Source: Salinisphaera sp. LB1 (GTDB lineage: Bacteria > Pseudomonadota > Gammaproteobacteria > Nevskiales > Salinisphaeraceae). Taken from it: DNA of 64,000 bases. Under the pieces are notes generated by a model. The model did not search any database, was not told the origin of the DNA, and was given only the letters and a program-made list of their open reading frames with translations. The position numbers were made by a program, and so were the translations under genes. This document shows, one piece after another, positions 1 through 64,000 of the stretch. Within the stretch, counting starts at the first letter, position 1, and the number at the start of each line of letters is the position of its first letter. The DNA lies in contig NZ_CP029488.1 of NCBI RefSeq assembly GCF_003177035.1, forward strand, positions 2,294,001 through 2,358,000, given 5' to 3'.

Positions 1-101
1 ATCGCCAGCAACTCCGCGTCCGACAGCGCGGCGGCGCCGCGTTCGAGCAGTTTTTCGCGTGGCCGCTCCGTGGCCGGCCAGTCCGTGATACGCATTCTCA
101 T
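1..101 (-). CDS. radC: RadC family protein, N-terminal fragment (cut by window edge)
   Basis: Only the first 33 or so codons are present; the gene runs off the left edge on the minus strand. The reading begins M-R-M-R-I-T-D-W-P and continues with E-R-P-R-E-K-L-L and [10 protein letters not shown], the characteristic start of the RadC/MPN family (formerly called a DNA repair protein, function unsettled). It is divergent from coaBC, the usual gammaproteobacterial arrangement. A second in-frame ATG at 95–93 is an equally good start. Confidence 0.85.
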
Positions 102-165
102 CCCCGTCTGTCGTTGTTCGACTCGGCCCATGGAGCGACCGGCCGTCCCGGGTACAATAGAGCCC

Positions 166-1362
166 ATGCAAGCACTGGCCCAACGTCGCGTGCTGCTCGG
201 GGTGACCGGCAGTATCGCCGCTTACAAGACGCCGATCCTGGTGCGCCGTCTGGTCGAGGCCGGCGCCGAGGTCCAGGTGGTGATGACCGCGGCGGCGAAA
301 CAGTTCGTCACGCCGATGACCCTGGCGGCCGTTTCCGGCCATCCGGTGCGTGACGACCTCTGGGATGAAGCCGCCGAGCTGGCGATGGGCCATATCGAGC
401 TGGCGCGCTGGGCCGAGCTGGTCCTGATCGCGCCGGCCAGTGCCGACACCATGGCCCGGCTGGCACTCGGCCGCGCCGACGATTTGTTGACCACCCTCTG
501 TCTGGCCACCACCGCCGATATGGTGGTGGCACCGGCCATGAATCATGTGATGTGGGCGCACCCGGCCACGCGCGCGAACATGGCGACACTGGCCGAGCGC
601 GGGATGACCTTTATCGGCCCGGACACCGGCGAGCTAGCCGAGCGCGAATCCGGCGCCGGGCGCATGAGCGAGCCCGAGGCGATCCGGGATGCGTTGATCG
701 CCCGTTATGGCGTCGTACGCGGGGCGCTCGCCGGGCGGCGCGTGGTGGTCACCGCCGGGCCCACCCGGGAGGCGCTCGATCCGGTGCGCTATCTGACCAA
801 TCGTTCGTCGGGGCGCATGGGCTACGCGCTGGCCGCGGCCTGCGCGGCGGCGGGGGCCGAGGTCACGCTGGTGTCCGGACCGACGACACTGGCCGCCCCG
901 GGCGGGGTGACGTGCGTCGACGTGGAGTCGGCCCGCCAGATGTACGATGCGGTAATGGCCGCCATGCCCGGTGCGGATGTCTTCATCGGCGCGGCGGCGG
1001 TCGCCGACTACCGCCCGGCCGAGGTGGCCGGCGATAAAATCAAGAAATCCGACGGCGACGCTACGCTGCGCCTGGCGCGCACGGGCGACATCATCGCCGA
1101 GGTCGCGCGCGCCTGGCCGGGGGCGTTCACGCTCGGCTTCGCCGCCGAGACCACCGGCATGGAAGCCGCTGCGCGCGACAAGCGCCGGCGCAAGGGGCTG
1201 TCCATGATCGCCGGCAACGTGGTCGGCCCCGATAAGGCCTTCGGCCGCGACGACAACGAACTGCTCGTGATCTGGGACGGCGGCGAGAAACGCCTGGCGC
1301 GAGCGGCCAAGGCCGACCTGGCCCGCGATCTCGTCGCCCTGATCGGCGAACGCCTGACATGA
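166..1362 (+). CDS. coaBC: Bifunctional phosphopantothenoylcysteine decarboxylase / phosphopantothenate–cysteine ligase
   Basis: This cytosolic enzyme of coenzyme A synthesis joins 4'-phosphopantothenate to cysteine (CoaB, C-terminal half) and decarboxylates the product to phosphopantetheine (CoaC, N-terminal flavoprotein half). Visible signs are the flavoprotein opening [10 protein letters not shown], the active-site histidine region M-G-H-I-E-L-A, the P-A-M-N-x-x-M-W motif, and in CoaB the T-A-G-P-T-R-E dinucleotide-binding start, K-I-K-K-S and N-V-V-G-P-D-K-A-F. The length of 398 aa is normal. The start at 166 gives the conserved N-terminus; upstream in-frame starts add unrelated residues. 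A TACAAT box at 152–157 is a possible -10. It heads a group with dut four bases before its stop or 26 bases after it, depending on the dut start. Confidence 0.95.
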
Positions 1363-1388
1363 CACCCTCGAAGGATTCGGAACATTCG

Positions 1389-1844
1389 ATGACACAACTG
1401 CAGGTGAAACGCCTCGACGCGCGGCTCGGCCGCGACTTTCCCATGCCGGCGCGCGCCACCACCGGCTCGGCCGGCATCGATTTGCGCGCGATGATCGCCG
1501 CGCCGCTGTCGCTCGCGCCCGGTCAATGCGAACTGCTGCCCAGCGGTCTGGCGGTGCATATCGCCGATCCGAACCTGGCCGGGCTGATCCTGCCGCGCTC
1601 GGGGCTGGGCCACAAACACGGCATCGTGCTCGGCAACGGCACCGGCCTGATCGACTCCGACTACCAGGGCGAACTCAAGGTCTCGGTCTGGAACCGCGCC
1701 GATGTGGCCTACACCATCGAACCCGGCGAGCGCATCGCGCAGTTCGTGCTCATTCCCGTGGTTGCGGCCGAACTCGCCGTGGTCGACGAATTCGACGAAA
1801 GCCCGCGCGGCGTGGGCGGCTTCGGCTCGACCGGCGCGGCCTGA
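1389..1844 (+). CDS. dut: dUTP diphosphatase (dUTPase)
   Basis: Hydrolyses dUTP to dUMP and pyrophosphate, keeping uracil out of DNA and supplying thymidylate synthesis. The trimeric dUTPase motifs appear in order: [28 protein letters not shown] with the catalytic Asp region, R-I-A-Q-F-V, and the C-terminal arm [10 protein letters not shown]. The length is 151 aa, as expected. I chose ATG 1389 because the family begins M-x-x-L-Q-V-K; an upstream ATG at 1359 overlaps the coaBC stop and would add ten residues. The coaBC–dut pair is conserved across gammaproteobacteria. Confidence 0.95.
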
Positions 1845-1848
1845 TTCG

Positions 1849-2265
1849 ATGACGATCGGCGACGGCACGACGTTGCTCGATATCGACCATGTGCATGTGT
1901 TTGTGGCCGATTGTGCTGCCGCGCGCCAGTGGTATGCACGCGTGCTCGGGTTGACGCCGGTGCCGGAGCTCGAGTTCTGGGCGCGCGAGGGCGGCCCGCT
2001 GGCGTTGTCGAACCCGGCGCGCACGGTCACGCTCGCCCTGTTCGAGCAGAGCGAATCGGTGCATCGTGCCATCGTCGCCCTGCGCGTGAGCGGCGCCGAT
2101 TTTCTCGCCTGGCAGCGCGACCTGTCCACCGCGCCGGATCTGGCCGTGCGCCGGGCGGACCACGCGGTAGCGTGGTCGCTGTATTTTGCCGATCCCGATG
2201 GCAATCGGTTCGAGATCACCACCTATGATCATGCGACCGTGGCCGCAGTCATAGCCGACAACTGA
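1849..2265 (+). CDS. VOC (glyoxalase/bleomycin-resistance fold) family protein
   Basis: A 138-aa single-domain vicinal-oxygen-chelate protein. It opens L-L-D-I-D-H-V-H-V-F-V-A-D, a βαβββ start with a candidate metal-ligand His, has the common A-R-Q-W-Y-A-R-V-L-G-L helix, and ends with Y-F-A-D-P-D-G-N-R-F-E-I, the usual VOC terminal strand with the metal-ligand Glu. Substrate cannot be told from sequence: the family includes glyoxalase I, extradiol dioxygenases and fosfomycin-type resistance enzymes. It starts 5 bases after the dut stop and lies before argB, where Pseudomonas has algC, so it is probably co-transcribed with both neighbours. Confidence 0.75.
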   Translation: MTIGDGTTLLDIDHVHVFVADCAAARQWYARVLGLTPVPELEFWAREGGPLALSNPARTVTLALFEQSESVHRAIVALRVSGADFLAWQRDLSTAPDLAVRRADHAVAWSLYFADPDGNRFEITTYDHATVAAVIADN

Positions 2266-3204
<939 letters not shown>

Positions 3205-3250
3205 CCCCGGCGAAAGCAAGCGCAAGTATTCACGCATGCGGAGACACTTC

Positions 3251-3571
3251 ATGGCTGCGTTCGAGGGCTACTGGCGTATTGTCTGGATGGAGGCATGGGA
3301 CGAAGACTTCATCGATCTCGTCCAGCCGGGCTATTTCCGTTTTACCGATGATTCGGGTGAATTCGCCTTCGGCGCCGTGATCGCCGAGATCGACGCCCGC
3401 TACGCCGATAACGGTGGTCGCGTGGATTTTTCCTGGCAGGGCAGCGATGAAGGCGACGACGTCAGCGGTCGAGGCGGGTTATCCCTGACCGGCCGGAACA
3501 CAGCCGAAGGCCGGTTGTTCATCCATCTCGGCGATGATTCGGCTATTCGTCTCGAACGACAGGCATGCTAA
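3251..3571 (+). CDS. Small conserved hypothetical protein
   Basis: A 106-aa soluble acidic protein with no signal peptide or membrane segment. It opens with F-E-G-Y-W-R-I-V-W-M-E-A-W-D and contains D-L-V-Q-P-G-Y-F-R-F, D-F-S-W-Q-G-S-D-E and a final F-I-H-L-G-D-D-S-A-I. I have seen proteins with this pattern (G-Y-W-R-I, M-E-x-W-D, F-S-W-E-G, H-x-G-D-D-S) scattered in diverse bacteria without assigned function. An upstream ATG at 3236 would add five residues. It lies 46 bases after argB and before the SNF2 helicase, at the left edge of the accessory block. Confidence 0.6.
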   Translation: MAAFEGYWRIVWMEAWDEDFIDLVQPGYFRFTDDSGEFAFGAVIAEIDARYADNGGRVDFSWQGSDEGDDVSGRGGLSLTGRNTAEGRLFIHLGDDSAIRLERQAC

Positions 3572-3627
3572 GCCGGCAACAGAGATCGGCAGCCCTGATG
3601 AGGCGGCGCGGCACAGGCTGACGTGAT

Positions 3628-6600
3628 ATGGCCGCGGATTTCGGACGCACCTGGTGGGGCCGGCAATGGCTGGCCGCCTTTGACGGCATCGATCAGAGCA
3701 ACCGGCTGCCGCGCGGGCGGCGCTATGCCAATAACGGCTCGGTCCGCGCGGTCGATATCGCCGGCGGCACGGCGACCGCGCGTGTGCTGGGCACGCGCCC
3801 CACACCATACCGGGTCCGTATCGCGCTGCCGGCATTTTCCAAGGTCGAGCGACAGACCGTGCTGGACACGGTGCAAGCCGATCCAGTGCTGCTGTCGCGC
3901 CTGCTCAACCGCCAGTTGCCGGCGCATGTCCTCACGCGGCTCGAGGCGCGCGGTATCCGGCTGTTTCCGCGCTCCTGGCGTGACCTGACCGCGCGCTGTT
4001 CCTGTCCCGACGACGCGCTGCCCTGCAAGCACATCGCGGCGGTGATCTATCTGCTGGGCAACGAAATCGACAAGGATCCGTTCCTCGTGTTCGCGCTGCA
4101 TGGGATGGATCTGGCCCAAACGCTGCAGGCGCAGATGGGCGTGGCCCCCGAATCGCTCACCACGCTGCCCGTGTTTTCGGATGACTGGTCGAGCGAGCCG
4201 GTGATCGAGCATTTCGAGCCGCCATGGGCCGGGGCCTTCGCCGCGGTCGATTTGTCGCGGATTCCGGCACTCGAGTCGCGGATTTTCACGATTCTCTCGG
4301 CCCGGCCGCTGTTTCACGGCAAGGATTTCCATCAGATTCTGGCCACGCATTACAGACGCGCGCGAAGGGCGGTCCGGGCGTTTGATCGCGAGGCCGATAC
4401 GCCATGGTCCGAGGCCGAGCGGGTTACTTGGCTGACCGCGATCATCGACGACAGCGGCGGCCTGATCGAGATGCGCGGCGACCACGGGCGCCTGTTCAAG
4501 GCGGTGCACAAAAAACGCGCCCCGGATGACTTCGAGGCGTTCCTGGCCGGGCTGCATGCGTTGCCGGCCGAGCGCGAGCCGCGGCTGGCTCATCGCGTGG
4601 CCCTGTGGCGCACACTACTGCGCTTCGCGCTCAAGCTGATCGAGCAGGGCGCCTTCGTGCCCGCCGTGGCCGCGGACAGCCGCGGCGCGACGGTCGTAAC
4701 ATGGCAGCCGGCACGCCTGGCCGAGCCGGTCGCGGATCTGTTCGACCGCCTGTGCGCACTGTGTCCGCCGGATCTGGTGCGGCTGGAAAGCGGCAAGTCA
4801 CGCCGGCGCGAGCCGGCCTATGCCGATGCGCCCACCCAAATCAGCGCCGCCCTCAACGTGCTGCTCGGCTTCTTCGTTCGCGCCGGTTTCGAGAGCACGG
4901 CCGAATCCCGTCAGGATGACCCGATCAAGCGGGTATTCTTCATCGGCCAGCCGGTGCGTTTCGAGTCGTTCGAGACGCGCCGGGCGCCGTCGTTGATCGC
5001 CCACTGGCTGCGCCGCCTGAGCCTGGGCGAGCGCGCGCACCGGCTGCACCTTCGGGTCGACGAGCCGGGCCCGGACCAGCTGGCCGTGGCGCTGACGGTC
5101 GAGCGCGACGACGGCTTTCAGCCGATTGCGGACTGGCTGGCCGGGACGCCCGACGGCCCCGCCCGGGCCGATGTGCTCGCCGATCTGGCGGTGCTGGCGG
5201 ATTATTTCCCGGATATCGAACAGTTGTATGCGGGCGAAGCGGCCACGGCGGCCAGCGACGAGACGCGCGAACAGACGCTGCGCTATAGCCTCGAGGCCTT
5301 CACCCCGATCCTGCGCGACGTGCTGCCGGCGCTGCGCATGCTGGGTATCGGCGTGATCCTGCCCAAGGCGCTGCGCAATCTGGCCCGGCCCCAGGCCAGC
5401 CTGTCGTTGTCGAGTGCGGACAGCGAGTCGGCGGTAAGTTATCTCAACCTGGATCAATTGCTGACCTTCGATTGGCAGGTGGCGATCGGCGATCGCCAGA
5501 TTTCGGTCGACGAATTCCGGCGGCTGGTCGAAAACGCCGCCGGCCTGGTGCGGATCATGGATCAATACGTCATGGTCGACGCGCAAGAGACACGCCGCCT
5601 GCTCGACAAACTGGACACGCCGCCGGCCGAGCTGTCGCGGGCCGAGTTGCTGCAGGCCGGCCTGTCCGGCGAACTCGACGGCGCCGCAGTCGCCGCCAGC
5701 GAGGACGCCCGGGCGCTGTTCGATCAACTCATCCGGCCGCAATCGCCGCCGCCGGTGCCGGCTACGCTCGACGCCCGCCTGCGGCCCTATCAGCAGCGCG
5801 GCTTCGAGTGGCTGGCTGAAAACGCCCGGCTGGGCTTCGGCAGCCTGCTGGCCGACGACATGGGGCTGGGCAAGACCTTGCAGCTGATCGCGCTGTTGGC
5901 TCATCTGAAAGCGACCCATCGGCTCGACCAGGCGAGCGCGCTGATTGTCTTGCCGACCCCGCTGCTGACCAATTGGCGCCACGAGATCGCGCGTTTCGCG
6001 CCGGACCTGACGGTGCAGATCTACCACGGCCCGAATCGTCAGCTCGGTCAGGCTAGCCACGACGTAGTGCTCACCAGCTACGGCCTGACCCGTTCGGATG
6101 CCAAGACACTGGCCCGGCCGCGCTGGGCGCTGGTGGCCATCGACGAGGCCCAGAACATCAAGAATCCGGCGGCGGCCCAGACCAAGGCGGTCAAGCGTCT
6201 CAAGGCCGATATCCGGATCGCGTTGTCCGGCACCCCGGTGGAGAATCGCCTGCGGGAATACTGGTCGGTATTCGATTTCATCAATCCGAAAGTTCTGGGC
6301 ACCCAGAAACGTTTCGCCGAAATGTTCGCCCAGCCGATCGAGCGCGACCGCGACCAGGCCGCGCTGGATAAATTCCGCGCCATCACCGCGCCGTTCATCC
6401 TGCGCCGGCTCAAGACCGACCGTTCCATCATCGCCGACCTGCCGGACAAGATCGAGGCCAATCGCTATTGCCGGCTGACCGCGGAACAGGCCTCGCTGTA
6501 CCAGAACAGCGTGGACGCCGTCATGCAGGAACTGGCCGCGGCCGACGAGGGCGTCGAGCGGCGCGGCATCATCTTCAAGCTGCTCAATGCCCTCAAACAG

Positions 6601-7173
6601 ATCTGCAACAGCCCGGCCCAGTTTGCCGGCCGCGAGACCGCCGATATCGACGCCTCCGGCAAGCTCGCCGCGTTCATGGGTATCCTGCGCGAAATCGATG
6701 CCGCCGGTGAAAAAGCCCTCATCTTCACCCAGTACACGACGATGGGCCGGCTGCTGGCCGCAGCACTCGGCGACGAACTCGGCATCGACGCCCCGTTTCT
6801 GCACGGCGGGCTCACCCGCAAGCAGCGCGACGGCCTGGTCGACGCGTTCCAGGGCGAAGGCGGCCCGCGCGCCCTGATCGTCTCGCTCAAGGCCGGCGGC
6901 ACGGGCCTGAACCTCACCGCGGCCAGCCAGGTCATCCACTACGACCTGTGGTGGAACCCGGCGGTCGAGGCCCAGGCCACCGACCGCGCCTATCGCATCG
7001 GCCAGTGGCGCAATGTCATCGTCCATCGCCTGATCACGGAAAACACCTTCGAGGAGAGAATCGATGCCATGATCCAGTCGAAAAAAGAGCTGGCCGACCT
7101 GACCGTGGCCAGCGGCGAACGCTGGATCACCGATCTGTCCGACGCCGAGTTGCAAGATCTGGTGAGTTTGTGA
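3628..7173 (+). CDS. SWIM zinc-finger SNF2-family DEAD/DEAH-box helicase
   Basis: A 1,181-aa ATP-dependent DNA translocase of the Snf2/Rad54-like group. The N-terminus (F-G-R-T-W-W-G-R-Q-W, then R-G-R-R-Y-A) is the module usually paired with a SWIM zinc finger, which follows at about residues 122–144 (C-S-C … C-K-H). A long middle region has no motif I recognise. The SNF2 motor follows: Q-x-x-G-F-x-W-L, Walker A D-D-M-G-L-G-K-T at about 743–750, D-E-A-Q at about 839–842, S-G-T-P-V-E-N-R, and the C-terminal lobe with G-G-T-G-L-N-L and A-T-D-R-A-Y-R-I-G-Q at about 1117. The DEAQ box and RIGQ motif are typical of bacterial RapA/SNF2 proteins, some of which serve in defence. It is the first gene of the argB–pyrE accessory block. 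Confidence 0.85.
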   Translation: MAADFGRTWWGRQWLAAFDGIDQSNRLPRGRRYANNGSVRAVDIAGGTATARVLGTRPTPYRVRIALPAFSKVERQTVLDTVQADPVLLSRLLNRQLPAHVLTRLEARGIRLFPRSWRDLTARCSCPDDALPCKHIAAVIYLLGNEIDKDPFLVFALHGMDLAQTLQAQMGVAPESLTTLPVFSDDWSSEPVIEHFEPPWAGAFAAVDLSRIPALESRIFTILSARPLFHGKDFHQILATHYRRARRAVRAFDREADTPWSEAERVTWLTAIIDDSGGLIEMRGDHGRLFKAVHKKRAPDDFEAFLAGLHALPAEREPRLAHRVALWRTLLRFALKLIEQGAFVPAVAADSRGATVVTWQPARLAEPVADLFDRLCALCPPDLVRLESGKSRRREPAYADAPTQISAALNVLLGFFVRAGFESTAESRQDDPIKRVFFIGQPVRFESFETRRAPSLIAHWLRRLSLGERAHRLHLRVDEPGPDQLAVALTVERDDGFQPIADWLAGTPDGPARADVLADLAVLADYFPDIEQLYAGEAATAASDETREQTLRYSLEAFTPILRDVLPALRMLGIGVILPKALRNLARPQASLSLSSADSESAVSYLNLDQLLTFDWQVAIGDRQISVDEFRRLVENAAGLVRIMDQYVMVDAQETRRLLDKLDTPPAELSRAELLQAGLSGELDGAAVAASEDARALFDQLIRPQSPPPVPATLDARLRPYQQRGFEWLAENARLGFGSLLADDMGLGKTLQLIALLAHLKATHRLDQASALIVLPTPLLTNWRHEIARFAPDLTVQIYHGPNRQLGQASHDVVLTSYGLTRSDAKTLARPRWALVAIDEAQNIKNPAAAQTKAVKRLKADIRIALSGTPVENRLREYWSVFDFINPKVLGTQKRFAEMFAQPIERDRDQAALDKFRAITAPFILRRLKTDRSIIADLPDKIEANRYCRLTAEQASLYQNSVDAVMQELAAADEGVERRGIIFKLLNALKQICNSPAQFAGRETADIDASGKLAAFMGILREIDAAGEKALIFTQYTTMGRLLAAALGDELGIDAPFLHGGLTRKQRDGLVDAFQGEGGPRALIVSLKAGGTGLNLTAASQVIHYDLWWNPAVEAQATDRAYRIGQWRNVIVHRLITENTFEERIDAMIQSKKELADLTVASGERWITDLSDAELQDLVSL

Positions 7174-7174
7174 G

Positions 7175-7251
7175 CTTGGTTTGCTGAGCGCAGCTCGACT
7201 TTGGCTTGTTCAGCGGAGCGCTCAACCGGCTTTGGATTGCTCGGCGTGGCT
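7175..7251. repeat. Three imperfect direct repeats upstream of the toxin–antitoxin operon
   Basis: Three diverged copies of a 21–24-base unit, approximately CTTTGGNTTGCTCAGCGNNGCT, start at 7175, 7199 and 7230. They begin just after the SNF2 stop codon and end about 50 bases before the toxin operator palindrome. They could be binding sites for a regulator or a decayed tandem duplication; the sequence alone does not say which. Confidence 0.5.
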
Positions 7252-7304
7252 GCATTTCGGGAGTGCGTGTTGCTTGCTTACGATATTCCAGTCAGTTGCA
7301 TTAT

Positions 7305-7322
7305 TGTAGCTTTAAAGCTACA
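7305..7322. promoter_or_regulatory. Perfect 18-bp palindrome, likely toxin–antitoxin autoregulatory operator
   Basis: TGTAGCTTTAAAGCTACA reads identically on both strands and ends 9 bases before the GTG start of the toxin. It sits in an AT-rich pocket of otherwise GC-rich DNA, where the promoter should be. Antitoxins with a helix-turn-helix domain, such as the one encoded here, commonly bind such dyads with the toxin as co-repressor. Assignment as the operator is inferred from position. Confidence 0.6.
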
Positions 7323-7331
7323 TTTAAATAG

Positions 7332-7646
7332 GTGGATATCAAGCAGACACTCGAGTTTGCCCACTGGCTCGATAGCCTGAAGGACAAGCGGGCCCAGTTG
7401 CGCATTGATATCCGCATCCGCCGGTTGGCTGACGGCAACCCGGGCGAGCACCGTGATCTGAAAGGCGGCGTCAGCGAACTGAAGATTCGCGAAGGTAAGG
7501 CCTACCGGGTGTATTACACCGAGCGCGGTGGCGAACTGGTGATTCTGCTATGTGGGGGCGACAAATCCAGCAAAACGAAACAGCAGGCCGATATCGCGAA
7601 AGCGCAACGGCTCGCTGCGAATCTGGGTGAAACCGATGATTACTGA
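7332..7646 (+). CDS. RelE/ParE-superfamily toxin (HigB-like addiction module killer protein)
   Basis: A 104-aa basic protein of the type II toxin family once called 'addiction module killer protein' (TIGR02683-like). Recognisable blocks are F-A-H-W-L-D-S-L-K-D near the N-terminus, R-I-R-R-L-A-D-G-N-P-G-E-H-R-D-L, G-V-S-E-L-K-I, the strand Y-R-V-Y-Y, and L-V-I-L-L-C-G-G-D-K-S-S-K. Members are expected to act as ribosome-dependent or ribosome-independent mRNA interferases; activity here is inferred. The start is GTG at 7332, just after the palindromic operator. The toxin gene comes first, the HigBA order, and its 3' end overlaps the antitoxin start by 11 bases, which suggests translational coupling. 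Confidence 0.85.
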   Translation: MDIKQTLEFAHWLDSLKDKRAQLRIDIRIRRLADGNPGEHRDLKGGVSELKIREGKAYRVYYTERGGELVILLCGGDKSSKTKQQADIAKAQRLAANLGETDDY

Positions 7647-7980
7647 GACCATTCCATTCGACCCGTCCCGACATCTCGATACAGCAGCCGACATGGCGAT
7701 GTATCTGGATATGGTCCTTGAATACAACGACGGCCGTCTGCTTTCCCAGGCGTTGGGCGACATCGCGCGGTCGCGGGGCATGAGCGATCTGGCGCGCCAG
7801 ACCGGCTTGTCCCGCGAGTCGCTATATCGCGCCTTGTCGGACCAGGGCAATCCGAATCTGGCGACGCTCATGAAGATATTTAACGCCCTTGGCCTGCGCT
7901 TGTCCGTCAAGGAGCGTGAGGAACCCGAGACGCAGACTACGACTTCAGATATCGCGGAGCACGAGGCGAGTAAACGTTGA
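7636..7980 (+). CDS. Helix-turn-helix antitoxin (addiction module antidote protein)
   Basis: A 114-aa antitoxin partner (TIGR02684-like). The N-terminus F-D-P-S-R-H-L-D-T-A and the following helices are the usual toxin-facing part. A helix-turn-helix fills the middle: A-L-G-D-I-A-R-S-R-G-M-S-D-L-A-R-Q-T-G, then L-S-R-E-S-L-Y-R-A-L and N-P-N-L-A-T-L-M-K-I. The C-terminal tail of about 25 residues is polar and probably unstructured. It should neutralise the toxin and repress the operon through the palindrome at 7305. ATG 7636 is chosen because the family begins M-x-x-x-x-x-P-F-D. Confidence 0.85.
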   Translation: MITETIPFDPSRHLDTAADMAMYLDMVLEYNDGRLLSQALGDIARSRGMSDLARQTGLSRESLYRALSDQGNPNLATLMKIFNALGLRLSVKEREEPETQTTTSDIAEHEASKR

Positions 7981-8059
7981 GTGGTGAACCCGTCGATCGA
8001 AGATAAAAAAAGGTGGCCGAAGTGCTTAACGCATCGAGCCAGCGCGCAAGGATAGTTTG

Positions 8060-9565
8060 ATGAGCGATACGACCCAAACGGCCGATCTGTTCCGCCACGT
8101 CAGCGCCGAGCGGGCGACGGCCTATCGCGCCGTGCTGGATGCGTTCGCCGCCGCCAAGCGCCAGTTTCGTCTGCATCTGCGCCCCGACGAGGTGCGCGCG
8201 GAAGCGAGCTGGCCGCACGGCGGAATCCCTACGCTGGAGGAAGTCCAGAGTCTGCTGGCCCAACTCGTGGAATGGGGCAACCTGCGTGCCCAGGCCGATA
8301 CCGCGCGCGTTTCCACCATCGAGGATTTCTATCGCGCCAAGTTTCTCTATCAACTCTCGCGCGAGGGCGAAGCGGTGGAAACCGGGCTGGCGGCCTTCGC
8401 GCAGGCGCTGGAGCGCCGCGCCGAGCTGCAGACGGTAGCGCTGGAGGATATTCAGACCCAGCTCGCCGCGTTGCGGCGCCTGGCCACGGAAACCCCGCTC
8501 GACGGCGCGCGCATTCACCAGACCCTGCGCGAGCTCGTGCATGTGTTCGAGGGGCTGGCCGACAACGCCGAGGATTTCATGGCTGGATTGGCGCGCACGG
8601 TGGAGTTGCAGGCCGCCGATGCGGCCACCGTGGTCGCCTACAAGGACCGGCTGATCGATTATCTCGAGCGCTTCATCGGTGATCTGGTGGCCGCTTCCGG
8701 GCGCATCGCCGAAACCATCGCCGCGCTCGAGCCGGCCGACGAGTTGCTGCGCCTGGCCGCGGCCCGCGAAGCCCGGGATGCCGCGCCCGGCGACGATCAG
8801 GCCAGTGACGAGGCGGTCGAACGCGCGCTCGCGGCCTGGCGCGAACGCTGGGCCGGCCTGCGCGGCTGGTTTCTGCGCAGTGACGACGGCCCGTCCCAGG
8901 CCCAGCGCCTGCGCGCGCGGGCCCGCTCGGCGATTCCGCGGCTGTTGTCGGCGATCGCGCGGGTCAACGAGCGCCGCACCGGGCGCAGCGACCGTACCGC
9001 CGATTACCGCGAGTTGGCGCGCTGGTTCGCCGATACCCGGGACGAGGCCGATGCGCATCGGTTATGGCGGGTGGCGTTCGGCTTGTCGCCGGCGCGTCAT
9101 CTGGCGCTTACCGTCGAAGACGATGTGGCCGCGACCACGCCCTGGATCGATTCGCCCGCCATCGCCATCGAGCCGACCCTGCGCGAACGCGGACGCCTGC
9201 CCAGTGCCGGCGGTTCGCCCAAGGTGCACGATCGCAGCGCCGAAAAAGCCTGGTTGGCCGAAAAGATCGCCGCCGAGGATGCCCAGATCGCCGCGGCGCG
9301 TGAGCGGCTGGCCACCGATGAGATCACCCGCCTGTCCGAGATCGGCCGGCTGGATCGCCACGCTTTTGCACTGTTTCTCGACGTGCTCGGCGAAGCGCTC
9401 GCCGCCATGCAGGAGCCAGCCGCGCGTATCGAGCGGCTGACCTCCGACGGCAGCCTGGCGCTGACCCTCGCCCCCATCGACGACGCACCCATGGTGACGA
9501 TCGAAACCGAGGACGGCGTTTTTGCCGGGCGCGATCACTGGCTGCATGTGCGGGCCGTGGATTGA
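8060..9565 (+). CDS. jetA: Wadjet anti-plasmid system, JetA-like kleisin subunit (DUF2397/TIGR02677 family)
   Basis: First gene of a Wadjet-type operon. The 501-aa protein matches my memory of the DUF2397 family: an N-terminal winged-helix part (L-F-R-H-V-S-A-E-R-A … R-Q-F-R-L-H-L-R-P-D-E-V), a long helical middle, and a C-terminal winged-helix-like end. By analogy with MukF, JetA is the kleisin that bridges the two SMC heads. ATG 8060 has the ribosome-binding site AAGGAT 7 bases upstream. Unlike compact Wadjet operons, it is separated from jetB by 518 bases that contain two small membrane-protein genes. Confidence 0.85.
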   Translation: MSDTTQTADLFRHVSAERATAYRAVLDAFAAAKRQFRLHLRPDEVRAEASWPHGGIPTLEEVQSLLAQLVEWGNLRAQADTARVSTIEDFYRAKFLYQLSREGEAVETGLAAFAQALERRAELQTVALEDIQTQLAALRRLATETPLDGARIHQTLRELVHVFEGLADNAEDFMAGLARTVELQAADAATVVAYKDRLIDYLERFIGDLVAASGRIAETIAALEPADELLRLAAAREARDAAPGDDQASDEAVERALAAWRERWAGLRGWFLRSDDGPSQAQRLRARARSAIPRLLSAIARVNERRTGRSDRTADYRELARWFADTRDEADAHRLWRVAFGLSPARHLALTVEDDVAATTPWIDSPAIAIEPTLRERGRLPSAGGSPKVHDRSAEKAWLAEKIAAEDAQIAAARERLATDEITRLSEIGRLDRHAFALFLDVLGEALAAMQEPAARIERLTSDGSLALTLAPIDDAPMVTIETEDGVFAGRDHWLHVRAVD

Positions 9566-9697
9566 CCGGCGCGGCGCTTGCCGAGCGTGCTGAAGACGAG
9601 TTTCGGGATGACCGCCAAAAGGCGCGCGATAGTTCGATACGCTCGGGCCTTATGTCCGTCAATGTGTAAACTTGCGTCATGGCGCGGGTTATATGGG

Positions 9698-9907
9698 TTG
9701 AAGGAGGCAATCGGTTGGCTCAAGGTTGCGTTCGGTATCGCGATCGCACTTGACGCTTCGGTGGTCGCCTGGCTCGCCCAGAACTATGCAGCGGCCTCGC
9801 CGATCGTGGTTTTTGCTGCTGTGATCGCGGCTGTAGTGATTGCCGTTGGCATAATCGTGATCAACCGGCGTGCGTATGGTCGTATTGAAGAGTTGGAGGA
9901 CGGGTAA
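9698..9907 (+). CDS. Small two-helix membrane protein inserted in the Wadjet operon
   Basis: About 69 aa. After a short K-E-A-I-G-W-L-K start come two strongly hydrophobic segments (V-A-F-G-I-A-I-A-L-D-A-S-V-V-A-W-L and P-I-V-V-F-A-A-V-I-A-A-V-V-I-A-V-G), then N-R-R-A-Y-G-R-I-E-E-L-E-D-G. I recall similar small inner-membrane proteins in accessory regions of proteobacteria, with no known function. TTG 9698 matches the remembered family start; an in-frame ATG at 9662 would add 12 residues. Its stop overlaps the next start (TAATG), so the two are translationally coupled. Confidence 0.6.
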   Translation: MKEAIGWLKVAFGIAIALDASVVAWLAQNYAAASPIVVFAAVIAAVVIAVGIIVINRRAYGRIEELEDG

Positions 9908-9996
9908 TGGAATGGGCGGTCATCGTGGCATTAGTGGCACTGGTAGGCGCGTTTTGCACCGTTGTGTACGAAGCCTCCAGGGACAGCCATAAGTAA
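9907..9996 (+). CDS. 29-residue single-span membrane peptide
   Basis: Starts at the ATG that overlaps the stop of the preceding gene (TAATG). The product is a single hydrophobic helix (M-E-W-A-V-I-V-A-L-V-A-L-V-G-A-F) followed by C-T-V-V-Y-E-A-S-R-D-S-H-K. Length, topology and coupling suggest a partner of the two-helix protein. It is too short for routine gene callers. Function is unknown; a toxic peptide or a membrane anchor are both possible. Confidence 0.5.
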   Translation: MEWAVIVALVALVGAFCTVVYEASRDSHK

Positions 9997-10083
9997 GTGC
10001 TGCTCGGTTGCCGATTTGAGTTGTCGCGACGGATCAAGTCGATGAAGTCAGGTTGCTGAGCTTTTGATGAGTCGAAACGCCTG

Positions 10084-11289
10084 ATGGCCGAAGCCGCCGT
10101 CATCGATGCCAGGACCCGCGAGATTGACGAGCAGCGCCAGCGCGCGCTGCGCGCATTGCTGGCGCGCCCCTTGATGCGCGCCGACGACCGGGTGTTCGGC
10201 CTGGTCCGCGCCCACGCCGATTATCTGCGCACCTGGTTCGCCCGCGAATGCGGCTGGGTGCTGCGCGTCGAGCGCGGACACGCGCGGCTGGCCAAACGCG
10301 CGGCCGATGTGAATGATGCCAGCCGCGGCGCCCGCGAGTTCAATCGCAACCGGTACATCCTGCTGTGCCTGGCCCTGGCGGTGCTGGAGCGCGAGGATGT
10401 GCAGATCACCCTGGCGCGGTTGGGCGAACGCTTGATGGTCGAGGCGCTGGATTCGCAACTCGTGGCCAGCGGGTTCGTGTTCGCGCTCGATCGCCAGACC
10501 GAGCGCCGCGATCTGGTCGCGGTCTGCCGCCTGTTGCTGGAGCTCGGCATCATCTCCCGCGTGGCCGGCGACGAGCAGGCCTATATCAATCAGTCGGGCG
10601 ACGCCCTCTACGATATCCATCGGCCCCTGCTGGCGGCGGTGCTGGCCGGCGATCGCGGTCCGTCGGCGGTGGCTGACGCCGGAACCCTGGATGCGCGGCT
10701 GGCCGCGTTGGCCGCCGATAATCCCGCCGAAGGCGAGGATGCCCGCCGCACCGCGCTGCGGCATCGACTGTCGCGGCGGTTGCTGGACGATCCGCTGTTG
10801 TATCTGGACGAACTCGATGCCGACGAGCGCGAGTATTTCCTCAATCAGCGCGGCCCGATGGGCCGGCGCTTGGCCGAGGCGACGGGCCTTACCGCCGAGC
10901 ATCGGGCCGAGGGCACGGCGCTGGTCGATGCGCGCGGCGAGCTCACCGATGTCGCCCTGCCGCAGCAGGGCACCGATGCCCATGCCACGTTGTTGCTGGC
11001 CGAATTCCTGGCCGCGCGTCTGCGTGCCGGCCAGAGCGGGCCGGTGCCGGAGGCCGAAGTGCTGGCTTTCATGCGCGAGGCCGCCCGCGAGCACCGCAAG
11101 TACTGGCGCAAGGCTGCCCAGGAGAGCGGCGCCGAGCGCATACTGGCGGCGGCCGCGCTGGAACGCCTGGAGGCCCTGCGTCTGATCCGCCATGCTGATC
11201 AGACCATCGAGCCGCTGCCGGCCATTTGCCGCTTCCGGCTCGGCGAAGCGCGCGTGACGAATCAAACTGATTTGTTGTCCGATCTATGA
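10084..11289 (+). CDS. jetB: Wadjet anti-plasmid system, JetB-like KITE subunit (DUF2398/TIGR02678 family)
   Basis: A 401-aa protein with the DUF2398 pattern: N-terminal R-Q-R-A-L-R-A-L-L-A-R-P-L-M, then R-V-F-G-L-V-R-A-H, L-R-T-W-F-A-R-E-C-G-W, and a block N-R-N-R-Y-I-L-L-C-L-A-L-A-V-L-E-R-E-D that I associate with these proteins. In Wadjet and MukBEF systems the KITE subunit binds the kleisin and contacts DNA. The stop overlaps the jetC start by four bases (ATGA), so expression is coupled. The start codon is the first in-frame ATG after the inserted small genes, with no strong Shine–Dalgarno visible. Confidence 0.85.
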   Translation: MAEAAVIDARTREIDEQRQRALRALLARPLMRADDRVFGLVRAHADYLRTWFARECGWVLRVERGHARLAKRAADVNDASRGAREFNRNRYILLCLALAVLEREDVQITLARLGERLMVEALDSQLVASGFVFALDRQTERRDLVAVCRLLLELGIISRVAGDEQAYINQSGDALYDIHRPLLAAVLAGDRGPSAVADAGTLDARLAALAADNPAEGEDARRTALRHRLSRRLLDDPLLYLDELDADEREYFLNQRGPMGRRLAEATGLTAEHRAEGTALVDARGELTDVALPQQGTDAHATLLLAEFLAARLRAGQSGPVPEAEVLAFMREAAREHRKYWRKAAQESGAERILAAAALERLEALRLIRHADQTIEPLPAICRFRLGEARVTNQTDLLSDL

Positions 11290-14200
11290 GCGATACCGAA
11301 TCCGAGGCCGGCGTCGCGCCGCAGCCGACAACCGCCCGCTGGCAGCCGCTGCGGCTCGGTCTGGTCGAGCTGTACCACTACGACGCCGAGGAATTCTGGT
11401 TCGAGGACGGCCATTTGCTGCTCCGCGGCAACAACGGCACCGGCAAGTCGAAGGTGCTGTCGCTGACGCTGCCGTTTCTACTCGATGCCAGCCTGTCGTC
11501 AGCGCGGCTGGAGCCGGACGCCGATCCGGGCAAGCGCATGGACTGGAACCTGCTCATGGGCGGACGCTTCGAGCGGCGCACGGGTTATGCCTGGATCGAA
11601 TTCGGGCGGGTCGAGGACGACGGGACGCCGCGCTTCACCACCCTCGGCTGCGGTCTGCGCGCCACCGCGGGGCGAAGCGGTGTGGACTCCTGGTTCTTTC
11701 TCACCGAGCAGCGCGTCGGCTTTGAACTGGCACTGGTGACCGAGCAACAGACCGTGCTCACCCGCGACCGGCTGGCCGAAGCCATCGGCAGCCACTGCGT
11801 GTACGCCACCGCGCGCGATTACCGGCGCGCGGTCGACGAACGCCTGTTCGGGCTGGGGCCGGAGCGCTACCGCGCGCTGATCGATACGCTTATCCAGCTG
11901 CGCCAGCCGCAGCTGTCCAAACAGCCGAATGAGAACAACCTCTCGGCGGCGCTGTCGCAGGCGTTTCCGCCGCTCGACCGGGCGGTGCTGGAAGATGTGG
12001 CCGAGGCCATGACCCAGCTCGATGAATATCGCGACGAGCTGGATGATTATCGCGCCATGCAAGCCGCGGTCGCGCAGTTCAACGCCACCTACGGCCGCTA
12101 TGCGCGCATTCTGGCGCGCCGGCGGGCTCGCGACCTGCGCCAGGCCCAGACCGCGTTCGACAACGCCAGCGGCGAGGCGCGCGCGGCCCGCGAGGCGCTG
12201 GCCGCGGCCCAGGCCGCGCTCGAGGCCAGCCAGCAGCAGGTCGACGACACGGAAACGCGCGCGGCCGAAACCGCCAGCCAGATCGAAGTGCTCAAGGACA
12301 GCCCCGAGATGCGCAGCGCCCGCGAGCTGCATCGGGCCCGCAGCGCGGCCGAAGAGGCCGAACGCGCCGCGGCCGAGGCCCGGCGCGATCACGAGGCCGC
12401 CCGGCGCCGGCACGAACAGGACGTGGCCAGCCTGGAACGGCGCGAACAGGCCTGTCGTGAATCGCGCGACGGGCTGGCCCGCGCCATCGCCGAAACCGAG
12501 CAGAACGCGGAGAATGCCGGCCTGGGCGCCGCCCATCGGCAGAGCTGGGGCGAAACCACGGCGCCGGACGCGCTGGGCGGCCTGGACCCGGCCGCACGCC
12601 AGGAGGTTGCCGCCACCCAGAATGGTCTCGCCACCCGGCGCGAGCAGCAGATCGCCCAGATCCGGCGCAACCTGGCGGCGGTCGACACGGCCGGCCAGCA
12701 GCACATGCAGGCCCAGCACGAACGCGCCGCGCGGTTGGCCGACAGCGAGGCCGCCGAACAAACCGTCGGTGACGCGCGCGCCGCGCAGCAGGCGGCCGCC
12801 GAAACCCATATCGCCGACTGGCAGCGCTTTGCCGAGCGCGTGGCTGCCACGCTGGATACGGATACGGCGCGCGCCTGGCCGGATGCCGACGAAGCGCTGG
12901 CCGACTGGGTCAACAGTCTGGACGGCGAATCGCCGCTGGAAACCCATACCCAGGCCGTGGCCGAACGCGAGCGCCAGCGTCTGGCCGAGCGCATGGGCGA
13001 TCTCAATCAGCAGCGCGCGGCCGTCGCGGCCGAGCGCGAGCCGCTGCTCGAAGAACAGGCGCGGCTGCGCGAGGGCGGCGAGCAGGCGCCGCCGGCCCCT
13101 ATGACCCGCGACGCCGATCGCAGCCAGCGCCCCGGCGCGCCGCTCTGGCGACTGGTCGATTTCCGGCCCGGTGTGGATGACGCCACGCGGGCCGGCATAG
13201 AAGCCGCGCTGCAGGCCGCCGGCGTGCTCGATGCCTGGGTCAGCCCGGCCGGCGAGTTGCTGGCGCCGGATACCCACGATCTGTGGCTGGTCGATCGCCC
13301 GGCGCAGCGCCACAATCTCGGCGCGTTCCTGGATGTGGTGGTGGATGCCGGCGATCCGGCGGCCGCTGCCATCGACACCGACCGGGTTGCGTCGATTCTG
13401 GCCGCGGTGGCTGTTGCCGAGGACGATGTGACCACGTCCGAATCCTGGCTGGCCGCTGACGGTCGCTATCGGTTCGGTCCGGCGCGCGGCGCCTGGGCCA
13501 AGCCGGCGGCCCAGTACATCGGCGCCGCGGCGCGCGAAGCCGCCCGCCGCCAGCGCCTGCAAGCGATCGAGGCCGAACTCGCCGAACTGGCCGCGCGCGA
13601 CGAACGCATCGCCGCCGCGCGGGCTGAGCTCGGCCGCGAACGCCAGCAGCTGAACGACTTACTGGCCGCACGCCCGGGCGCAGACGCGCTGCGTTCGGCC
13701 CATGCCGAACTGGCGGCCAGCGAACGCAGCGCCGCCAACGCGCGCCAGCGCCTGGCCGAAGCCGAGGATCGGCTGCAGCGCGCCCGGCGCGAACTCGATC
13801 GCGCGCGCGAGGCGTTGCAGTTGGATGCCGACGACGCCCGCCTGCCCGCCGAGCCTGACGCGCTGGACGCGGTCGCCGCGCATCTGGCCGACTATAAACT
13901 GGCGATTCGCGACGCGAAGGCCGCGCTGCGCGAGCACGCCCAGGCCCTGGCGGAACGCGCCGAGCAAAGCGAACGCGAACAGGCCAGCCGGGCGGATCGG
14001 GACCGCGCCGCCGCGCGCGCCCGCGAGCAACAACAACAGGCCGAACAGGCTGCAGCCCGCCACCGCGAATTGCAGGAAACCGTCGGCGCCAGCGCCGAGG
14101 AGGTGTTGACGCGGCTGAACGCTCTGGAACGCGAACAGCGCACACTCGGCGAGACCCTGAAAACCGCGCGCGCGGAACTCACCCAGGCCAACAAACAGCT

Positions 14201-15413
14201 CGGCGGCGCCGAGCAGGCGGTCACCGACACCCGGGTCCAGCTCGAAGCGCGCCAGAGCGAACGCGCCGACGCGGTCGCTGCATTCCAGGCTTTTGCCGAC
14301 ACTGGCCTGCTGCGGGCCGCGGTACCGGATCTGCAATTGCCCGAGACGACGGCCGAGTGGACGATCGATCCGGCGCTGGCCGCGGCCCGCGGCGCCGAGG
14401 CCGCGCTGGCCGAAGTCGCCGACACAGATGCCGACTGGCAGCGGGTGCAAAACCGTATCGGCAGCGAATTCACCGAGTTGCAGCGCGCGCTATCGGCGCG
14501 CGGCTATCACAGCGCCGGCGAGCCCACCGATCATGGTTTCGTGGTGCGGGTGACCTTCAACCAACGCAGCGAGGCCCCGGATCGGCTGCAGGCCATGCTC
14601 GACAACGAAATCGCCGAGCGTCGCAACCTGCTCACCGCGAAGGAAAGCGAGATCATCGAAAATCACCTCCAGGCCGAGGTGGCCGCGCAGCTGCAAGGCC
14701 TGATGCGCGACGCCGACGCCCGGGTGCGTGCCATCAACGCCGAGCTGGACCAGCGGCCCACCTCCACCGGGGTCAAATTCAAGCTGGTCTGGCAGCCGGT
14801 GGCCGACGACGACGGCGCGTTCACCCATTTCACGGACGTACGCGATCGGCTGCTCAACAAGGTCAGCGATGCCTGGTCGGCCGAGGACCGGGCCGCAGTC
14901 GGCGCTTTTTTGCAGCAGCGGATCGCCGCCGAGCGCGACCGCGACGACGGTGCGGCGCGCATCGACCAGCTTGCCCGCGCGCTGGATTACCGCGCCTGGC
15001 ATCGGTTCCGCGTGCGCCGCTGGCAGGATGGCCAGTGGAAGCCGCTGTCCGGGCCGGCCTCCAGCGGCGAGCGGGCACTGGGCCTGACCGTGCCCCTGTT
15101 CGCGGCCGCCGCCAGCCACTATGAAAGTGCGAGCGATTTCGCGCCCCGGCTGGTGCTGCTCGACGAAGCTTTCGCCGGCATCGACGACGGCGCCCGCGCC
15201 CACTGCATGGACCTGATCCGCGAATTCGATCTGGATTTCGTGATGACCAGCGAGCGCGAATGGGGCTGCTATGCCGAGCTGCCCGGGGTGTCGATCTGTC
15301 ATCTGGTGCGCCGCGCCGATGTCGACGCCGTGTTCGTGTCGCGCTGGCGCTGGAACGGCCGCGCCCGCGAGCGCGCGGCCGCCCCACCGGCGGCGGGCCG
15401 TCTTGCCGGTTGA
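11286..15413 (+). CDS. jetC: Wadjet anti-plasmid system, JetC-like SMC ATPase (TIGR02680 family)
   Basis: A 1,375-aa SMC/MukB-like ATPase. It has an N-terminal Walker A (G-N-N-G-T-G-K-S, residues 48–55), hundreds of residues of Ala/Glu/Arg-rich coiled coil broken by a hinge-like region near 620–760, and a C-terminal head with the ABC signature (A-S-S-G-E-R-A-L-G-L, about 1257) and Walker B (L-V-L-L-D-E-A-F-A-G-I-D, about 1290). In Wadjet, the SMC complex extrudes DNA loops and licenses cleavage of small circular plasmids. It overlaps jetB by 4 bases and jetD by about 11. Very high GC and repeated Ala/Glu/Arg codons create long opposite-strand open frames that are not genes. Confidence 0.9.
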   Translation: MSDTESEAGVAPQPTTARWQPLRLGLVELYHYDAEEFWFEDGHLLLRGNNGTGKSKVLSLTLPFLLDASLSSARLEPDADPGKRMDWNLLMGGRFERRTGYAWIEFGRVEDDGTPRFTTLGCGLRATAGRSGVDSWFFLTEQRVGFELALVTEQQTVLTRDRLAEAIGSHCVYATARDYRRAVDERLFGLGPERYRALIDTLIQLRQPQLSKQPNENNLSAALSQAFPPLDRAVLEDVAEAMTQLDEYRDELDDYRAMQAAVAQFNATYGRYARILARRRARDLRQAQTAFDNASGEARAAREALAAAQAALEASQQQVDDTETRAAETASQIEVLKDSPEMRSARELHRARSAAEEAERAAAEARRDHEAARRRHEQDVASLERREQACRESRDGLARAIAETEQNAENAGLGAAHRQSWGETTAPDALGGLDPAARQEVAATQNGLATRREQQIAQIRRNLAAVDTAGQQHMQAQHERAARLADSEAAEQTVGDARAAQQAAAETHIADWQRFAERVAATLDTDTARAWPDADEALADWVNSLDGESPLETHTQAVAERERQRLAERMGDLNQQRAAVAAEREPLLEEQARLREGGEQAPPAPMTRDADRSQRPGAPLWRLVDFRPGVDDATRAGIEAALQAAGVLDAWVSPAGELLAPDTHDLWLVDRPAQRHNLGAFLDVVVDAGDPAAAAIDTDRVASILAAVAVAEDDVTTSESWLAADGRYRFGPARGAWAKPAAQYIGAAAREAARRQRLQAIEAELAELAARDERIAAARAELGRERQQLNDLLAARPGADALRSAHAELAASERSAANARQRLAEAEDRLQRARRELDRAREALQLDADDARLPAEPDALDAVAAHLADYKLAIRDAKAALREHAQALAERAEQSEREQASRADRDRAAARAREQQQQAEQAAARHRELQETVGASAEEVLTRLNALEREQRTLGETLKTARAELTQANKQLGGAEQAVTDTRVQLEARQSERADAVAAFQAFADTGLLRAAVPDLQLPETTAEWTIDPALAAARGAEAALAEVADTDADWQRVQNRIGSEFTELQRALSARGYHSAGEPTDHGFVVRVTFNQRSEAPDRLQAMLDNEIAERRNLLTAKESEIIENHLQAEVAAQLQGLMRDADARVRAINAELDQRPTSTGVKFKLVWQPVADDDGAFTHFTDVRDRLLNKVSDAWSAEDRAAVGAFLQQRIAAERDRDDGAARIDQLARALDYRAWHRFRVRRWQDGQWKPLSGPASSGERALGLTVPLFAAAASHYESASDFAPRLVLLDEAFAGIDDGARAHCMDLIREFDLDFVMTSEREWGCYAELPGVSICHLVRRADVDAVFVSRWRWNGRARERAAAPPAAGRLAG

Positions 15414-16611
15414 TCGCGAACGCCTGCGCCGGCTGCTCGGCGGCCCGGAACTGGCCGGCCTGCGCCAGCGTCTGCGCAAACGCTATGCGGCGGCCGACAC
15501 CCCGGCCGATGGTTTCACCCTCGGCCAGCTCACCGCCGCCGAACGCGATGCCCTGACCGGTCTGCTCGGCCGGCGCCGCAGCAATCAGCGCTCGCTGCGC
15601 CTGTCGCACGACAAACTGGACCAGGCGCTGCACGCCGCCGGATTGGCCGACAATCTGCGCCAGGCGCTGGAATGCCTGGACGGCCCGATCGTCGACACCC
15701 GCACGGCACGCGAGCGTGCCGACCGCGCCTGGGCCGAAGTGTTCGCCGCCCCCACCCACGCAGCACTGGCCGAGACCCTGGCCGAGCGCCGCGCCCAGGG
15801 CCTGCTCAAGCGCCTCGCCGGTCGCGATGTCGATACCGCACGCCGTCTGATCGCCCAGGCCGAGGCGGTGCTGGCGCGCCTGCCGGCACCGGGGATTGCC
15901 CGGGCGCGCCTGGCCGCCGATGCGCTCGGCGACGCGCACGGGCTGGATGCCGGGCAGCCGGTGGCCACGCTGGTGCGCCGCGCCCTCGACGGCGCGCGCC
16001 AGTTCGAGCGGATGCGCGATCTCTGGGCCCAGTACGGCGTGCTGGTCAACGAACTGGCGAAACCGGTGGCGGTGCTCAATCTGCAGGCGAGCGGCGCCGG
16101 CGTGGCCGACCGGCTCATCGCCACCGCGCGCGAGGCGGGGGTCCCGCTGCATTTGTCGCTGCGTCTGCTCGCCCGGAATCCGCCGCTCTGGCGCCCGGGC
16201 CAGACCCTGCATATCTGCGAGAACCCGGAAGTCCTGGCCGCGGCCGCCGACGCGCTGGCCGCCGACAGCGCACCGCTGGTCTGCATCGACGGCCAGCTTT
16301 CGGCCGCGCCCCGAACCCTGCTCGACCAACTCGCCCGTGCCGGCTGCGATTTTGTTTATCACGGCGATTTCGACTGGCCCGGGCTCACCATCGCCAACGG
16401 CATCATGACCCGCTACGGGGCCCGGCCGTGGCGCTATCGTGCCGCGGATTACACACCGACCGACGGACCGCCGCTGACCGGTGAACCCGTTGAAGCCCGC
16501 TGGGACGACGCGCTCGCCGCGCGCATGAAGGCCGCAGGCGTGGCCGTGCATGAAGAAAGCCAGCTCGATCGACTGCTCGCCGATCTGGCCCCGGGCGCGA
16601 CGCCAGAATAG
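15403..16611 (+). CDS. jetD: Wadjet anti-plasmid system, JetD-like TOPRIM nuclease subunit (DUF2399/TIGR02679 family)
   Basis: The 402-aa nuclease subunit that in Wadjet complexes cuts plasmid DNA. The C-terminal half carries a topoisomerase-primase fold pattern: a conserved acidic I-C-E-N-P-E-V-L, V-C-I-D-G-Q, and F-V-Y-H-G-D-F-D-W-P-G-L with the D-x-D metal site. The N-terminal part (R-R-L-L-G-G … R-Y, then F-T-L-G-Q-L-T) is the DUF2399-associated region. No ATG gives a sensible N-terminus; TTG 15403 does, overlapping the jetC stop, so translation probably depends on coupling. DUF2397, DUF2398, SMC and DUF2399 together is the combination I recall being classed as Wadjet type III; the type number should be checked. 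Confidence 0.85.
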   Translation: MPVDRERLRRLLGGPELAGLRQRLRKRYAAADTPADGFTLGQLTAAERDALTGLLGRRRSNQRSLRLSHDKLDQALHAAGLADNLRQALECLDGPIVDTRTARERADRAWAEVFAAPTHAALAETLAERRAQGLLKRLAGRDVDTARRLIAQAEAVLARLPAPGIARARLAADALGDAHGLDAGQPVATLVRRALDGARQFERMRDLWAQYGVLVNELAKPVAVLNLQASGAGVADRLIATAREAGVPLHLSLRLLARNPPLWRPGQTLHICENPEVLAAAADALAADSAPLVCIDGQLSAAPRTLLDQLARAGCDFVYHGDFDWPGLTIANGIMTRYGARPWRYRAADYTPTDGPPLTGEPVEARWDDALAARMKAAGVAVHEESQLDRLLADLAPGATPE

Positions 16612-16951
16612 CCGGCACGGGAGCCGATGGATGCCGCCAAGACTTAGACCGCTACGCCGTCGCCGCCGAAGCGTTTCGAATACAGTCCGCAGCGGATATT
16701 GCAACGTGCGCAGCCGCGCGAAACCACGGCTCGAAGAGACGACAATCCAAGTCTCAATCGTAATCGGCTTGTCGGTAAAATAATTCAAGACCGGATTCTC
16801 CGAGTTCGAACTCCATGCAGGCACACCCATCGCATCCAGAAAAACACTGAACGCCCGGAATCTCGAAGCCCTCGGCGCGCCGCGTCTGGCCGAATTACTG
16901 CTGGAGATCAGTGCGGGCGACGCCGCGGCCAAGCGTCACCTGCGGCTGGCA
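16612..16951. other. Gap after jetD containing the apparent lost 5' end of the DUF6880 gene
   Basis: Bases 16612–16783 hold nothing I can name. From 16784 the frame of the next gene is open, and from 16841 it encodes K-T-L-N-A-R-N-L-E-A-L-G and further family-like sequence, yet no ATG, GTG or TTG is available before 16952. No terminator with a T-run follows jetD, so read-through into the next gene is possible. Confidence 0.5.
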
Positions 16952-18259
16952 TTGGCGGGTTCAATGGGCGCGCCGGAAGTTGCGAAGGAAGTCCGCAAGC
17001 GGCTGACGACGATCGCCCGATCGCGCTCGTTCGTGGACTGGCAGAAACGGGATGCCCTGATCCGGGATCTGGATGCGCAACTTGACGCGATAGTCGACCA
17101 GGTCGCGCCCGCCGAGCCGCGCGAGGCCCTGGAACTGCTGTGGCGTTTCCTGGGCCTGGCCGGTTCAATCCACGAGCGCTGTGATGACAGTAGCGGGCGC
17201 GTCGGTGATGTATTTCATTTTGCCCTGACGCGGATGGGGCCGATCGCCGAGTCCGCCGGTGTGGCGCCGGACGCGCTCGCCGACCGCACTTATGATGCTC
17301 TGGTCGGCAACGATTACGGCCAGTACGACGGCCTGATCGATGTGCTCGCACCGGCGCTCGGCGAGCAGGGTCTGGCGCATCTGAAGGAACGCATGATCGC
17401 GCTGTCCAACACCCCGATCGAGAGGCCGCCCGAGGCCGAACGCGAAGTCATTGCCTACGGCATGGGTGGCCCGATCTATGCCGACGAAATGGCTGAGCGC
17501 TCGCGCGTCAGTACCGTCGAGCTCGCCTTGAAGGATATTGCCGACGCTCAGGGCGACGTCGACGCCTTCATCGCTCAGTACGATGAGGCGACCCGTCGCG
17601 TGCCGAAAATCGCAGCCGACATCGCACAGCGCCTGCTGGCGGCCGGCCGGGCGCAGGAGGCCTTGGACACGATCGAGGCCGCCGAACATCGTCATGGCGG
17701 CTGGCCCGATTTCGACTGGGAGGATGCGCGCATCGCGGCTCTCGATGCAGTCGGTCAAGGCGATGAGGCCCAGGCCGCGCGCTGGTCGGTTTTTCAACGT
17801 GCCTTGTCGGCGTCGCATCTCAAGGCTTATCTCAAACGCCTGGACGACGATCTCGATGCCGAGGAGCAAGCACTCGACCAGGTCCGGCGTCATCCGGACG
17901 TGCTCCAGGCTCTGGGATTCCTGAAAAACTGGCCCGATCTGGACCGGGCCGCGCGGCTCGTGATCGAGCGCGCCGCCGAAATGGACGGCGACTACTACGA
18001 AATCCTGGCGCCCGCGGCCGAAGCATTGGCCAGCCGTAGCCCGTTGGCCGCCACCCTGCTGCTGCGCGCGATGATCGACTTCACACTCGAAAACGCCCGT
18101 TCCAAGCGCTACAAGCACGCTGCCCGGCATCTTGAAGAATGTGCCCGCCTGGCCGACGCGATCGACGACTTCCGCGGCTTCGAGACCCACGCCGACTACG
18201 ACGCGCGGATACGCGACAAGCATCGGCGCAAGCCGTCGTTTTATCGGCTTATTGCCTAG
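16952..18259 (+). CDS. DUF6880 family protein, 5' end possibly damaged
   Basis: At least 435 aa, soluble and helical, Ala/Asp/Glu/Arg-rich, resembling TPR-like repeat proteins. Blocks such as R-S-F-V-D-W-Q-K-R, L-L-W-R-F-L-G-L-A-G, E-R-C-D-D-S-S-G-R-V-G-D-V-F, and the C-terminal A-R-S-K-R-Y-K-H-A-A-R-H-L and H-R-R-K-P-S-F-Y suggest DUF6880, for which I know no function. TTG 16952 is the first usual start codon, but family-like coding sequence extends back to about 16829–16841. Its stop overlaps the pyrE stop (CTAG, 16256+2000 = 18256–18259) on the opposite strand. It is the last gene of the accessory block; whether it works with Wadjet is unknown. Confidence 0.7.
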   Translation: MAGSMGAPEVAKEVRKRLTTIARSRSFVDWQKRDALIRDLDAQLDAIVDQVAPAEPREALELLWRFLGLAGSIHERCDDSSGRVGDVFHFALTRMGPIAESAGVAPDALADRTYDALVGNDYGQYDGLIDVLAPALGEQGLAHLKERMIALSNTPIERPPEAEREVIAYGMGGPIYADEMAERSRVSTVELALKDIADAQGDVDAFIAQYDEATRRVPKIAADIAQRLLAAGRAQEALDTIEAAEHRHGGWPDFDWEDARIAALDAVGQGDEAQAARWSVFQRALSASHLKAYLKRLDDDLDAEEQALDQVRRHPDVLQALGFLKNWPDLDRAARLVIERAAEMDGDYYEILAPAAEALASRSPLAATLLLRAMIDFTLENARSKRYKHAARHLEECARLADAIDDFRGFETHADYDARIRDKHRRKPSFYRLIA

Positions 18260-18906
18260 ACCACGCCGTACTGCGCCCGATAGGCCTGGATCGCGGCGAC
18301 GGTGGCCTCGCTGTAGCGACCGCGCGCGTAGCCGATCACGTCGTCCAGCGTGGCCACCGCGGCGGTGGGAATGCCTTCGTCGGCGGTGAGTGCCGCCAGC
18401 GGTGAGCGGTCGTCGGTGCCGCGCTCCTGGCGGTCGAGGGCGATCAGCACGCCGGCGACTTCGGAGCCGGCGGCGCGGATCAGGTGAATCGCTTCGTGCA
18501 CGGCGGTGCCGGCGGTGATCACGTCGTCGACGATAACGACGCGCTTGCCTAGCGGGGCGCCGACCAGCGTGCCGCCTTCGCCGTGGTCCTTGGCTTCCTT
18601 GCGGTTGTAGGTGAACGGCACGTCGCGGCCATGCTCGGCGAGCGCGCAGGCGACCGTGGCCACCAGCGGAATGCCCTTGTAGGCCGGGCCGAACAGACTG
18701 TCGTATTCGATGCCCGAGTCGGCCAGTGCGGCGGCATAGCCGGCGGCCAGGCGCTTCATGCCGGCGCCGGAGGCGATCTCGCCCATGTTGAAGAAATACG
18801 GCGACACACGGCCAGATTTGAGCGTGAATTCGCCAAATTTCAGGGCGTTGTAGGTATCGGCCAGGGCCAGGAAATCCTGGCTGGTGTCGGTCGCGTCGGC
18901 GGGCAT
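18256..18906 (-). CDS. pyrE: Orotate phosphoribosyltransferase
   Basis: Transfers phosphoribosyl from PRPP to orotate, giving OMP in pyrimidine synthesis. The 216-aa protein has F-T-L-K-S-G-R-x-S-P-Y-F-F-N-M-G at the N-terminus, G-P-A-Y-K-G-I-P-L, the flexible-loop lysine region N-R-K-E-A-K-D-H-G-E-G-G, and the PRPP-binding motif V-V-I-V-D-D-V-I-T-A-G-T-A. The start at 18906 gives a normal N-terminal length; upstream in-frame sequence to 19497 lies antisense to the exonuclease gene and is not coding. It is divergent from that gene across 114 bases, the conserved pyrE–crc/xth arrangement. Confidence 0.95.
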   Translation of the reverse strand: MPADATDTSQDFLALADTYNALKFGEFTLKSGRVSPYFFNMGEIASGAGMKRLAAGYAAALADSGIEYDSLFGPAYKGIPLVATVACALAEHGRDVPFTYNRKEAKDHGEGGTLVGAPLGKRVVIVDDVITAGTAVHEAIHLIRAAGSEVAGVLIALDRQERGTDDRSPLAALTADEGIPTAAVATLDDVIGYARGRYSEATVAAIQAYRAQYGVV

Positions 18907-19020
18907 CGGGCGCACTCCGGCGTTGTCGGGATCGGGCGATGAGCCCGTATGATAAGCGTTGATCCGGGGCGCGGCGAATCGCGGTGCCGATGTTTCATCA
19001 ACGATCCAAGGAAAGCGTGC

Positions 19021-19812
19021 ATGCGGGTGATGTCCTTCAACGCCAACGGTATCCGGGCGGCCCAGCGCAAGGGTTTTTTCGAGTGGATGGCTGGCCAGGA
19101 CCCGGACGTGGTCTGTATCCAGGAACTGAAGGCCCAGCAGCACCAGCTCGACGGCGTGGCGGCGTTCTGGCCGGCGGGTTACCACTGCTTCTATGAAGAG
19201 GCGACCAACCGCCGCGGCTACTCGGGGGTCGCCCTCTACAGCAAGCGCGAGCCGGATGCGATCGTACGTGGCATGGGCCACGACGAGTTCGATGCCGAAG
19301 GGCGTTACATCGAGGCGCGTTTCAATCGCCCCGGGGGCGACCTGCGCATTGCCAGTCTGTATGCGCCGTCCGGCTCCTCCGGCGATCACCGCCAGGATTC
19401 CAAGGAGCGCTATCTGTTGTATTTCGTGGATTTCCTGCGCCGGCAGGCCACCGCCCCCGGCGAGTATCTGATCTGCGGCGACTGGAACATCGCGCACAAG
19501 GAAATCGATCTCAAGAACTGGAAGAACAACCGCAAGAACTCGGGGTTTCTACCGCACGAGCGGGAATGGATGGACCGGCTGTTCGGCGAGGTCGGGCTGG
19601 TGGATGTGTTCCGCGAGATCAATCCGGACGAGGATCAGTTCACCTGGTGGTCGAATCGCGGCCGGGCCTGGGACAACAACGTCGGTTGGCGTATCGATTA
19701 TCACGTCGCCACGCCGGGCCTGGCGGAACTGGCCACCGCTGAATACGTCTATCGCGAAGCGCGTTTGTCGGATCATGCGCCGTTGACCATCGATTATGAC
19801 TTCGAACTCTGA
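19021..19812 (+). CDS. Exodeoxyribonuclease III / AP endonuclease family protein at the crc position
   Basis: A 263-aa endonuclease/exonuclease/phosphatase-fold protein. Catalytic residues of exonuclease III are present: E35 in I-Q-E-L-K-A, D154 and N156 in G-D-W-N-I-A-H-K, and D251-H252 in L-S-D-H-A-P-L. It should therefore act as a Mg-dependent AP endonuclease and 3' exonuclease in base-excision repair. The divergent position beside pyrE is where Pseudomonas encodes Crc, a catabolite-repression protein of the same fold that, as I recall it, has lost these residues. ATG 19021 gives the family start M-R-V-M-S-F-N-A-N-G-I-R. It overlaps the ampG start by 17 bases. Confidence 0.85.
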   Translation: MRVMSFNANGIRAAQRKGFFEWMAGQDPDVVCIQELKAQQHQLDGVAAFWPAGYHCFYEEATNRRGYSGVALYSKREPDAIVRGMGHDEFDAEGRYIEARFNRPGGDLRIASLYAPSGSSGDHRQDSKERYLLYFVDFLRRQATAPGEYLICGDWNIAHKEIDLKNWKNNRKNSGFLPHEREWMDRLFGEVGLVDVFREINPDEDQFTWWSNRGRAWDNNVGWRIDYHVATPGLAELATAEYVYREARLSDHAPLTIDYDFEL

Positions 19813-21208
19813 GTATCGCGTCGCCGGGCGTTCGGGCGGCAGTCAGCGCAAGGATGCGGCCGGGCGGCGCGATTGGCGCCGTGCCGTGGCGATCTATACG
19901 CAGCCGCGCGTCATCGGCATGGGGTTTCTGGGTTTTTCCTCGGGACTGCCGTTTCTGCTGGTGTTTTCCACCTTGTCGGCGTGGCTGACCACGGCCGGCG
20001 TGTCCAAGACCACGATCGGGTTCTTTTCCTGGATCGGGCTGACGTATTCCATCAAGTTTTTCTGGGCGCCGGTGATCGACCGGCTGCCGTTACCGGTTTT
20101 GCATCGGCTGTTGGGGCGGCGACGTGGCTGGATGTTGCTGGCACAGGCCGGGTTGATGACGGGATTGTTCGGCATGGCCGGCACGGACCCCTCGGCCAAT
20201 CTTGAGCAGATCGCCTGGTTCGGTCTGCTGGTGGCGTTTTCTTCGGCCACGCAGGACGTCACTATCGATGCTTGGCGGATCGAGGCCGTGGCCGAGGATC
20301 TACAGGGCGCGATGGCTGCGACCTACCAGGCCGGCTACCGGATCGCCATGCTGGTGGCCGGTGCAGGGGCGTTCTATATCGCGGCCGGCGCGTCGTGGTC
20401 GGCGGCGTATTATGTGATGGCTGCACTCGTGGGCGTGGGCATGGTCACGGTGCTCGTGCTGGGCGAGCCGGACGCCTCGATCACTCGCGATACCGAGATT
20501 CGTGAGCAGTGGGCCGTCGACTGGCTCGATGCGCGCGCTCATCAGCCTGCCTGGCTGCGCGGCATCGAGCGCTGGGTGATTGGCGCCGTGGCCTGTCCGT
20601 TCTGGGATTTCTTTGCCCGCTACGGCCGGCAGGCGATCCTGATCCTGCTCGTCGTGAGCCTGTACCGGCTGGCCGAAATCACGCTGGGCGTGATGGCCAA
20701 CCCGTTTTATCTCGATTCCGGCTATACCCCGGAGCAGATCGCCAGTATTTCCAAGGTCTTCGGCCTGCTCATGACCCTCTCGGGCGCGGGTATCGGCGGG
20801 GTACTGGTGGTGCGGTTCGGCATTCTGAAGCCGTTGCTGGCCGGTGCGATCCTGTCCGCCCTCGCGAATCTGGTCTTTGCCTGGCTGGCCACGATTCACA
20901 ACCCCGGTCTCGGCGCGCTGACCGTGACCATTTCGGCCGAGAATCTGTCCGGTGGACTGGCCGGCTCGGCGTTCATCGCCTATCTATCGAGTCTAACCAA
21001 TACCGCGTATACGGCCACGCAGTATGCGTTGTTTTCGTCGCTGATGACGTTGCCGGGCAAGTTCGTCGGCGGCTTTTCCGGCTGGGTGGTCGACCATGCT
21101 GGCTATACCTGGTTTTTCATCGATACATCGATTGCCGCCCTGCCGGTAATCGCGCTGCTGGCCTGGCTGCTGGCCCGCTCGGACAGCGAGCACGTGCCGG
21201 CCACGTAA
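19796..21208 (+). CDS. ampG: AmpG-like muropeptide MFS transporter
   Basis: A 470-aa polytopic inner-membrane protein with about 12–14 hydrophobic segments. After a basic N-terminal tail, family features follow: G-F-L-G-F-S-S-G-L-P-F-L-L-V-F-S-T-L-S-A-W-L, G-L-T-Y-S-I-K-F-F-W-A-P-V-I-D-R, and S-S-A-T-Q-D-V-T-I-D-A-W-R. AmpG imports anhydro-muropeptides released from peptidoglycan for recycling, and in many Gram-negatives links recycling to AmpC β-lactamase control; no ampR or ampC is seen here. The start overlaps the exonuclease gene end, so the two are probably co-transcribed. Confidence 0.88.
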   Translation: MTSNSEYRVAGRSGGSQRKDAAGRRDWRRAVAIYTQPRVIGMGFLGFSSGLPFLLVFSTLSAWLTTAGVSKTTIGFFSWIGLTYSIKFFWAPVIDRLPLPVLHRLLGRRRGWMLLAQAGLMTGLFGMAGTDPSANLEQIAWFGLLVAFSSATQDVTIDAWRIEAVAEDLQGAMAATYQAGYRIAMLVAGAGAFYIAAGASWSAAYYVMAALVGVGMVTVLVLGEPDASITRDTEIREQWAVDWLDARAHQPAWLRGIERWVIGAVACPFWDFFARYGRQAILILLVVSLYRLAEITLGVMANPFYLDSGYTPEQIASISKVFGLLMTLSGAGIGGVLVVRFGILKPLLAGAILSALANLVFAWLATIHNPGLGALTVTISAENLSGGLAGSAFIAYLSSLTNTAYTATQYALFSSLMTLPGKFVGGFSGWVVDHAGYTWFFIDTSIAALPVIALLAWLLARSDSEHVPAT

Positions 21209-21226
21209 TAAAAAGAGGAGACAATC

Positions 21227-22600
21227 ATGCACAGCCGATGGATATTCACGCTCGCCGGCCTGGCCGCGATCGCACCCTCCGCGTTCGCCGCCACGGACGT
21301 CGGCTCGAATCATACGGTCGATGCGATCGCACTCTACAGCCAGGGCGCGGCGGTGGTGCAGGACAGCCGTACGCTTACGCTCGAGCAGGGCGAGCAGACG
21401 GTGTCGTGGCCGATGATCGACGCGATCCAGCCAGATACGCTGTGGCTGTCGGGTAAGGGTGTGCAGCTGACTGGCTTCGACATCAACGCGCGTGGCACCG
21501 GCGTGTCGGGCAGTCATTTGTCGGATCGCATCGGCCGGTCGGTGACGCTGCGTGCGCCGGGCGGCGAGACGCGCCAGGGCACGCTGGTGAATGTCGATGG
21601 TGATACGGCCTACGTTCGCGTCGACACTCGTATCGAGCGCATCACCGCGGCCTCGCCGGTCGAGATCAGCTGGCCGGTGGGTAAGAGCCGGGGCGGTGCC
21701 GGAAATAGCGGTTCGGGGCTGACAATGAATCTGGACGCCGACAAGTCGGGCCAGCAGAAACTCACCGTCACCTACCAGAGCAAGGCACCGAGCTGGCAGG
21801 CCAGCTATACCGGGCGCTTCCATCCGGCGAGCGGCAAACTGCGGCTGGTGAGTCAGGCGTTGATCGACAACAGCGGACACGAGGCGCTCGATGCCAGGCA
21901 GGCCTGGCTGGTGGCGGGCGATACTTCGCGTGCCCATGGTGGCGCGCCGCGGCCGATGATGATGGCCAAGATGGCCTCGAGTGAATCCTCCGCGGCCGAT
22001 CAGCCGCAGGCGGTCGGCGATGTATATCGCTACCCGCTGGCCCATGGCCTGCACGTCAAGGCTGGCGCCGTGAAATCGGTCGCGCTGATGCAGCCGATCA
22101 GCGTGGAGGCGACACGCCGGTATCGCTTCGAGAACTATGCGCTCAGCGATACCGGTAACAGTCGCCAGCACGCCCAGGTCAGCCTGGCGTTCGACAACAG
22201 CTCGGGCCGGCCGCTGCCGGCGGGCGCGGTGCGCATCTACGATGCAGGCCACGCCGCGCAGCTGATGGGCGGCACGCGGATCGACAATACCCCGGCCGGC
22301 GCGCCGGTAACGCTCGCGCTGGGCGGCGCGTTCGATATCACCGGTATACACCGCGTCACGAAAACAACCCGCGGCGACAACGGCGTGAAGACCACCCGGG
22401 TGCGCGTCGAGCTGTTCAATGCGGGTGACAAGGCGCGCCAGGTGACGATTGCCGAACGGCTGCCGGCCGGCGCGAAGCTGGCCGACGACGCCCCCAGGAC
22501 CCGCGGCGGCTCGGCCGAGAAGCCGGAATGGCGGGTCAGCGTGCCGGCCGGCGGCCACCGGACGCTGCGCTATCGCTTCCTGCAGCCGAAGTCGTCGTAA
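21227..22600 (+). CDS. Secreted DUF4139-domain protein
   Basis: A 457-aa exported protein with a clear Sec signal peptide (W-I-F-T-L-A-G-L-A-A-I-A-P-S-A-F-A, probable cleavage after residue 22). The rest is β-rich. The C-terminal part has the DUF4139 signature: Y-R-F-E-N-Y, then a region with D-I-T-G-I-H-R-V-T-K-T, R-V-E-L-F-N-A-G-D-K-A-R-Q-V-T-I-A-E-R-L and a final G-H-R-T-L-R-Y-R-F. Function is unknown for this periplasmic or surface family. The ribosome-binding site AGAGGAG lies 8–9 bases before ATG 21227. It is 18 bases after ampG and convergent with ispA. Confidence 0.8.
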   Translation: MHSRWIFTLAGLAAIAPSAFAATDVGSNHTVDAIALYSQGAAVVQDSRTLTLEQGEQTVSWPMIDAIQPDTLWLSGKGVQLTGFDINARGTGVSGSHLSDRIGRSVTLRAPGGETRQGTLVNVDGDTAYVRVDTRIERITAASPVEISWPVGKSRGGAGNSGSGLTMNLDADKSGQQKLTVTYQSKAPSWQASYTGRFHPASGKLRLVSQALIDNSGHEALDARQAWLVAGDTSRAHGGAPRPMMMAKMASSESSAADQPQAVGDVYRYPLAHGLHVKAGAVKSVALMQPISVEATRRYRFENYALSDTGNSRQHAQVSLAFDNSSGRPLPAGAVRIYDAGHAAQLMGGTRIDNTPAGAPVTLALGGAFDITGIHRVTKTTRGDNGVKTTRVRVELFNAGDKARQVTIAERLPAGAKLADDAPRTRGGSAEKPEWRVSVPAGGHRTLRYRFLQPKSS

Positions 22601-22624
22601 CCGGACGCGAGCACCGGGTGGTCC

Positions 22625-23512
22625 TCAGTGATCGCGTTTGACGATTTCGGCGGCGATCGCGCGCAACGGTTCGGCGTTGTCGAAGATATCCAGCGCGGCG
22701 GTGGCTTCCGTATACAGGCGCTCGGCCAGCGCCTTGGCTGCGTCCAGGCCAAGCAGCGCCGGGTAGGTCGCCTTGTGGTGGGCGATATCCGCGCCCTGGG
22801 TCTTGCCGAGTTTCTCGGTGGATGACTCGATGTCGAGTACATCGTCGCGCACCTGGAAGGCGAGCCCGATGCGGGTGGCGAAGATATCGAGCGCGGTGCG
22901 CTGGTCTGGCGACAGGTTTTCGGCGGCATCCGCGGCCATCATCACACAGGCCGCGAGCAGGGCGCCGGTCTTGAGATCGTGGATCTGTTCCAGGTCGTCG
23001 ATGGTGACGTCGTCGCGCCCCTCGGCGCCCATGTCGAGCACCTGCCCGCCGACCATGCCGCGCGAGCCCACGGCATGTGCGAGCGTCGCGATCTGGGCCG
23101 CGCGCGCGGCGGGCGCATCATCCAGCCCGCCGTGGGTGGCTACGATCTCGAACGCCAGCGACTGCAGGCCGTCGCCGGCGAGGATGGCGGTGGCCTCGTC
23201 GAAGGCGATATGCGTGGTCGGCCGGCCGCGCCGCAGGTCGTCGTCGTCCATGGCCGGCAGGTCGTCGTGGACCAGCGAATAGGCGTGGATGCATTCAATG
23301 GCAACGGCTGCGCCATCGACTTTCGTCATCGGAACGCCCAGCACTTCGGCCGCAGCATAAACCAGCCGCGGGCGTACGCGTTTGCCGGGCGACAGAGCCG
23401 CATAACGCATGGCTTCGTGCAGTCGCGCCGGCGATGTGTCGGCGCCGGGCAGGCACGCGTCAAGCATATGTTCGATGCGTTGGCTATAATATGGTGCTTG
23501 ATATTTATCCAT
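22625..23512 (-). CDS. ispA: Polyprenyl (farnesyl/geranylgeranyl) diphosphate synthase
   Basis: Condenses IPP with allylic diphosphates to make FPP, the precursor of squalene. The 295-aa protein carries both Asp-rich motifs: D-D-L-P-A-M-D-D-D-D-L-R-R-G-R-P-T (first) and F-Q-V-R-D-D-V-L-D (second), with the IspA-type insertion between the Asp pairs of the first. G-K-R-V-R-P-R-L is the IPP-binding basic stretch. IspA normally follows xseB and precedes dxs in gammaproteobacteria; here it stands alone, divergent from the squalene synthase–cyclase fusion and 14 kb from the mevalonate genes, consistent with a role in the hopanoid supply line. Confidence 0.92.
   Translation of the reverse strand: MDKYQAPYYSQRIEHMLDACLPGADTSPARLHEAMRYAALSPGKRVRPRLVYAAAEVLGVPMTKVDGAAVAIECIHAYSLVHDDLPAMDDDDLRRGRPTTHIAFDEATAILAGDGLQSLAFEIVATHGGLDDAPAARAAQIATLAHAVGSRGMVGGQVLDMGAEGRDDVTIDDLEQIHDLKTGALLAACVMMAADAAENLSPDQRTALDIFATRIGLAFQVRDDVLDIESSTEKLGKTQGADIAHHKATYPALLGLDAAKALAERLYTEATAALDIFDNAEPLRAIAAEIVKRDH
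23485..23490 (+). promoter_or_regulatory. Perfect TATAAT hexamer, possible -10 for the squalene synthase–cyclase gene
   Basis: A consensus -10 sequence lies inside the ispA 5' coding region, pointing toward the fusion gene about 195 bases downstream. No convincing -35 is seen at the normal spacing, so it would need an activator or be fortuitous. It would leave the 23535 dyad downstream of the transcription start. Confidence 0.3.
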
Positions 23513-23534
23513 GGTTAGTTCGCCGTCCCTTATG

Positions 23535-23553
23535 GCCGGACAAATTGTCCGGC
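23535..23553. promoter_or_regulatory. Perfect 9+9 inverted repeat, candidate operator
   Basis: GCCGGACAAATTGTCCGGC is a perfect dyad with a single central base in the 173-base divergent spacer between ispA and the squalene synthase–cyclase gene. There is no T-run next to it, so it does not look like a terminator. By size and place it could be the operator of a dimeric regulator controlling both genes. No regulator gene is adjacent. Confidence 0.5.
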
Positions 23554-23685
23554 AGCTCGATAGGCGGGCTAGCTAGCCACTGAAGACCGGCAGCGTCAAC
23601 TCGATGTGGCGCTTGACCGGTGCGACGATGCGCCCTGCGGCCGCGGCGTGTCGCACACGCTTGAAAACCTGGAAATCGTTCGTTC

Positions 23686-26600
23686 ATGTCACAAGCCCCT
23701 ATGCAGACGGATTCCGGTCGGCGCGCGCTGGCCTTTCAGGATGAGATCCTGCCGCATGTTTCGCGCACCTTTGCGTTGACGATACCCGAGCTCCCGGAGG
23801 CACTGCGGGTGGCCGTCGGCAATGCCTACCTGCTGTGCCGTATCGCCGACACCATCGAGGACGATGCCGAGCTCGACTACCAGAGCAAGGCGGCCTGGCA
23901 TGCCGAGTTCGTGCGCGTGGTCGAAACCGGCGAGGGCGGTGCCGACTTCGGCCAGCGTCTGGCGCCGTTGCTGGCGCCGGCCACGCTCGACGCCGAGCGC
24001 CGGCTGGTCGCGCACACGGACGATGTGCTCACCGTGATGCACGGTCTGCGCCCGGCCCAACGGGCCGCGGTCGCGCGCTGTGTGCGCATCATGTGCGACG
24101 GCATGCCGGAATACGAACGCGCTGCGAGCGCCGATGGCCTGCCGACACTGGCGCATCTCGACCGCTACTGCTACTTCGTGGCCGGTGTGGTAGGCGAGAT
24201 GCTCTCCGCGATGTTCACGGATTACGAGCCCGCCATGGGCGAGCATGATGCCGAGCTGAACCGGTTGGCCGTATCCTTCGGCCAGGGTCTGCAGATGACC
24301 AATATACTGAAGGATATCTGGGCCGACCACGGACGCGGTGTGTGCTGGCTGCCGCGCGACGTGTTCGCGCGCCACGGTTTCGATCTGTCGGAACTGGGCA
24401 AGCGCGGTGCCGACGAAGCGTTCGCCGCCGGATTGTACGAATTGATCGGCCTGGCCACCGGGCACCTGCGCAACGCGCTCGAATTCACCCTGCGTATTCC
24501 CGGGCATCAGAAGGGCATGCGTCGCTTCTGCCTGTGGGCGATCGGGCTGGCGCTGCTCACGCTCCGCAAGATCCAGGCGCATCCGTATTTTACCGATGGC
24601 GCGCAGGTCAAGGTTTCGCGTCGCAGCGTGCAGGCGACCGTGCTCACCACGAATCTCGCGGTGGCCGACGACGATCGCCTGCGGCATCTGTTTCATATGA
24701 CCGCGGGCGACCTGCCTGCGCTCACGCCGAAACTGGCGGATGATCCCGCCGCGCCGATCAACGATATCGCCGAACTGCCGCGCCGGTCGCCGGCAACCGC
24801 GACCCGGCCCGCCGGGCTGGACGACGCCATCGAGGCGGCCGAGCAGCGCCTGTTCGCCGACCAGAACCCGGATGGCCACTGGCGCTACGAATGCGAGGCC
24901 GATGGCACGATCCCGGCCGAGTACATCCTGATGATGCATTTCATCGGCGATGTCGATACCGCATTGCAAGCGCGCGTGGCCAACTTCATCCGTTACAAGC
25001 AGGCTGCGCACGGCGGCTGGCCGTTGTACTACGGCGGCGATCTCGATCTGTCGTGTTCGGTGAAGTGCTACTACGCGCTAAAGCTGGCCGGCGACGATGT
25101 GGACGCGCCGCATATGGCGCATGCGCGCGAGGCGATTCTCGCGCGCGGCGGCGCCGGTCAGGTCAACGTGTTCACATTGATCGCGCTGGCCCAGTTCGGC
25201 CAGGTGCCCTGGCGGGCCGTGCCCTTCATTCCGGTGGAGGTCATGCTCATGCCGGAGGCTTCGCCGTTCCATCTGTCGAAGGTCAGCTACTGGTCGCGCA
25301 CGGTGATGGTGCCGTTGTTCATCCTCACCAGCCTGCGCACCATGGCGCGCAACCCGGCCGGGGTGAACATACGCGAACTGTTCACGATTCCGCCCGAGCA
25401 GCAGCGCGATTTCGTGCCCGCGCAGAACGCCTTGCAGCGCGTATTCAAGGGGCTTGATCTGGTCGGGCGGAATTTCGAGCCGCTGATCCCGAAATTCGTG
25501 CGCAAGCAGGCGATTAAAAAAGCCGAGAACTGGATCATCGAGCGCCTGAACGGCACCGATGGCATCGGTGCCATCTTTCCGGCGATGGTCAATGTCTACG
25601 AGGCCCTGGGCGAGCTCGGCTATCCGGCCGATCACCCGTACCGCGCCAACACCCGCCAGGCGATCGACGATCTGGTGTATGACCACGGCGACATGGCCAA
25701 CGTGCAGCCTTGCATGTCGCCGGTCTGGGATACCGGCCTGGCCAGCCTGGCGCTGCAGGAAGCCGCGGGCACGGGCGACACCCCGGTGGTGCGCGCCGGG
25801 CTCGACTGGCTGGCCGCGCGCCAGGTGCTCGACGGCCCCGGCGACTGGCGGCGGGATCATCCGGACCTGCCCGGCGGCGGCTGGCCGTTCCAGTACGCCA
25901 ACGATTACTACCCGGATCTGGACGATACCGCCGTCATCGCCTGGGCGATGGTCAACACCGGCGACGGCGCGACCTATGGCCGTGCGATCACGCGGGCGAC
26001 CAACTGGCTGGTCGGCATGCAGTCGTCGAATGGTGGGATTGCGGCCTTCGATACCGACAACAACCACGAATATCTCAACGAAATCCCGTTCGCCGATCAC
26101 GGCGCGCTGCTCGATCCGCCCACGGCGGACGTCACCGCCCGCGTCATCACGCTGGCCGGCCTGCTGCAGCGGCCCGAGGACCGGCCGTTCATCGAACGCG
26201 CGATGGCCTATCTCCGGCGCGAGCAGGAGGCCGACGGCTCCTGGTTCGGCCGCTGGGGCACGAACTACATCTACGGCACCTGGTCGGTGCTGATGGCGCT
26301 CGAGGCGCTCGGTGAGGACATGAGCCAGGACTGGATCCAGCGTGCCGTGGCCTATCTCAAGGGCATGCAGCGCACCGACGGCAGCTGGGGCGAGGACAAC
26401 GGCACCTACTGGGACCCGCCGCGCGGACGCTCGGATGTTTCCACCAGTTTCCAGACGGCCTGGGCCATGCTCGGTCTGATGGCGGCCGGCGAGCGCGGCT
26501 CGGCGGCACTGGCGCGGGGCGCGGCCTGGCTGATCGACCGGCAGGGCGCGGACGGCGCCTGGCACGATCCGGAGCACACTGCCCCGGGTTTCCCGCGTGT

Positions 26601-26715
26601 GTTTTATCTCAAGTACCACGGTTACACCCGCTACTTCCCGCTCTGGGCATTGGCGCGGTACCGCAATCTGCACGGCGATCCGGCGTCGGATGCCGGCACG
26701 GCGGGTGCCGACTGA
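23686..26715 (+). CDS. Squalene synthase – squalene-hopene cyclase fusion protein
   Basis: One uninterrupted 1,009-aa reading frame joins two consecutive hopanoid enzymes. Residues 1 to about 345 are a squalene synthase: D-T-I-E-D-D at 55–60, Y-F-V-A-G-V-V-G-E at 163–171, and L-Q-M-T-N-I-L-K-D at 202–210 followed by W-L-P-R-D-V-F. It should condense two FPP to squalene. After a polar linker (about 346–378), residues 379–1009 are a complete squalene-hopene cyclase with W-R-Y-E near its start, several Q-W-type repeats (for example G-G-W-P-F-Q, D-G-S-W-G) and the catalytic D-L-D-D at 744–747, equivalent to D374–D377 of the Alicyclobacillus enzyme. Both parts have full family length, so both activities are expected. 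It heads the hpn gene run. Confidence 0.93.
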   Translation: MSQAPMQTDSGRRALAFQDEILPHVSRTFALTIPELPEALRVAVGNAYLLCRIADTIEDDAELDYQSKAAWHAEFVRVVETGEGGADFGQRLAPLLAPATLDAERRLVAHTDDVLTVMHGLRPAQRAAVARCVRIMCDGMPEYERAASADGLPTLAHLDRYCYFVAGVVGEMLSAMFTDYEPAMGEHDAELNRLAVSFGQGLQMTNILKDIWADHGRGVCWLPRDVFARHGFDLSELGKRGADEAFAAGLYELIGLATGHLRNALEFTLRIPGHQKGMRRFCLWAIGLALLTLRKIQAHPYFTDGAQVKVSRRSVQATVLTTNLAVADDDRLRHLFHMTAGDLPALTPKLADDPAAPINDIAELPRRSPATATRPAGLDDAIEAAEQRLFADQNPDGHWRYECEADGTIPAEYILMMHFIGDVDTALQARVANFIRYKQAAHGGWPLYYGGDLDLSCSVKCYYALKLAGDDVDAPHMAHAREAILARGGAGQVNVFTLIALAQFGQVPWRAVPFIPVEVMLMPEASPFHLSKVSYWSRTVMVPLFILTSLRTMARNPAGVNIRELFTIPPEQQRDFVPAQNALQRVFKGLDLVGRNFEPLIPKFVRKQAIKKAENWIIERLNGTDGIGAIFPAMVNVYEALGELGYPADHPYRANTRQAIDDLVYDHGDMANVQPCMSPVWDTGLASLALQEAAGTGDTPVVRAGLDWLAARQVLDGPGDWRRDHPDLPGGGWPFQYANDYYPDLDDTAVIAWAMVNTGDGATYGRAITRATNWLVGMQSSNGGIAAFDTDNNHEYLNEIPFADHGALLDPPTADVTARVITLAGLLQRPEDRPFIERAMAYLRREQEADGSWFGRWGTNYIYGTWSVLMALEALGEDMSQDWIQRAVAYLKGMQRTDGSWGEDNGTYWDPPRGRSDVSTSFQTAWAMLGLMAAGERGSAALARGAAWLIDRQGADGAWHDPEHTAPGFPRVFYLKYHGYTRYFPLWALARYRNLHGDPASDAGTAGAD

Positions 26716-26775
26716 GCCAATGTCTGTCGTTTGTCGTCCAGTAGGGCCGCGCCCTGGCGGGTGCGCCAGGCCCCC

Positions 26776-27504
26776 GTGTTGAGTCTGCCGGTCGCGCAGC
26801 TCGGCATTATCGCGGCGTTGCCGGGCGAGGCCCGTGCCCTGGCGCGGCTGCGTCCGCGTGGGCGTGCGCGCCTGTCCAGCGGCGCGCAGCTCGTGCTGTC
26901 GGGCATGGGCGCCGATCGCGCCGGAGCCGCGGCGCGCCAGCTCGCCGATGACGGTGTCTCGGTGCTGATGAGCTGGGGCACCGCGGCGGCGCTTGCGCCC
27001 GGTATCGATCCGGGCGCGCTGATGCTGGCAACGCGCGTTCTCGGCGCCGACGGTCACGTCTGGCATACCGATGCCGGCTGGCGTGGCGCGCTGGCCGCCG
27101 GTCTGGCGCCCGCGCATCAGGTTTTCGAACAGCATCTGGTGGAAACGCCGGCGCTGGTTGCCGATGCTGCGGCCAAGCGAGCCCTGTACGAACGCAGCGG
27201 CGCGATTGCCTGCGACATGGAAAGCGCGGCCATCGCGGCGGTTGCGGCCGAACGCGGCCTGGCCTTCGTGAGCGTTCGCGCGATCATCGATGATGCCTCG
27301 ATGGCGTTGCCGCCGGTCGCCCGGGCCGCGATGGACGCCGACGGGCGCCTGCGCCCGGCCGCGCTGCTGGCGGCCCTGGTTGGGCGGCCGGCGTCCATGC
27401 ATGTCCAGCTCCGGGCGTTGAAGAATCTGGCCGTGGCCTTTCGCGCCGCGCGCATGACCCTGGCGGATGTCGCGGCGGTACTTCGCGGCGAGGTGCTCAA
27501 GTGA
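26776..27504 (+). CDS. hpnG: Hopanoid-associated phosphorylase (adenosylhopane nucleosidase), HpnG
   Basis: A 242-aa member of the purine nucleoside phosphorylase/MTA nucleosidase superfamily. HpnG removes adenine from adenosylhopane to give ribosylhopane, the step after HpnH. Features seen: G-I-I-A-A-L-P-G-E-A-R-A-L at the start, S-W-G-T-A-A-A-L-A-P-G-I-D-P-G, the base/ribose-binding C-D-M-E-S-A-A-I-A-A-V-A, and R-A-I-I-D-D-A-S-M-A-L-P. GTG 26776 (or TTG 26779) gives the usual start. It lies 60 bases after the fusion gene and overlaps hpnN by four bases. Confidence 0.88.
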   Translation: MLSLPVAQLGIIAALPGEARALARLRPRGRARLSSGAQLVLSGMGADRAGAAARQLADDGVSVLMSWGTAAALAPGIDPGALMLATRVLGADGHVWHTDAGWRGALAAGLAPAHQVFEQHLVETPALVADAAAKRALYERSGAIACDMESAAIAAVAAERGLAFVSVRAIIDDASMALPPVARAAMDADGRLRPAALLAALVGRPASMHVQLRALKNLAVAFRAARMTLADVAAVLRGEVLK

Positions 27505-30122
27505 CGCGTGCACTGGAACGGGCGCTGGCGGCCTGGGTCGAACTGATGACACGCCACGCCGCCTGGGTCGTTCTGGCCGGCGTCGTCATCACGCTGGCCG
27601 GGGCCTGGTATTCGGTCACCCATCTGTCGATGGACACCGATAACGGCAATCTGATCAGCAGTAAAGTGCCCTGGCGCCAGACCCACATCGCGTACAACAA
27701 GGCGTTTCCGGTCTACAAGGACAACCTGGTGGTGGTGGTCGACGGCTCGACCCCGGACATCGCCGGGGCGGCGGCCGACCAGTTGACGAAGGCGCTGCGT
27801 GGCCAGCCGTCGCTGTTTGCCGATGTGTACGAGCCCGGCGGCGGCCATTTCTTCGCGAAGAACGGGTTTCTCTATCTTTCGGTGGACAAGCTCAAGTCGC
27901 TGTCGACCCGGCTGACCCGGATCCAGCCGTTTCTCGGGCGCCTGTCGGCCGATCCGACGCTGCCGACGTTCTTCGACATGCTCGACCGCGCCATGGCTCC
28001 GGATGCCCCGGTCGACATGAATCTGTCGCCGGTTTTCAGCGAGCTGGCCGCCACCTTCGATGCCAGCCGTGCCGGGCACTATAATCGGCTGTCCTGGCAG
28101 CAGCTCATCGGCGGCGACCAGCCGGGTGTTTCCAGCCAGCGCTTCATCATCGTGCGGCCCAAGCTCAACTACGGTGCCTTGCTGCCTGCGCAAAAGCCGA
28201 TGCAGGCGATCCGCGACACCGCCAAGCGGCTGCATCTGGATGCCGCTCATGGCGTGCGGATACGCGAGACCGGCGAGGTCGCGCTCTCCGATGAAGAGCT
28301 GGCCAGTGTGACGCAGGGCGCGGCCTGGGGCGCGACGCTGGCGTTCATCGCGGTGGGCGTGATTCTGTATCTGGGGTTGCGTTCGTGGGCGCTGATGGGC
28401 GCCTCGCTCATCAGCCTGATCGCCGGCCTGGTCGGCACCGCAACGTTCGCGGCACTGGCGGTCGGGCGGTTGAACCTCATTTCGATCGCCTTCGCCGTGC
28501 TCTATATCGGGCTCGGCATCGACTACGCGATTCACGTCTGCCTGCGTTACCGCGAGGCGTTGGCCGAACTCGGCGGGCGCGTGGTCAGTCGGGCCTCGGG
28601 GGTCCGGCATGCCCTGGCCGCGGCCATAGCCGACGTCGGGCTATCGCTCACGCTGTGCGCGATCACGACCGCGGGCGGGTTCTTCGCCTTCATCCCGACG
28701 GCATATTCCGGTGTCGCCGAACTCGGGTTGATCTCCGGCGTGGGGATGTTCATCAGCCTGGTCGTGAGTCTCACGTTCCTGCCGGCGGCCATCGCCTTGC
28801 TCAAACCCTGGGTCCCCAGTTCGAGTGCCACGGCCAGCCGTTGGGCGCCGTTCATCGGGCGTCGGGGCCAGCGCACGATCTGGGTCGCCTCCGCGGTGGT
28901 CGCGCTGGGCTGTGTGGTTGCGTTGCCGTTCATACGCTTCGATCCGAGTACGCTGGATCTGCAGAATCCGAACGACGAGGCGGTGCAGACCTACCGCGAT
29001 CTGCTCGCGCATAGTAAGCATTCGCCGCTGACGCTGGTGACCATGCGTCCGAAGCTGGCCCAGGCCAAGCAGCTGGCGGCTCGCATCGCCAAGCAGCCGC
29101 ATGTCTCCGGTGCGATGACGGTCGCGGATTTCGTGCCTGCGCACCAGGACGCCAAGTTGTCGATCATCGGCGATCTGGCATTGACGCTGGCGGTTTCACC
29201 GCCCGATATGACCAAGCGGGCCGGTTTTTCCGCCCGCAAACAGGCGATCGCCGATTTCGCGCAGCATCTGGCGGCGTATCGCAAGCGCGACAGCAGTTCG
29301 GATGCCGATGCCGCGCAGCGCCTGGCCAAGGCGTTGTCGGCCTGGCGCGGATGGTTTTCACAACAGAGTCCGGCGGCACAGAAGCGTATTCTGGCGACGA
29401 TGCACGATCGCGTACTCGCCGGCCTGCCGCGCCAGGTCGACCGACTGGCCGATGCCATGAACGCGTCACGCATCACCTTGCAGAACTTGCCCGAGAACCT
29501 GAAGAAACGATGGATCGGCACCGGCGGCCAGTATCGGGTGGAGGTCTCGCCCAAGGGCAATCTCAATCACGAATCGACGGTGCGGGCCTTCGTCAACAGC
29601 GTGCGCCAGGTCGCACCGCATATCACCGGGGCGCCGGTGCTCGAACTGTCGGCCGGGCATACCGTATCGCAGGCGTTCGTGCATGCGTTCATCTATGCCG
29701 GGGTGTTCATCACGCTGTTCCTGCTCGTACTGTTGCGCAGTGTGCGCGACACGCTGCGTGTGCTGGCGCCACTGGCCCTGTCGGGGCTGATCCTGGCCGC
29801 GGCGACGGTGGTGTTCGATATCCCGTTCAATTTCGCCAACGTGATCGCGTTGCCGCTGTTGCTCGGTGTGGGGGTGGACAGCGGCATTCACGTGGTCCAT
29901 CGGCTGCGCCAGCGCGAGCACCATCGGCCGTTTCTGGGCACCTCGACCGCGCGCGCCGTCATACTGTCATCCCTGACCACCATGGCCGGCTTCGGCAGTC
30001 TGGCGTTCTCGCATCATGCGGGTACTGCGAGTATGGGACAGTTGCTCACGATCGGTATGCTGGCGGTTCTGGTGACAACCCTTATTGTCGCGCCAGCGCT
30101 TTTTCGTATCCTGCGGGATTAA
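27501..30122 (+). CDS. hpnN: Hopanoid transporter HpnN (RND/MMPL superfamily)
   Basis: An 873-aa inner-membrane protein of the hopanoid-associated RND family, required in Rhodopseudomonas and Burkholderia relatives to move hopanoids to the outer membrane. It begins with one transmembrane helix and a long periplasmic loop. A helix cluster follows with L-I-S-L-I-A-G-L-V-G-T and the conserved Y-I-G-L-G-I-D-Y-A-I-H-V, then a second periplasmic loop and a second cluster with L-G-V-G-V-D-S-G-I-H-V-V-H, the repeated Asp motif of RND pumps. The GTG start overlaps the hpnG stop. Confidence 0.92.
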   Translation: MTRALERALAAWVELMTRHAAWVVLAGVVITLAGAWYSVTHLSMDTDNGNLISSKVPWRQTHIAYNKAFPVYKDNLVVVVDGSTPDIAGAAADQLTKALRGQPSLFADVYEPGGGHFFAKNGFLYLSVDKLKSLSTRLTRIQPFLGRLSADPTLPTFFDMLDRAMAPDAPVDMNLSPVFSELAATFDASRAGHYNRLSWQQLIGGDQPGVSSQRFIIVRPKLNYGALLPAQKPMQAIRDTAKRLHLDAAHGVRIRETGEVALSDEELASVTQGAAWGATLAFIAVGVILYLGLRSWALMGASLISLIAGLVGTATFAALAVGRLNLISIAFAVLYIGLGIDYAIHVCLRYREALAELGGRVVSRASGVRHALAAAIADVGLSLTLCAITTAGGFFAFIPTAYSGVAELGLISGVGMFISLVVSLTFLPAAIALLKPWVPSSSATASRWAPFIGRRGQRTIWVASAVVALGCVVALPFIRFDPSTLDLQNPNDEAVQTYRDLLAHSKHSPLTLVTMRPKLAQAKQLAARIAKQPHVSGAMTVADFVPAHQDAKLSIIGDLALTLAVSPPDMTKRAGFSARKQAIADFAQHLAAYRKRDSSSDADAAQRLAKALSAWRGWFSQQSPAAQKRILATMHDRVLAGLPRQVDRLADAMNASRITLQNLPENLKKRWIGTGGQYRVEVSPKGNLNHESTVRAFVNSVRQVAPHITGAPVLELSAGHTVSQAFVHAFIYAGVFITLFLLVLLRSVRDTLRVLAPLALSGLILAAATVVFDIPFNFANVIALPLLLGVGVDSGIHVVHRLRQREHHRPFLGTSTARAVILSSLTTMAGFGSLAFSHHAGTASMGQLLTIGMLAVLVTTLIVAPALFRILRD

Positions 30123-30154
30123 GGCTTAGGGCCTAGGGCCTAGGGCCGGGGGCC
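30123..30154. repeat. 7-bp tandem repeat, (GGCCTAG)n
   Basis: Immediately after the hpnN stop, units GGCTTAG, GGCCTAG, GGCCTAG, GGCCGGG and a partial GGCC follow head to tail. Copy number may vary by slippage. The rest of the 342-base hpnN–hpnA interval holds a candidate promoter and a doubtful 95-codon frame. Confidence 0.7.
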
Positions 30155-30345
30155 GAGGAGGGAATCCACCAGCATGTCGGAACCGAACGATTCGGCAAGC
30201 GAGAATCAGGGCGTGCGGTCGCATGCGCTGAATGCGCGCCGGGCCTGGCCTGGGGCGCCCGCGCGCATGGTGTGGGCGGATGTTGGCGCGCTTGCGCGAT
30301 CGGGTATCGTCGAGCATGCCGGCGCCGAACCGGCCTGTGACGCGG

Positions 30346-30373
30346 TTCACTCGGCGCTTTTGTTAGATATAAA
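30346..30373 (+). promoter_or_regulatory. Candidate promoter for hpnA
   Basis: TTCACT (30346–30351), 16 bases, then TATAAA (30368–30373) in a local AT-rich stretch, about 90 bases before the hpnA ATG. The -10 matches consensus at five of six positions and the -35 at four of six. It would make hpnA, the DUF2147 gene and perhaps the decarboxylase gene independent of the upstream hpn genes. Confidence 0.4.
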
Positions 30374-30464
30374 GGTCGTGCTCTATTTGTTGTTGCCCGG
30401 GGGCGCGATCCGGCCGGGTTGGTATTTCCGCGTGCCGAGCGCGCGGCCGAAGGAGGGTTAGGCC

Positions 30465-31466
30465 ATGCGCGCCCTGGTAACCGGAGCTACGGGATTCGTC
30501 GGCAGTGCGGTCGCACGCGCTGCGCTGCGCGAGGGTTGGACCGTGCGCGCCACGCGCCGTGCGACCAGCGATCTGAGCGCGCTGGAAGGGCTCGACCTGG
30601 AATATGCCGAGGTCGATCTGTCGGATACGGCGGCCCTGGCCGAGGCCATGCGCGACTGCGACGCGGTGTTTCACGTCGCCGCGGACTATCGCCTGTGGGC
30701 CGCCAATCCGGACGAGCTCTACGAAAACAATGTCGAGGGGACCCGCCGGATCTGCGAGGCGGTGCGTATGGCCGGCGTGGCGCGCGTGGTTTATACCTCG
30801 AGCGTGGCGACACTCGGCATCCCCGGCGACGGCACGCCGGGCGATGAAGACACGCCGGTGGGCTTGCAGGACATGATCGGGCACTACAAGCGGTCCAAGT
30901 ACCTGGCCGAGGAAGTCGCCCGTGAATACGCCGCCGATGGGCTGGATATCGTGATCGTGAATCCGTCGGCACCGATCGGCCCGCGCGATCACAAACCCAC
31001 GCCGACCGGGCAGATGGTGCTTGAGGCCGCGGCCGGCCGTATGCCGGCGTTCGTGGACACCGGCCTGAACGTAGCCCACGTCGATGACGTGGCGCGCGGA
31101 CATTTACTGGCGCATGCCCATGGCCGGACCGGCCGGCGCTATGTGCTGGGGGGTACCGACATGACGCTGGCGGCGATTCTGGCGTTGGTGGCCGAGATCG
31201 TGGATCGCCCGCCGCCGCGCGTGAAGCTGCCACACAATCTGCTGTTGCCCGTGGCCCACGTCGCCGAAGCACTCGCCCGCATCACCGGCCGGCCGCCGAA
31301 GGTGACGGTTGACGGTGTCAAGCTGGCCAAGAAGCGCATGTTCTTTTCCCATGCGCGCGCCACTGCGGAACTCGGCTATCGTGCACGGCCGGCGCGCGAC
31401 GCGTTGGCCGATGCCGTGGCCTGGTATTACGCGCATCGCTACCTGCCGCTCGGGAAACGGCCGTGA
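30465..31466 (+). CDS. hpnA: Hopanoid-associated sugar epimerase HpnA
   Basis: A 333-aa NAD(P)-dependent extended short-chain dehydrogenase/epimerase. It has the Rossmann motif V-T-G-A-T-G-F-V-G-S-A-V at residues 5–16, F-H-V-A-A-D-Y-R-L-W (typical of the HpnA group), Y-T-S-S-V-A-T-L-G-I, and the Y-x-x-x-K catalytic pair in H-Y-K-R-S-K-Y-L-A-E-E. HpnA is found in hopanoid loci and is thought to act on the sugar or head-group side of extended hopanoids; its substrate is not settled. A strong ribosome-binding site (AAGGAGGG) lies about 8 bases before the ATG. Its stop overlaps the next gene's GTG. Confidence 0.9.
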   Translation: MRALVTGATGFVGSAVARAALREGWTVRATRRATSDLSALEGLDLEYAEVDLSDTAALAEAMRDCDAVFHVAADYRLWAANPDELYENNVEGTRRICEAVRMAGVARVVYTSSVATLGIPGDGTPGDEDTPVGLQDMIGHYKRSKYLAEEVAREYAADGLDIVIVNPSAPIGPRDHKPTPTGQMVLEAAAGRMPAFVDTGLNVAHVDDVARGHLLAHAHGRTGRRYVLGGTDMTLAAILALVAEIVDRPPPRVKLPHNLLLPVAHVAEALARITGRPPKVTVDGVKLAKKRMFFSHARATAELGYRARPARDALADAVAWYYAHRYLPLGKRP

Positions 31467-31960
31467 TTCGTCGGTTCGCGCTGGCTACGGCGCTGGTGGT
31501 GGCGTCGATGACGGCGCTGGCCGACGCGCCGCCGCCGGCGGCTATTGTGGGGTTCTGGCGTACCGCGAAGGGCGGGGCGGTGATCCATCTCGTCGAGGAA
31601 CATGGCAGTTTCGTGGCGCGCCTCGTCTGGCTTGAAAGTGATCGCTATCCTGCCGACGCCCCCCGGGGTATGGCTGGACAACCTCTTCTGGACCGCCACA
31701 ATCCGGATGCGTCGAAACGCGATCGGCCGCTGATCGGGCTGCGCCTGATCAAGGGCCTGGATTATCGGGTGCGGGATAACGATCGAGCGCGCTGGGAGAA
31801 CGGACAGGTCTACGATCCCGGTCGGGGCAAGTGGTTCGACTGCTATCTCTGGCTCGCCGACCACCGCCATCTGAAGCTGCACGGCTACGTCGGAATCCCG
31901 GCCCTGGGTCGGACCACCACCTGGACCCGCGTGCCCGATCCCCGCGTCGCCGCGGATTGA
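31463..31960 (+). CDS. Secreted DUF2147 family protein
   Basis: A 165-aa exported protein with an N-terminal signal peptide (F-A-L-A-T-A-L-V-V-A-S-M-T-A-L-A, cleavage near residue 21). The mature part has the DUF2147 pattern: I-V-G-F-W-R-T, L-V-W-L-E-S, P-L-I-G-L-R-L-I-K-G-L, W-E-N-G-Q-V-Y-D-P-G-R-G-K, and K-L-H-G-Y-V-G-I-P-A-L-G-R-T-T-T-W-T-R. The fold is lipocalin-like or β-barrel-like in related proteins as I recall, and function is unknown. The GTG start overlaps the hpnA stop by four bases, so it is translated with a hopanoid enzyme; a periplasmic role with hopanoids is a reasonable guess. Confidence 0.8.
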   Translation: MIRRFALATALVVASMTALADAPPPAAIVGFWRTAKGGAVIHLVEEHGSFVARLVWLESDRYPADAPRGMAGQPLLDRHNPDASKRDRPLIGLRLIKGLDYRVRDNDRARWENGQVYDPGRGKWFDCYLWLADHRHLKLHGYVGIPALGRTTTWTRVPDPRVAAD

Positions 31961-32254
31961 GGCGCCCTCCACCGCGCCGGGCGTGATTTCACCCGCCCCC
32001 GGGGTCGGCGGCCTCGCCGCGAGTGCAGGCGACAAATCCCCGATATCCCGCATGATCCGGCCGGATGCCGCGCGCCCGCCGGCCGCGGCTGTGCGGGCCG
32101 GCCGTGACGTCGCCCCGTGCCGGCGGCGACAATGGGCCGGCGGGCACGCCGAACGGCCGCCGCATGGGTGTGATGCACGCGCCGGTCATTGGTGCGCGGT
32201 CGACGATCCCGGCGCGTTGCGTGCCGCATCCGAATTTGCTGAAGGAACCTCGAC

Positions 32255-33409
32255 ATGACGCTCCAGGCCAATGACTTCATCGACCGCGCTGCCGAATACG
32301 GCTACGACTTCTATGCCGGCGTACCGTGTTCGTTTCTTACGCCGCTCATCAATACGGTGATCGACAACGACCGGCTGACCTATGTGTCGGCGGCCAACGA
32401 GGGCGATGCCGTGGCCCTGGCGGCCGGCCGGGCGCTGGCCGGCAAGCGCGCCGTGGCCATGATGCAGAACTCGGGGCTCGGCAACGCGGTCTCGCCGCTC
32501 ACCTCGCTGACCTGGGTGTTCCGCCTGCCGATTCTGCTGATCGTGACCTGGCGCGGCGCGCCCGGAGTGGCCGATGCGCCGCAGCACGAGCTGATGGGGC
32601 GGATCACGACCGACCTGCTCGATAGCATGGAGCTGCCCTGGGCGTTGTTCCCGGACGATGCCGGCGCCGTGCCCGAAACGCTGGCGCGCGCCGAGGCGCA
32701 CATGAACGAGACCGGTCGGCCGTACGTACTGGTCATGAACGAGGACAAGGTCGCCCCGGCCGAACTGGCCAGCCAGGATTCGCCGACGCAGAGTCGCGGC
32801 GCGATCACCTTCCGGCCCGCGCCGCCGAAGACGCCGAGCGTCTCCCGGCGCGATGCACTGGCCCATCTGGTCGATCGGACGGATCCGGCGCGCAGCGTGA
32901 TCATTGCCGCCACCGGCTTTACCGGCCGCGAACTGTATGCGATCGCCGATCGCCCCAATCATTTTTACATGGTCGGTTCCATGGGCTGTGCGCCGCTGCT
33001 CGGGCTAGGGCTTGCCATGGCACGGCCCGATCTCGACGTGATCGTGGTCGACGGCGATGGTTCGGCGTTGATGCGTCTGGGCGCCATGGCGACCCTGGCG
33101 GCCTACGGGCCTACCAACCTGCATCATCTGCTGCTCGATAATGGCATGCACGAGTCCACCGGCGGCCAGGCGACGGTGTCGTCCGGGCTGTCGTTCGCGG
33201 CTATCGCCGCCGCAGCCGGCTACCGCACGACTTACGAGGGCCACGAGCGAACCGTGATCGATCAGATGCTGGCCGGCAGCTCGCAGGGCCCGGCGTTTTC
33301 GCATCTGCACATCGCGCCGGGCATCGACAAGGCCGGCTTGCCGCGGCCCTCGGCCGCGCCGATGGAGGTCAAGGCGCGGCTGATGGCGCATATCGGCGTC
33401 GGCTCGTAA
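32255..33409 (+). CDS. Phosphonopyruvate decarboxylase-like thiamine diphosphate enzyme
   Basis: A 384-aa ThDP enzyme of the phosphonopyruvate/sulfopyruvate decarboxylase family. The N-terminal pyrimidine-binding part has F-Y-A-G-V-P-C-S-F-L-T-P-L-I-N, A-A-N-E-G-D-A-V-A-L-A-A-G (catalytic Glu) and M-M-Q-N-S-G-L-G-N. The C-terminal diphosphate-binding part has V-V-D-G-D-G-S-A-L-M-R-L-G and L-L-D-N-G-M-H-E-S-T-G-G-Q, the G-D-G…N motif. The family makes phosphonoacetaldehyde or sulfoacetaldehyde. No PEP mutase or aminoethylphosphonate transaminase is seen in this window. GAAGGAAC precedes the ATG. It sits 294 bases after the DUF2147 gene, a stretch where I see no gene. Confidence 0.82.
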   Translation: MTLQANDFIDRAAEYGYDFYAGVPCSFLTPLINTVIDNDRLTYVSAANEGDAVALAAGRALAGKRAVAMMQNSGLGNAVSPLTSLTWVFRLPILLIVTWRGAPGVADAPQHELMGRITTDLLDSMELPWALFPDDAGAVPETLARAEAHMNETGRPYVLVMNEDKVAPAELASQDSPTQSRGAITFRPAPPKTPSVSRRDALAHLVDRTDPARSVIIAATGFTGRELYAIADRPNHFYMVGSMGCAPLLGLGLAMARPDLDVIVVDGDGSALMRLGAMATLAAYGPTNLHHLLLDNGMHESTGGQATVSSGLSFAAIAAAAGYRTTYEGHERTVIDQMLAGSSQGPAFSHLHIAPGIDKAGLPRPSAAPMEVKARLMAHIGVGS

Positions 33410-33540
33410 GCAGTATGCCGTGACCGCAAGAGACGCTGTTCGGCCGCCGGCGCGGCCGAACAGGGGCGCGGTACGCCGTTCATGCCGGCCAGTCCTGCGT
33501 CTGATGTCCGGGCTGCCGCGCAGACTGAACAAGCGGATCC

Positions 33541-33569
33541 AGCCCCGCGGGGGCGCCGCCCGCGGGGCT
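33541..33569 (+). terminator. Strong GC hairpin after the decarboxylase gene
   Basis: An 11-bp perfect stem (AGCCCCGCGGG paired with CCCGCGGGGCT) closes a 7-base loop, 132 bases after the decarboxylase stop. There is no T-run after it, so it may be a weak or Rho-assisted terminator or an mRNA 3'-end stabiliser rather than a classic intrinsic terminator. Confidence 0.45.
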
Positions 33570-33805
33570 CGTTCAGGCGGAGCCGGATGCCGGAGCGTTC
33601 TACTTTCGTATCGGTTACCGGACGGTTTGCCCTATGATGTGCGGCATGGTTACTTCAAAAATGCAGGGTTTGTGAGCAACACGGGCGTGGTGGCCTGACC
33701 GGCGAGACTTCCGTATTTCCACCCTGGGGAATCTCGATAGTCGCGATCTGGATGACCTGATTGCGAGAATTGCCGGGATCACCGCATGCTGATATGCCAC
33801 AATAG

Positions 33806-33833
33806 TTCTTAACGAAACATACATATGTACAAT
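33806..33833 (+). promoter_or_regulatory. Candidate hpnH promoter
   Basis: TTCTTA (33806–33811), 16 bases, TACAAT (33828–33833), 90 bases before the hpnH ATG, in an AT-rich stretch that includes the palindrome TACATATGTA. The -10 is good and the -35 is weak. Confidence 0.35.
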
Positions 33834-33922
33834 GCAGTGGTGCCTGCGGCATCGCCGCATTACATCTGCTGCGCTCGGAGCGGCTCGCAAGCCGAACGCC
33901 GAGCCCAAAAGAAGAGGTCGAA

Positions 33923-35065
33923 ATGGCAGTACCGTTGATTCAACAGTACAAGGTCGCGCGCTACATCATGGGGCAGAAGATCGCCCGACGTGAACGCTAC
34001 CCGCTGGTGCTGATGCTGGAGCCCCTGTTCCAGTGCAACCTCGCTTGCGCCGGCTGCGGCAAGATCGACCACCCGAAGGATATCCTCAAGCAGCGCATGA
34101 GCGTCGAGGATGCCTTGAACGCGGTCGACGAATGCGGCGCGCCCATGGTTTCGATCCCGGGCGGTGAGCCGTTGATCCACAAGGATATGCCCGAGATCAT
34201 CAAGGGCATCGTGGCGCGCAAGAAATTCGTCTATCTGTGCACCAACGCGCTCCTGATGAAGAAGAAGATGGACGACTACGATCCGTCGCCCTACTTCACC
34301 TGGTCGGTGCATCTGGATGGTCTCAAGGCGCGCCACGACGAGTCCGTGTGCCAGGAAGGCGTGTTCGAAAAGGCCGTGGAGGCCATCGAAATGGCGCGGG
34401 ATCGCGGTTTCCGCGTCACGATCAACTGCACGCTGTTCGACGGTGAAGTGCCGGAAGAGGTCGCCGACTTCTTCGACTATGTCACCGATCTCGGCGTGGA
34501 AGGCATTACCGTCTCGCCGGGCTATTCCTACGAGCACGCGCCGCGTCAGGACGTGTTCCTCGGCCGCTCCAAGGCCAAGAACCTGTTCCGCGAGATCTTC
34601 CGCCACGGCCGTGAACGCGGCGCCGACTGGAAACTCAACCATTCGTCGTTGTACCTGGACTTCCTGGCCGGCAACGAGACCTATCAGTGCACGCCCTGGT
34701 CGAACGTAACCTACAACATCTTCGGTTGGCAGAAACCCTGTTACCTGCTGGTCGACGAAGGTTACGAGAAGACCTTCAAGGACCTGATGGAAAACACCGA
34801 ATGGGAGAATTACGGGGTCGGCCGCAATCCCAAGTGCGACAACTGCATGGCGCACTGCGGCTATGAAGGCACGGCGGTCGAGGACACGTTCGCGCATCCG
34901 CTGAAGGCGTTCAAGAGCATGGCCCGCGGTCCGCGCCTGTCGGGCGACTTCGCCGAGGAGCTACCGATTCTGTATGGCGACCGCGCGCAGGCCACGGCGA
35001 CCAAGATCCCGATCTCGCAGATCGGCCGCCGCGAGTCGACGCCGAAGGAAAAGGAACTCGGCTAG
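33923..35065 (+). CDS. hpnH: Adenosyl-hopene transferase HpnH (radical SAM)
   Basis: A 380-aa radical SAM enzyme that attaches the 5'-deoxyadenosyl group to diploptene, the first side-chain step of extended hopanoids. It has the cluster motif C-N-L-A-C-A-G-C (C-x3-C-x2-C) at about residues 37–44, I-P-G-G-E-P-L, W-S-V-H-L-D-G, and a C-terminal C-D-N-C-M-A-H-C-G-Y-E-G that may be a second metal or structural site. The N-terminal V-P-L-I-Q-Q-Y-K-V-A-R-Y-I is highly typical of HpnH. AAGAGG lies 8–9 bases before the ATG. An intrinsic terminator follows, so hpnH may be a single-gene transcript. Confidence 0.94.
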   Translation: MAVPLIQQYKVARYIMGQKIARRERYPLVLMLEPLFQCNLACAGCGKIDHPKDILKQRMSVEDALNAVDECGAPMVSIPGGEPLIHKDMPEIIKGIVARKKFVYLCTNALLMKKKMDDYDPSPYFTWSVHLDGLKARHDESVCQEGVFEKAVEAIEMARDRGFRVTINCTLFDGEVPEEVADFFDYVTDLGVEGITVSPGYSYEHAPRQDVFLGRSKAKNLFREIFRHGRERGADWKLNHSSLYLDFLAGNETYQCTPWSNVTYNIFGWQKPCYLLVDEGYEKTFKDLMENTEWENYGVGRNPKCDNCMAHCGYEGTAVEDTFAHPLKAFKSMARGPRLSGDFAEELPILYGDRAQATATKIPISQIGRRESTPKEKELG

Positions 35066-35089
35066 CGCCGGGCCCGCCTTCGCCTTTGC

Positions 35090-35121
35090 AAGGTCGTCGG
35101 TTGCGCCGACGGCCTTTTTTT
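35090..35121 (+). terminator. Intrinsic terminator after hpnH
   Basis: The stem AAGGTCGTCGG pairs with CCGACGGCCTT (one G·T pair) around a TTGCG loop and runs into eight T residues. It lies between the hpnH stop and the hpnB start, so hpnB needs read-through or its own promoter. Confidence 0.85.
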
Positions 35122-35133
35122 GTATCCGACGTT

Positions 35134-36255
35134 ATGCTGCTGACCCTTCTTGCCCTGATTTCCCTGATCGTCTGGCTCGGCCTGCTGGCCCAGCCCTGGC
35201 TGCCCTGGTTGCTGCGCGAGCGCTTCGCGGCGCGGGCAAGCGACGCCGATACGGCCGATCTGTCGGACGTGACGGTGCTGATCCCGGCGCGCGACGAAGC
35301 CGAATCGCTGGAACGAACGTTGGCGGCGCTCGCCCGTCAGGGCGCCGGACTTTCGGTGATCGTGGTCGATGACAATTCCAGCGACGGCACGGCCGAGATC
35401 GCACGGGCCGCGGCGATTGAGCGGCTGACCGTCATCCAGGGGCGAGCGTTGCCCGATGGCTGGACCGGCAAACTCTGGGCGCTGGAGCAGGCGCGCCAGC
35501 AGGTGAGCACGCCGCGTGTCGTATTACTGGATGCTGATATCTGGATTGCGCCGGGCACGATCGCCGGGCTCAAGGCGAAGGCGATCGCCGAGGATCGCCA
35601 GATGGTGTCGTTGATGGCGCATCTGCGCATGACCCGCATCGTCGAGCGGTTGCTGATCCCGGCGTTCATTTACTTCTTCAAGCTATTGTATCCGTTCGCG
35701 CTTTCCAATCGCGGCTCGCGTCATGTGGCGGCAGCCGCCGGTGGCTGCGTATTGATCGACGCCGCGGTACTGGAGCGCATCGGTGGCTTCGGTGCGCTGG
35801 CCGATGCCGTGATCGACGACTGTACGCTGGCCCGTTGTGTGCGTCGCGCCGGTGGACGCACATGGGTCGGGGTCACCCATGCCGCCACGAGTCTGCGCGG
35901 CTACGACGACTTCGCGGGCATTCATGCGATGGTGGCGCGTTCGGCCTATAGCCAATTGCGCTATTCGCCTTGGCTTCTGGCCGGCTGCACGCTGGCCATG
36001 GCGTTGATGTTCTGGGCCCCGCCCGTTGCGCTCGTTTTCGGTGATGCGAGCGCACGCGGGCTGGCGATCGCGGCCTGGTTCGCGATGGCAGTGAGCTATC
36101 TCCCGACGCTGATCTATTACCGCTTGTCTTGGCTTTGGGCATTCGCCATGCCGTTGATCGGCACCATTTATCTGGCGATGACCTGGTCATCGGCGCTGCG
36201 CTACTGGCAAGGCGTGCGCACCGCCTGGCGCGGTCGTGCCTATCATCGCTCGTGA
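35134..36255 (+). CDS. hpnB: Hopanoid-associated glycosyltransferase HpnB
   Basis: A 373-aa membrane-bound family 2 glycosyltransferase. An N-terminal transmembrane helix (L-L-A-L-I-S-L-I-V-W-L-G-L-L) is followed by the GT-A domain with V-L-I-P-A-R-D-E-A, V-I-V-V-D-D-N-S-S-D-G-T and L-L-D-A-D-I-W (D-x-D), and ends with several transmembrane helices (about 280–350). HpnB occurs in many hopanoid clusters and is presumed to modify the hopanoid head group; acceptor and sugar are unproven. ATG 35134 is used because the only upstream in-frame start lies within the hpnH terminator. Confidence 0.88.
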   Translation: MLLTLLALISLIVWLGLLAQPWLPWLLRERFAARASDADTADLSDVTVLIPARDEAESLERTLAALARQGAGLSVIVVDDNSSDGTAEIARAAAIERLTVIQGRALPDGWTGKLWALEQARQQVSTPRVVLLDADIWIAPGTIAGLKAKAIAEDRQMVSLMAHLRMTRIVERLLIPAFIYFFKLLYPFALSNRGSRHVAAAAGGCVLIDAAVLERIGGFGALADAVIDDCTLARCVRRAGGRTWVGVTHAATSLRGYDDFAGIHAMVARSAYSQLRYSPWLLAGCTLAMALMFWAPPVALVFGDASARGLAIAAWFAMAVSYLPTLIYYRLSWLWAFAMPLIGTIYLAMTWSSALRYWQGVRTAWRGRAYHRS

Positions 36256-36436
36256 TGATCGGCGGCGCGGCCAGCGACTGCAGCGCGTGCCGGCGCTCAG
36301 GGTCGTTTTCGGTATATTCAGGATACATAAAACCGGGCTGCGGTTTAATTTGCTTGATGGGTCGCATGTCGGCCCCATATCGAGGGACGTGCGGCACGAC
36401 ACGGTGCAGCCTGGGATTGAGTCAAGGAAGCCGAGA

Positions 36437-37078
36437 ATGAAAGCAGCGACGCGTTTATTGCGAGGTCTGGTGGCCACGGGCGTGATCTTTGCCTGTGTCA
36501 GTGTCTGGACGGCGGCGGCCGCCGAGCCGGCGCGCAGCGTGGTCGAGAATCTAGACAGCCAGTTACTCGCGACCATGAAACAGGGCAAGCAGCTCGGTTT
36601 TGCGGGGCGCTACAAGAAGCTGGCGCCAGTGATCGATCAGTCGTTTGATCTGGACCGCATCGCCAAGCTCGCGCTCGGCAACAAATGGTCCAAGCTCAGC
36701 CCGGAGCAGCAGAAGCAGTATCAGCACATGTTCCGCGAGGACACGCTCGCGACCTATGCGTCGCGTTTCGACAGCTACAGTGGCCAGACCTTCAAGATCA
36801 AGGACGTCAAGAACGCCCCGGGCGGTCGCCGTCAGGTGAATACGGTGATTGTGTCCGGCGGTGACCGGATACCAATCAATTATGTTCTGGACAACGAGGG
36901 CGGCGACTGGAAGATCGTCAACGTCGTGGCCAAGGGGGTCAGCGATTTGGCGCTCAAGCGCGGCCAGTACACCAGTTCCATTCAGGGCAAGGGCGCTGAC
37001 GGCTTCATCAAGCAATTCAAGGCGCAACTCAAGAAATACCCGAGCATCCCCAGCGTGCCGGCGAATTCCAGCACATGA
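36437..37078 (+). CDS. hpnM: Hopanoid-associated periplasmic protein HpnM (MlaC/Ttg2D-like)
   Basis: A 213-aa exported protein of the MlaC/toluene-tolerance Ttg2D family. A signal peptide (L-V-A-T-G-V-I-F-A-C-V-S-V-W-T-A-A-A-A, cleavage near residue 29) precedes a mature domain with F-D-L-D-R-I-A-K-L-A-L-G, W-S-K-L-S-P-E-Q-Q, and V-S-D-L-A-L-K-R-G-Q-Y. MlaC homologues carry lipids across the periplasm, so HpnM probably works with HpnN on hopanoid traffic. ATG 36437 is preceded by AAGGAA. It is the last plus-strand hpn gene, convergent with idi. Confidence 0.88.
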   Translation: MKAATRLLRGLVATGVIFACVSVWTAAAAEPARSVVENLDSQLLATMKQGKQLGFAGRYKKLAPVIDQSFDLDRIAKLALGNKWSKLSPEQQKQYQHMFREDTLATYASRFDSYSGQTFKIKDVKNAPGGRRQVNTVIVSGGDRIPINYVLDNEGGDWKIVNVVAKGVSDLALKRGQYTSSIQGKGADGFIKQFKAQLKKYPSIPSVPANSST

Positions 37079-37174
37079 CAGGCGCCTGCCAACCCGGTAT
37101 GTAGGCCGCCGGCTGGCCCCGATGCCGCGGGGGCGGCCGGTGCTTAGGTCAGTCGTCGACCGGGGCGGATCACG

Positions 37175-37773
37175 TTAGCCGGACTGACTGTCGCCTGCGA
37201 GCAGTCGAGCCACCGTGGCCCAGTGCGCCTCGCGAATGCGGGGCCATTCCATCTTGATCCACGGTGTGTAACGCTTGGGGTGTGCGGCCAGATCCGCATC
37301 GAGTGCCTCGGGCGCGACGAACGAGAAATCCGCGATTTCGTTCGGGTTGCCGGTGACCGGCGCATCCGAACGGGCGGCGAAGACTGAGCACATCTCGTGT
37401 TCGGCCCCGATGTCGCCGAACTGTGCGTGGTACTCGAACTTGTAGAGATAGGTGACATCCGCGTCGATGCCGATCTCTTCGCGCAACCGCCGCTTGGCGG
37501 CCTCGGCGACGGTTTCGCCGCGACGCGGATGGCTGCACACGCTGTTCGACCAGAAACCGCCCCAGAGCTGCTTGGCGTCGGCCCGCTGCTGCATCAGCAC
37601 GTGGCCTGCGCTGTTGAACAGAAAGATCGAGAACGCGCGATGCAGCACACCGTCGCCAAGATGCGCCTCGGCCTTGGGCATGTGGCCGAGCACGTTGTCG
37701 TCGGAGTCGACCAGGATCAGGGGTTCGTCGTCGAAGGAAACAACGTCGGCGTCGCCGGCATCGATGTTCGTGC

Positions 37774-37777
<4 letters not shown>
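37175..37777 (-). CDS. idi: Isopentenyl-diphosphate delta-isomerase, type 1
   Basis: Interconverts IPP and DMAPP; essential with the mevalonate pathway because that pathway makes only IPP. The 200-aa Nudix-fold protein has H-R-A-F-S-I-F-L-F-N, L-L-W-G-G-F-W-S-N-S-V-C-S-H-P-R-like sequence (active-site Cys and His), the Nudix-like R-R-L-R-E-E-I-G-I, and Y-L-Y-K-F-E-Y-H-A-Q-F followed by E-H-E-M-C. It overlaps the reductase–kinase fusion by four bases (ATGA) and is the last gene of the mevalonate operon. Confidence 0.93.
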
Positions 37778-40068
<2,291 letters not shown>

Positions 40069-40140
40069 GCGAAACGAACCCTCGCGCGGGATGATCCAAG
40101 ACACCGACAGCACATCGATATCGTTGTCTAATACAGTAGT

Positions 40141-41217
40141 TTAGCGCAGCCTGCGTCCGTCTGTCGCAGGCCGTGCCCCGGTTGGCCGGTCCGGCGTGGT
40201 TTCCAGCGCCACCCCGGGGGCCGCGAAACCGAGTTCGATGATTTCGGCGCCGACCGCCTGGAAGTCGCCGCGAAGCGCGGTTTCATCGACGTTGGGCGTG
40301 GTGAACAATAGCCCCACGTCGCCGCCGCCAGCGCCGGAACTCTTGAACACCGCGCCATGATCGGCCGCCGCGGCGTGCAGTTGGTGGTGGCGGGCGCTGA
40401 CGATACCGGCCTCGGCATGCTGGTCCAGTGCGATCAGCGCCTCGAAGTACTCGCGCGCCAGCCGCACGAAGCGCAAGGCCTGGCCGAGGTCCGCCGCCGC
40501 ATTCTCCGCCAGCGCGGCCAGACGGCCGAGATCGGACGCAAAGCCGCTCGGATCGCGTTGGCCGTAGGTGTAGACACGCCCGACCAGGTCGGTGGTGCTT
40601 GCCCCGGTGCCGGTCACCACGGCGACACCGGCCAGCCCCGTGGGCCAGACCAGCGGCGCCGGCGGTTGATCGCGGGTGTAGCTGATGATGCCGCCATAAA
40701 CCGCGGTTGCGACATCGCCGCCGCTGCCAGTGCCGCCCTGGGCATCGCGATGGGCGGCGATGGCCAGTTCGGCCAGCCGGGCAGGCGCCAGCTCGACGCC
40801 GACGCGGGCCAGGAGTGCGCAGGTGAGGGCGGCGGCCACCGCCGCGCTCGAGCCGAGACCGAGCTTGTGCCCGTCGCGCGCGAAATCGGTGGTGTCGATG
40901 TGTACTTCGAGCGGCGGCAATGGCGAATCGAGATAGGCCGCGACATGGGCCAGCACGGCCCGATAGACCCGCAGCCGGTCGCGCAGCCCGTCATCGGCGC
41001 CCGGCGCGCCGTGTCCATCGGCGCCGAGCGCCAGCCGGTGGATGTCCAGATTGGGCGCGGTCAGATGCCAGTGGCCGTCGCTCGAATCGGAGAGCGTGAC
41101 GCGGGCCCGGCGATCGACTGCGGTCAGGATCGCCGGTGCGCCTTCGAGCACGGCATATTCGCCGATCAGGAACAGCTTGCCCGGCGCACTCGCGATAACC
41201 GGGGCCGTTGCGGTCAT
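40141..41217 (-). CDS. Phosphomevalonate kinase
   Basis: Phosphorylates 5-phosphomevalonate to the diphosphate. The 358-aa GHMP kinase has A-S-A-P-G-K-L-F-L-I-G-E-Y-A-V-L-E-G at the N-terminus (the E-Y rather than E-H is typical of phosphomevalonate kinases), K-L-G-L-G-S-S-A-A-V-A-A-A-L in the centre and G-A-G-G-G-D-V-G-L near the C-terminus. The start at 41217 overlaps the mvaD stop by four bases. Order mvaD, this gene, the reductase–kinase fusion and idi matches a co-transcribed mevalonate operon; 72 bases separate it from the fusion. Confidence 0.9.
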   Translation of the reverse strand: MTATAPVIASAPGKLFLIGEYAVLEGAPAILTAVDRRARVTLSDSSDGHWHLTAPNLDIHRLALGADGHGAPGADDGLRDRLRVYRAVLAHVAAYLDSPLPPLEVHIDTTDFARDGHKLGLGSSAAVAAALTCALLARVGVELAPARLAELAIAAHRDAQGGTGSGGDVATAVYGGIISYTRDQPPAPLVWPTGLAGVAVVTGTGASTTDLVGRVYTYGQRDPSGFASDLGRLAALAENAAADLGQALRFVRLAREYFEALIALDQHAEAGIVSARHHQLHAAAADHGAVFKSSGAGGGDVGLLFTTPNVDETALRGDFQAVGAEIIELGFAAPGVALETTPDRPTGARPATDGRRLR

Positions 41218-42185
41218 GCGAGCACGCTCGCTGCCGGGCCCAGGGCTGTTCGACGGGTTTCCAGCACACCGGGTACACGCGCCAGCGCCCGCGCCACCGC
41301 CTCGCCATGGCCGGGTGCGCACAGGGCCTTGACCTGCGGCCCGGCGTCGATCGTGAAGTAGACCGGGGTGCCGGCCTCGCGCAGGGCCCGCACGGCCTGC
41401 ATGGCCGCCACGGTGGCGGGGTTCCAGTAGATCAGTCCCGGCCGGGTCGACATCATCAATCCGTGCAGCTTGAGACAGCTCATTTCCGTAAGTGCGCCGA
41501 CGGTCTCGAAGTCGCGCGCGGCGATGGCGTCGCGCATGGCGCTCAGGTCGGTTTCCGAATGCGCCACCCAGGCCGAATAGTAATCGGAACGTTGGTCGAG
41601 GTGGCTCATGCCGATCGAGGAGTTGACCGACTTCGTGGCCCGATCGGTGATCGCGACGACGATCTCCAGCGGCCACTCGCCGGGATCGAGCATGGACTCG
41701 GCGAAAGCATCGCTGCCGTCGTCGAGTTCGCCGCGGTGCATTTCGGCAAAACCGCCGAAGACCGAGCGCGCCGCCGAGCCCGAGCCCTGGCGCGCCAGGA
41801 TCGATAGTTCGCGCGGGGACAGCGCAAGCCCCGCGGCCCGGGTCGCAGCCAGCGACAGCGCTGCGAACCCCGAGGCGGACGAGGCGAGACCGGCCCCGGT
41901 GGGGAAATTGTTGGCCGAGACGATCGCCGCGCGCGTGTCGATTCCGGCGCGCGCGCGCACCAGATCGAGAAACGGCGTCAGGCGCGCGGTGTCGACGGGT
42001 TTTTTATCGAGCTCGGCGGTGTCGGCCGCCAGCGCCTCATCGAACACGACGGTGGTATCGGTGTACAGGCCGTCGAGCGTGACCGATATGGATCCAACCG
42101 CCGGCAAATTGCGCGGCCCTGCGCGCTTGCCCCAGTACTTGATCAGCGCGATATTGCTGTGGGCGCGCGCAGTGGCTTGGCTCAT
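41214..42185 (-). CDS. mvaD: Diphosphomevalonate decarboxylase
   Basis: ATP-dependent decarboxylation of mevalonate diphosphate to IPP. The 323-aa GHMP enzyme has A-H-S-N-I-A-L-I-K-Y-W-G-K-R at the N-terminus, F-P-T-G-A-G-L-A-S-S-A-S-G-F-A-A-L, A-R-Q-G-S-G-S-A-A-R-S-V-F-G-G-F, and Y-F-T-I-D-A-G-P-Q-V-K with the catalytic Asp region. ATG 42185 matches the family start M-x-x-A-T-A-R-A-H; ATG 42200 would add five residues. It is the first gene of the minus-strand mevalonate operon and divergent from HMG-CoA synthase across about 170 bases. Confidence 0.92.
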   Translation of the reverse strand: MSQATARAHSNIALIKYWGKRAGPRNLPAVGSISVTLDGLYTDTTVVFDEALAADTAELDKKPVDTARLTPFLDLVRARAGIDTRAAIVSANNFPTGAGLASSASGFAALSLAATRAAGLALSPRELSILARQGSGSAARSVFGGFAEMHRGELDDGSDAFAESMLDPGEWPLEIVVAITDRATKSVNSSIGMSHLDQRSDYYSAWVAHSETDLSAMRDAIAARDFETVGALTEMSCLKLHGLMMSTRPGLIYWNPATVAAMQAVRALREAGTPVYFTIDAGPQVKALCAPGHGEAVARALARVPGVLETRRTALGPAASVLA

Positions 42186-42353
42186 GATCGATTCTGCCAT
42201 CGGCTTTTACAGGAACAATTCGCGCGCAAGGATACGCCATCGTCATCGGTCTGCCGAGTGTGATGCGCTTGCACAGTGCACCATTTGCTAGCATATCCCT
42301 GACGAAAAATTCACGTGGCACGCATAGCGGGCCGCCGGACGACGAGAAAAACC

Positions 42354-43862
42354 ATGCCGGGAATCAGTGGACTGGCGCTTTATCTGCCGCCTTATCGTGT
42401 CAACCTTGAGGACTGGTGCGCCTGGAACGACCAGCCCTGGGACAAAGTGCGCAAGGTCGTGGGCCGCAGCTTTCGCATGCGGGGGCCGGAGCAGAGCGTG
42501 TACACGCTTGCCGCGAATGCCGCCTGGCGCCTGATCGAAGCCTACGACATCGATCCGCGCGAGATCGGGTATCTCGCGCTCGGCACCGAGTCCTCCAGCG
42601 ATAACTCGGCTGGCGCGGTGATCGTCAAGGGGATGCTCGACGACGCGCTGGCTACGCACGCGTTGCCCGCCATGTCACGCGAATGCGAAGTGCCGGAATT
42701 CAAGCATGCCTGTCTCGGCGGTGTCTATGCGATGAAGAATGCCTTGCGCTATCTGGCCACCGACGGCGCAGCACGCAAGGCGATCGTGGTCTGTTCCGAT
42801 ATCGCCGAATACGAGCGCGGCTCATCCGGTGAGCCGACCCAGGGCGCCGGTGCGGTGGCCATGCTGCTCGAAGCCGAGCCGAAGCTGCTGCACGTCGATC
42901 TGGCCGGCTCGGGCAGCGCCTCCGATTACCGCATGGTCGATTTCCGCAAGCCGTTTGCCCGCTTCCGCGGGCAGCCACAGCGTGCCGATGGCCAGATGCA
43001 GGATCTGCCGGTGTTCAACGGCCGTTATTCGACCAGTTGCTACGTCGATGCCACCCGGGCCGCGATCAACGCCATGCTCGCGCGCCGTGGTGGCGGCCGG
43101 CGGGCCGATTTCTTTCATTCGGTGGATGCCGTGTTCATGCATCGACCATATCACCGCATGCCCTCGGCGGGCTGGGCCATGGCCTATCTGTTCGCCCTGG
43201 CCGACGGTGACGACGCCAATCGTGCCGAGCTGACCGAATATGCCAGGGGCGCCGGTATCGACGCCGAGGCGCTGCTGGCCGAGATCTCCGGTGTGACGCC
43301 CGACATGCGGGCCCGCGTCGCCGCCGGCGAGTCGGGCGAGGATGCGTTCCCGTTGGCCGGCAACCTGATGCGGTATCTGCGCAAGACCGAGCTGTGGCAG
43401 AACCTGGTTTCCGGCAAGCTCTCCCTCGGCAGTGAGATGATGCGCGACCTGGGCAATCTCTATACCGCTGCGCTGCCCGCCTGGCTGGCCGCCGGGTTCA
43501 CCCAGGCCCACCGCGACACGCTCAATCTTGGCGGGCAGCACTGGCTGGCGCTGGGCTACGGCAGCGGCGACGCCGCCGAAGCATTGCCGATGCGTGTGGC
43601 CGAAGGCTGGGAGGACGCCGCGGCGCGCATCAACTTTACCGAGGCGCTGGGCACACCGGTGGAGCTCGATGCCGACCAGTACGCCGCGCTCCACGATGGC
43701 CACCCGGCCGACGTCAAGCCGGCGCCGGCCAGCGACGAGTTCGTGGTCGATCGCATCGGCGAAACCGATCGCCCGGATTTCCACGATCTGGGGATCGAGT
43801 ACTACCGCTACGTGCCGGCGGCCCAACAGGCCGGCGCCGCTGCGAAGAAAGCGGTTGGCTGA
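42354..43862 (+). CDS. Hydroxymethylglutaryl-CoA synthase
   Basis: Condenses acetoacetyl-CoA and acetyl-CoA to HMG-CoA, the entry to the mevalonate pathway. The 502-aa thiolase-superfamily enzyme has L-Y-L-P-P-Y-R-V near the start, G-T-E-S-S-S-D with catalytic E79, E-F-K-H-A-C-L-G-G-V with acyl-forming C120, and F-M-H-R-P-Y-H-R-M-P with the active-site His. At 502 aa it is longer than the roughly 390-aa Gram-positive enzymes and nearer the eukaryotic and myxobacterial size, with a long C-terminal tail ending in an Ala-rich stretch. No acetoacetyl-CoA thiolase is linked. Divergent from mvaD; an intrinsic terminator follows. Confidence 0.92.
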   Translation: MPGISGLALYLPPYRVNLEDWCAWNDQPWDKVRKVVGRSFRMRGPEQSVYTLAANAAWRLIEAYDIDPREIGYLALGTESSSDNSAGAVIVKGMLDDALATHALPAMSRECEVPEFKHACLGGVYAMKNALRYLATDGAARKAIVVCSDIAEYERGSSGEPTQGAGAVAMLLEAEPKLLHVDLAGSGSASDYRMVDFRKPFARFRGQPQRADGQMQDLPVFNGRYSTSCYVDATRAAINAMLARRGGGRRADFFHSVDAVFMHRPYHRMPSAGWAMAYLFALADGDDANRAELTEYARGAGIDAEALLAEISGVTPDMRARVAAGESGEDAFPLAGNLMRYLRKTELWQNLVSGKLSLGSEMMRDLGNLYTAALPAWLAAGFTQAHRDTLNLGGQHWLALGYGSGDAAEALPMRVAEGWEDAAARINFTEALGTPVELDADQYAALHDGHPADVKPAPASDEFVVDRIGETDRPDFHDLGIEYYRYVPAAQQAGAAAKKAVG

Positions 43863-43883
43863 CAGTCACGCCCCGTCGATGTG

Positions 43884-43919
43884 AAAAAGCCGGTGCCCGC
43901 CCAGGCACCGGCTTTTTTT
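43884..43919. terminator. Bidirectional intrinsic terminator after HMG-CoA synthase
   Basis: AAAAAGCCGGTGCC pairs with GGCACCGGCTTTTT around a short loop, with a T-run on the plus strand and A-run upstream that becomes a T-run on the minus strand. It separates the convergent HMG-CoA synthase and aldo/keto reductase genes and can serve both. Confidence 0.9.
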
Positions 43920-43956
43920 ATCGGGGCACGGTCCGTGCGCACGCGTTGCGATGCCG

Positions 43957-45003
43957 TCAGGGGCACGGGTCCGGGTTGTCGGCGTGGATGGCCTCGATGC
44001 CGGCGATCACCTCGTCGGATAGCACCAGTTCGGCGCTGTCGATATTCGCCGCCAGCTGTTCCATGGTGGTGGCACCAATGATGTTCGAGGTCACGAACGG
44101 TCGACTGGTGACATAGGCCAGCGCCATCTGGGCCGGGTCCAGCCCGTGTTTGCGTGCCAGGGCCACGTAATCGGCCGTCGCCTGTTCGGCCCGCCGGCCG
44201 TTGTAGCGGGCAAAGCGTTCCCAGCGCGTCAGGCGCGCGCCTTCGGGCCGGGCGCCGTCCAGATACTTGCCGGAAAGCATGCCGAAGGCCAGCGGTGAGT
44301 AGGCCAGCAGGCCGATCTGTTCATGCATCGCGCATTCGGCCAGGCCGATCTCGAAGGTGCGATTGAGCAGCGAATAGGGGTTCTGGATCGATACCGCGCA
44401 GGGCAGTGATTCGCGCTCCGCGGCGCGCAGAAAGCGCATGACGCCCCAGGGGGTTTCGTTCGACAGCCCGACATGGCGGATCTTGCCCGCGTCGACCAGG
44501 CGCGCCAGTGCGCCGAGGGTCTCTGCGATCGGCACCGGATCATCGTCGGGGTCGTGCACGTAACCACGCTTGCCGAAGGTGTTGGTCGCCCGGTCCGGCC
44601 AGTGCAGTTGGTAGAGGTCGATATGATCGGTTTGCAGGCGCGCGAGGCTGGCGTCGACTGCGTACCGGATATGCGTCGGGGTCAACCGCGGCGTCTCACC
44701 GTTGCGCAGATATTGCATCGGACTGCGGGCATGACCGGTCACCTTGGTGGCCAGCACGATCTCGTCGCGCCGCCCCGTCCGGGCCAGCCAGCTGCCGATG
44801 TAGGCCTCGGTGCGGCCCTGGGTCTCCGCGCGCGGCGGAACCGGGTACATCTCGGCCGCATCGATGAAGTTCACGCCACGATCGAGGGCGTAGTCGATCT
44901 GTTCGTGGGCCTCGGCCTCGCTGTTCTGTTCCCCGAAGGTCATGGTGCCCAGGCAGATCTTGCTGACCTGGACCTCGCTCCGGCCGAGTTGTCGATATTC
45001 CAT
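43957..45003 (-). CDS. Aldo/keto reductase (Tas-like)
   Basis: A 348-aa NADP(H)-dependent (β/α)8-barrel oxidoreductase. Features: M-E-Y-R-Q-L-G-R-S-E-V-Q-V-S-K-I-C-L-G-T-M-T-F-G, the catalytic D-A-A-E-M-Y-P (Asp and Tyr), L-A-T-K-V-T-G (Lys), L-Y-Q-L-H-W-P-D-R (His), and the C-terminal cofactor loop around I-I-G-A-T-T-M-E-Q-L. The D-A-A-E-M-Y-P-V-P and H-W-P-D-R-x-T-N-x-F-G sequences are typical of Tas-type reductases; the physiological substrate is unknown. ATG 45003 has AAGGAA upstream. A candidate MITE begins 16 bases upstream of the start. Confidence 0.88.
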   Translation of the reverse strand: MEYRQLGRSEVQVSKICLGTMTFGEQNSEAEAHEQIDYALDRGVNFIDAAEMYPVPPRAETQGRTEAYIGSWLARTGRRDEIVLATKVTGHARSPMQYLRNGETPRLTPTHIRYAVDASLARLQTDHIDLYQLHWPDRATNTFGKRGYVHDPDDDPVPIAETLGALARLVDAGKIRHVGLSNETPWGVMRFLRAAERESLPCAVSIQNPYSLLNRTFEIGLAECAMHEQIGLLAYSPLAFGMLSGKYLDGARPEGARLTRWERFARYNGRRAEQATADYVALARKHGLDPAQMALAYVTSRPFVTSNIIGATTMEQLAANIDSAELVLSDEVIAGIEAIHADNPDPCP

Positions 45004-45018
45004 GCGTGTTTCCTTGAT

Positions 45019-45247
45019 AGGGTCTGTTGCCGTTTCATGCCAAGCCGCGCGCGGCGCCCACTGGGCTGCAAGTCGGGGGCTGCGCGCGGTGTGGCGTCGT
45101 GAGCCTACACGAGCCCGCAGTATGGATTGTGGTCTCCCGCGCGGTGCTCGCACGAAACGCCAACAGGCCAGCGTGGCGTTGCCGCCGCCGTGCCGGTTCG
45201 GATTTTGGGCAGCAACGCGGGCCTCGCAGGAAACGGTAACAGGCTCT
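45019..45247. mobile_element. Candidate 229-bp MITE-like element with 28-bp terminal inverted repeats
   Basis: The left end (45019–45046, beginning AGGGTCTGTTGCCGTTT) and the reverse complement of the right end (45220–45247, beginning AGAGCCTGTTACCGTTT) match at 22 of 28 positions. GAT occurs directly outside both ends and could be a 3-bp target duplication. No convincing transposase is encoded. The ends remind me of IS5-group termini, which is only an impression. It lies between the aldo/keto reductase ribosome-binding site and whatever promoter that gene once had. Confidence 0.55.
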
Positions 45248-45504
45248 GATAGAAAGCCGATGCACCATCGTGGATCGGTGTGCGTGCCACCCGTTGATGC
45301 CGCGTTTACTGGAGCCGGGAGGTGTCGGCTGGGCCCGGCGCCAGAGCGCGGCAGCGCGTGCAGCCCCTGCCAAAGTCTGGTTTGCGGGGCCGGTGCGGAT
45401 GTTGCATGGTAATTCCAAGGGGGGCGCCCGAACCGAGATGAGGGCACCGCCGGTCCGATCACAGCTAAGTGGCCGGGCGCTAATATCTACACAAAGGAGA
45501 AACC

Positions 45505-46395
45505 ATGAAACTATTCCGCGCAAAAGCCGGATTGACTACGGCGCTTGTCGGCATGGCACTCATGTTCGGGCTTGCACTGGGTGCGGTGACCACCGCGAGT
45601 GCGGCCACGCTGAGCCAGATCAAGAACCGGGGCTACATCCGGATCGCCGTGGCCAATGAAATTCCCTACGGCTTCATGAACAGTAAAGGCACGGCTGAAG
45701 GCTTTGGCCCGACTGTGGCCAAGCGTGTGCTCAAGAAGATGGGCATTACCGACATCCAGTGGACCGTCATGCCGTTCGGCTCGCTGATCCCCGCGCTCAA
45801 GGCCGATCGGGTCGACATGGTCGCCGCCTCGCAGGCGATCCTGCCCCAGCGCTGCAGCCAGGTGGCCTATTCGATTCCCAACACCACCTATGGCGAAGGC
45901 CTGATGGTCAAGAAGGGCAATCCCAAAAACATCCACGGCTACGGCGATTTCGTCAAAAACCCCAACCTGAAGATGGGCATTGTTTCCGGCGCCGATCAGC
46001 TGGAATTCGCGCACGACGTCGGCATCAAGGACTCGCAGATCGTGACGCTGCGGGCGAACACCGACGCCGCGTCGGCCGTGGCGAGCGGGCGCATCGATGC
46101 CTATGCTGGCACCCAGCTGACCGTGGCACGCCTGGCCTCCAAATCCGATCGGGTGCAGCCGGCCGAACCCTTCCACGATCCGGTCATCAACGGCTCGCCG
46201 CAACGCAGCTGGGGCGGCTACACCTTCAACAAGAATGACCAGGACCTGCGTAAGGCCTTCGACAAGAACCTGGCGGCGGTGCAGAAAACCCCGTTCTGGA
46301 GCAAGACCCTCAAGCACTTCGGTCTCGACCAGCACTCCATCAACGAAGTGCACAAAAAGACCACCAAGGAGCTGTGCAGCAGTAAGAGTTCCTGA
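45505..46395 (+). CDS. ehuB: Ectoine/hydroxyectoine ABC transporter, substrate-binding protein EhuB
   Basis: Periplasmic binding protein (296 aa) of the amino-acid ABC family. The signal peptide covers about residues 1–33. The mature part begins Q-I-K-N-R-G-Y-I-R-I-A-V-A-N-E-I-P-Y-G, followed by F-G-S-L-I-P-A-L-K-A-D-R-V-D-M-V-A-A and Q-R-C-S-Q-V-A-Y-S, and K-K-G-N-P-K-N-I-H-G-Y, all close to EhuB of Sinorhizobium as I recall it. It should capture ectoine or hydroxyectoine for osmoprotection or as nutrient. AAAGGAG precedes the ATG. A hairpin separates it from ehuC. Confidence 0.85.
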   Translation: MKLFRAKAGLTTALVGMALMFGLALGAVTTASAATLSQIKNRGYIRIAVANEIPYGFMNSKGTAEGFGPTVAKRVLKKMGITDIQWTVMPFGSLIPALKADRVDMVAASQAILPQRCSQVAYSIPNTTYGEGLMVKKGNPKNIHGYGDFVKNPNLKMGIVSGADQLEFAHDVGIKDSQIVTLRANTDAASAVASGRIDAYAGTQLTVARLASKSDRVQPAEPFHDPVINGSPQRSWGGYTFNKNDQDLRKAFDKNLAAVQKTPFWSKTLKHFGLDQHSINEVHKKTTKELCSSKSS

Positions 46396-46458
46396 AGCGG
46401 CGCCTCCCAAGGCGGGGCGGCGCGCATAACGCCGTCCCGTGTCGAACAAGACCAACAG

Positions 46459-46490
46459 AGCCGGCTGCGATCGCCCATCGCGGCCGGCTT
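46459..46490 (+). terminator. Intercistronic hairpin between ehuB and ehuC
   Basis: AGCCGGCTGCGAT pairs with ATCGCGGCCGGCT (with minor mismatch) around CGCCC, 63 bases after the ehuB stop. There is no long T-run. Hairpins here commonly protect the binding-protein mRNA and lower permease expression, which would suit an excess of EhuB over the membrane subunits. Confidence 0.55.
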
Positions 46491-46507
46491 CGACAAGGGG
46501 ATAACGC

Positions 46508-47167
46508 ATGCAATGGATCCAACTCCTGCCGCCCCTGCTCAAGGGCGCCGAAGTCACCGCGTGGATCACCATCGCCTCGACTGTGGGCGGTGCCATCCTG
46601 TCGTTTGCGGCCGGTATCGGCTCGGGGGCACGGTTTGCCGGCTGGCGTTGGCTGGCGCGGGCCTACGTTCAGATCTTTCGTGGTACCTCGCTGCTGGTGC
46701 AGTTGTTCTGGCTGTACTTCGCCCTGCCGATCATCGGCATCTCGCTTTCGCCCACCGTAGCCGGTGTGCTCGGGCTGTCGCTCAACATCGGCGCCTACGG
46801 GGCCGAGGTCGTGCGCGGCTCGATTGCGTCCGTGGAGTCCGAACAACTCGAAGCGGCGACCGCGCTCAACTTCACCCACGTGCAGACCCTCTGGCGCATC
46901 GTGTTGCCGCAGGCACTGGTCGAAATGATGCCGCCGTTCGGCAATTTGGTGATCCAGAACCTCAAGGACTCGGCGCTCGTCTCGCTGATCAGCCTCAGCG
47001 ACCTTGCCTTTCAGGCCGACAACCTGCGTAACCAGACGCTTGAGACCGTGCCGATTCTGACCTTGACCCTTTTCCTTTATTTCTTCATGTCGCTGGTGCT
47101 GATGGTGTCGATGCGCGCCCTCGAGCGTTATACCGTGCGACTGTCTGGACGCGAGGTGGCCCGCTGA
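46508..47167 (+). CDS. ehuC: Ectoine/hydroxyectoine ABC transporter, permease EhuC
   Basis: A 219-aa inner-membrane permease of the polar amino-acid (HisM/GlnP) family with about five transmembrane helices. It has [17 protein letters not shown] near helix 2, the EAA loop [14 protein letters not shown] that contacts the ATPase, then [14 protein letters not shown]. Its stop overlaps the ehuD start (TGATG), so the two permease subunits are co-translated. Confidence 0.86.
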
Positions 47168-47859
47168 TGCTGTTCGGATATCACTGGGACCTGTCGTCCC
47201 CCGAGGCATTCGCCCTATCCATTCTGCCGATCCTGCTGATCGGGATGAAGATCACTGTCCTGGCCACGATCTTCGGCTTCGTCATGGCGTTGATACTGGG
47301 TCTGATCTTCGCGTTGCTGCGCTCCGCGCCGTTGCGCGTGATCTCCTGGCCGACGCGACTGATCGTGGAGTTCGTGCGCGATACACCGCTGCTTATCCAG
47401 CTGTATTTCCTGTACTACGTCCTGCCCGACGTCGGGGTCACGCTACCGGCGCTGGAGACCGGCATCTTTGCACTCGGCCTGCAATACAGCGCCTATACCT
47501 CCGAGGTCTACCGGGCCGGTATCGAAGCCGTGCCCCAGGGCCAGCGCCAGGCCGCCCGGGCGCTCAATCTCAGCCCGATGCGGACCTTTCGCGACGTGAT
47601 CATTCCCCAGGCCATCCCGCGCATCGTGCCGGCGCTGGCCAACTACCTGGTCTCGATCATCAAGGACACGCCGATTCTGTCGGCCATCACCGTTCTGGAA
47701 ATGCTCGGTGTGAGCAAGATCATCGGCGACCGCACCTTCCGCTACATGATTCCGCTGACTCTGGTCGGCATCCTGTTTCTGATCCTGACGGTTATTGCGG
47801 CCGCGGTAGTCCAGTTCATCGAAAGCCGTCTGCCACGCGCGGGGATAGCACTCAAATGA
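47167..47859 (+). CDS. ehuD: Ectoine/hydroxyectoine ABC transporter, permease EhuD
   Basis: The second permease subunit, 230 aa, about five transmembrane helices. It contains [19 protein letters not shown], the EAA loop [15 protein letters not shown], and [15 protein letters not shown]. It pairs with EhuC to form the channel. Coupled to ehuC by TGATG and to ehuA by an ATGA overlap. Confidence 0.87.
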
Positions 47860-48650
47860 AGCCCATCGTCACTTTCGAAAAAGTCACCAAGCGCTTCGGT
47901 GAAGACGCCATCGTGCTGGACGACTTCGACTTCGAGATCCAGCCCGGCGAGCGCGTCGTGCTCATGGGGCCGTCCGGATCCGGCAAGTCGACCGTACTGC
48001 GCATCCTCATGACGCTCGAGGATATCCAGGAAGGCGTGGTCTATATCGAGGACCGGCCGCTCTGGCACGAACAGCGCAACGGGAAACTGGTGCCCGCGCG
48101 CGAAAAGCATCTGCGCGAGATGCGCCGTGAAGTGGGCATGGTGTTCCAGCACTTCAACCTGTTTCCGAACATGTCCGTGCTGCGCAACATCATCGAAGCA
48201 CCCATGCACGTGCTTGGCCTGTCGCGCCAGGACGCCGAGGAGCGGGCCGACGAACTGCTCGAACGAGTTGGCATGACCGATAAGCGCGATGCCTACCCGA
48301 ACGCGTTGTCCGGTGGCCAGAAACAGCGCGTGGCGATCGCCCGTGCCATGGCCATGCGGCCCAAGCTGCTGTTGTTCGACGAGCCGACCTCGGCGCTGGA
48401 TCCGGAAATGGTCGGCGACGTGCTGGAGGTGATCAAGGATCTGGCAGCGGAGCACGACCTGACTATGCTGATCGTCACCCACGAAATGGGCTTTGCCCGC
48501 GATGTGGCCGATCGGGTGTGCTTCTTCTGCGACGGCCAGATCCTGGAGCAGGGGCCGCCGTCGAAAATCTTCTCCGAGCCGCGCGAAGAGCGGACCCGCC
48601 GCTTCCTGCGCATGGTGTTGAAGGAGGAGCCCGAGACCGCATCGGGGTAG
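47856..48650 (+). CDS. ehuA: Ectoine/hydroxyectoine ABC transporter, ATP-binding protein EhuA
   Basis: A 264-aa ABC ATPase of the polar amino-acid type. Walker [11 protein letters not shown]-loop [10 protein letters not shown], signature [14 protein letters not shown], Walker [14 protein letters not shown] and the His switch V-T-H-E-M-G-F are all intact. It energises EhuCD. The gene order B-C-D-A matches described Ehu operons, but no ectoine catabolic genes (eutABCDE, doeAB) lie next to it here. Confidence 0.9.
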
Positions 48651-48675
48651 GTCCAGGGCCGCTTTGGCACTGGAC
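48651..48675 (+). terminator. Hairpin directly after ehuA
   Basis: GTCCAGGGCC pairs with GGCACTGGAC (one G·A mismatch) around GCTTT, starting at the base after the ehuA stop. It lacks a T-run, so it may stabilise the mRNA end or act with Rho. Confidence 0.4.
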
Positions 48676-48697
48676 CGTCGCGATGCCCGATATCGGG

Positions 48698-48910
48698 CTG
48701 TTTATCCACAGATTTCACAGATGACGCAGATTTTTAAAGGCGAATACCGCAGCGTCAGGACCGTTGTCCGCAGATCGACTCAGATGCACGCAAATCATAA
48801 GGCGGATGTGCAAGCGATAGAGTGCAAAGCCAAACCGGCACCGGCCACCGACCGGAGCACTTCTTAGAATCTGTGCAGTCTGCGTAATCTGTGGATCGAT
48901 TTGTCTTCAG
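48698..48910. repeat. Intergenic inverted-repeat-bounded element, copy 1 (213 bp)
   Basis: The head (48698–48735) contains CAGATTTCACAGATG-type tandem units after TTATCC; the tail (48868–48910) is its approximate inverted counterpart (…CTGCGTAATCTGTGGAT). The same head, a middle segment (…CCGCAGATCGAC…) and tail recur in copy 2. Such (CAGATTRCG)n sequences are common intergenic repeats in proteobacteria. No gene is seen in the element. Confidence 0.75.
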
Positions 48911-48929
48911 AAGACGCCCAGAAGCTGGC

Positions 48930-49259
48930 CTGTTTATCCGCAGATTGCACAGATTACGCAGATTTTGAGGCGACTACCCGGGGCGTCTGTTGCTGGCTAC
49001 GTGGCTGGGGATGACGCACGAGGGAAATCCGTTATCAGGCTTCATCTTGCGCTGCGTGTGCGTGCATCAGTGGCTATAACCGTGGGTTCCGGGCCACTGC
49101 CGGGCCATGATTTTTCCGCAGATCGACGCGGATGCATTCAGATCGTAAGGCTGACTTAAAAGTGACGGAGTGCAAAGACAGACGGGCTCCCAGCCGCTGA
49201 TCGGAGCTTTTCTTCAAATCTGTGCAATCTGCGTAATCTGTGGATCGATTTGTCTTCAG
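48930..49259. repeat. Intergenic inverted-repeat-bounded element, copy 2 (330 bp)
   Basis: Direct-orientation second copy of the preceding element. The 43-base tail (49217–49259) differs from the copy 1 tail at one base, and the 38-base head at about four. It is about 115 bases longer because of extra sequence between head and middle. Its last bases include the trmB stop codon. The whole 48651–49255 interval consists of the ehuA hairpin, these two copies and short linkers. Confidence 0.75.
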
Positions 49260-49936
49260 CGGCGCCGGTAGGCCATGTCGTGGACGACATGCCCTTTTTT
49301 GCGTCCGCGGTTCTCGAAGCGGGTATCGCGGCGGGGTGGCGTGCTTACGAAACCGTCGTGATCGCCGATGTTGTCGAAGCCCGCATGCGCATCGAGTACT
49401 TCGCGCATGTGCTCGGCGTAGTTCACCCAGTCGGTGGCCAGTCGCCAGATACCGCCGGGCTTCAATATGCGCGCGATTTCATCGGCGAATGCCGGCTGCA
49501 CGATCCGGCGTTTGTGGTGACGTTTCTTCGGCCAGGGGTCGGGGAAATACAGCAGCACTTCGTCGAGCGCGTCCTCGGCAAAGCCGGCGGCCAGGACTTC
49601 GACCGCATCGTCGCGAAACACCCGGGCATTGGTGGCGCCGGCCGCGTCAAGCGCGCCCAGCAGGCGGCCTACACCGGTGCGATAGACCTCGATGCCGATG
49701 TAATCAGCTTGCGGGTTGCTGATCGCCAGATCGGCCAGGACCTCGCCGGCGCCGAAGCCGATCTCCAGCGTGCGATATGCATCGCGGCCGAATTCCGCCG
49801 CCCAGTCGATGGGCGATGCCGGCCGTTCCAGCCCGTAACGCGGCCAGAGTTCGGCCAGATTTCTTTCCTGGCCCGGCGTGAGTCGGCCTTCGCGCTTGAC
49901 GAAGCTGCGGATACGACGATGATCAGGCTGGTCCAC
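49256..49936 (-). CDS. trmB: tRNA (guanine-N7-)-methyltransferase
   Basis: Methylates G46 of tRNA with SAM. The 226-aa Rossmann-fold enzyme has H-R-R-I-R-S-F-V-K-R-E-G-R-L-T-P-G-Q at the N-terminus, the SAM motif L-E-I-G-F-G-A-G-E-V-L, F-P-D-P-W-P-K-K-R-H-H-K-R-R-I-V (the TrmB hallmark), and L-A-T-D-W-x-x-Y-A. GTG 49936 gives the family start; in-frame sequence further upstream is unlike TrmB. It follows thiSG by 55 bases, as in many gammaproteobacteria. Its stop codon lies inside the end of repeat copy 2. Confidence 0.93.
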   Translation of the reverse strand: MDQPDHRRIRSFVKREGRLTPGQERNLAELWPRYGLERPASPIDWAAEFGRDAYRTLEIGFGAGEVLADLAISNPQADYIGIEVYRTGVGRLLGALDAAGATNARVFRDDAVEVLAAGFAEDALDEVLLYFPDPWPKKRHHKRRIVQPAFADEIARILKPGGIWRLATDWVNYAEHMREVLDAHAGFDNIGDHDGFVSTPPRRDTRFENRGRKKGHVVHDMAYRRR

Positions 49937-49991
49937 GACCCGGGCTCCTGGCAGGTGGCGCGCCGACGGATAGAGCAGCGCCGGCGCGATA

Positions 49992-50990
49992 TCAGAACGG
50001 CAGGTTCGTCGTCGGCGAGGATGCCGAGGCATAGCGCCGGCGCGGCATGCGCCCGGCCAGATAAGCCAGGCGGCCGGCGATTACCGCGTGGCGCATGGCC
50101 TGGGCCATGAGCACCGGTCTGTCGGCATTGGCGATCGCGCTGTTGAGCAGCACGCCGTCGCAGCCCAGCTCCATGGCGATCGCGGCGTCGGATGCGGTGC
50201 CCACGCCGGCATCCACCAGGACCGGAACGCTGGCGTTCTCCACGATTTCGATCACGTTGTAGCGATTCTGGATACCGAGCCCGGAGCCGATTGGGCCGGC
50301 CAGCGGCATGATCGCGCAGCAGCCGATGTCTTCGAGCCGGCGGGCCACGATGGGGTCGTCGCTGGTATAGACCATCACGTCGAAACCGTCGGCAATCAGT
50401 TCCCTGGCTGCGACCAGGGTCTCGGAAACGTCCGGGTAAAGTGTCTTTTCGTCGCCGATGACCTCGAGCTTGACCAGGTTGTGCCCGTCGAGCAGCTCAC
50501 GCGCCATGCGGCAGGTGCGCACGGCGTCCGCGGCGCTGTAGCAACCGGCGGTGTTGGGCAGCAGGGTGTATTTTTCCGGCGGGATGACGTCGAGCAAATT
50601 GCGCGACTCGCGGGCCCTGGGATCGATCAGGGCTGGGGTGCGGCGGATCGCCAGGGTCACGATCTCCGCGCCCGAGGCCGTGATGGCGGCGTCGGTTTCG
50701 TCGAGATCGGCATATTTGCCGGTGCCGACCAGTAGCCGGGAAGCAAAGCTGCGCCCGGCCACGGTGAAGGCATCGGCCTCTGAAGTGGCCTGGCCGCCGC
50801 CGATGGCGTGCACGATCTCGATACGGTCGCCGGGGCTGATTGTGGTCTCGGCATGTCGATCGCGGGGTACGATTTCGCCATTGTGCTCGACCGCAATGCG
50901 TTGATCGCCGTAACCCATGTCGTCAAGCAGTCGCGACAGCGTCGCACGCTCGGCGCATTCCCGGGATTGGCCGTTGACTTCGATCTGCAT
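49992..50990 (-). CDS. thiSG: ThiS–ThiG fusion (sulfur carrier – thiazole synthase)
   Basis: A 332-aa fusion for making the thiazole phosphate of thiamine. Residues 1–66 are ThiS (M-Q-I-E-V-N-G … [10 protein letters not shown] … [13 protein letters not shown]). ThiG follows from about 75: [22 protein letters not shown] with the Schiff-base Lys, [17 protein letters not shown] and [10 protein letters not shown]. In free ThiS the C-terminal Gly-Gly is adenylated and thiocarboxylated; here the G-G-G at 64–66 is internal. ATG 50990 gives a standard ThiS start. No thiF, thiE, thiC or TPP riboswitch is seen here. Confidence 0.92.
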
Positions 50991-51136
50991 GAGGATTGTC
51001 GATTGGTTGGAACACGGACGGTGCCGCAAGACAGGGCGTTAGAATAACGCGCATTGCCCACGGCCTGCACAGGCGTGTGTGCCGCTGCGCCGATGTTTAT
51101 GGCGAATCGAACGACCACCCGGAGCGAACGAATCGA

Positions 51137-53179
51137 ATGAAAACCTGGGTCAAGATCGCCATCGGCGCCGCGATTTCCGTCGTGGTGTTGATCGCGGGGA
51201 TGCTGGTTACGCTGCGCTGTACTGTCGATCCCGACGCCTATCGCTCGCGGATCGAGGCCGCCGTCAGCGATGCGATCGGGCGCGATATCGATATCTCGGG
51301 GCCGGTGCGATTGTCGTTGCTGCCCTGGCCGTCGGTACGTTTCGGCGCGGTGACCGTGGCCAATGCGGATGGCTTCGGTGCCCAGCCGCTGGCGCGCATC
51401 CGCTCCGGGCACATCACGCTGCGTCTGTTGCCATTGTTTACCGGTCACCTGCGATTGGGGACGCTCGATATCCACGGGCTCAACCTGAAGCTGGTCCGCC
51501 ACGCCAACGGCCGGACCAACTGGCAGGGGATCGTGCGCCGGCTGTCGGCGGCGTCCGAACGCGCGCCGTACCCGCGGCCCGGCCAGGCCGCGCGTGGTCG
51601 CAACCTGCCATTGTCTTCCCTCGAGATCGGGGCGGTCGCGATCTCCGGGGCCGAGGTAAGCTACGACGACGAGGCAAGCGATCGCCACTATCGGTTCGAC
51701 AAGGCTGGGCTGGACACCGGCCGCATCAGCAATGGCCAGCCGTTTCGGCTCGAAGCCGGCGGCGATCTGAGCTGGCCCGGGTCGGGCCTGACCGCTGCGA
51801 TCCATGTGGTTTCGCGTATCGAGCCGAATGTGGCGGATCGTTTCTATCGCTTTTCCGGGCTCAGCGTGAATGTGCTGGCGCGCGGCCCGGCCGTGCCCGG
51901 CGGTGAGCAGGAAGCCAATCTCGGCGCCTCTGGCGATCTGGATCTCGAGGCCGGCCGTTTCGGCCTCGACGATGTCAGCCTGCAGAGCGCGGGCCTGACC
52001 GTCACCGGCAACATCGACGGCACCGGACTGCACGATCGGCTGGCCTACAACGGACGCATCACCGTGGCGGCGTTCAGCCCGCGCTCGGTGCTGCAGCAGC
52101 TCGAACTGCATTCGCCCAAGACCCAGGCCGCTTCTGCGCTGACCTCGGCCAGTTTCGATGCCCAGTTCGAAGGCGGTGCGCATGTGATCCACTTCAAGCA
52201 GATCGCGGCCAAGCTCGACAAGAGCACCTTGAGCGGGACGGTCGATGTGCGCGACTTGGCCCACCCGCACTACCGTTTCGATCTGAATCTCGACACGCTG
52301 GATATCGATGATTATCTGCCGCCCGGCAGTGCGGCACAGGCCCAGACCAGCCAGCCGGCGCAGACCGGTGGCGGTGCGGCCCAGAGGGCTGCCGAGTTCG
52401 ACCTGGCGCCGTTGCATCATCTGCGCATGCGCGGTCGGCTGCGGATCGGGTCGCTGACCATGGCCAATCTGAATATTCATGATGCGGTGGCGCATGTGTC
52501 GGCCGCCGACAGCGTGCTGCACGTGGCGCCGTTGACCGCCGATCTCTATGGCGGCGCCCTGCGCCTGACCGGGGCGGTGGATGCCAGCGGGGCACGTCCG
52601 GGATATACACTTTCCGGGCGCTTGCGACACGTCGCCATGGAGCCGCTGCTCGCGGACGCTGCCGGCAGTCACCGACTCGAGGCCAACGCCGACGTCGCCA
52701 TCGATCTGCACGCCACCGGCCGCCAAGTGGCGCAATTGAAACGCAGCCTCTCGGGTACGGCACAGTTCGATCTGAACAACGGCCAGATCAACGGTTTCGA
52801 TCTGGTGGGCATGCTGCGTGCCGCGCATCGGCGCGCCACCGGCGCCGGCCAAGGCGGGGTGGGGGATCAGGGCACGACGGCGTTCGCGCATCTCGGCGGG
52901 CGTTTCACCGTCGATCACGGCATCGCCACCAGCGATGCGTTTTCCCTCCAGGCCGGCGCGCTCACCGGCCATGGGCAGGGGCGCTACAGCCTGCCGCACA
53001 ACCAGCTCGATTATACGCTGACGCTGGCGATCGCCGATTCCGCGCACAACCGTCTGGCCCCGCTGGCCGGGCTGAGCGTCCCCATGCATCTGAAGGGCGC
53101 GTTGCTCGCGCCCGCCTACACTCTCGATATGCCACAGGCGGCGCGTGCGGCCGGCACGACCGATCAGAGCGCGCGATGA
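51137..53179 (+). CDS. AsmA family protein
   Basis: A 680-aa inner-membrane-anchored periplasmic protein of the AsmA group. One N-terminal helix (I-A-I-G-A-A-I-S-V-V-V-L-I-A-G-M-L-V) precedes the AsmA domain (Y-R-S-R-I-E-A-A-V-S-D-A-I-G-R-D-I-D-I-S-G-P-V-R-L-like start). The C-terminal AsmA_2 part has L-D-L-N-N-G-like G-Q-I-N-G-F-D-L-V-G-M-L and a T-A-F-A-H-L-G-G-R-F-T-V pattern. AsmA-like proteins are implicated in phospholipid transport and outer-membrane homeostasis. GGAGCG lies about 11 bases before ATG 51137. It is divergent from thiSG. Confidence 0.88.
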   Translation: MKTWVKIAIGAAISVVVLIAGMLVTLRCTVDPDAYRSRIEAAVSDAIGRDIDISGPVRLSLLPWPSVRFGAVTVANADGFGAQPLARIRSGHITLRLLPLFTGHLRLGTLDIHGLNLKLVRHANGRTNWQGIVRRLSAASERAPYPRPGQAARGRNLPLSSLEIGAVAISGAEVSYDDEASDRHYRFDKAGLDTGRISNGQPFRLEAGGDLSWPGSGLTAAIHVVSRIEPNVADRFYRFSGLSVNVLARGPAVPGGEQEANLGASGDLDLEAGRFGLDDVSLQSAGLTVTGNIDGTGLHDRLAYNGRITVAAFSPRSVLQQLELHSPKTQAASALTSASFDAQFEGGAHVIHFKQIAAKLDKSTLSGTVDVRDLAHPHYRFDLNLDTLDIDDYLPPGSAAQAQTSQPAQTGGGAAQRAAEFDLAPLHHLRMRGRLRIGSLTMANLNIHDAVAHVSAADSVLHVAPLTADLYGGALRLTGAVDASGARPGYTLSGRLRHVAMEPLLADAAGSHRLEANADVAIDLHATGRQVAQLKRSLSGTAQFDLNNGQINGFDLVGMLRAAHRRATGAGQGGVGDQGTTAFAHLGGRFTVDHGIATSDAFSLQAGALTGHGQGRYSLPHNQLDYTLTLAIADSAHNRLAPLAGLSVPMHLKGALLAPAYTLDMPQAARAAGTTDQSAR

Positions 53180-53180
53180 C

Positions 53181-53774
53181 ATGACGTGCTGGCGGATTCA
53201 CGTCGGGCAATGTATGGCGCCGGTCGTCGTCTTCGGCTTGTTGCATGGCGCGGTGGCGCAAGCGGCCACCGTCGAGCATTTGACGGTGAGCCGCGATCAC
53301 AAGGCGTACGTCGTGGCTGCCCGCCTGCGGGTCGATGCGCCGATCGGACCGGTCTATGCTGCGGCCACGGATTTCGAGCGCCTGCCCGATTACACCTCGA
53401 TGATCGAGTCGACGCGGATGATCGGCAACAACGAACTGTCTTCGCGCATGCGTCTTTGCGTGCTCTGGTACTGCAAGACCGTACGCCAGGTCATGCGCTA
53501 CCGGCTGACACCGCGCCGGCGCATCGACATGACCGTGGTGCCGGGCCGGGGCGACCTGTCGGCCGGGCAGGCGCACTGGCGTTTCGCCGCGGCGAAAGAT
53601 CACGCCACGAACCTGCGTTTTCGTGCCCGTATCGTGCCTGGTTTCTGGGTGCCGCCCCTGATCGGGCCCTGGGCGGTCGCGCGGGCGCTGCGTCAGCAGG
53701 TCGCCGCAACCGCCGCGGCCATCGAACGCCTGGCCCGACGGCGGGCCGGTCTGACCGACAAGTCATCGTCATGA
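53181..53774 (+). CDS. Secreted SRPBCC (START-like) family protein
   Basis: A 197-aa protein with an N-terminal signal peptide (M-A-P-V-V-V-F-G-L-L-H-G-A-V-A-Q-A). The mature part fits the helix-grip lipid-binding fold: L-R-V-D-A-P-I-G-P-V-Y-A-A-A-T-D-F-E-R-L-P-D-Y near the start, a β-rich centre, W-R-F, and a long C-terminal helix (L-R-Q-Q-V-A-A-T-A-A-A-I-E-R-L). A ligand cannot be named. It begins one base after the asmA stop and overlaps mutY by four bases, so asmA, this gene, mutY and yggX look like one transcript; a periplasmic lipid role beside AsmA is an inference. Confidence 0.72.
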   Translation: MTCWRIHVGQCMAPVVVFGLLHGAVAQAATVEHLTVSRDHKAYVVAARLRVDAPIGPVYAAATDFERLPDYTSMIESTRMIGNNELSSRMRLCVLWYCKTVRQVMRYRLTPRRRIDMTVVPGRGDLSAGQAHWRFAAAKDHATNLRFRARIVPGFWVPPLIGPWAVARALRQQVAATAAAIERLARRRAGLTDKSSS

Positions 53775-54841
53775 AACACGATTTCCCCGAACGCGCCCCG
53801 CCGCGCATCGCCGCCGATCTGCTGGCCTGGTTCGATCGCGATGGTCGCCACGATCTGCCCTGGCAGCACCCGCGTACGCCGTATCGCGTCTGGGTCGCCG
53901 AGATCATGCTGCAGCAGACGCAGGTTGCGACCGTCATCGATTATTTTCAGGCGTTCATGGCGCGCTTTCCGGACGTCGAGTCGCTCGCGGCGGCGAACGC
54001 CGACGATGTCATGGCGCACTGGGCCGGGCTGGGCTACTACGCCCGGGCGCGCAATCTGCACGCTGCGGCGAAACAGGTGGTCGATGAGCACGGCGGCCGG
54101 TTTCCGCGCGACGTGGAGACGCTGATGACGCTGCCCGGCATTGGCCGTTCGACGGCCGGCGCGGTGGTGGCGCAGGCGTTCGGTGTCTGGGCGCCGATCC
54201 TCGATGGCAACGCCAAGCGGGTCATCGCACGCCTGGCTGGAATCACGGCCGTGCCGGGCACCGCTGCTTACGAGAAACCGCTCTGGCGGCTTGCTGAGCG
54301 TTACACGCCGCGCGAGCGCGTGACCGACTACACCCAGGCCGTCATGGATCTCGGCGCGACCCTGTGTACGCGTCGCGCCCCGCATTGTGCCGCATGTCCG
54401 CTGGCCGCCGGTTGTGTGGCCAACGCGGATGGCGTGCAGACCGACATCCCGGCACCACGCCGCAAACGCGCCCGTCCGCAACGCCAGACCACGGTGTTGG
54501 TCATCGAAGACGATGCCGGTCGCCTCCTGCTGGAAAAGCGTCCACCGTCCGGTATCTGGGGCGGTCTGTGGAGCCTGCCCGAGATCGACGCCGAGGCCGA
54601 CATCGCGGCACTGTGTCGCGATCGTTTCGGCATCGATGTCACGCCCGGCGCAGCACTCGCCCCGATCGAGCATGGCTTCACGCATTTCCTGCTGACACTG
54701 CACGCGCGGCGAGTGCAGTATCGCGCGACAGTCCGTATCATGGAGGGTGATTTCGCTTGGTATGGACGCGAAGACCGGCCCGGGCTGCCCGCGCCGATCG
54801 CGCGTCTGGTCGATTCACCGCAACTCAAGTTGGGCTTATGA
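53771..54841 (+). CDS. mutY: A/G-specific adenine DNA glycosylase
   Basis: Removes adenine mispaired with 8-oxoguanine. The 356-aa protein has L-P-W-Q near the N-terminus, [13 protein letters not shown], the helix-hairpin-helix [12 protein letters not shown], catalytic Asp in L-D-G-N-A-K-R-V and [11 protein letters not shown], the four-Cys [4Fe-4S] loop (C-x6-C-x2-C-x5-C), and a C-terminal NUDIX-like domain for 8-oxoG recognition with W-G-G-L-W-S-L-P-E. It overlaps both neighbours by four bases. Confidence 0.95.
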
Positions 54842-55110
54842 GCCGTACCGTGCATTGCGTCAAACTCGGTTACGAAGCCGAAGGACTGCCCCGCCCCCCG
54901 CTGCCGGGAGAACTCGGCAAGCGCATCTACGAAAATGTCTCGATGATGGCCTGGCAGCAGTGGATGCAGGAGCAGACCCGCCTGATCAACGAATACGGTC
55001 TGCATCTGGCCGATCCCAAGGCGCGCGAATTCCTGGCCGAGCAGACCGAAAAATACTTCTTCGGCGACGGCGATATCGCCGAGACACACTACGTGCCGCC
55101 GAAATCCTGA
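54838..55110 (+). CDS. yggX: Oxidative damage protection protein YggX
   Basis: A 90-aa Fe(II)-trafficking-type protein that protects Fe–S enzymes in Salmonella and E. coli. It has V-H-C-V-K-L-G near the start with the conserved Cys, [15 protein letters not shown], and [15 protein letters not shown]. The start overlaps the mutY stop (ATGA). The mutY–yggX pair is a standard gammaproteobacterial operon. Confidence 0.95.
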
Positions 55111-55119
55111 TCACAGCGG

Positions 55120-55148
55120 TTGACCCGCGCCGCGCGTATCGGTTTAAT
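55120..55148 (+). promoter_or_regulatory. Promoter for tRNA-Phe
   Basis: TTGACC (55120–55125), 17 bases, TTTAAT (55143–55148), ending 28 bases before the mature tRNA. Both hexamers are near consensus with ideal spacing, and the downstream GC-rich stretch GCGTCTCGCC resembles a stringent discriminator. Confidence 0.7.
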
Positions 55149-55176
55149 ACGCGTCTCGCCGCAACGGCGAGGGCGT

Positions 55177-55252
55177 GGCCGGATAGCTCAGTTGGTAGAG
55201 CATGCGACTGAAAATCGCAGTGTCGGCAGTTCGATTCTGTCTCCGGCCACCA
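55177..55252 (+). tRNA. tRNA-Phe (anticodon GAA)
   Basis: A 76-base cloverleaf. GGCCGGA pairs with TCCGGCC as acceptor stem; the D loop has AGCTCAGTTGGTAGAGC; the anticodon arm is CGACTGAAAATCG with GAA; the T arm contains GTTCGATTC; and CCA is encoded at the 3' end. Confidence 0.97.
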
Positions 55253-55903
55253 TTCCCCCCCTCTGATTCGAATGCTTGCGGGTGACCGCATGCCCGCCGT
55301 TTTGCGGAATGCCCGGCAGCCGAATCAAAAAGCGTCCGCTTATCGGATCTTGTCGTAAACGCCTGCCCTGTGCCAGCGAGCACGTGTCGCGACCACGCCG
55401 GGCGATTTCCGTAAATTCGTTAATAGACCGTGGTTTCAGGGGATTACCGCGCCGGCCGCCGGTCCGCGAGGGCGTTTGATACCGGCAGCGGGCGTTGGAC
55501 GGTCGGTGCGGCGGCGTTTCCCCGTAAGTGAGCGGTACCAGCCGAATTCCTGAAGATTTTCTTTCGCGTGCACCGCCGTTTCGATAAGGTGCTGAATAAC
55601 AGGTCCGGCTTCTAGCTGTAGGCGTGGCGGGATTGCTCGATCCCGGATGCGCGCCATCGGCGGACGGGCGCACAAAGCGCATTATGAACTTGTGATATTT
55701 ACGTCAAGGCAATTGATTTTTTTAAAAAATAATGTATTGCGCAGCTAATGCGCCAGGCCAGGTGTTATCAGGCTTTGCGCAAATTCGTGTCGGCTCAAAG
55801 CGTTGCGAGAACGGTGGCTGTCTCGGGTGATCGCTGCAGTTTGGTGTGGAAGTTGCGTTATGATGAGTAGTCAAACTTACTCGGTGCGAGGGGGAATGAG
55901 AAT
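55253..55903. other. 651-base gap between tRNA-Phe and proV, with an AT-rich block
   Basis: I see no gene. A short inverted repeat (TGATTCG at about 55264 and CGAATCA at about 55321) follows the tRNA. From about 55685 composition becomes AT-rich, including a run of T then A at about 55717–55733, unusual in this GC-rich region, and TATGAT at 55859–55864 could be a -10 for proV. Curved AT-rich DNA upstream of proU-type operons is often an osmotic control region; that role is inferred here. Confidence 0.45.
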
Positions 55904-57118
55904 TTGAATACCAAGCTGTCTGTAGAGCACGTCTACAAGATATTTGGGGCGTATCCGAAGCGCGCACTGGAGCGCGTCAATAAGGGACAGGGCAAGGATC
56001 AGATCTTTGCCGAGACCGGTATGACGGTGGGTGTCTCGGATGCGAGTTTTGAAGTCAACGAGGGCGAGATCTTCGTGGTCATGGGCTTGTCCGGTTCGGG
56101 CAAATCCACGTTGGTGCGCATGCTCAATCGCCTGATCGACCCGAGCGCGGGTGCGATCAAGATCAATGGCCGCGACATCACGAAGATGAGCCGCAAGGAG
56201 TTGATCGAGCTGCGTCGGCACGAGATCAGCATGGTTTTCCAGTCGTTCGCGCTGATGCCGCATCAGACGGTGCTGGAGAACACCTGCTTCGGACTTGTGA
56301 CCGCCGGCATCGACAAGCAGGAGCGCGAAAAACGCGCGCTCGAAGCCCTCGACGCTGTCGGCCTCAAGGCGAATGCCGACAGCTACCCGGACGAGCTGTC
56401 CGGTGGCATGAAGCAGCGTGTCGGTCTGGCCCGAGCGCTCGCGGTCAACCCCGGAATCCTGCTGATGGACGAGGCGTTCTCTGCGCTCGATCCATTGATT
56501 CGTACGGAAATGCAGGACGAACTGCTCCGGCTGCAGTCGGAACAGGCGCGCACCGTGGTGTTCATCACCCACGATCTCGACGAAGCCATGCGTGTGGGCG
56601 ATCGGATCGCTATTTTGCAGGGCGGGGTGGTCGTGCAGGTGGGCACACCGGAAGAGATTGTACGCAAGCCCGCTAACGACTACGTACGGTCGTTTTTCCG
56701 CGACGTCAATGTGGGGCACGTCTTTACCGCAGCCGATATCGCGCGTCGCGATCAGGTGACCGTGATCGAGCGCGCCGGATCGAGCGTGCGCGCGGCGCTG
56801 TCGCGGCTCAACAAGCACGACCGGCCCGCGGCTGTGGTGCACGATCGCAACCGCCGGTATCTCGGCACGGTGAGCGTGGATTCGCTCGAACTGTGCATCG
56901 AGAGTCTTTCGCGAGGAGAGGAGGGCAACATTGAGCGCGCCTTCGTCGAGGGCGTGCCGGTGGTCGAGTCGACCACGCCTTTGACCGAGCTGCTTGAGCC
57001 GGTGGCCGAAAGTCCGCATCCGGTACCCGTGGTCGATGAGAACGGCCGCTACATCGGTACTATCTCACGCGCCATGCTGCTGCATACGCTCAACCGGACT
57101 GAACAGGACGCTGCCTGA
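55904..57118 (+). CDS. proV: Glycine betaine/proline ABC transporter, ATP-binding protein (ProV/OpuAA-like)
   Basis: A 404-aa ABC ATPase with the osmoprotectant-type extension. L-S-V-E-H-V-Y-K-I-F-G at the start and the Q-I-F-A-E-T-G-M-T-V-G-V insert are typical of ProV. Walker A G-L-S-G-S-G-K-S-T, M-V-F-Q-S-F-A-L-M-P-H, signature L-S-G-G-M-K-Q-R-V-G-L-A-R-A and Walker B I-L-L-M-D-E-A-F-S-A-L-D-P are intact. Residues from about 285 form paired CBS domains, which sense ionic strength in OpuA. The start is TTG 55904, behind GAGGGGG; no ATG or GTG fits. The stop overlaps proW (TGATG). Confidence 0.92.
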   Translation: MNTKLSVEHVYKIFGAYPKRALERVNKGQGKDQIFAETGMTVGVSDASFEVNEGEIFVVMGLSGSGKSTLVRMLNRLIDPSAGAIKINGRDITKMSRKELIELRRHEISMVFQSFALMPHQTVLENTCFGLVTAGIDKQEREKRALEALDAVGLKANADSYPDELSGGMKQRVGLARALAVNPGILLMDEAFSALDPLIRTEMQDELLRLQSEQARTVVFITHDLDEAMRVGDRIAILQGGVVVQVGTPEEIVRKPANDYVRSFFRDVNVGHVFTAADIARRDQVTVIERAGSSVRAALSRLNKHDRPAAVVHDRNRRYLGTVSVDSLELCIESLSRGEEGNIERAFVEGVPVVESTTPLTELLEPVAESPHPVPVVDENGRYIGTISRAMLLHTLNRTEQDAA

Positions 57119-58020
57119 TGAATGATTTAGTCATCAATCTTCCGATCGGCGACTGGTTCACGGCGGTCGTCACCTTCATGCAGACCCACTTCGATCTGTT
57201 CTTTTCCGTCGTTTCAGCGGTCATAAGCTTTGTTGCAGATAATTTAACTGCTTTCTTGAATTATCTGCCGGCGCCGGTTGTTTTCGCGGTGCTCGCTTTC
57301 CTTGCGCTATGGCGCGTCGGCTGGCAATTCACCATATTCGTGCTGGTCGCGTTGTACGTTGTCATGGGCATGGACCTATGGCCCGAGACCATGGACACGC
57401 TGGGCCTGGTGCTGGCGGCCACGCTGGCCGCGCTCGGTGTGGGTCTGCCGCTGGGCGTGGTCATGGCCAAGAGCGATGTGGTGCTGGCCATCATCCGCCC
57501 GATACTGGACTTCATGCAGACGCTGCCGGCATTCGTATACCTGATTCCGGCCGTGATCTTTTTCGGTACCGGACGGGTGCCTGGCGTGATTGCCACCGTC
57601 ATCTTCTCCATGCCGCCAGCCGTGCGTCTGATGAACATCGGCATCCGCTACGTGCCGACCGAGAACGTCGAGGCCGGCAAGGCATTCGGCTGCAACGGCT
57701 TGCAGCTGCTGTGGCGGGTTGAGCTGCCGCTGGCGCTGCCATCGATCATGGCCGGCATCAACCAGACCATCATGCTGGCCCTGTCGATGGTGGTGATTGC
57801 CTCGATGATCGGCGCGGGCGGCCTGGGTGATCCGGTGCTCGCCGGCATTCAGCAGCTGCGTCTGGGCACCGGTTTCCAGGGGGGGCTCGGGGTCGTAATT
57901 CTGGCCATCATCCTGGACCGTCTAACCCAGAGTTTTGGTGAGCGTCAGCGTGACGGCGGGTTGTTGTCGCGTCTTAAAAAATTGTTTTCCGGCTCGAGCG
58001 CAGGGGCCAGCTCGACTTGA
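57118..58020 (+). CDS. proW: Glycine betaine/proline ABC transporter, permease (ProW/OpuAB-like)
   Basis: A 300-aa permease with about seven hydrophobic segments. It starts with an amphipathic D-W-F-T-A-V-V-T-F and has L-P-L-G-V-V-M-A-K, the conserved M-Q-T-L-P-A-F-V-Y-L-I-P-A-V-I-F-F-G and the EAA loop V-E-A-G-K-A-F-G-C-N, followed by E-L-P-L-A-L-P-S-I-M-A-G-I-N-Q-T. It forms the channel driven by ProV. Proximal 58 bases separate it from the binding-protein gene. Confidence 0.92.
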   Translation: MNDLVINLPIGDWFTAVVTFMQTHFDLFFSVVSAVISFVADNLTAFLNYLPAPVVFAVLAFLALWRVGWQFTIFVLVALYVVMGMDLWPETMDTLGLVLAATLAALGVGLPLGVVMAKSDVVLAIIRPILDFMQTLPAFVYLIPAVIFFGTGRVPGVIATVIFSMPPAVRLMNIGIRYVPTENVEAGKAFGCNGLQLLWRVELPLALPSIMAGINQTIMLALSMVVIASMIGAGGLGDPVLAGIQQLRLGTGFQGGLGVVILAIILDRLTQSFGERQRDGGLLSRLKKLFSGSSAGASST

Positions 58021-58078
58021 TTGAGCGGCCCTAGATTGAGAGTATCGAGACTCACGGGTTCGAATAAAGGGAGAAATT

Positions 58079-58972
58079 ATGAAAATGGGAATGAAGAGTT
58101 TTGCCGTCGCTGCCGTGGCCGGTGCCACGATTGCCATGGGCAGCTTCGGTAGTGCGCAGGCCGCCAGCGGCGACAAGACCATCACCATCGGTTGGACCGC
58201 CTGGTCGGACGCCGAGTTCGTGACCAAGCTGAGCAAGAAGCTGATCGAGCAGCGGACCGACTACAAGGTCAAGCTGAAGATGGCGTCAATCGGCGTTCAG
58301 TATCAAGGGGTGGCCGATGGCAACCTCGATGCCATGCTGATGGCCTGGCTGCCTGATACCCACGCCGCCTACTGGAAGAAGGTCAAGGACAAGGTCCAGG
58401 ATCTGGGCCCGCTTTACAACGGCGCTCAACTCGGTTGGGTCGTGCCCGACTATGTGCCCAAGGATAAGCTCAATTCCATCTCGGATCTGAAGAAGCCGTC
58501 CGTGAAGGCCAAGCTCGACGGCAAGATCCAGGGCATCGATCCGGGCGCTGGTCTGATGCAGCTGTCGCACAAGACCATGAAGGCCTATGGCTTGAAGAGT
58601 GATGGTTATCGTCTGGTGTCGGCTAGCGGTGCGGCCATGACAGCGGCCCTGGCGCGCGCCGAGCAGCGCAAGGAGTGGATCGTGGTCACCGGCTGGACGC
58701 CGCACTGGATGTTCGGCAAGTGGCATCTGCGCTTCCTGAAGGATCCGAAGGGCACGCTGGGGTCCGCGCAGCATATCGATGCCGTGGTGCGCCAGGGTTT
58801 CGTCAAGGATTATCCGGAGGTCGCGAGCTTTTTGAGCAATATGCACATCCCGTTGGATCAGCTCCAGGCTGCGATGTACAGCGCGCGCAAGACCAGCGAG
58901 CAGAAGGCGATCAAACAGTTCATCGCCGACCATCCGGACGAGGTCAACAGCTGGTTTAAGAAGAGCAGCTGA
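58079..58972 (+). CDS. proX: Glycine betaine-type ABC transporter, periplasmic binding protein (ProX/OpuAC-like)
   Basis: A 297-aa exported binding protein. The signal peptide (V-A-A-V-A-G-A-T-I-A-M-G-S-F-G-S-A-Q-A) ends near residue 29. The mature protein begins I-T-I-G-W-T-A-W-S-D-A-E-F-V-T and has M-A-W-L-P-D-T-H-A-A-Y-W, Q-G-I-D-P-G-A-G-L-M and T-G-W-T-P-H-W-M-F, whose tryptophans likely form the aromatic cage for quaternary ammonium ligands. AGGGAG precedes the ATG. An intrinsic terminator follows. Confidence 0.92.
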   Translation: MKMGMKSFAVAAVAGATIAMGSFGSAQAASGDKTITIGWTAWSDAEFVTKLSKKLIEQRTDYKVKLKMASIGVQYQGVADGNLDAMLMAWLPDTHAAYWKKVKDKVQDLGPLYNGAQLGWVVPDYVPKDKLNSISDLKKPSVKAKLDGKIQGIDPGAGLMQLSHKTMKAYGLKSDGYRLVSASGAAMTAALARAEQRKEWIVVTGWTPHWMFGKWHLRFLKDPKGTLGSAQHIDAVVRQGFVKDYPEVASFLSNMHIPLDQLQAAMYSARKTSEQKAIKQFIADHPDEVNSWFKKSS

Positions 58973-59002
58973 TCGTTTTCGCCTCTGGCGCATGAGCGCA
59001 GG

Positions 59003-59028
59003 AGCCCGGCCAGTCGGCCGGGCTTTTT
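59003..59028 (+). terminator. Intrinsic terminator after proX
   Basis: AGCCCGGCC and GGCCGGGCT form a perfect 9-bp stem around AGTC, followed by a five-T run. It lies 30 bases after the proX stop and 25 bases before the second binding-protein gene. Confidence 0.9.
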
Positions 59029-59053
59029 ATTGCGCGCTTGGTAAGCTGTCGGC

Positions 59054-59953
59054 ATGAATGGTCTGTTATCGCGTTTCCTGTCGATTGTCGTGTTGGGCGC
59101 TGTCGCGCTTTCCGCGGGCTGCAGCGGTCACCAGCGGCGGGCCGGCGCCCACGATCCGATCGTGATCGGCTGGACGGCCTGGGACGATGCCGAGTTCGTG
59201 ACGCGCCTGGCCAAGGCGGTGATCGAAGACCACACGCATCACCCGGTGCAGCTCAAGCTGGCCGGCATAGGTCAACAGTATCGTGGCGTGGCCAGCGGTC
59301 GTCTCGACGCCATGCTGATGGCCTGGTTGCCCGATACCCATGCGCGCTACTGGCAACGCTACCGGCGCCGGTTGGTCGATCTCGGGCCTTTGTACCAGGG
59401 CGGGCAACTCGGTTGGGTGGTGCCGGATTATGTGCCCCGCGATCGGCTGAACAGTATCGCCGATCTCGCGCAGCCCGACATTGCAGCGCGGTTGCACCAT
59501 CGTATTCAGGGCATCGACCCCGGCGCCGGGTTGATGCAGCTGTCGGAAAAAGCGCTCCAACGCTACGGCCTGAACACGCAGTATCGACTTGTGGCCGCGG
59601 ACGCTCGCGTCATGTCCAGGGTTCTGGCCCGCGCCGAGGCGGCGCACAAGTGGGTTGTGGTCACGGGTTGGACACCGCACTGGATATTCGGTGAGTGGCG
59701 GCTTCGCTTTCTCCAGGACCCCAAGGACGTGCTGGGCTCGCGGCAACATGTCGATGCGCTGGTGCGCGACGGCTTTCGCGACGATTATCCGCAGGTTGCG
59801 GCCATACTGTCACGAATGCACCTGGGGCTGCCGGAGTTACAGGATGCGATGCTCGATGCTCACAACAATGGCTATGCGACGGCAGTACAGGACTTCCTGG
59901 CTCGGCATGCCGCTCAGGTGGCGCAATGGACGGCGCCCGGCAAGCGCCATTGA
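59054..59953 (+). CDS. Second glycine betaine-type binding protein, predicted lipoprotein (proX paralogue)
   Basis: A 299-aa paralogue of the preceding ProX, with matching landmarks: I-V-I-G-W-T-A-W-D-D-A-E-F-V-T, M-A-W-L-P-D-T-H-A-R-Y-W, G-W-V-V-P-D-Y-V-P, Q-G-I-D-P-G-A-G-L-M-Q-L-S and T-G-W-T-P-H-W-I-F. It differs in having a lipobox (L-S-A-G-C, Cys at about residue 23), so it should be membrane-anchored rather than free. It is more Arg- and His-rich, suggesting divergence after tandem duplication. It lies beyond the proX terminator, so expression may be lower or separate. Confidence 0.88.
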   Translation: MNGLLSRFLSIVVLGAVALSAGCSGHQRRAGAHDPIVIGWTAWDDAEFVTRLAKAVIEDHTHHPVQLKLAGIGQQYRGVASGRLDAMLMAWLPDTHARYWQRYRRRLVDLGPLYQGGQLGWVVPDYVPRDRLNSIADLAQPDIAARLHHRIQGIDPGAGLMQLSEKALQRYGLNTQYRLVAADARVMSRVLARAEAAHKWVVVTGWTPHWIFGEWRLRFLQDPKDVLGSRQHVDALVRDGFRDDYPQVAAILSRMHLGLPELQDAMLDAHNNGYATAVQDFLARHAAQVAQWTAPGKRH

Positions 59954-60015
59954 CGCCCTTGTATGGTCGCGCCAGCCTGCTAGCCTAGCAGCCTAAATTC
60001 GGCTTTCGTACAGCC

Positions 60016-61218
60016 ATGACTTTGTCGTCCCGTGGCGTCGCCGCCGTGTTCATCGGCCTGGCGGCAGCATTCGCCATCAACATGATGGGCACCACATTGC
60101 CCACCCCGCTGTATCCGATCTATCAGGAGCAGCTTGGCTTCTCCGAACTCATGATCACGGTGATTTTCGCCGTGTACGCGGTCGGCGTGATCGCCGCGTT
60201 AATCATCACCGGCAGTTGGTCCGACCAGATCGGTCGCCGGCCGATGCTGGCGCTCGGTCTCATTTTTTCTGCGGCCAGCGCGGTCGCCTTCATCTGGGGC
60301 GGCGCGCTTGCGCCCCTGCTGATCGGCCGGCTGCTGTCCGGTTTCTCGGCCGGGATCTTTACCGGCACCGCCACGGTCGCCGTGGTGGAAATGGCGCCAC
60401 GCCAATGGCGCGAACAGGCGACACTGGTGGCGACTGCCGCCAATATGGGCGGGCTCGGCCTTGGTCCGTTCGTGGCCGGTATCCTGGCGCAATACGCGCC
60501 GGCGCCGCTGCTACTGTGTTTCGTGCTTGACCTGGTGCTGGTCGCCCTGGCGATGGTAGTGCTCTACCTGGCGCCGGAGACCACGCGAAAGCCGGACCGG
60601 CCCCGGCTGACGATTCGCAAACCGGCCGTACCGCCCGGGGTTCGCGGCGTGTTCGTTCCCGCGGCGATCGCCGGTTTTGCCGGCTTTGCCGTCATGGGTC
60701 TGTTCACGGCCGTGGCACCCGCGTTTATCGGCAAGGTTCTGGGCTACAGCAATCACGCGCTGACCGGAAGCGTGGTTTTCATGCTTTTCATCGGCTCGAC
60801 GATCGGTCAGACGCTTCAGTCCCGACTGCCGCGACCGGCGCGTCTGCCTGTTGGTTGCCTTGGGCTGATTATCGGTATGGGGTTTCTGATCGCGGCGATT
60901 GAATCCGGGTCACTGACACTGATGATTTTCGCCGGCGCCATCGCCGGTGCCGGGCAGGGCGCGTCGTTCCGGGCCGGCATGGGCGAGATCACCGCGGCCA
61001 GTCCGGCGGAGCGCCGTGCCGAAGTGGCTTCCACGTTCTTCGTGGTTGCCTACGTGGCGATCTCTATTCCGGTGGTGGGGCTCGGCTTGATGGCGCGGGC
61101 CTGCGGATTGCCCACAGCGGGCGTCATCTTCGCCTCGGCGGTGGCCTTGCTGTCGTTGATTTCGGCGGTCAGCCTGCTGGCGCGTCAGCGTGCGCGAACG
61201 GAGACGGCAGCACCCTGA
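60016..61218 (+). CDS. MFS transporter
   Basis: A 400-aa, 12-helix major facilitator protein. It has P-T-P-L-Y-P-I-Y-Q-E-Q-L-G-F in the first periplasmic loop, the motif A-like G-S-W-S-D-Q-I-G-R-R-P between helices 2 and 3, R-L-L-S-G-F-S-A-G-I-F-T-G-T in helix 4, and F-R-A-G-M-G-E-I in the C-terminal half. The pattern resembles drug or small-molecule efflux members, but substrate is unknown. It starts 63 bases after the second binding-protein gene and its 3' end overlaps the convergent ABC exporter gene by 34 bases. Confidence 0.85.
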   Translation: MTLSSRGVAAVFIGLAAAFAINMMGTTLPTPLYPIYQEQLGFSELMITVIFAVYAVGVIAALIITGSWSDQIGRRPMLALGLIFSAASAVAFIWGGALAPLLIGRLLSGFSAGIFTGTATVAVVEMAPRQWREQATLVATAANMGGLGLGPFVAGILAQYAPAPLLLCFVLDLVLVALAMVVLYLAPETTRKPDRPRLTIRKPAVPPGVRGVFVPAAIAGFAGFAVMGLFTAVAPAFIGKVLGYSNHALTGSVVFMLFIGSTIGQTLQSRLPRPARLPVGCLGLIIGMGFLIAAIESGSLTLMIFAGAIAGAGQGASFRAGMGEITAASPAERRAEVASTFFVVAYVAISIPVVGLGLMARACGLPTAGVIFASAVALLSLISAVSLLARQRARTETAAP

Positions 61219-63020
61219 GCCGCGTCTTCCGCCGGGTCGTCGTGTTGCTGTAGCTGCCACATGCGCGCATAGCGGCCGCCGGCGGCGAGCAGCTCGGCGT
61301 GACGGCCCTGTTCGGCTACACGGCCGGCGTCGAGCACCACGATCTGGTCGGCGTCGACCACGGTGGACAGGCGATGGGCGATCACCAGCGTGGTGTGGTC
61401 GGCGGCGAGTTCGGCCAGGGCGTGGGTGATCGCGCGCTCGGCCTCGCTGTCGAGTGACGACGTGGCTTCGTCGAACACCAGGATCGCCGGGTTCTTGAGA
61501 ATGGCGCGGGCAATGGCGATGCGTTGTTTCTCGCCGCCCGAGAGTTTCAGCCCGCGCTCGCCGACCAGCGTCTGCATGCCATCCGGCAGCCGGGCGATGA
61601 AGTCGTCGAGATGGGCCATGCGCGCGGCGCGCTCGATCGCGGGACCGTCGGCGCGATCGGGCGCGCCGTAGGCGATGTTGTATTCGATGGTGTCGTTGAA
61701 CAGCACCGTGTCCTGCGGCACCACCCCGATCGTGGCGCGCAGGCTGGCGAGCGTCAGCTCGCGGATGTCGGTACCGTCGATCCGGATCGCGCCGCCGTCG
61801 ACGTCGTAGAAACGGAACAGCAGGCGCGCCAGCGTCGACTTGCCGGCCCCGCTGTGCCCGACCACGGCCACCTTGGCGCCGGGCCGGGCCACCAGATCCA
61901 CGCCGCGCAGGATCTTGCGCTCGCTGGAATAGCCGAAATGGACATCCTCGAACACGATTTCCGGCTGATTCGTGCGCAGCGGCCGGGCATCCGCAGTCTC
62001 GGTAATTTCCGGCTCGATATCGATCAGCGCGAACATGCGCGCGGTGTCGGCCATCGCCTTCTTCAACTCGCGATAGACGAAGCCAAGCGCCGACAGCGGC
62101 AGAAACAGCTGCAGCATGTAGGCATTGACCATGGTGAGATCGCCGAGCGTCATGCTGCCGGCGACCACGCGCCGACCGGCCAGAATCATGATCGCGGTCA
62201 TCGCGAGCGCGATCACCAGCGCCTGCAACGTGTTGAGCACGCCGAGTGAGCGTCGAGCGCGTGCCATGGCATCGGCCCAGCGGCCGAGCTCCGCATCGTA
62301 GCGATCGGCTTCGAAGGCTTCGTTGCCGAAATACTTCACGGTCTCGTAGTTGAGCAGGGTATCGACCGCGCGTGTATTGGCCGCGGTATCCAGCCGGTTG
62401 GATTCGCGGACATGCCGGGTGCGCCATTCGGTGAGTGCGGCGGTGACCGCCACGTAAGCGACCACGCTCACCAGCACGATCAGGGTGAACCAGATCGAGT
62501 AGTAATAGAACAGGATTGCCGCGACCAGGCCGATCTCGAACGCAGTCGGCAGGATATTGAACAGCATGAAGCGCAGCAGGAAACGAATGCCGCCGAGGCC
62601 GCGCTCGATATCGCGCGACAGGCCGCCGGTACGTCGCGACAGATGGAACTCCAGATCCAGCCGATGCAGGTGCGAAAAGACGGCGAGCGCGACCTGATGC
62701 ATGGTGCGCTCGGTCACCCGGCCGAACACCAGGTCACGGATCTGACCGAACAGGGTGGAGGCCAGACGCAGCGCGCCGTAGGCCAGCAACAGGCCGAGCG
62801 GCAGCACCAGGGCGGCGCTATGCTCCGAGCGATCCAGGCTGTCGACGATATGCTTGAGCGCGATCGGCAGCAGCACGGAAGCGCCCTTGGCCGCCATCAG
62901 AAAGGCCATGGCCAGCGCTACGCGCGGCGTATGCGCGCGCAGGTAGGGTGTTAGTGCCACCAGCCGTCGCCATTCGGCGCAGCGCACCGCGCGCTCGTCG
63001 GACCGGGCGTGGCGATTCAA
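61185..63020 (-). CDS. ABC exporter, fused permease and ATPase (Atm1/HMT1-like)
   Basis: A 611-aa half-transporter. Six transmembrane helices in residues 1 to about 330 include N-I-L-P-T-A-F-E-I-G-L-V-A and R-R-T-G-G-L-S-R-D-I-E-R-G, both typical of the Atm1/HMT1 group that exports glutathione-linked or metal-linked compounds. The ATPase part has V-V-G-H-S-G-A-G-K-S-T-L, V-P-Q-D-T-V-L-F-N-D-T-I, L-S-G-G-E-K-Q-R-I-A-I-A-R-A and I-L-V-F-D-E-A-T-S-S-L-D. TTG 63020 gives the full N-terminus; GTG 62987 is an alternative. No Fe–S assembly genes are adjacent. Confidence 0.87.
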   Translation of the reverse strand: MNRHARSDERAVRCAEWRRLVALTPYLRAHTPRVALAMAFLMAAKGASVLLPIALKHIVDSLDRSEHSAALVLPLGLLLAYGALRLASTLFGQIRDLVFGRVTERTMHQVALAVFSHLHRLDLEFHLSRRTGGLSRDIERGLGGIRFLLRFMLFNILPTAFEIGLVAAILFYYYSIWFTLIVLVSVVAYVAVTAALTEWRTRHVRESNRLDTAANTRAVDTLLNYETVKYFGNEAFEADRYDAELGRWADAMARARRSLGVLNTLQALVIALAMTAIMILAGRRVVAGSMTLGDLTMVNAYMLQLFLPLSALGFVYRELKKAMADTARMFALIDIEPEITETADARPLRTNQPEIVFEDVHFGYSSERKILRGVDLVARPGAKVAVVGHSGAGKSTLARLLFRFYDVDGGAIRIDGTDIRELTLASLRATIGVVPQDTVLFNDTIEYNIAYGAPDRADGPAIERAARMAHLDDFIARLPDGMQTLVGERGLKLSGGEKQRIAIARAILKNPAILVFDEATSSLDSEAERAITHALAELAADHTTLVIAHRLSTVVDADQIVVLDAGRVAEQGRHAELLAAGGRYARMWQLQQHDDPAEDAAQGAAVSVRAR

Positions 63021-63069
63021 CAGATCACGGGGGGTTGTCGTCCCGCCGGTGGATGTCCGGTTAACGCGG

Positions 63070-63621
63070 TCACAGGTCGTGGCGTTCGGACAACGGCTGC
63101 TGCGGCACCTTTCTCAGTTTGCTGGTGTCGTAGCCTATGTTCTTCACGCGCTGCACCAATGCCTTGTAGCGTTTTTCACTAATGTGCGGCGTACGCGCCA
63201 TGATCCAGACATAGTCGCGCTTGCTGCGCGCGATGATGGTGCTGTCGTAGTTCGGGCTGACGTAGGAGATCACATACTGCAGGCGCAGGACATGGTAGAA
63301 ATGCATGGCCCAGACTGCGTTGCCGCTACCATCGATCACCGTGCCGGTGGGCGTCATGGTGTGTTTCTTGCCGTTGAAGCCGCCTTCGCGATAGGTGAAC
63401 TTCACGTGGATCGTGTTGCCCTGGCCGCGCGAATATCGCTCGATCTCGTTGTAGGCATTCTTGGTCTTGGACGGCGGGATGTGCGCGATCACATACCAGG
63501 GGCCCATGAAACGATTGAGATCGACATCGTGCTCGCGCGGGAAGCCCGGCTTGGGCATGACACTGCACGCCGACAACGACAGCAGGACAATGATCGGCAG
63601 CAGAAAACGAAGACGGGACAT
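63070..63621 (-). CDS. blc: Outer-membrane lipocalin lipoprotein (Blc-like)
   Basis: A 183-aa lipoprotein with signal peptide and lipobox (L-S-L-S-A-C, Cys19). The lipocalin signature appears as D-L-N-R-F-M-G-P-W-Y-V-I-A-H-I-P, followed by N-A-Y-N-E-I-E-R-Y and the C-terminal Y-V-W-I-M-A-R-T-P-H-I-S motif of bacterial lipocalins (usually W-I-L-S-R-T). Blc binds lysophospholipids or fatty acids and acts in envelope stress in E. coli. It lies 49 bases upstream, in the same direction, of the ABC exporter and may share its transcript. Confidence 0.88.
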   Translation of the reverse strand: MSRLRFLLPIIVLLSLSACSVMPKPGFPREHDVDLNRFMGPWYVIAHIPPSKTKNAYNEIERYSRGQGNTIHVKFTYREGGFNGKKHTMTPTGTVIDGSGNAVWAMHFYHVLRLQYVISYVSPNYDSTIIARSKRDYVWIMARTPHISEKRYKALVQRVKNIGYDTSKLRKVPQQPLSERHDL

Positions 63622-63741
63622 GACGGGCTCCGCGAGGCCGCCGACCGGCGCCGCACTCGCGGGCGCCAGTCGAGGCCAGGATGAATGGCATTATGTATCC
63701 GCGTACGCGATCGCGGTGCCATTGGATGCCTCCGGGGCTGA

Positions 63742-64000
63742 TCAGTCCCAGATACCGGGTTCGACCTGCTCCGGTTTCTCGAGCACCCGCTTGTTGAAGA
63801 CCGGATCGCCGGTGCCGGTGCGGCGCTGTTTTTCGTAGTCCCGCAGTACGCGCAGCGCGATCGGGAACAGCAGCAGGATCGCCACCAGATTGGTCGTGGC
63901 CATCAGCCCCATGGCGAAGTCCGCGAAATTCCAGACGAAGCTCAGCGTGGCCACCGAGCCGATGAAGACCATGGCCAGCAGAAAGGGCCGCAGCCAGGCG
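63742..64000 (-). CDS. Alanine/glycine:cation symporter, C-terminal fragment (cut by window edge)
   Basis: About 85 C-terminal residues of a polytopic protein that continues beyond the right edge. R-P-F-L-L-A-M-V-F-I-G-S-V, then F-V-W-N-F-A-D-F-A-M-G-L-M-A-T-T-N-L-V-A-I-L-L-L and a charged tail ending P-G-I-W-D are typical of the AGCS (sodium:alanine symporter) family, which usually ends in a W-D-like acidic tail. The protein takes up alanine or glycine with Na+ or H+. Confidence 0.8.
   Translation of the reverse strand, partial: AWLRPFLLAMVFIGSVATLSFVWNFADFAMGLMATTNLVAILLLFPIALRVLRDYEKQRRTGTGDPVFNKRVLEKPEQVEPGIWD

Follow-up and report, generated by a model that had tools for sequence, protein, structure and literature searches.

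A conserved fusion of a squalene-synthase-type protein and a squalene-hopene cyclase in Salinisphaeraceae

Introduction

Squalene hardly dissolves in water, and to our knowledge it is not settled how it is transferred from the synthase to the cyclase in bacteria. The closest known counterpart of the cyclase considered here is Shc/HpnF of Alicyclobacillus acidocaldarius (1SQC). It shares the fold (Foldseek TMt 0.95, 37% identity) and the DxDD acid with the C-terminal half of our protein, which differs in bearing an N-terminal synthase. At the place of what we take to be H451 of the Alicyclobacillus enzyme the fused protein carries R819, and an arginine is also found there in 47 of 52 split relatives. 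Squalene synthases such as human FDFT1 (3VJA/1EZF) and the split bacterial Sqs have the fold, the two Asp-rich motifs and the NADPH-side residues in common with the N-terminal half, but they are unfused. The HpnC/D route requires HpnE. Eukaryotic squalene synthase has a hydrophobic C-terminal anchor, which is lacking in the fused synthase half. In other Gammaproteobacteria, adjacent sqs-shc(-hpnG) genes show the same order and strand and 46-63% identity per half; unlike in the fused gene, the aligned halves are separated by one or more stop codons and 71-343 nt.

Natural fusions of related enzymes have been described. In the fungal CrtYB/CarRA proteins, lycopene cyclase and phytoene synthase form one chain; as in the fused enzyme, chain-making and cyclising terpene domains are thereby joined, although the families and products are others. 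Fungal chimeric triterpene synthases also unite chain-making and cyclising, but they belong to other families, form other products and reportedly bypass squalene (PMC9177416). The diatom protein PtIDISQS is a natural IDI-squalene synthase fusion and thus likewise joins squalene synthase to an isoprenoid enzyme; its partner is one acting several steps upstream, the host is a eukaryote and no cyclase is included (PMC12168105). Passages of a further paper concern HpnCDE in another genus (PMC9062700), and the main text of PMC12583986 does not mention a fusion, squalene synthase or Salinisphaera. A preliminary description of the present locus knew of no described enzyme of this form. In line with this, no natural squalene synthase-hopene cyclase fusion is described in the titles and abstract openings of the open-access papers listed, which is a weak indication of novelty. 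The gene appears to join two known enzymes in a new way; the arrangement is conserved in one family and was probably reached more than once.

Gene and domain architecture

The window, that is, the whole stretch of 64,000 nucleotides of Salinisphaera sp. LB1 DNA that was analysed, contains the fused gene at 23686..26715 on the + strand. It consists of a single uninterrupted frame (1009 codons, 1009 aa) that runs from the ATG at 23686 to the stop codon ending at 26715. The longest stop-free runs in the remaining five frames over this region measure 102-545 codons, and the GC content across the gene is 0.667. The SQS_PSY domain (PF00494) covers residues 23-313 (23752..24624, +) with 188.9 bits against a gathering cut-off of 26 and is matched over profile positions 2-262 of 263. 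The cyclase domain (residues 382-994; 24829..26667, +) consists of SQHop_cyclase_N at 382-667 (388 bits) and SQHop_cyclase_C at 677-994 (433 bits), both with nearly full Pfam profiles. Between the aligned halves lies a linker of 32 residues (346-377; 24721..24816, +). The motifs DTIEDD, TNILKD and DLDD begin at residues 55, 205 and 744, respectively. The preliminary description had proposed an unbroken frame, two full-length halves, intact catalytic motifs at these places and a linker of about 30 residues, and all of this was borne out.

A stop or frameshift near residues 345-380, named there as a finding that would refute the fusion, was looked for. The frame is unbroken in 10 of the 17 genomes of the family, that of strain LB1 among them, at 71-100% identity, which excludes a sequencing error in this region and rules out an assembly or frameshift artefact. 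The fused gene is real and conserved, and the finding is wider than had been stated before.

Assignment of the two halves

To assign the halves, they were compared with curated models. The C-terminal half reaches the squalene-hopene cyclase model TIGR01507 with 780.3 bits (cut-off 431.1), and the cyclase residues D744, D746 and D747 are identical in all 13 fused rows. Judged by its sequence and fold, with the DxDD general acid (DLDD, 744-747) and the cyclase fold both present, this half is a squalene-hopene cyclase.

The N-terminal half does not reach the squalene synthase equivalog model TIGR01559, to which the whole protein scores 104.8 and the synthase half 108.4 bits (cut-off 286.75). The synthase halves of three further fused proteins (G053, G042 and G030) are also below this cut-off with 111.9, 120.9 and 122.5 bits. 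Even so, the squalene synthase model outscores the other named ones on this half (HpnD 88.7, CrtB 46.2); with the whole protein, HpnD (84.3 of 278.6) and HpnC (40.2 of 250.45) both remain below cut-off. Because the best model is under its cut-off, we file the half as a member of the SQS/PSY superfamily that probably works as a squalene synthase. Among solved structures, those nearest to it in sequence are squalene synthases. All 13 fused rows share D55, E58, D59, Y161, N206, D210, D214, F281 and K309, and 12 of them also R312, whereas F164, V776 and R982 are variable among the positions examined; within the SQS_PSY domain, the Asp-rich motifs (55-60 and 205-214) and K309/R312 were followed in 65 rows. 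Both F281 and the VK-SR stretch have aligned counterparts in the human and related enzymes. We take F281 to correspond to F288 of human squalene synthase, and K309/R312 are presumably the Lys/Arg on the NADPH side. A hydrophobic C-terminal anchor was not found in the synthase half: the best 19-residue hydropathy mean over residues 290-381 is 0.45.

HpnE was above cut-off in none of 16 genomes, including all 13 with a fused gene, and also in none of 14 controls, so the sensitivity of this search is not demonstrated; some first-look candidates were left unscored, and weak matches to related oxidoreductases did appear. As no HpnE reached the cut-off in any genome with a fused gene, squalene is probably formed by the synthase half itself.

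The genome of strain LB1, a single contig of 4.14 Mb, holds a single further SQS_PSY gene besides the fused one. It is part of a gene group at 1315-7398 of locus L114 (G000:C1, within 1345000-1352500), beside genes for a polyprenyl synthase, a crtI-family desaturase, a lycopene cyclase, a beta-carotene dioxygenase and a rhodopsin. Model scores fail to separate CrtB from HpnD for this gene. Because of the adjoining carotenoid and rhodopsin genes it most likely serves retinal, and the region is a probable retinal/rhodopsin cluster.

Predicted structure and linker

A structure prediction, as suggested in the preliminary description, was made with AlphaFold2 for the monomer, using an alignment of 82 rows. 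The model has a mean pLDDT of 90.4 and a pTM of 0.70, with residues 361-370 below 50. It predicts two well-folded, confident domains on a loose, disordered tether, without a confident placement relative to each other. In Foldseek, the synthase half matches human squalene synthase with TMt up to 0.80. The monomer model shows no tunnel; docking within a dimer may nonetheless be compatible with it.

The linker is 30-38 residues long in Salinisphaeraceae and 34, 77 and 81 residues in the other fused lineages, and linker sequences differ between the separate lineages. Its first part, LTPxLxxxPGAPI-like, is similar across two genera. Among eight genomes of the genus, pN/pS is 0.25 for the synthase (residues 20-340), 0.49 for residues 341-381 and 0.19 for the cyclase. 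By this measure change is faster in the linker than in the two domains, yet the linker is under some protein-level constraint. With one conserved frame and a linker so constrained, the gene may encode a natural bifunctional terpene enzyme, in which the catalytic domains of consecutive steps share one translated chain.

Distribution of the fused gene

The taxonomic spread, which the preliminary description had proposed to map, was searched in 85 genomes of the order (presumably all), in 369 from the class and in 398 from the phylum, the last two sets drawn evenly from larger groups. A repeat search of the class, apparently over almost the same 369 genomes, gave no further fused gene. Frames were then read in 118 loci within Pseudomonadota, which include most, though not all, of the places showing both halves side by side. 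Both halves, always on one strand, are present in 65 non-duplicate loci, the other tested loci being duplicates or having at most one half. Of these, 13 are fused and 52 are split adjacent pairs with sqs before shc and 71-343 nt between the aligned ends. In some genomes, e.g. G404, G295 and G174, sqs and shc lie apart.

Ten of the fused genes belong to Salinisphaeraceae (family f1) and are spread over two genera without an internal stop; the others are G053, G030 and G042 (family f4, same order). The arrangement is therefore not a curiosity of one strain. Within Salinisphaeraceae, the gene is fused in 10 of the 10 genomes with a cyclase match. No cyclase match was found in the other seven of the 17 genomes (G001, G006, G007, G008, G010, G012 and G014), although in two of them, G010 and G012, the synthase half alone is weakly matched. 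Six of the seven are in the same genus, and six are at least 97% complete. This pattern makes it probable that some members of the family have lost the ability to make hopanoids. Six named loci match the synthase half at 78-92% identity, the nearest being S. hydrothermalis C41B8; four are Salinisphaera isolates or bins, one is a TPA Salinisphaera bin and one is a bin labelled Lysobacterales.

Several other candidates were rejected. Equal open-frame lengths of the two halves had indicated many further fusions, but when the DNA frames were read only G030 and G042 proved fused, while e.g. G223, G328 and G813 are split. As these two became visible only in this way, further genomes may hide more. 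The rows of G289, G316 and G035 span both halves with one or two in-frame TGA codons and are split adjacent genes, and G758 has separate frames. Of three Cupriavidus megaplasmid records with matches across both halves, the two whose frames were read (H1, H3) have a 287-aa upstream frame separate from the cyclase frame and were discarded; by eye only, this upstream frame is HpnD-like. On the megaplasmid of C. campinensis (L120, 4406-6487), a stop appears to divide the cyclase gene into frames of 263 and 429 aa, for which a pseudogene or a sequencing error may be responsible.

Phylogeny

A gene tree was built from both halves without linkers; it comes from a quick search, has long branches and is rooted at the midpoint. 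The ten Salinisphaeraceae rows form one clade with a support of 100. Four changes between the fused and the split state are needed, likewise when starred branches alone are counted. On this tree, one shared origin of all 13 fused genes is rejected by these four changes and by the test of their forced monophyly (AU p 8.9e-144). The linkers of G030 and G042 (77 and 81 residues) resemble each other, but a clade of these two alone is rejected (p 2.3e-4) because the split G040 sits beside G030; as the tested groups were named after the tree had been seen, the p-values of both clade tests are too strong.

With this tree and the differing linkers, the simplest reading is at least three fusions, namely in Salinisphaeraceae, in G053 and in the G030/G042 group. 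Formally, the fusion could also be old and have been split several times since. In the G030/G042 group, the data fit a single gain plus a split as well as they fit two gains. The split G040 (L070) nests beside the fused G030 (L062) with a support of 99 and is possibly the result of a recent splitting of a fused gene. Families f1 and f4 are of the same order and do not group together on the gene tree, so gene transfer is also possible.

Proposed function and alternative readings

We consider it likely that the gene encodes a bifunctional enzyme leading from FPP to hopene, in which a flexible linker couples the two steps by proximity, and that it arose when the stop codon separating neighbouring sqs and shc genes disappeared. 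Judging by its family, its residues and the HpnE search, the N-terminal half would condense two FPP to presqualene diphosphate and reduce this to squalene with NADPH. Squalene would be released at the membrane and then enter the cyclase half, which is tethered to the synthase and bound to the membrane; as expected for its family, this half would protonate squalene with the DxDD acid to give hopene. The linker of about 32 residues would keep the synthase, otherwise soluble, close to the cyclase and the membrane and set a 1:1 ratio of the two activities. The gene tree and the frames suggest that other lineages of the order lost the stop codon independently. The hopene formed would feed HpnH and the downstream hopanoid genes. 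For the fused enzyme, neither an enzyme assay nor a Salinisphaera lipid analysis was found in the literature.

Two alternatives concern what the fusion is good for. It might be nearly neutral, a tolerated stop-codon loss between neighbours that brings no kinetic benefit. The same-order adjacent pair is common, although some genomes have the genes apart; chance stops are rare at this GC content, and a split gene is nested beside a fused one. On the other hand, the fusion is kept in all ten family genomes with a cyclase, over two genera, and the linker is constrained at the protein level. We regard neutrality as a serious contender that nevertheless has the balance against it. At the other extreme, squalene could be truly channelled: the domains would dock, either within a chain or between the partners of a cyclase dimer, and squalene would pass from the pocket of the synthase to the entrance of the cyclase without mixing with membrane squalene. 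The probable repeated fusion of the same adjacent pair hints at an advantage beyond co-expression, and the start of the linker is alike in two genera. However, no fixed arrangement is predicted for the monomer, whose linker is disordered, and the linkers of separate lineages differ in length and sequence; channelling, the reasonable idea put forward in the preliminary description, appears unlikely to us. Proximity coupling is favoured over a rigid tunnel by the predicted model, in which both domains are well folded but the tether is disordered. That the fusions, at least three in number, were driven by a real hand-over of squalene, with a soluble synthase kept at the membrane cyclase and free squalene kept out of the membrane, is a tentative idea that we rate slightly above channelling in the strict sense.

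Two further alternatives concern the products. The protein might be cut after translation, or the cyclase could also be started internally, in which case two ordinary enzymes would act. An in-frame ATG at the codon of residue 338 occurs in 9 of 10 Salinisphaeraceae rows, where split synthases usually have a residue other than methionine. Moreover, at least one in-frame ATG, GTG or TTG lies inside the linker in 11 of 13 fused rows, which counts against a single full-length product; a separate start of the cyclase could result. The window's row is not among these 11: between codon 339 and the cyclase core at 378 it has none of the three, although it does contain CTG codons. In this row, no Shine-Dalgarno-like stretch was seen by eye before the ATG at 338, and across the fused rows the start-like codons of the linker share no common position. 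We judge two separate enzymes to be improbable. The frequency of start-like codons in the linker and the HpnE search without a positive control weigh slightly towards this reading and, by as little, against the single bifunctional enzyme. Finally, the synthase half might make a product other than squalene, with the cyclase using that product or squalene from elsewhere. The score below the curated squalene synthase cut-off would allow this, but the ranking of the named models, the conserved NADPH-side K/R, the HpnE search (within the limit given above) and the nearest solved relatives all speak for squalene, and another product is highly improbable.

The apparently repeated joining of the same neighbours suggests that coupling of the two steps may be useful. 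Repeated fusions together with split sister proteins would make the question of squalene transfer directly testable, and if channelling were true, they would be a natural experiment on the hand-over of a water-insoluble intermediate. For engineering, a bifunctional enzyme would offer one gene that could make hopene from FPP. The fused gene is also an easily scored marker of hopanoid capacity in Salinisphaeraceae, and automatic annotation may report just one of its two functions.

Gene neighbourhood

The fused gene lies among hopanoid genes. Its divergent neighbour encodes a farnesyl diphosphate synthase (22625..23512, -; NF045485 334 bits, cut-off 275), which would supply FPP. Directly downstream are an HpnG-like phosphorylase (26731..27504, +) that is below cut-off (TIGR03468 157.8 bits, cut-off 187.1) and the hopanoid transporter HpnN (27501..30122, +; TIGR03480 953.7 bits, cut-off 751.85), followed by HpnA (30465..31466, +; TIGR03466 469 bits, cut-off 367.65). 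A phosphonopyruvate-decarboxylase-type protein (32255-33409, +; TIGR03297 416.8 bits, cut-off 312.5) stands between hpnA and hpnH. The adenosyl-hopene transferase HpnH (33923..35065, +; TIGR03470 549.5 bits, cut-off 225), an enzyme that uses hopene, is followed by HpnB (35086..36255, +; TIGR03469 396 bits, cut-off 379) and HpnM (36236..37078, +; TIGR03481 202.8 bits, cut-off 160). Gene order was examined in 12 of the 52 split loci: an hpnG match is next to the pair in 12 of 12 and an hpnA match lies further downstream in nine. The order pair, hpnG, hpnA is that found at the fused gene.

A set of mevalonate-pathway genes (37175-43862) adjoins the hopanoid genes in this gammaproteobacterium. It comprises isopentenyl-diphosphate isomerase (37175..37777, -; TIGR02150 150 bits, cut-off 105.8), a 779-aa HMG-CoA reductase fused in frame to mevalonate kinase (37774..40113, -; TIGR00532 and TIGR00549 over cut-off), a phosphomevalonate-kinase-like protein (40141-41676; below the NCBIfam cut-off), diphosphomevalonate decarboxylase (41214..42200, -; TIGR01240 261 bits, cut-off 171) and an HMG-CoA-synthase-like protein (42315..43862, +) that is below cut-off (TIGR01835 159.9 bits, cut-off 360). 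The HMG-CoA reductase-mevalonate kinase gene is the second fused pair of the locus. Of the 85 genomes searched in the order, 34 have matches over both of its halves, including 17 of 17 of the family and thus the cyclase-less members. A 35th row, G039, is cut by a contig end, and three of the 34 rows (G001, G030 and G053) count one internal stop.
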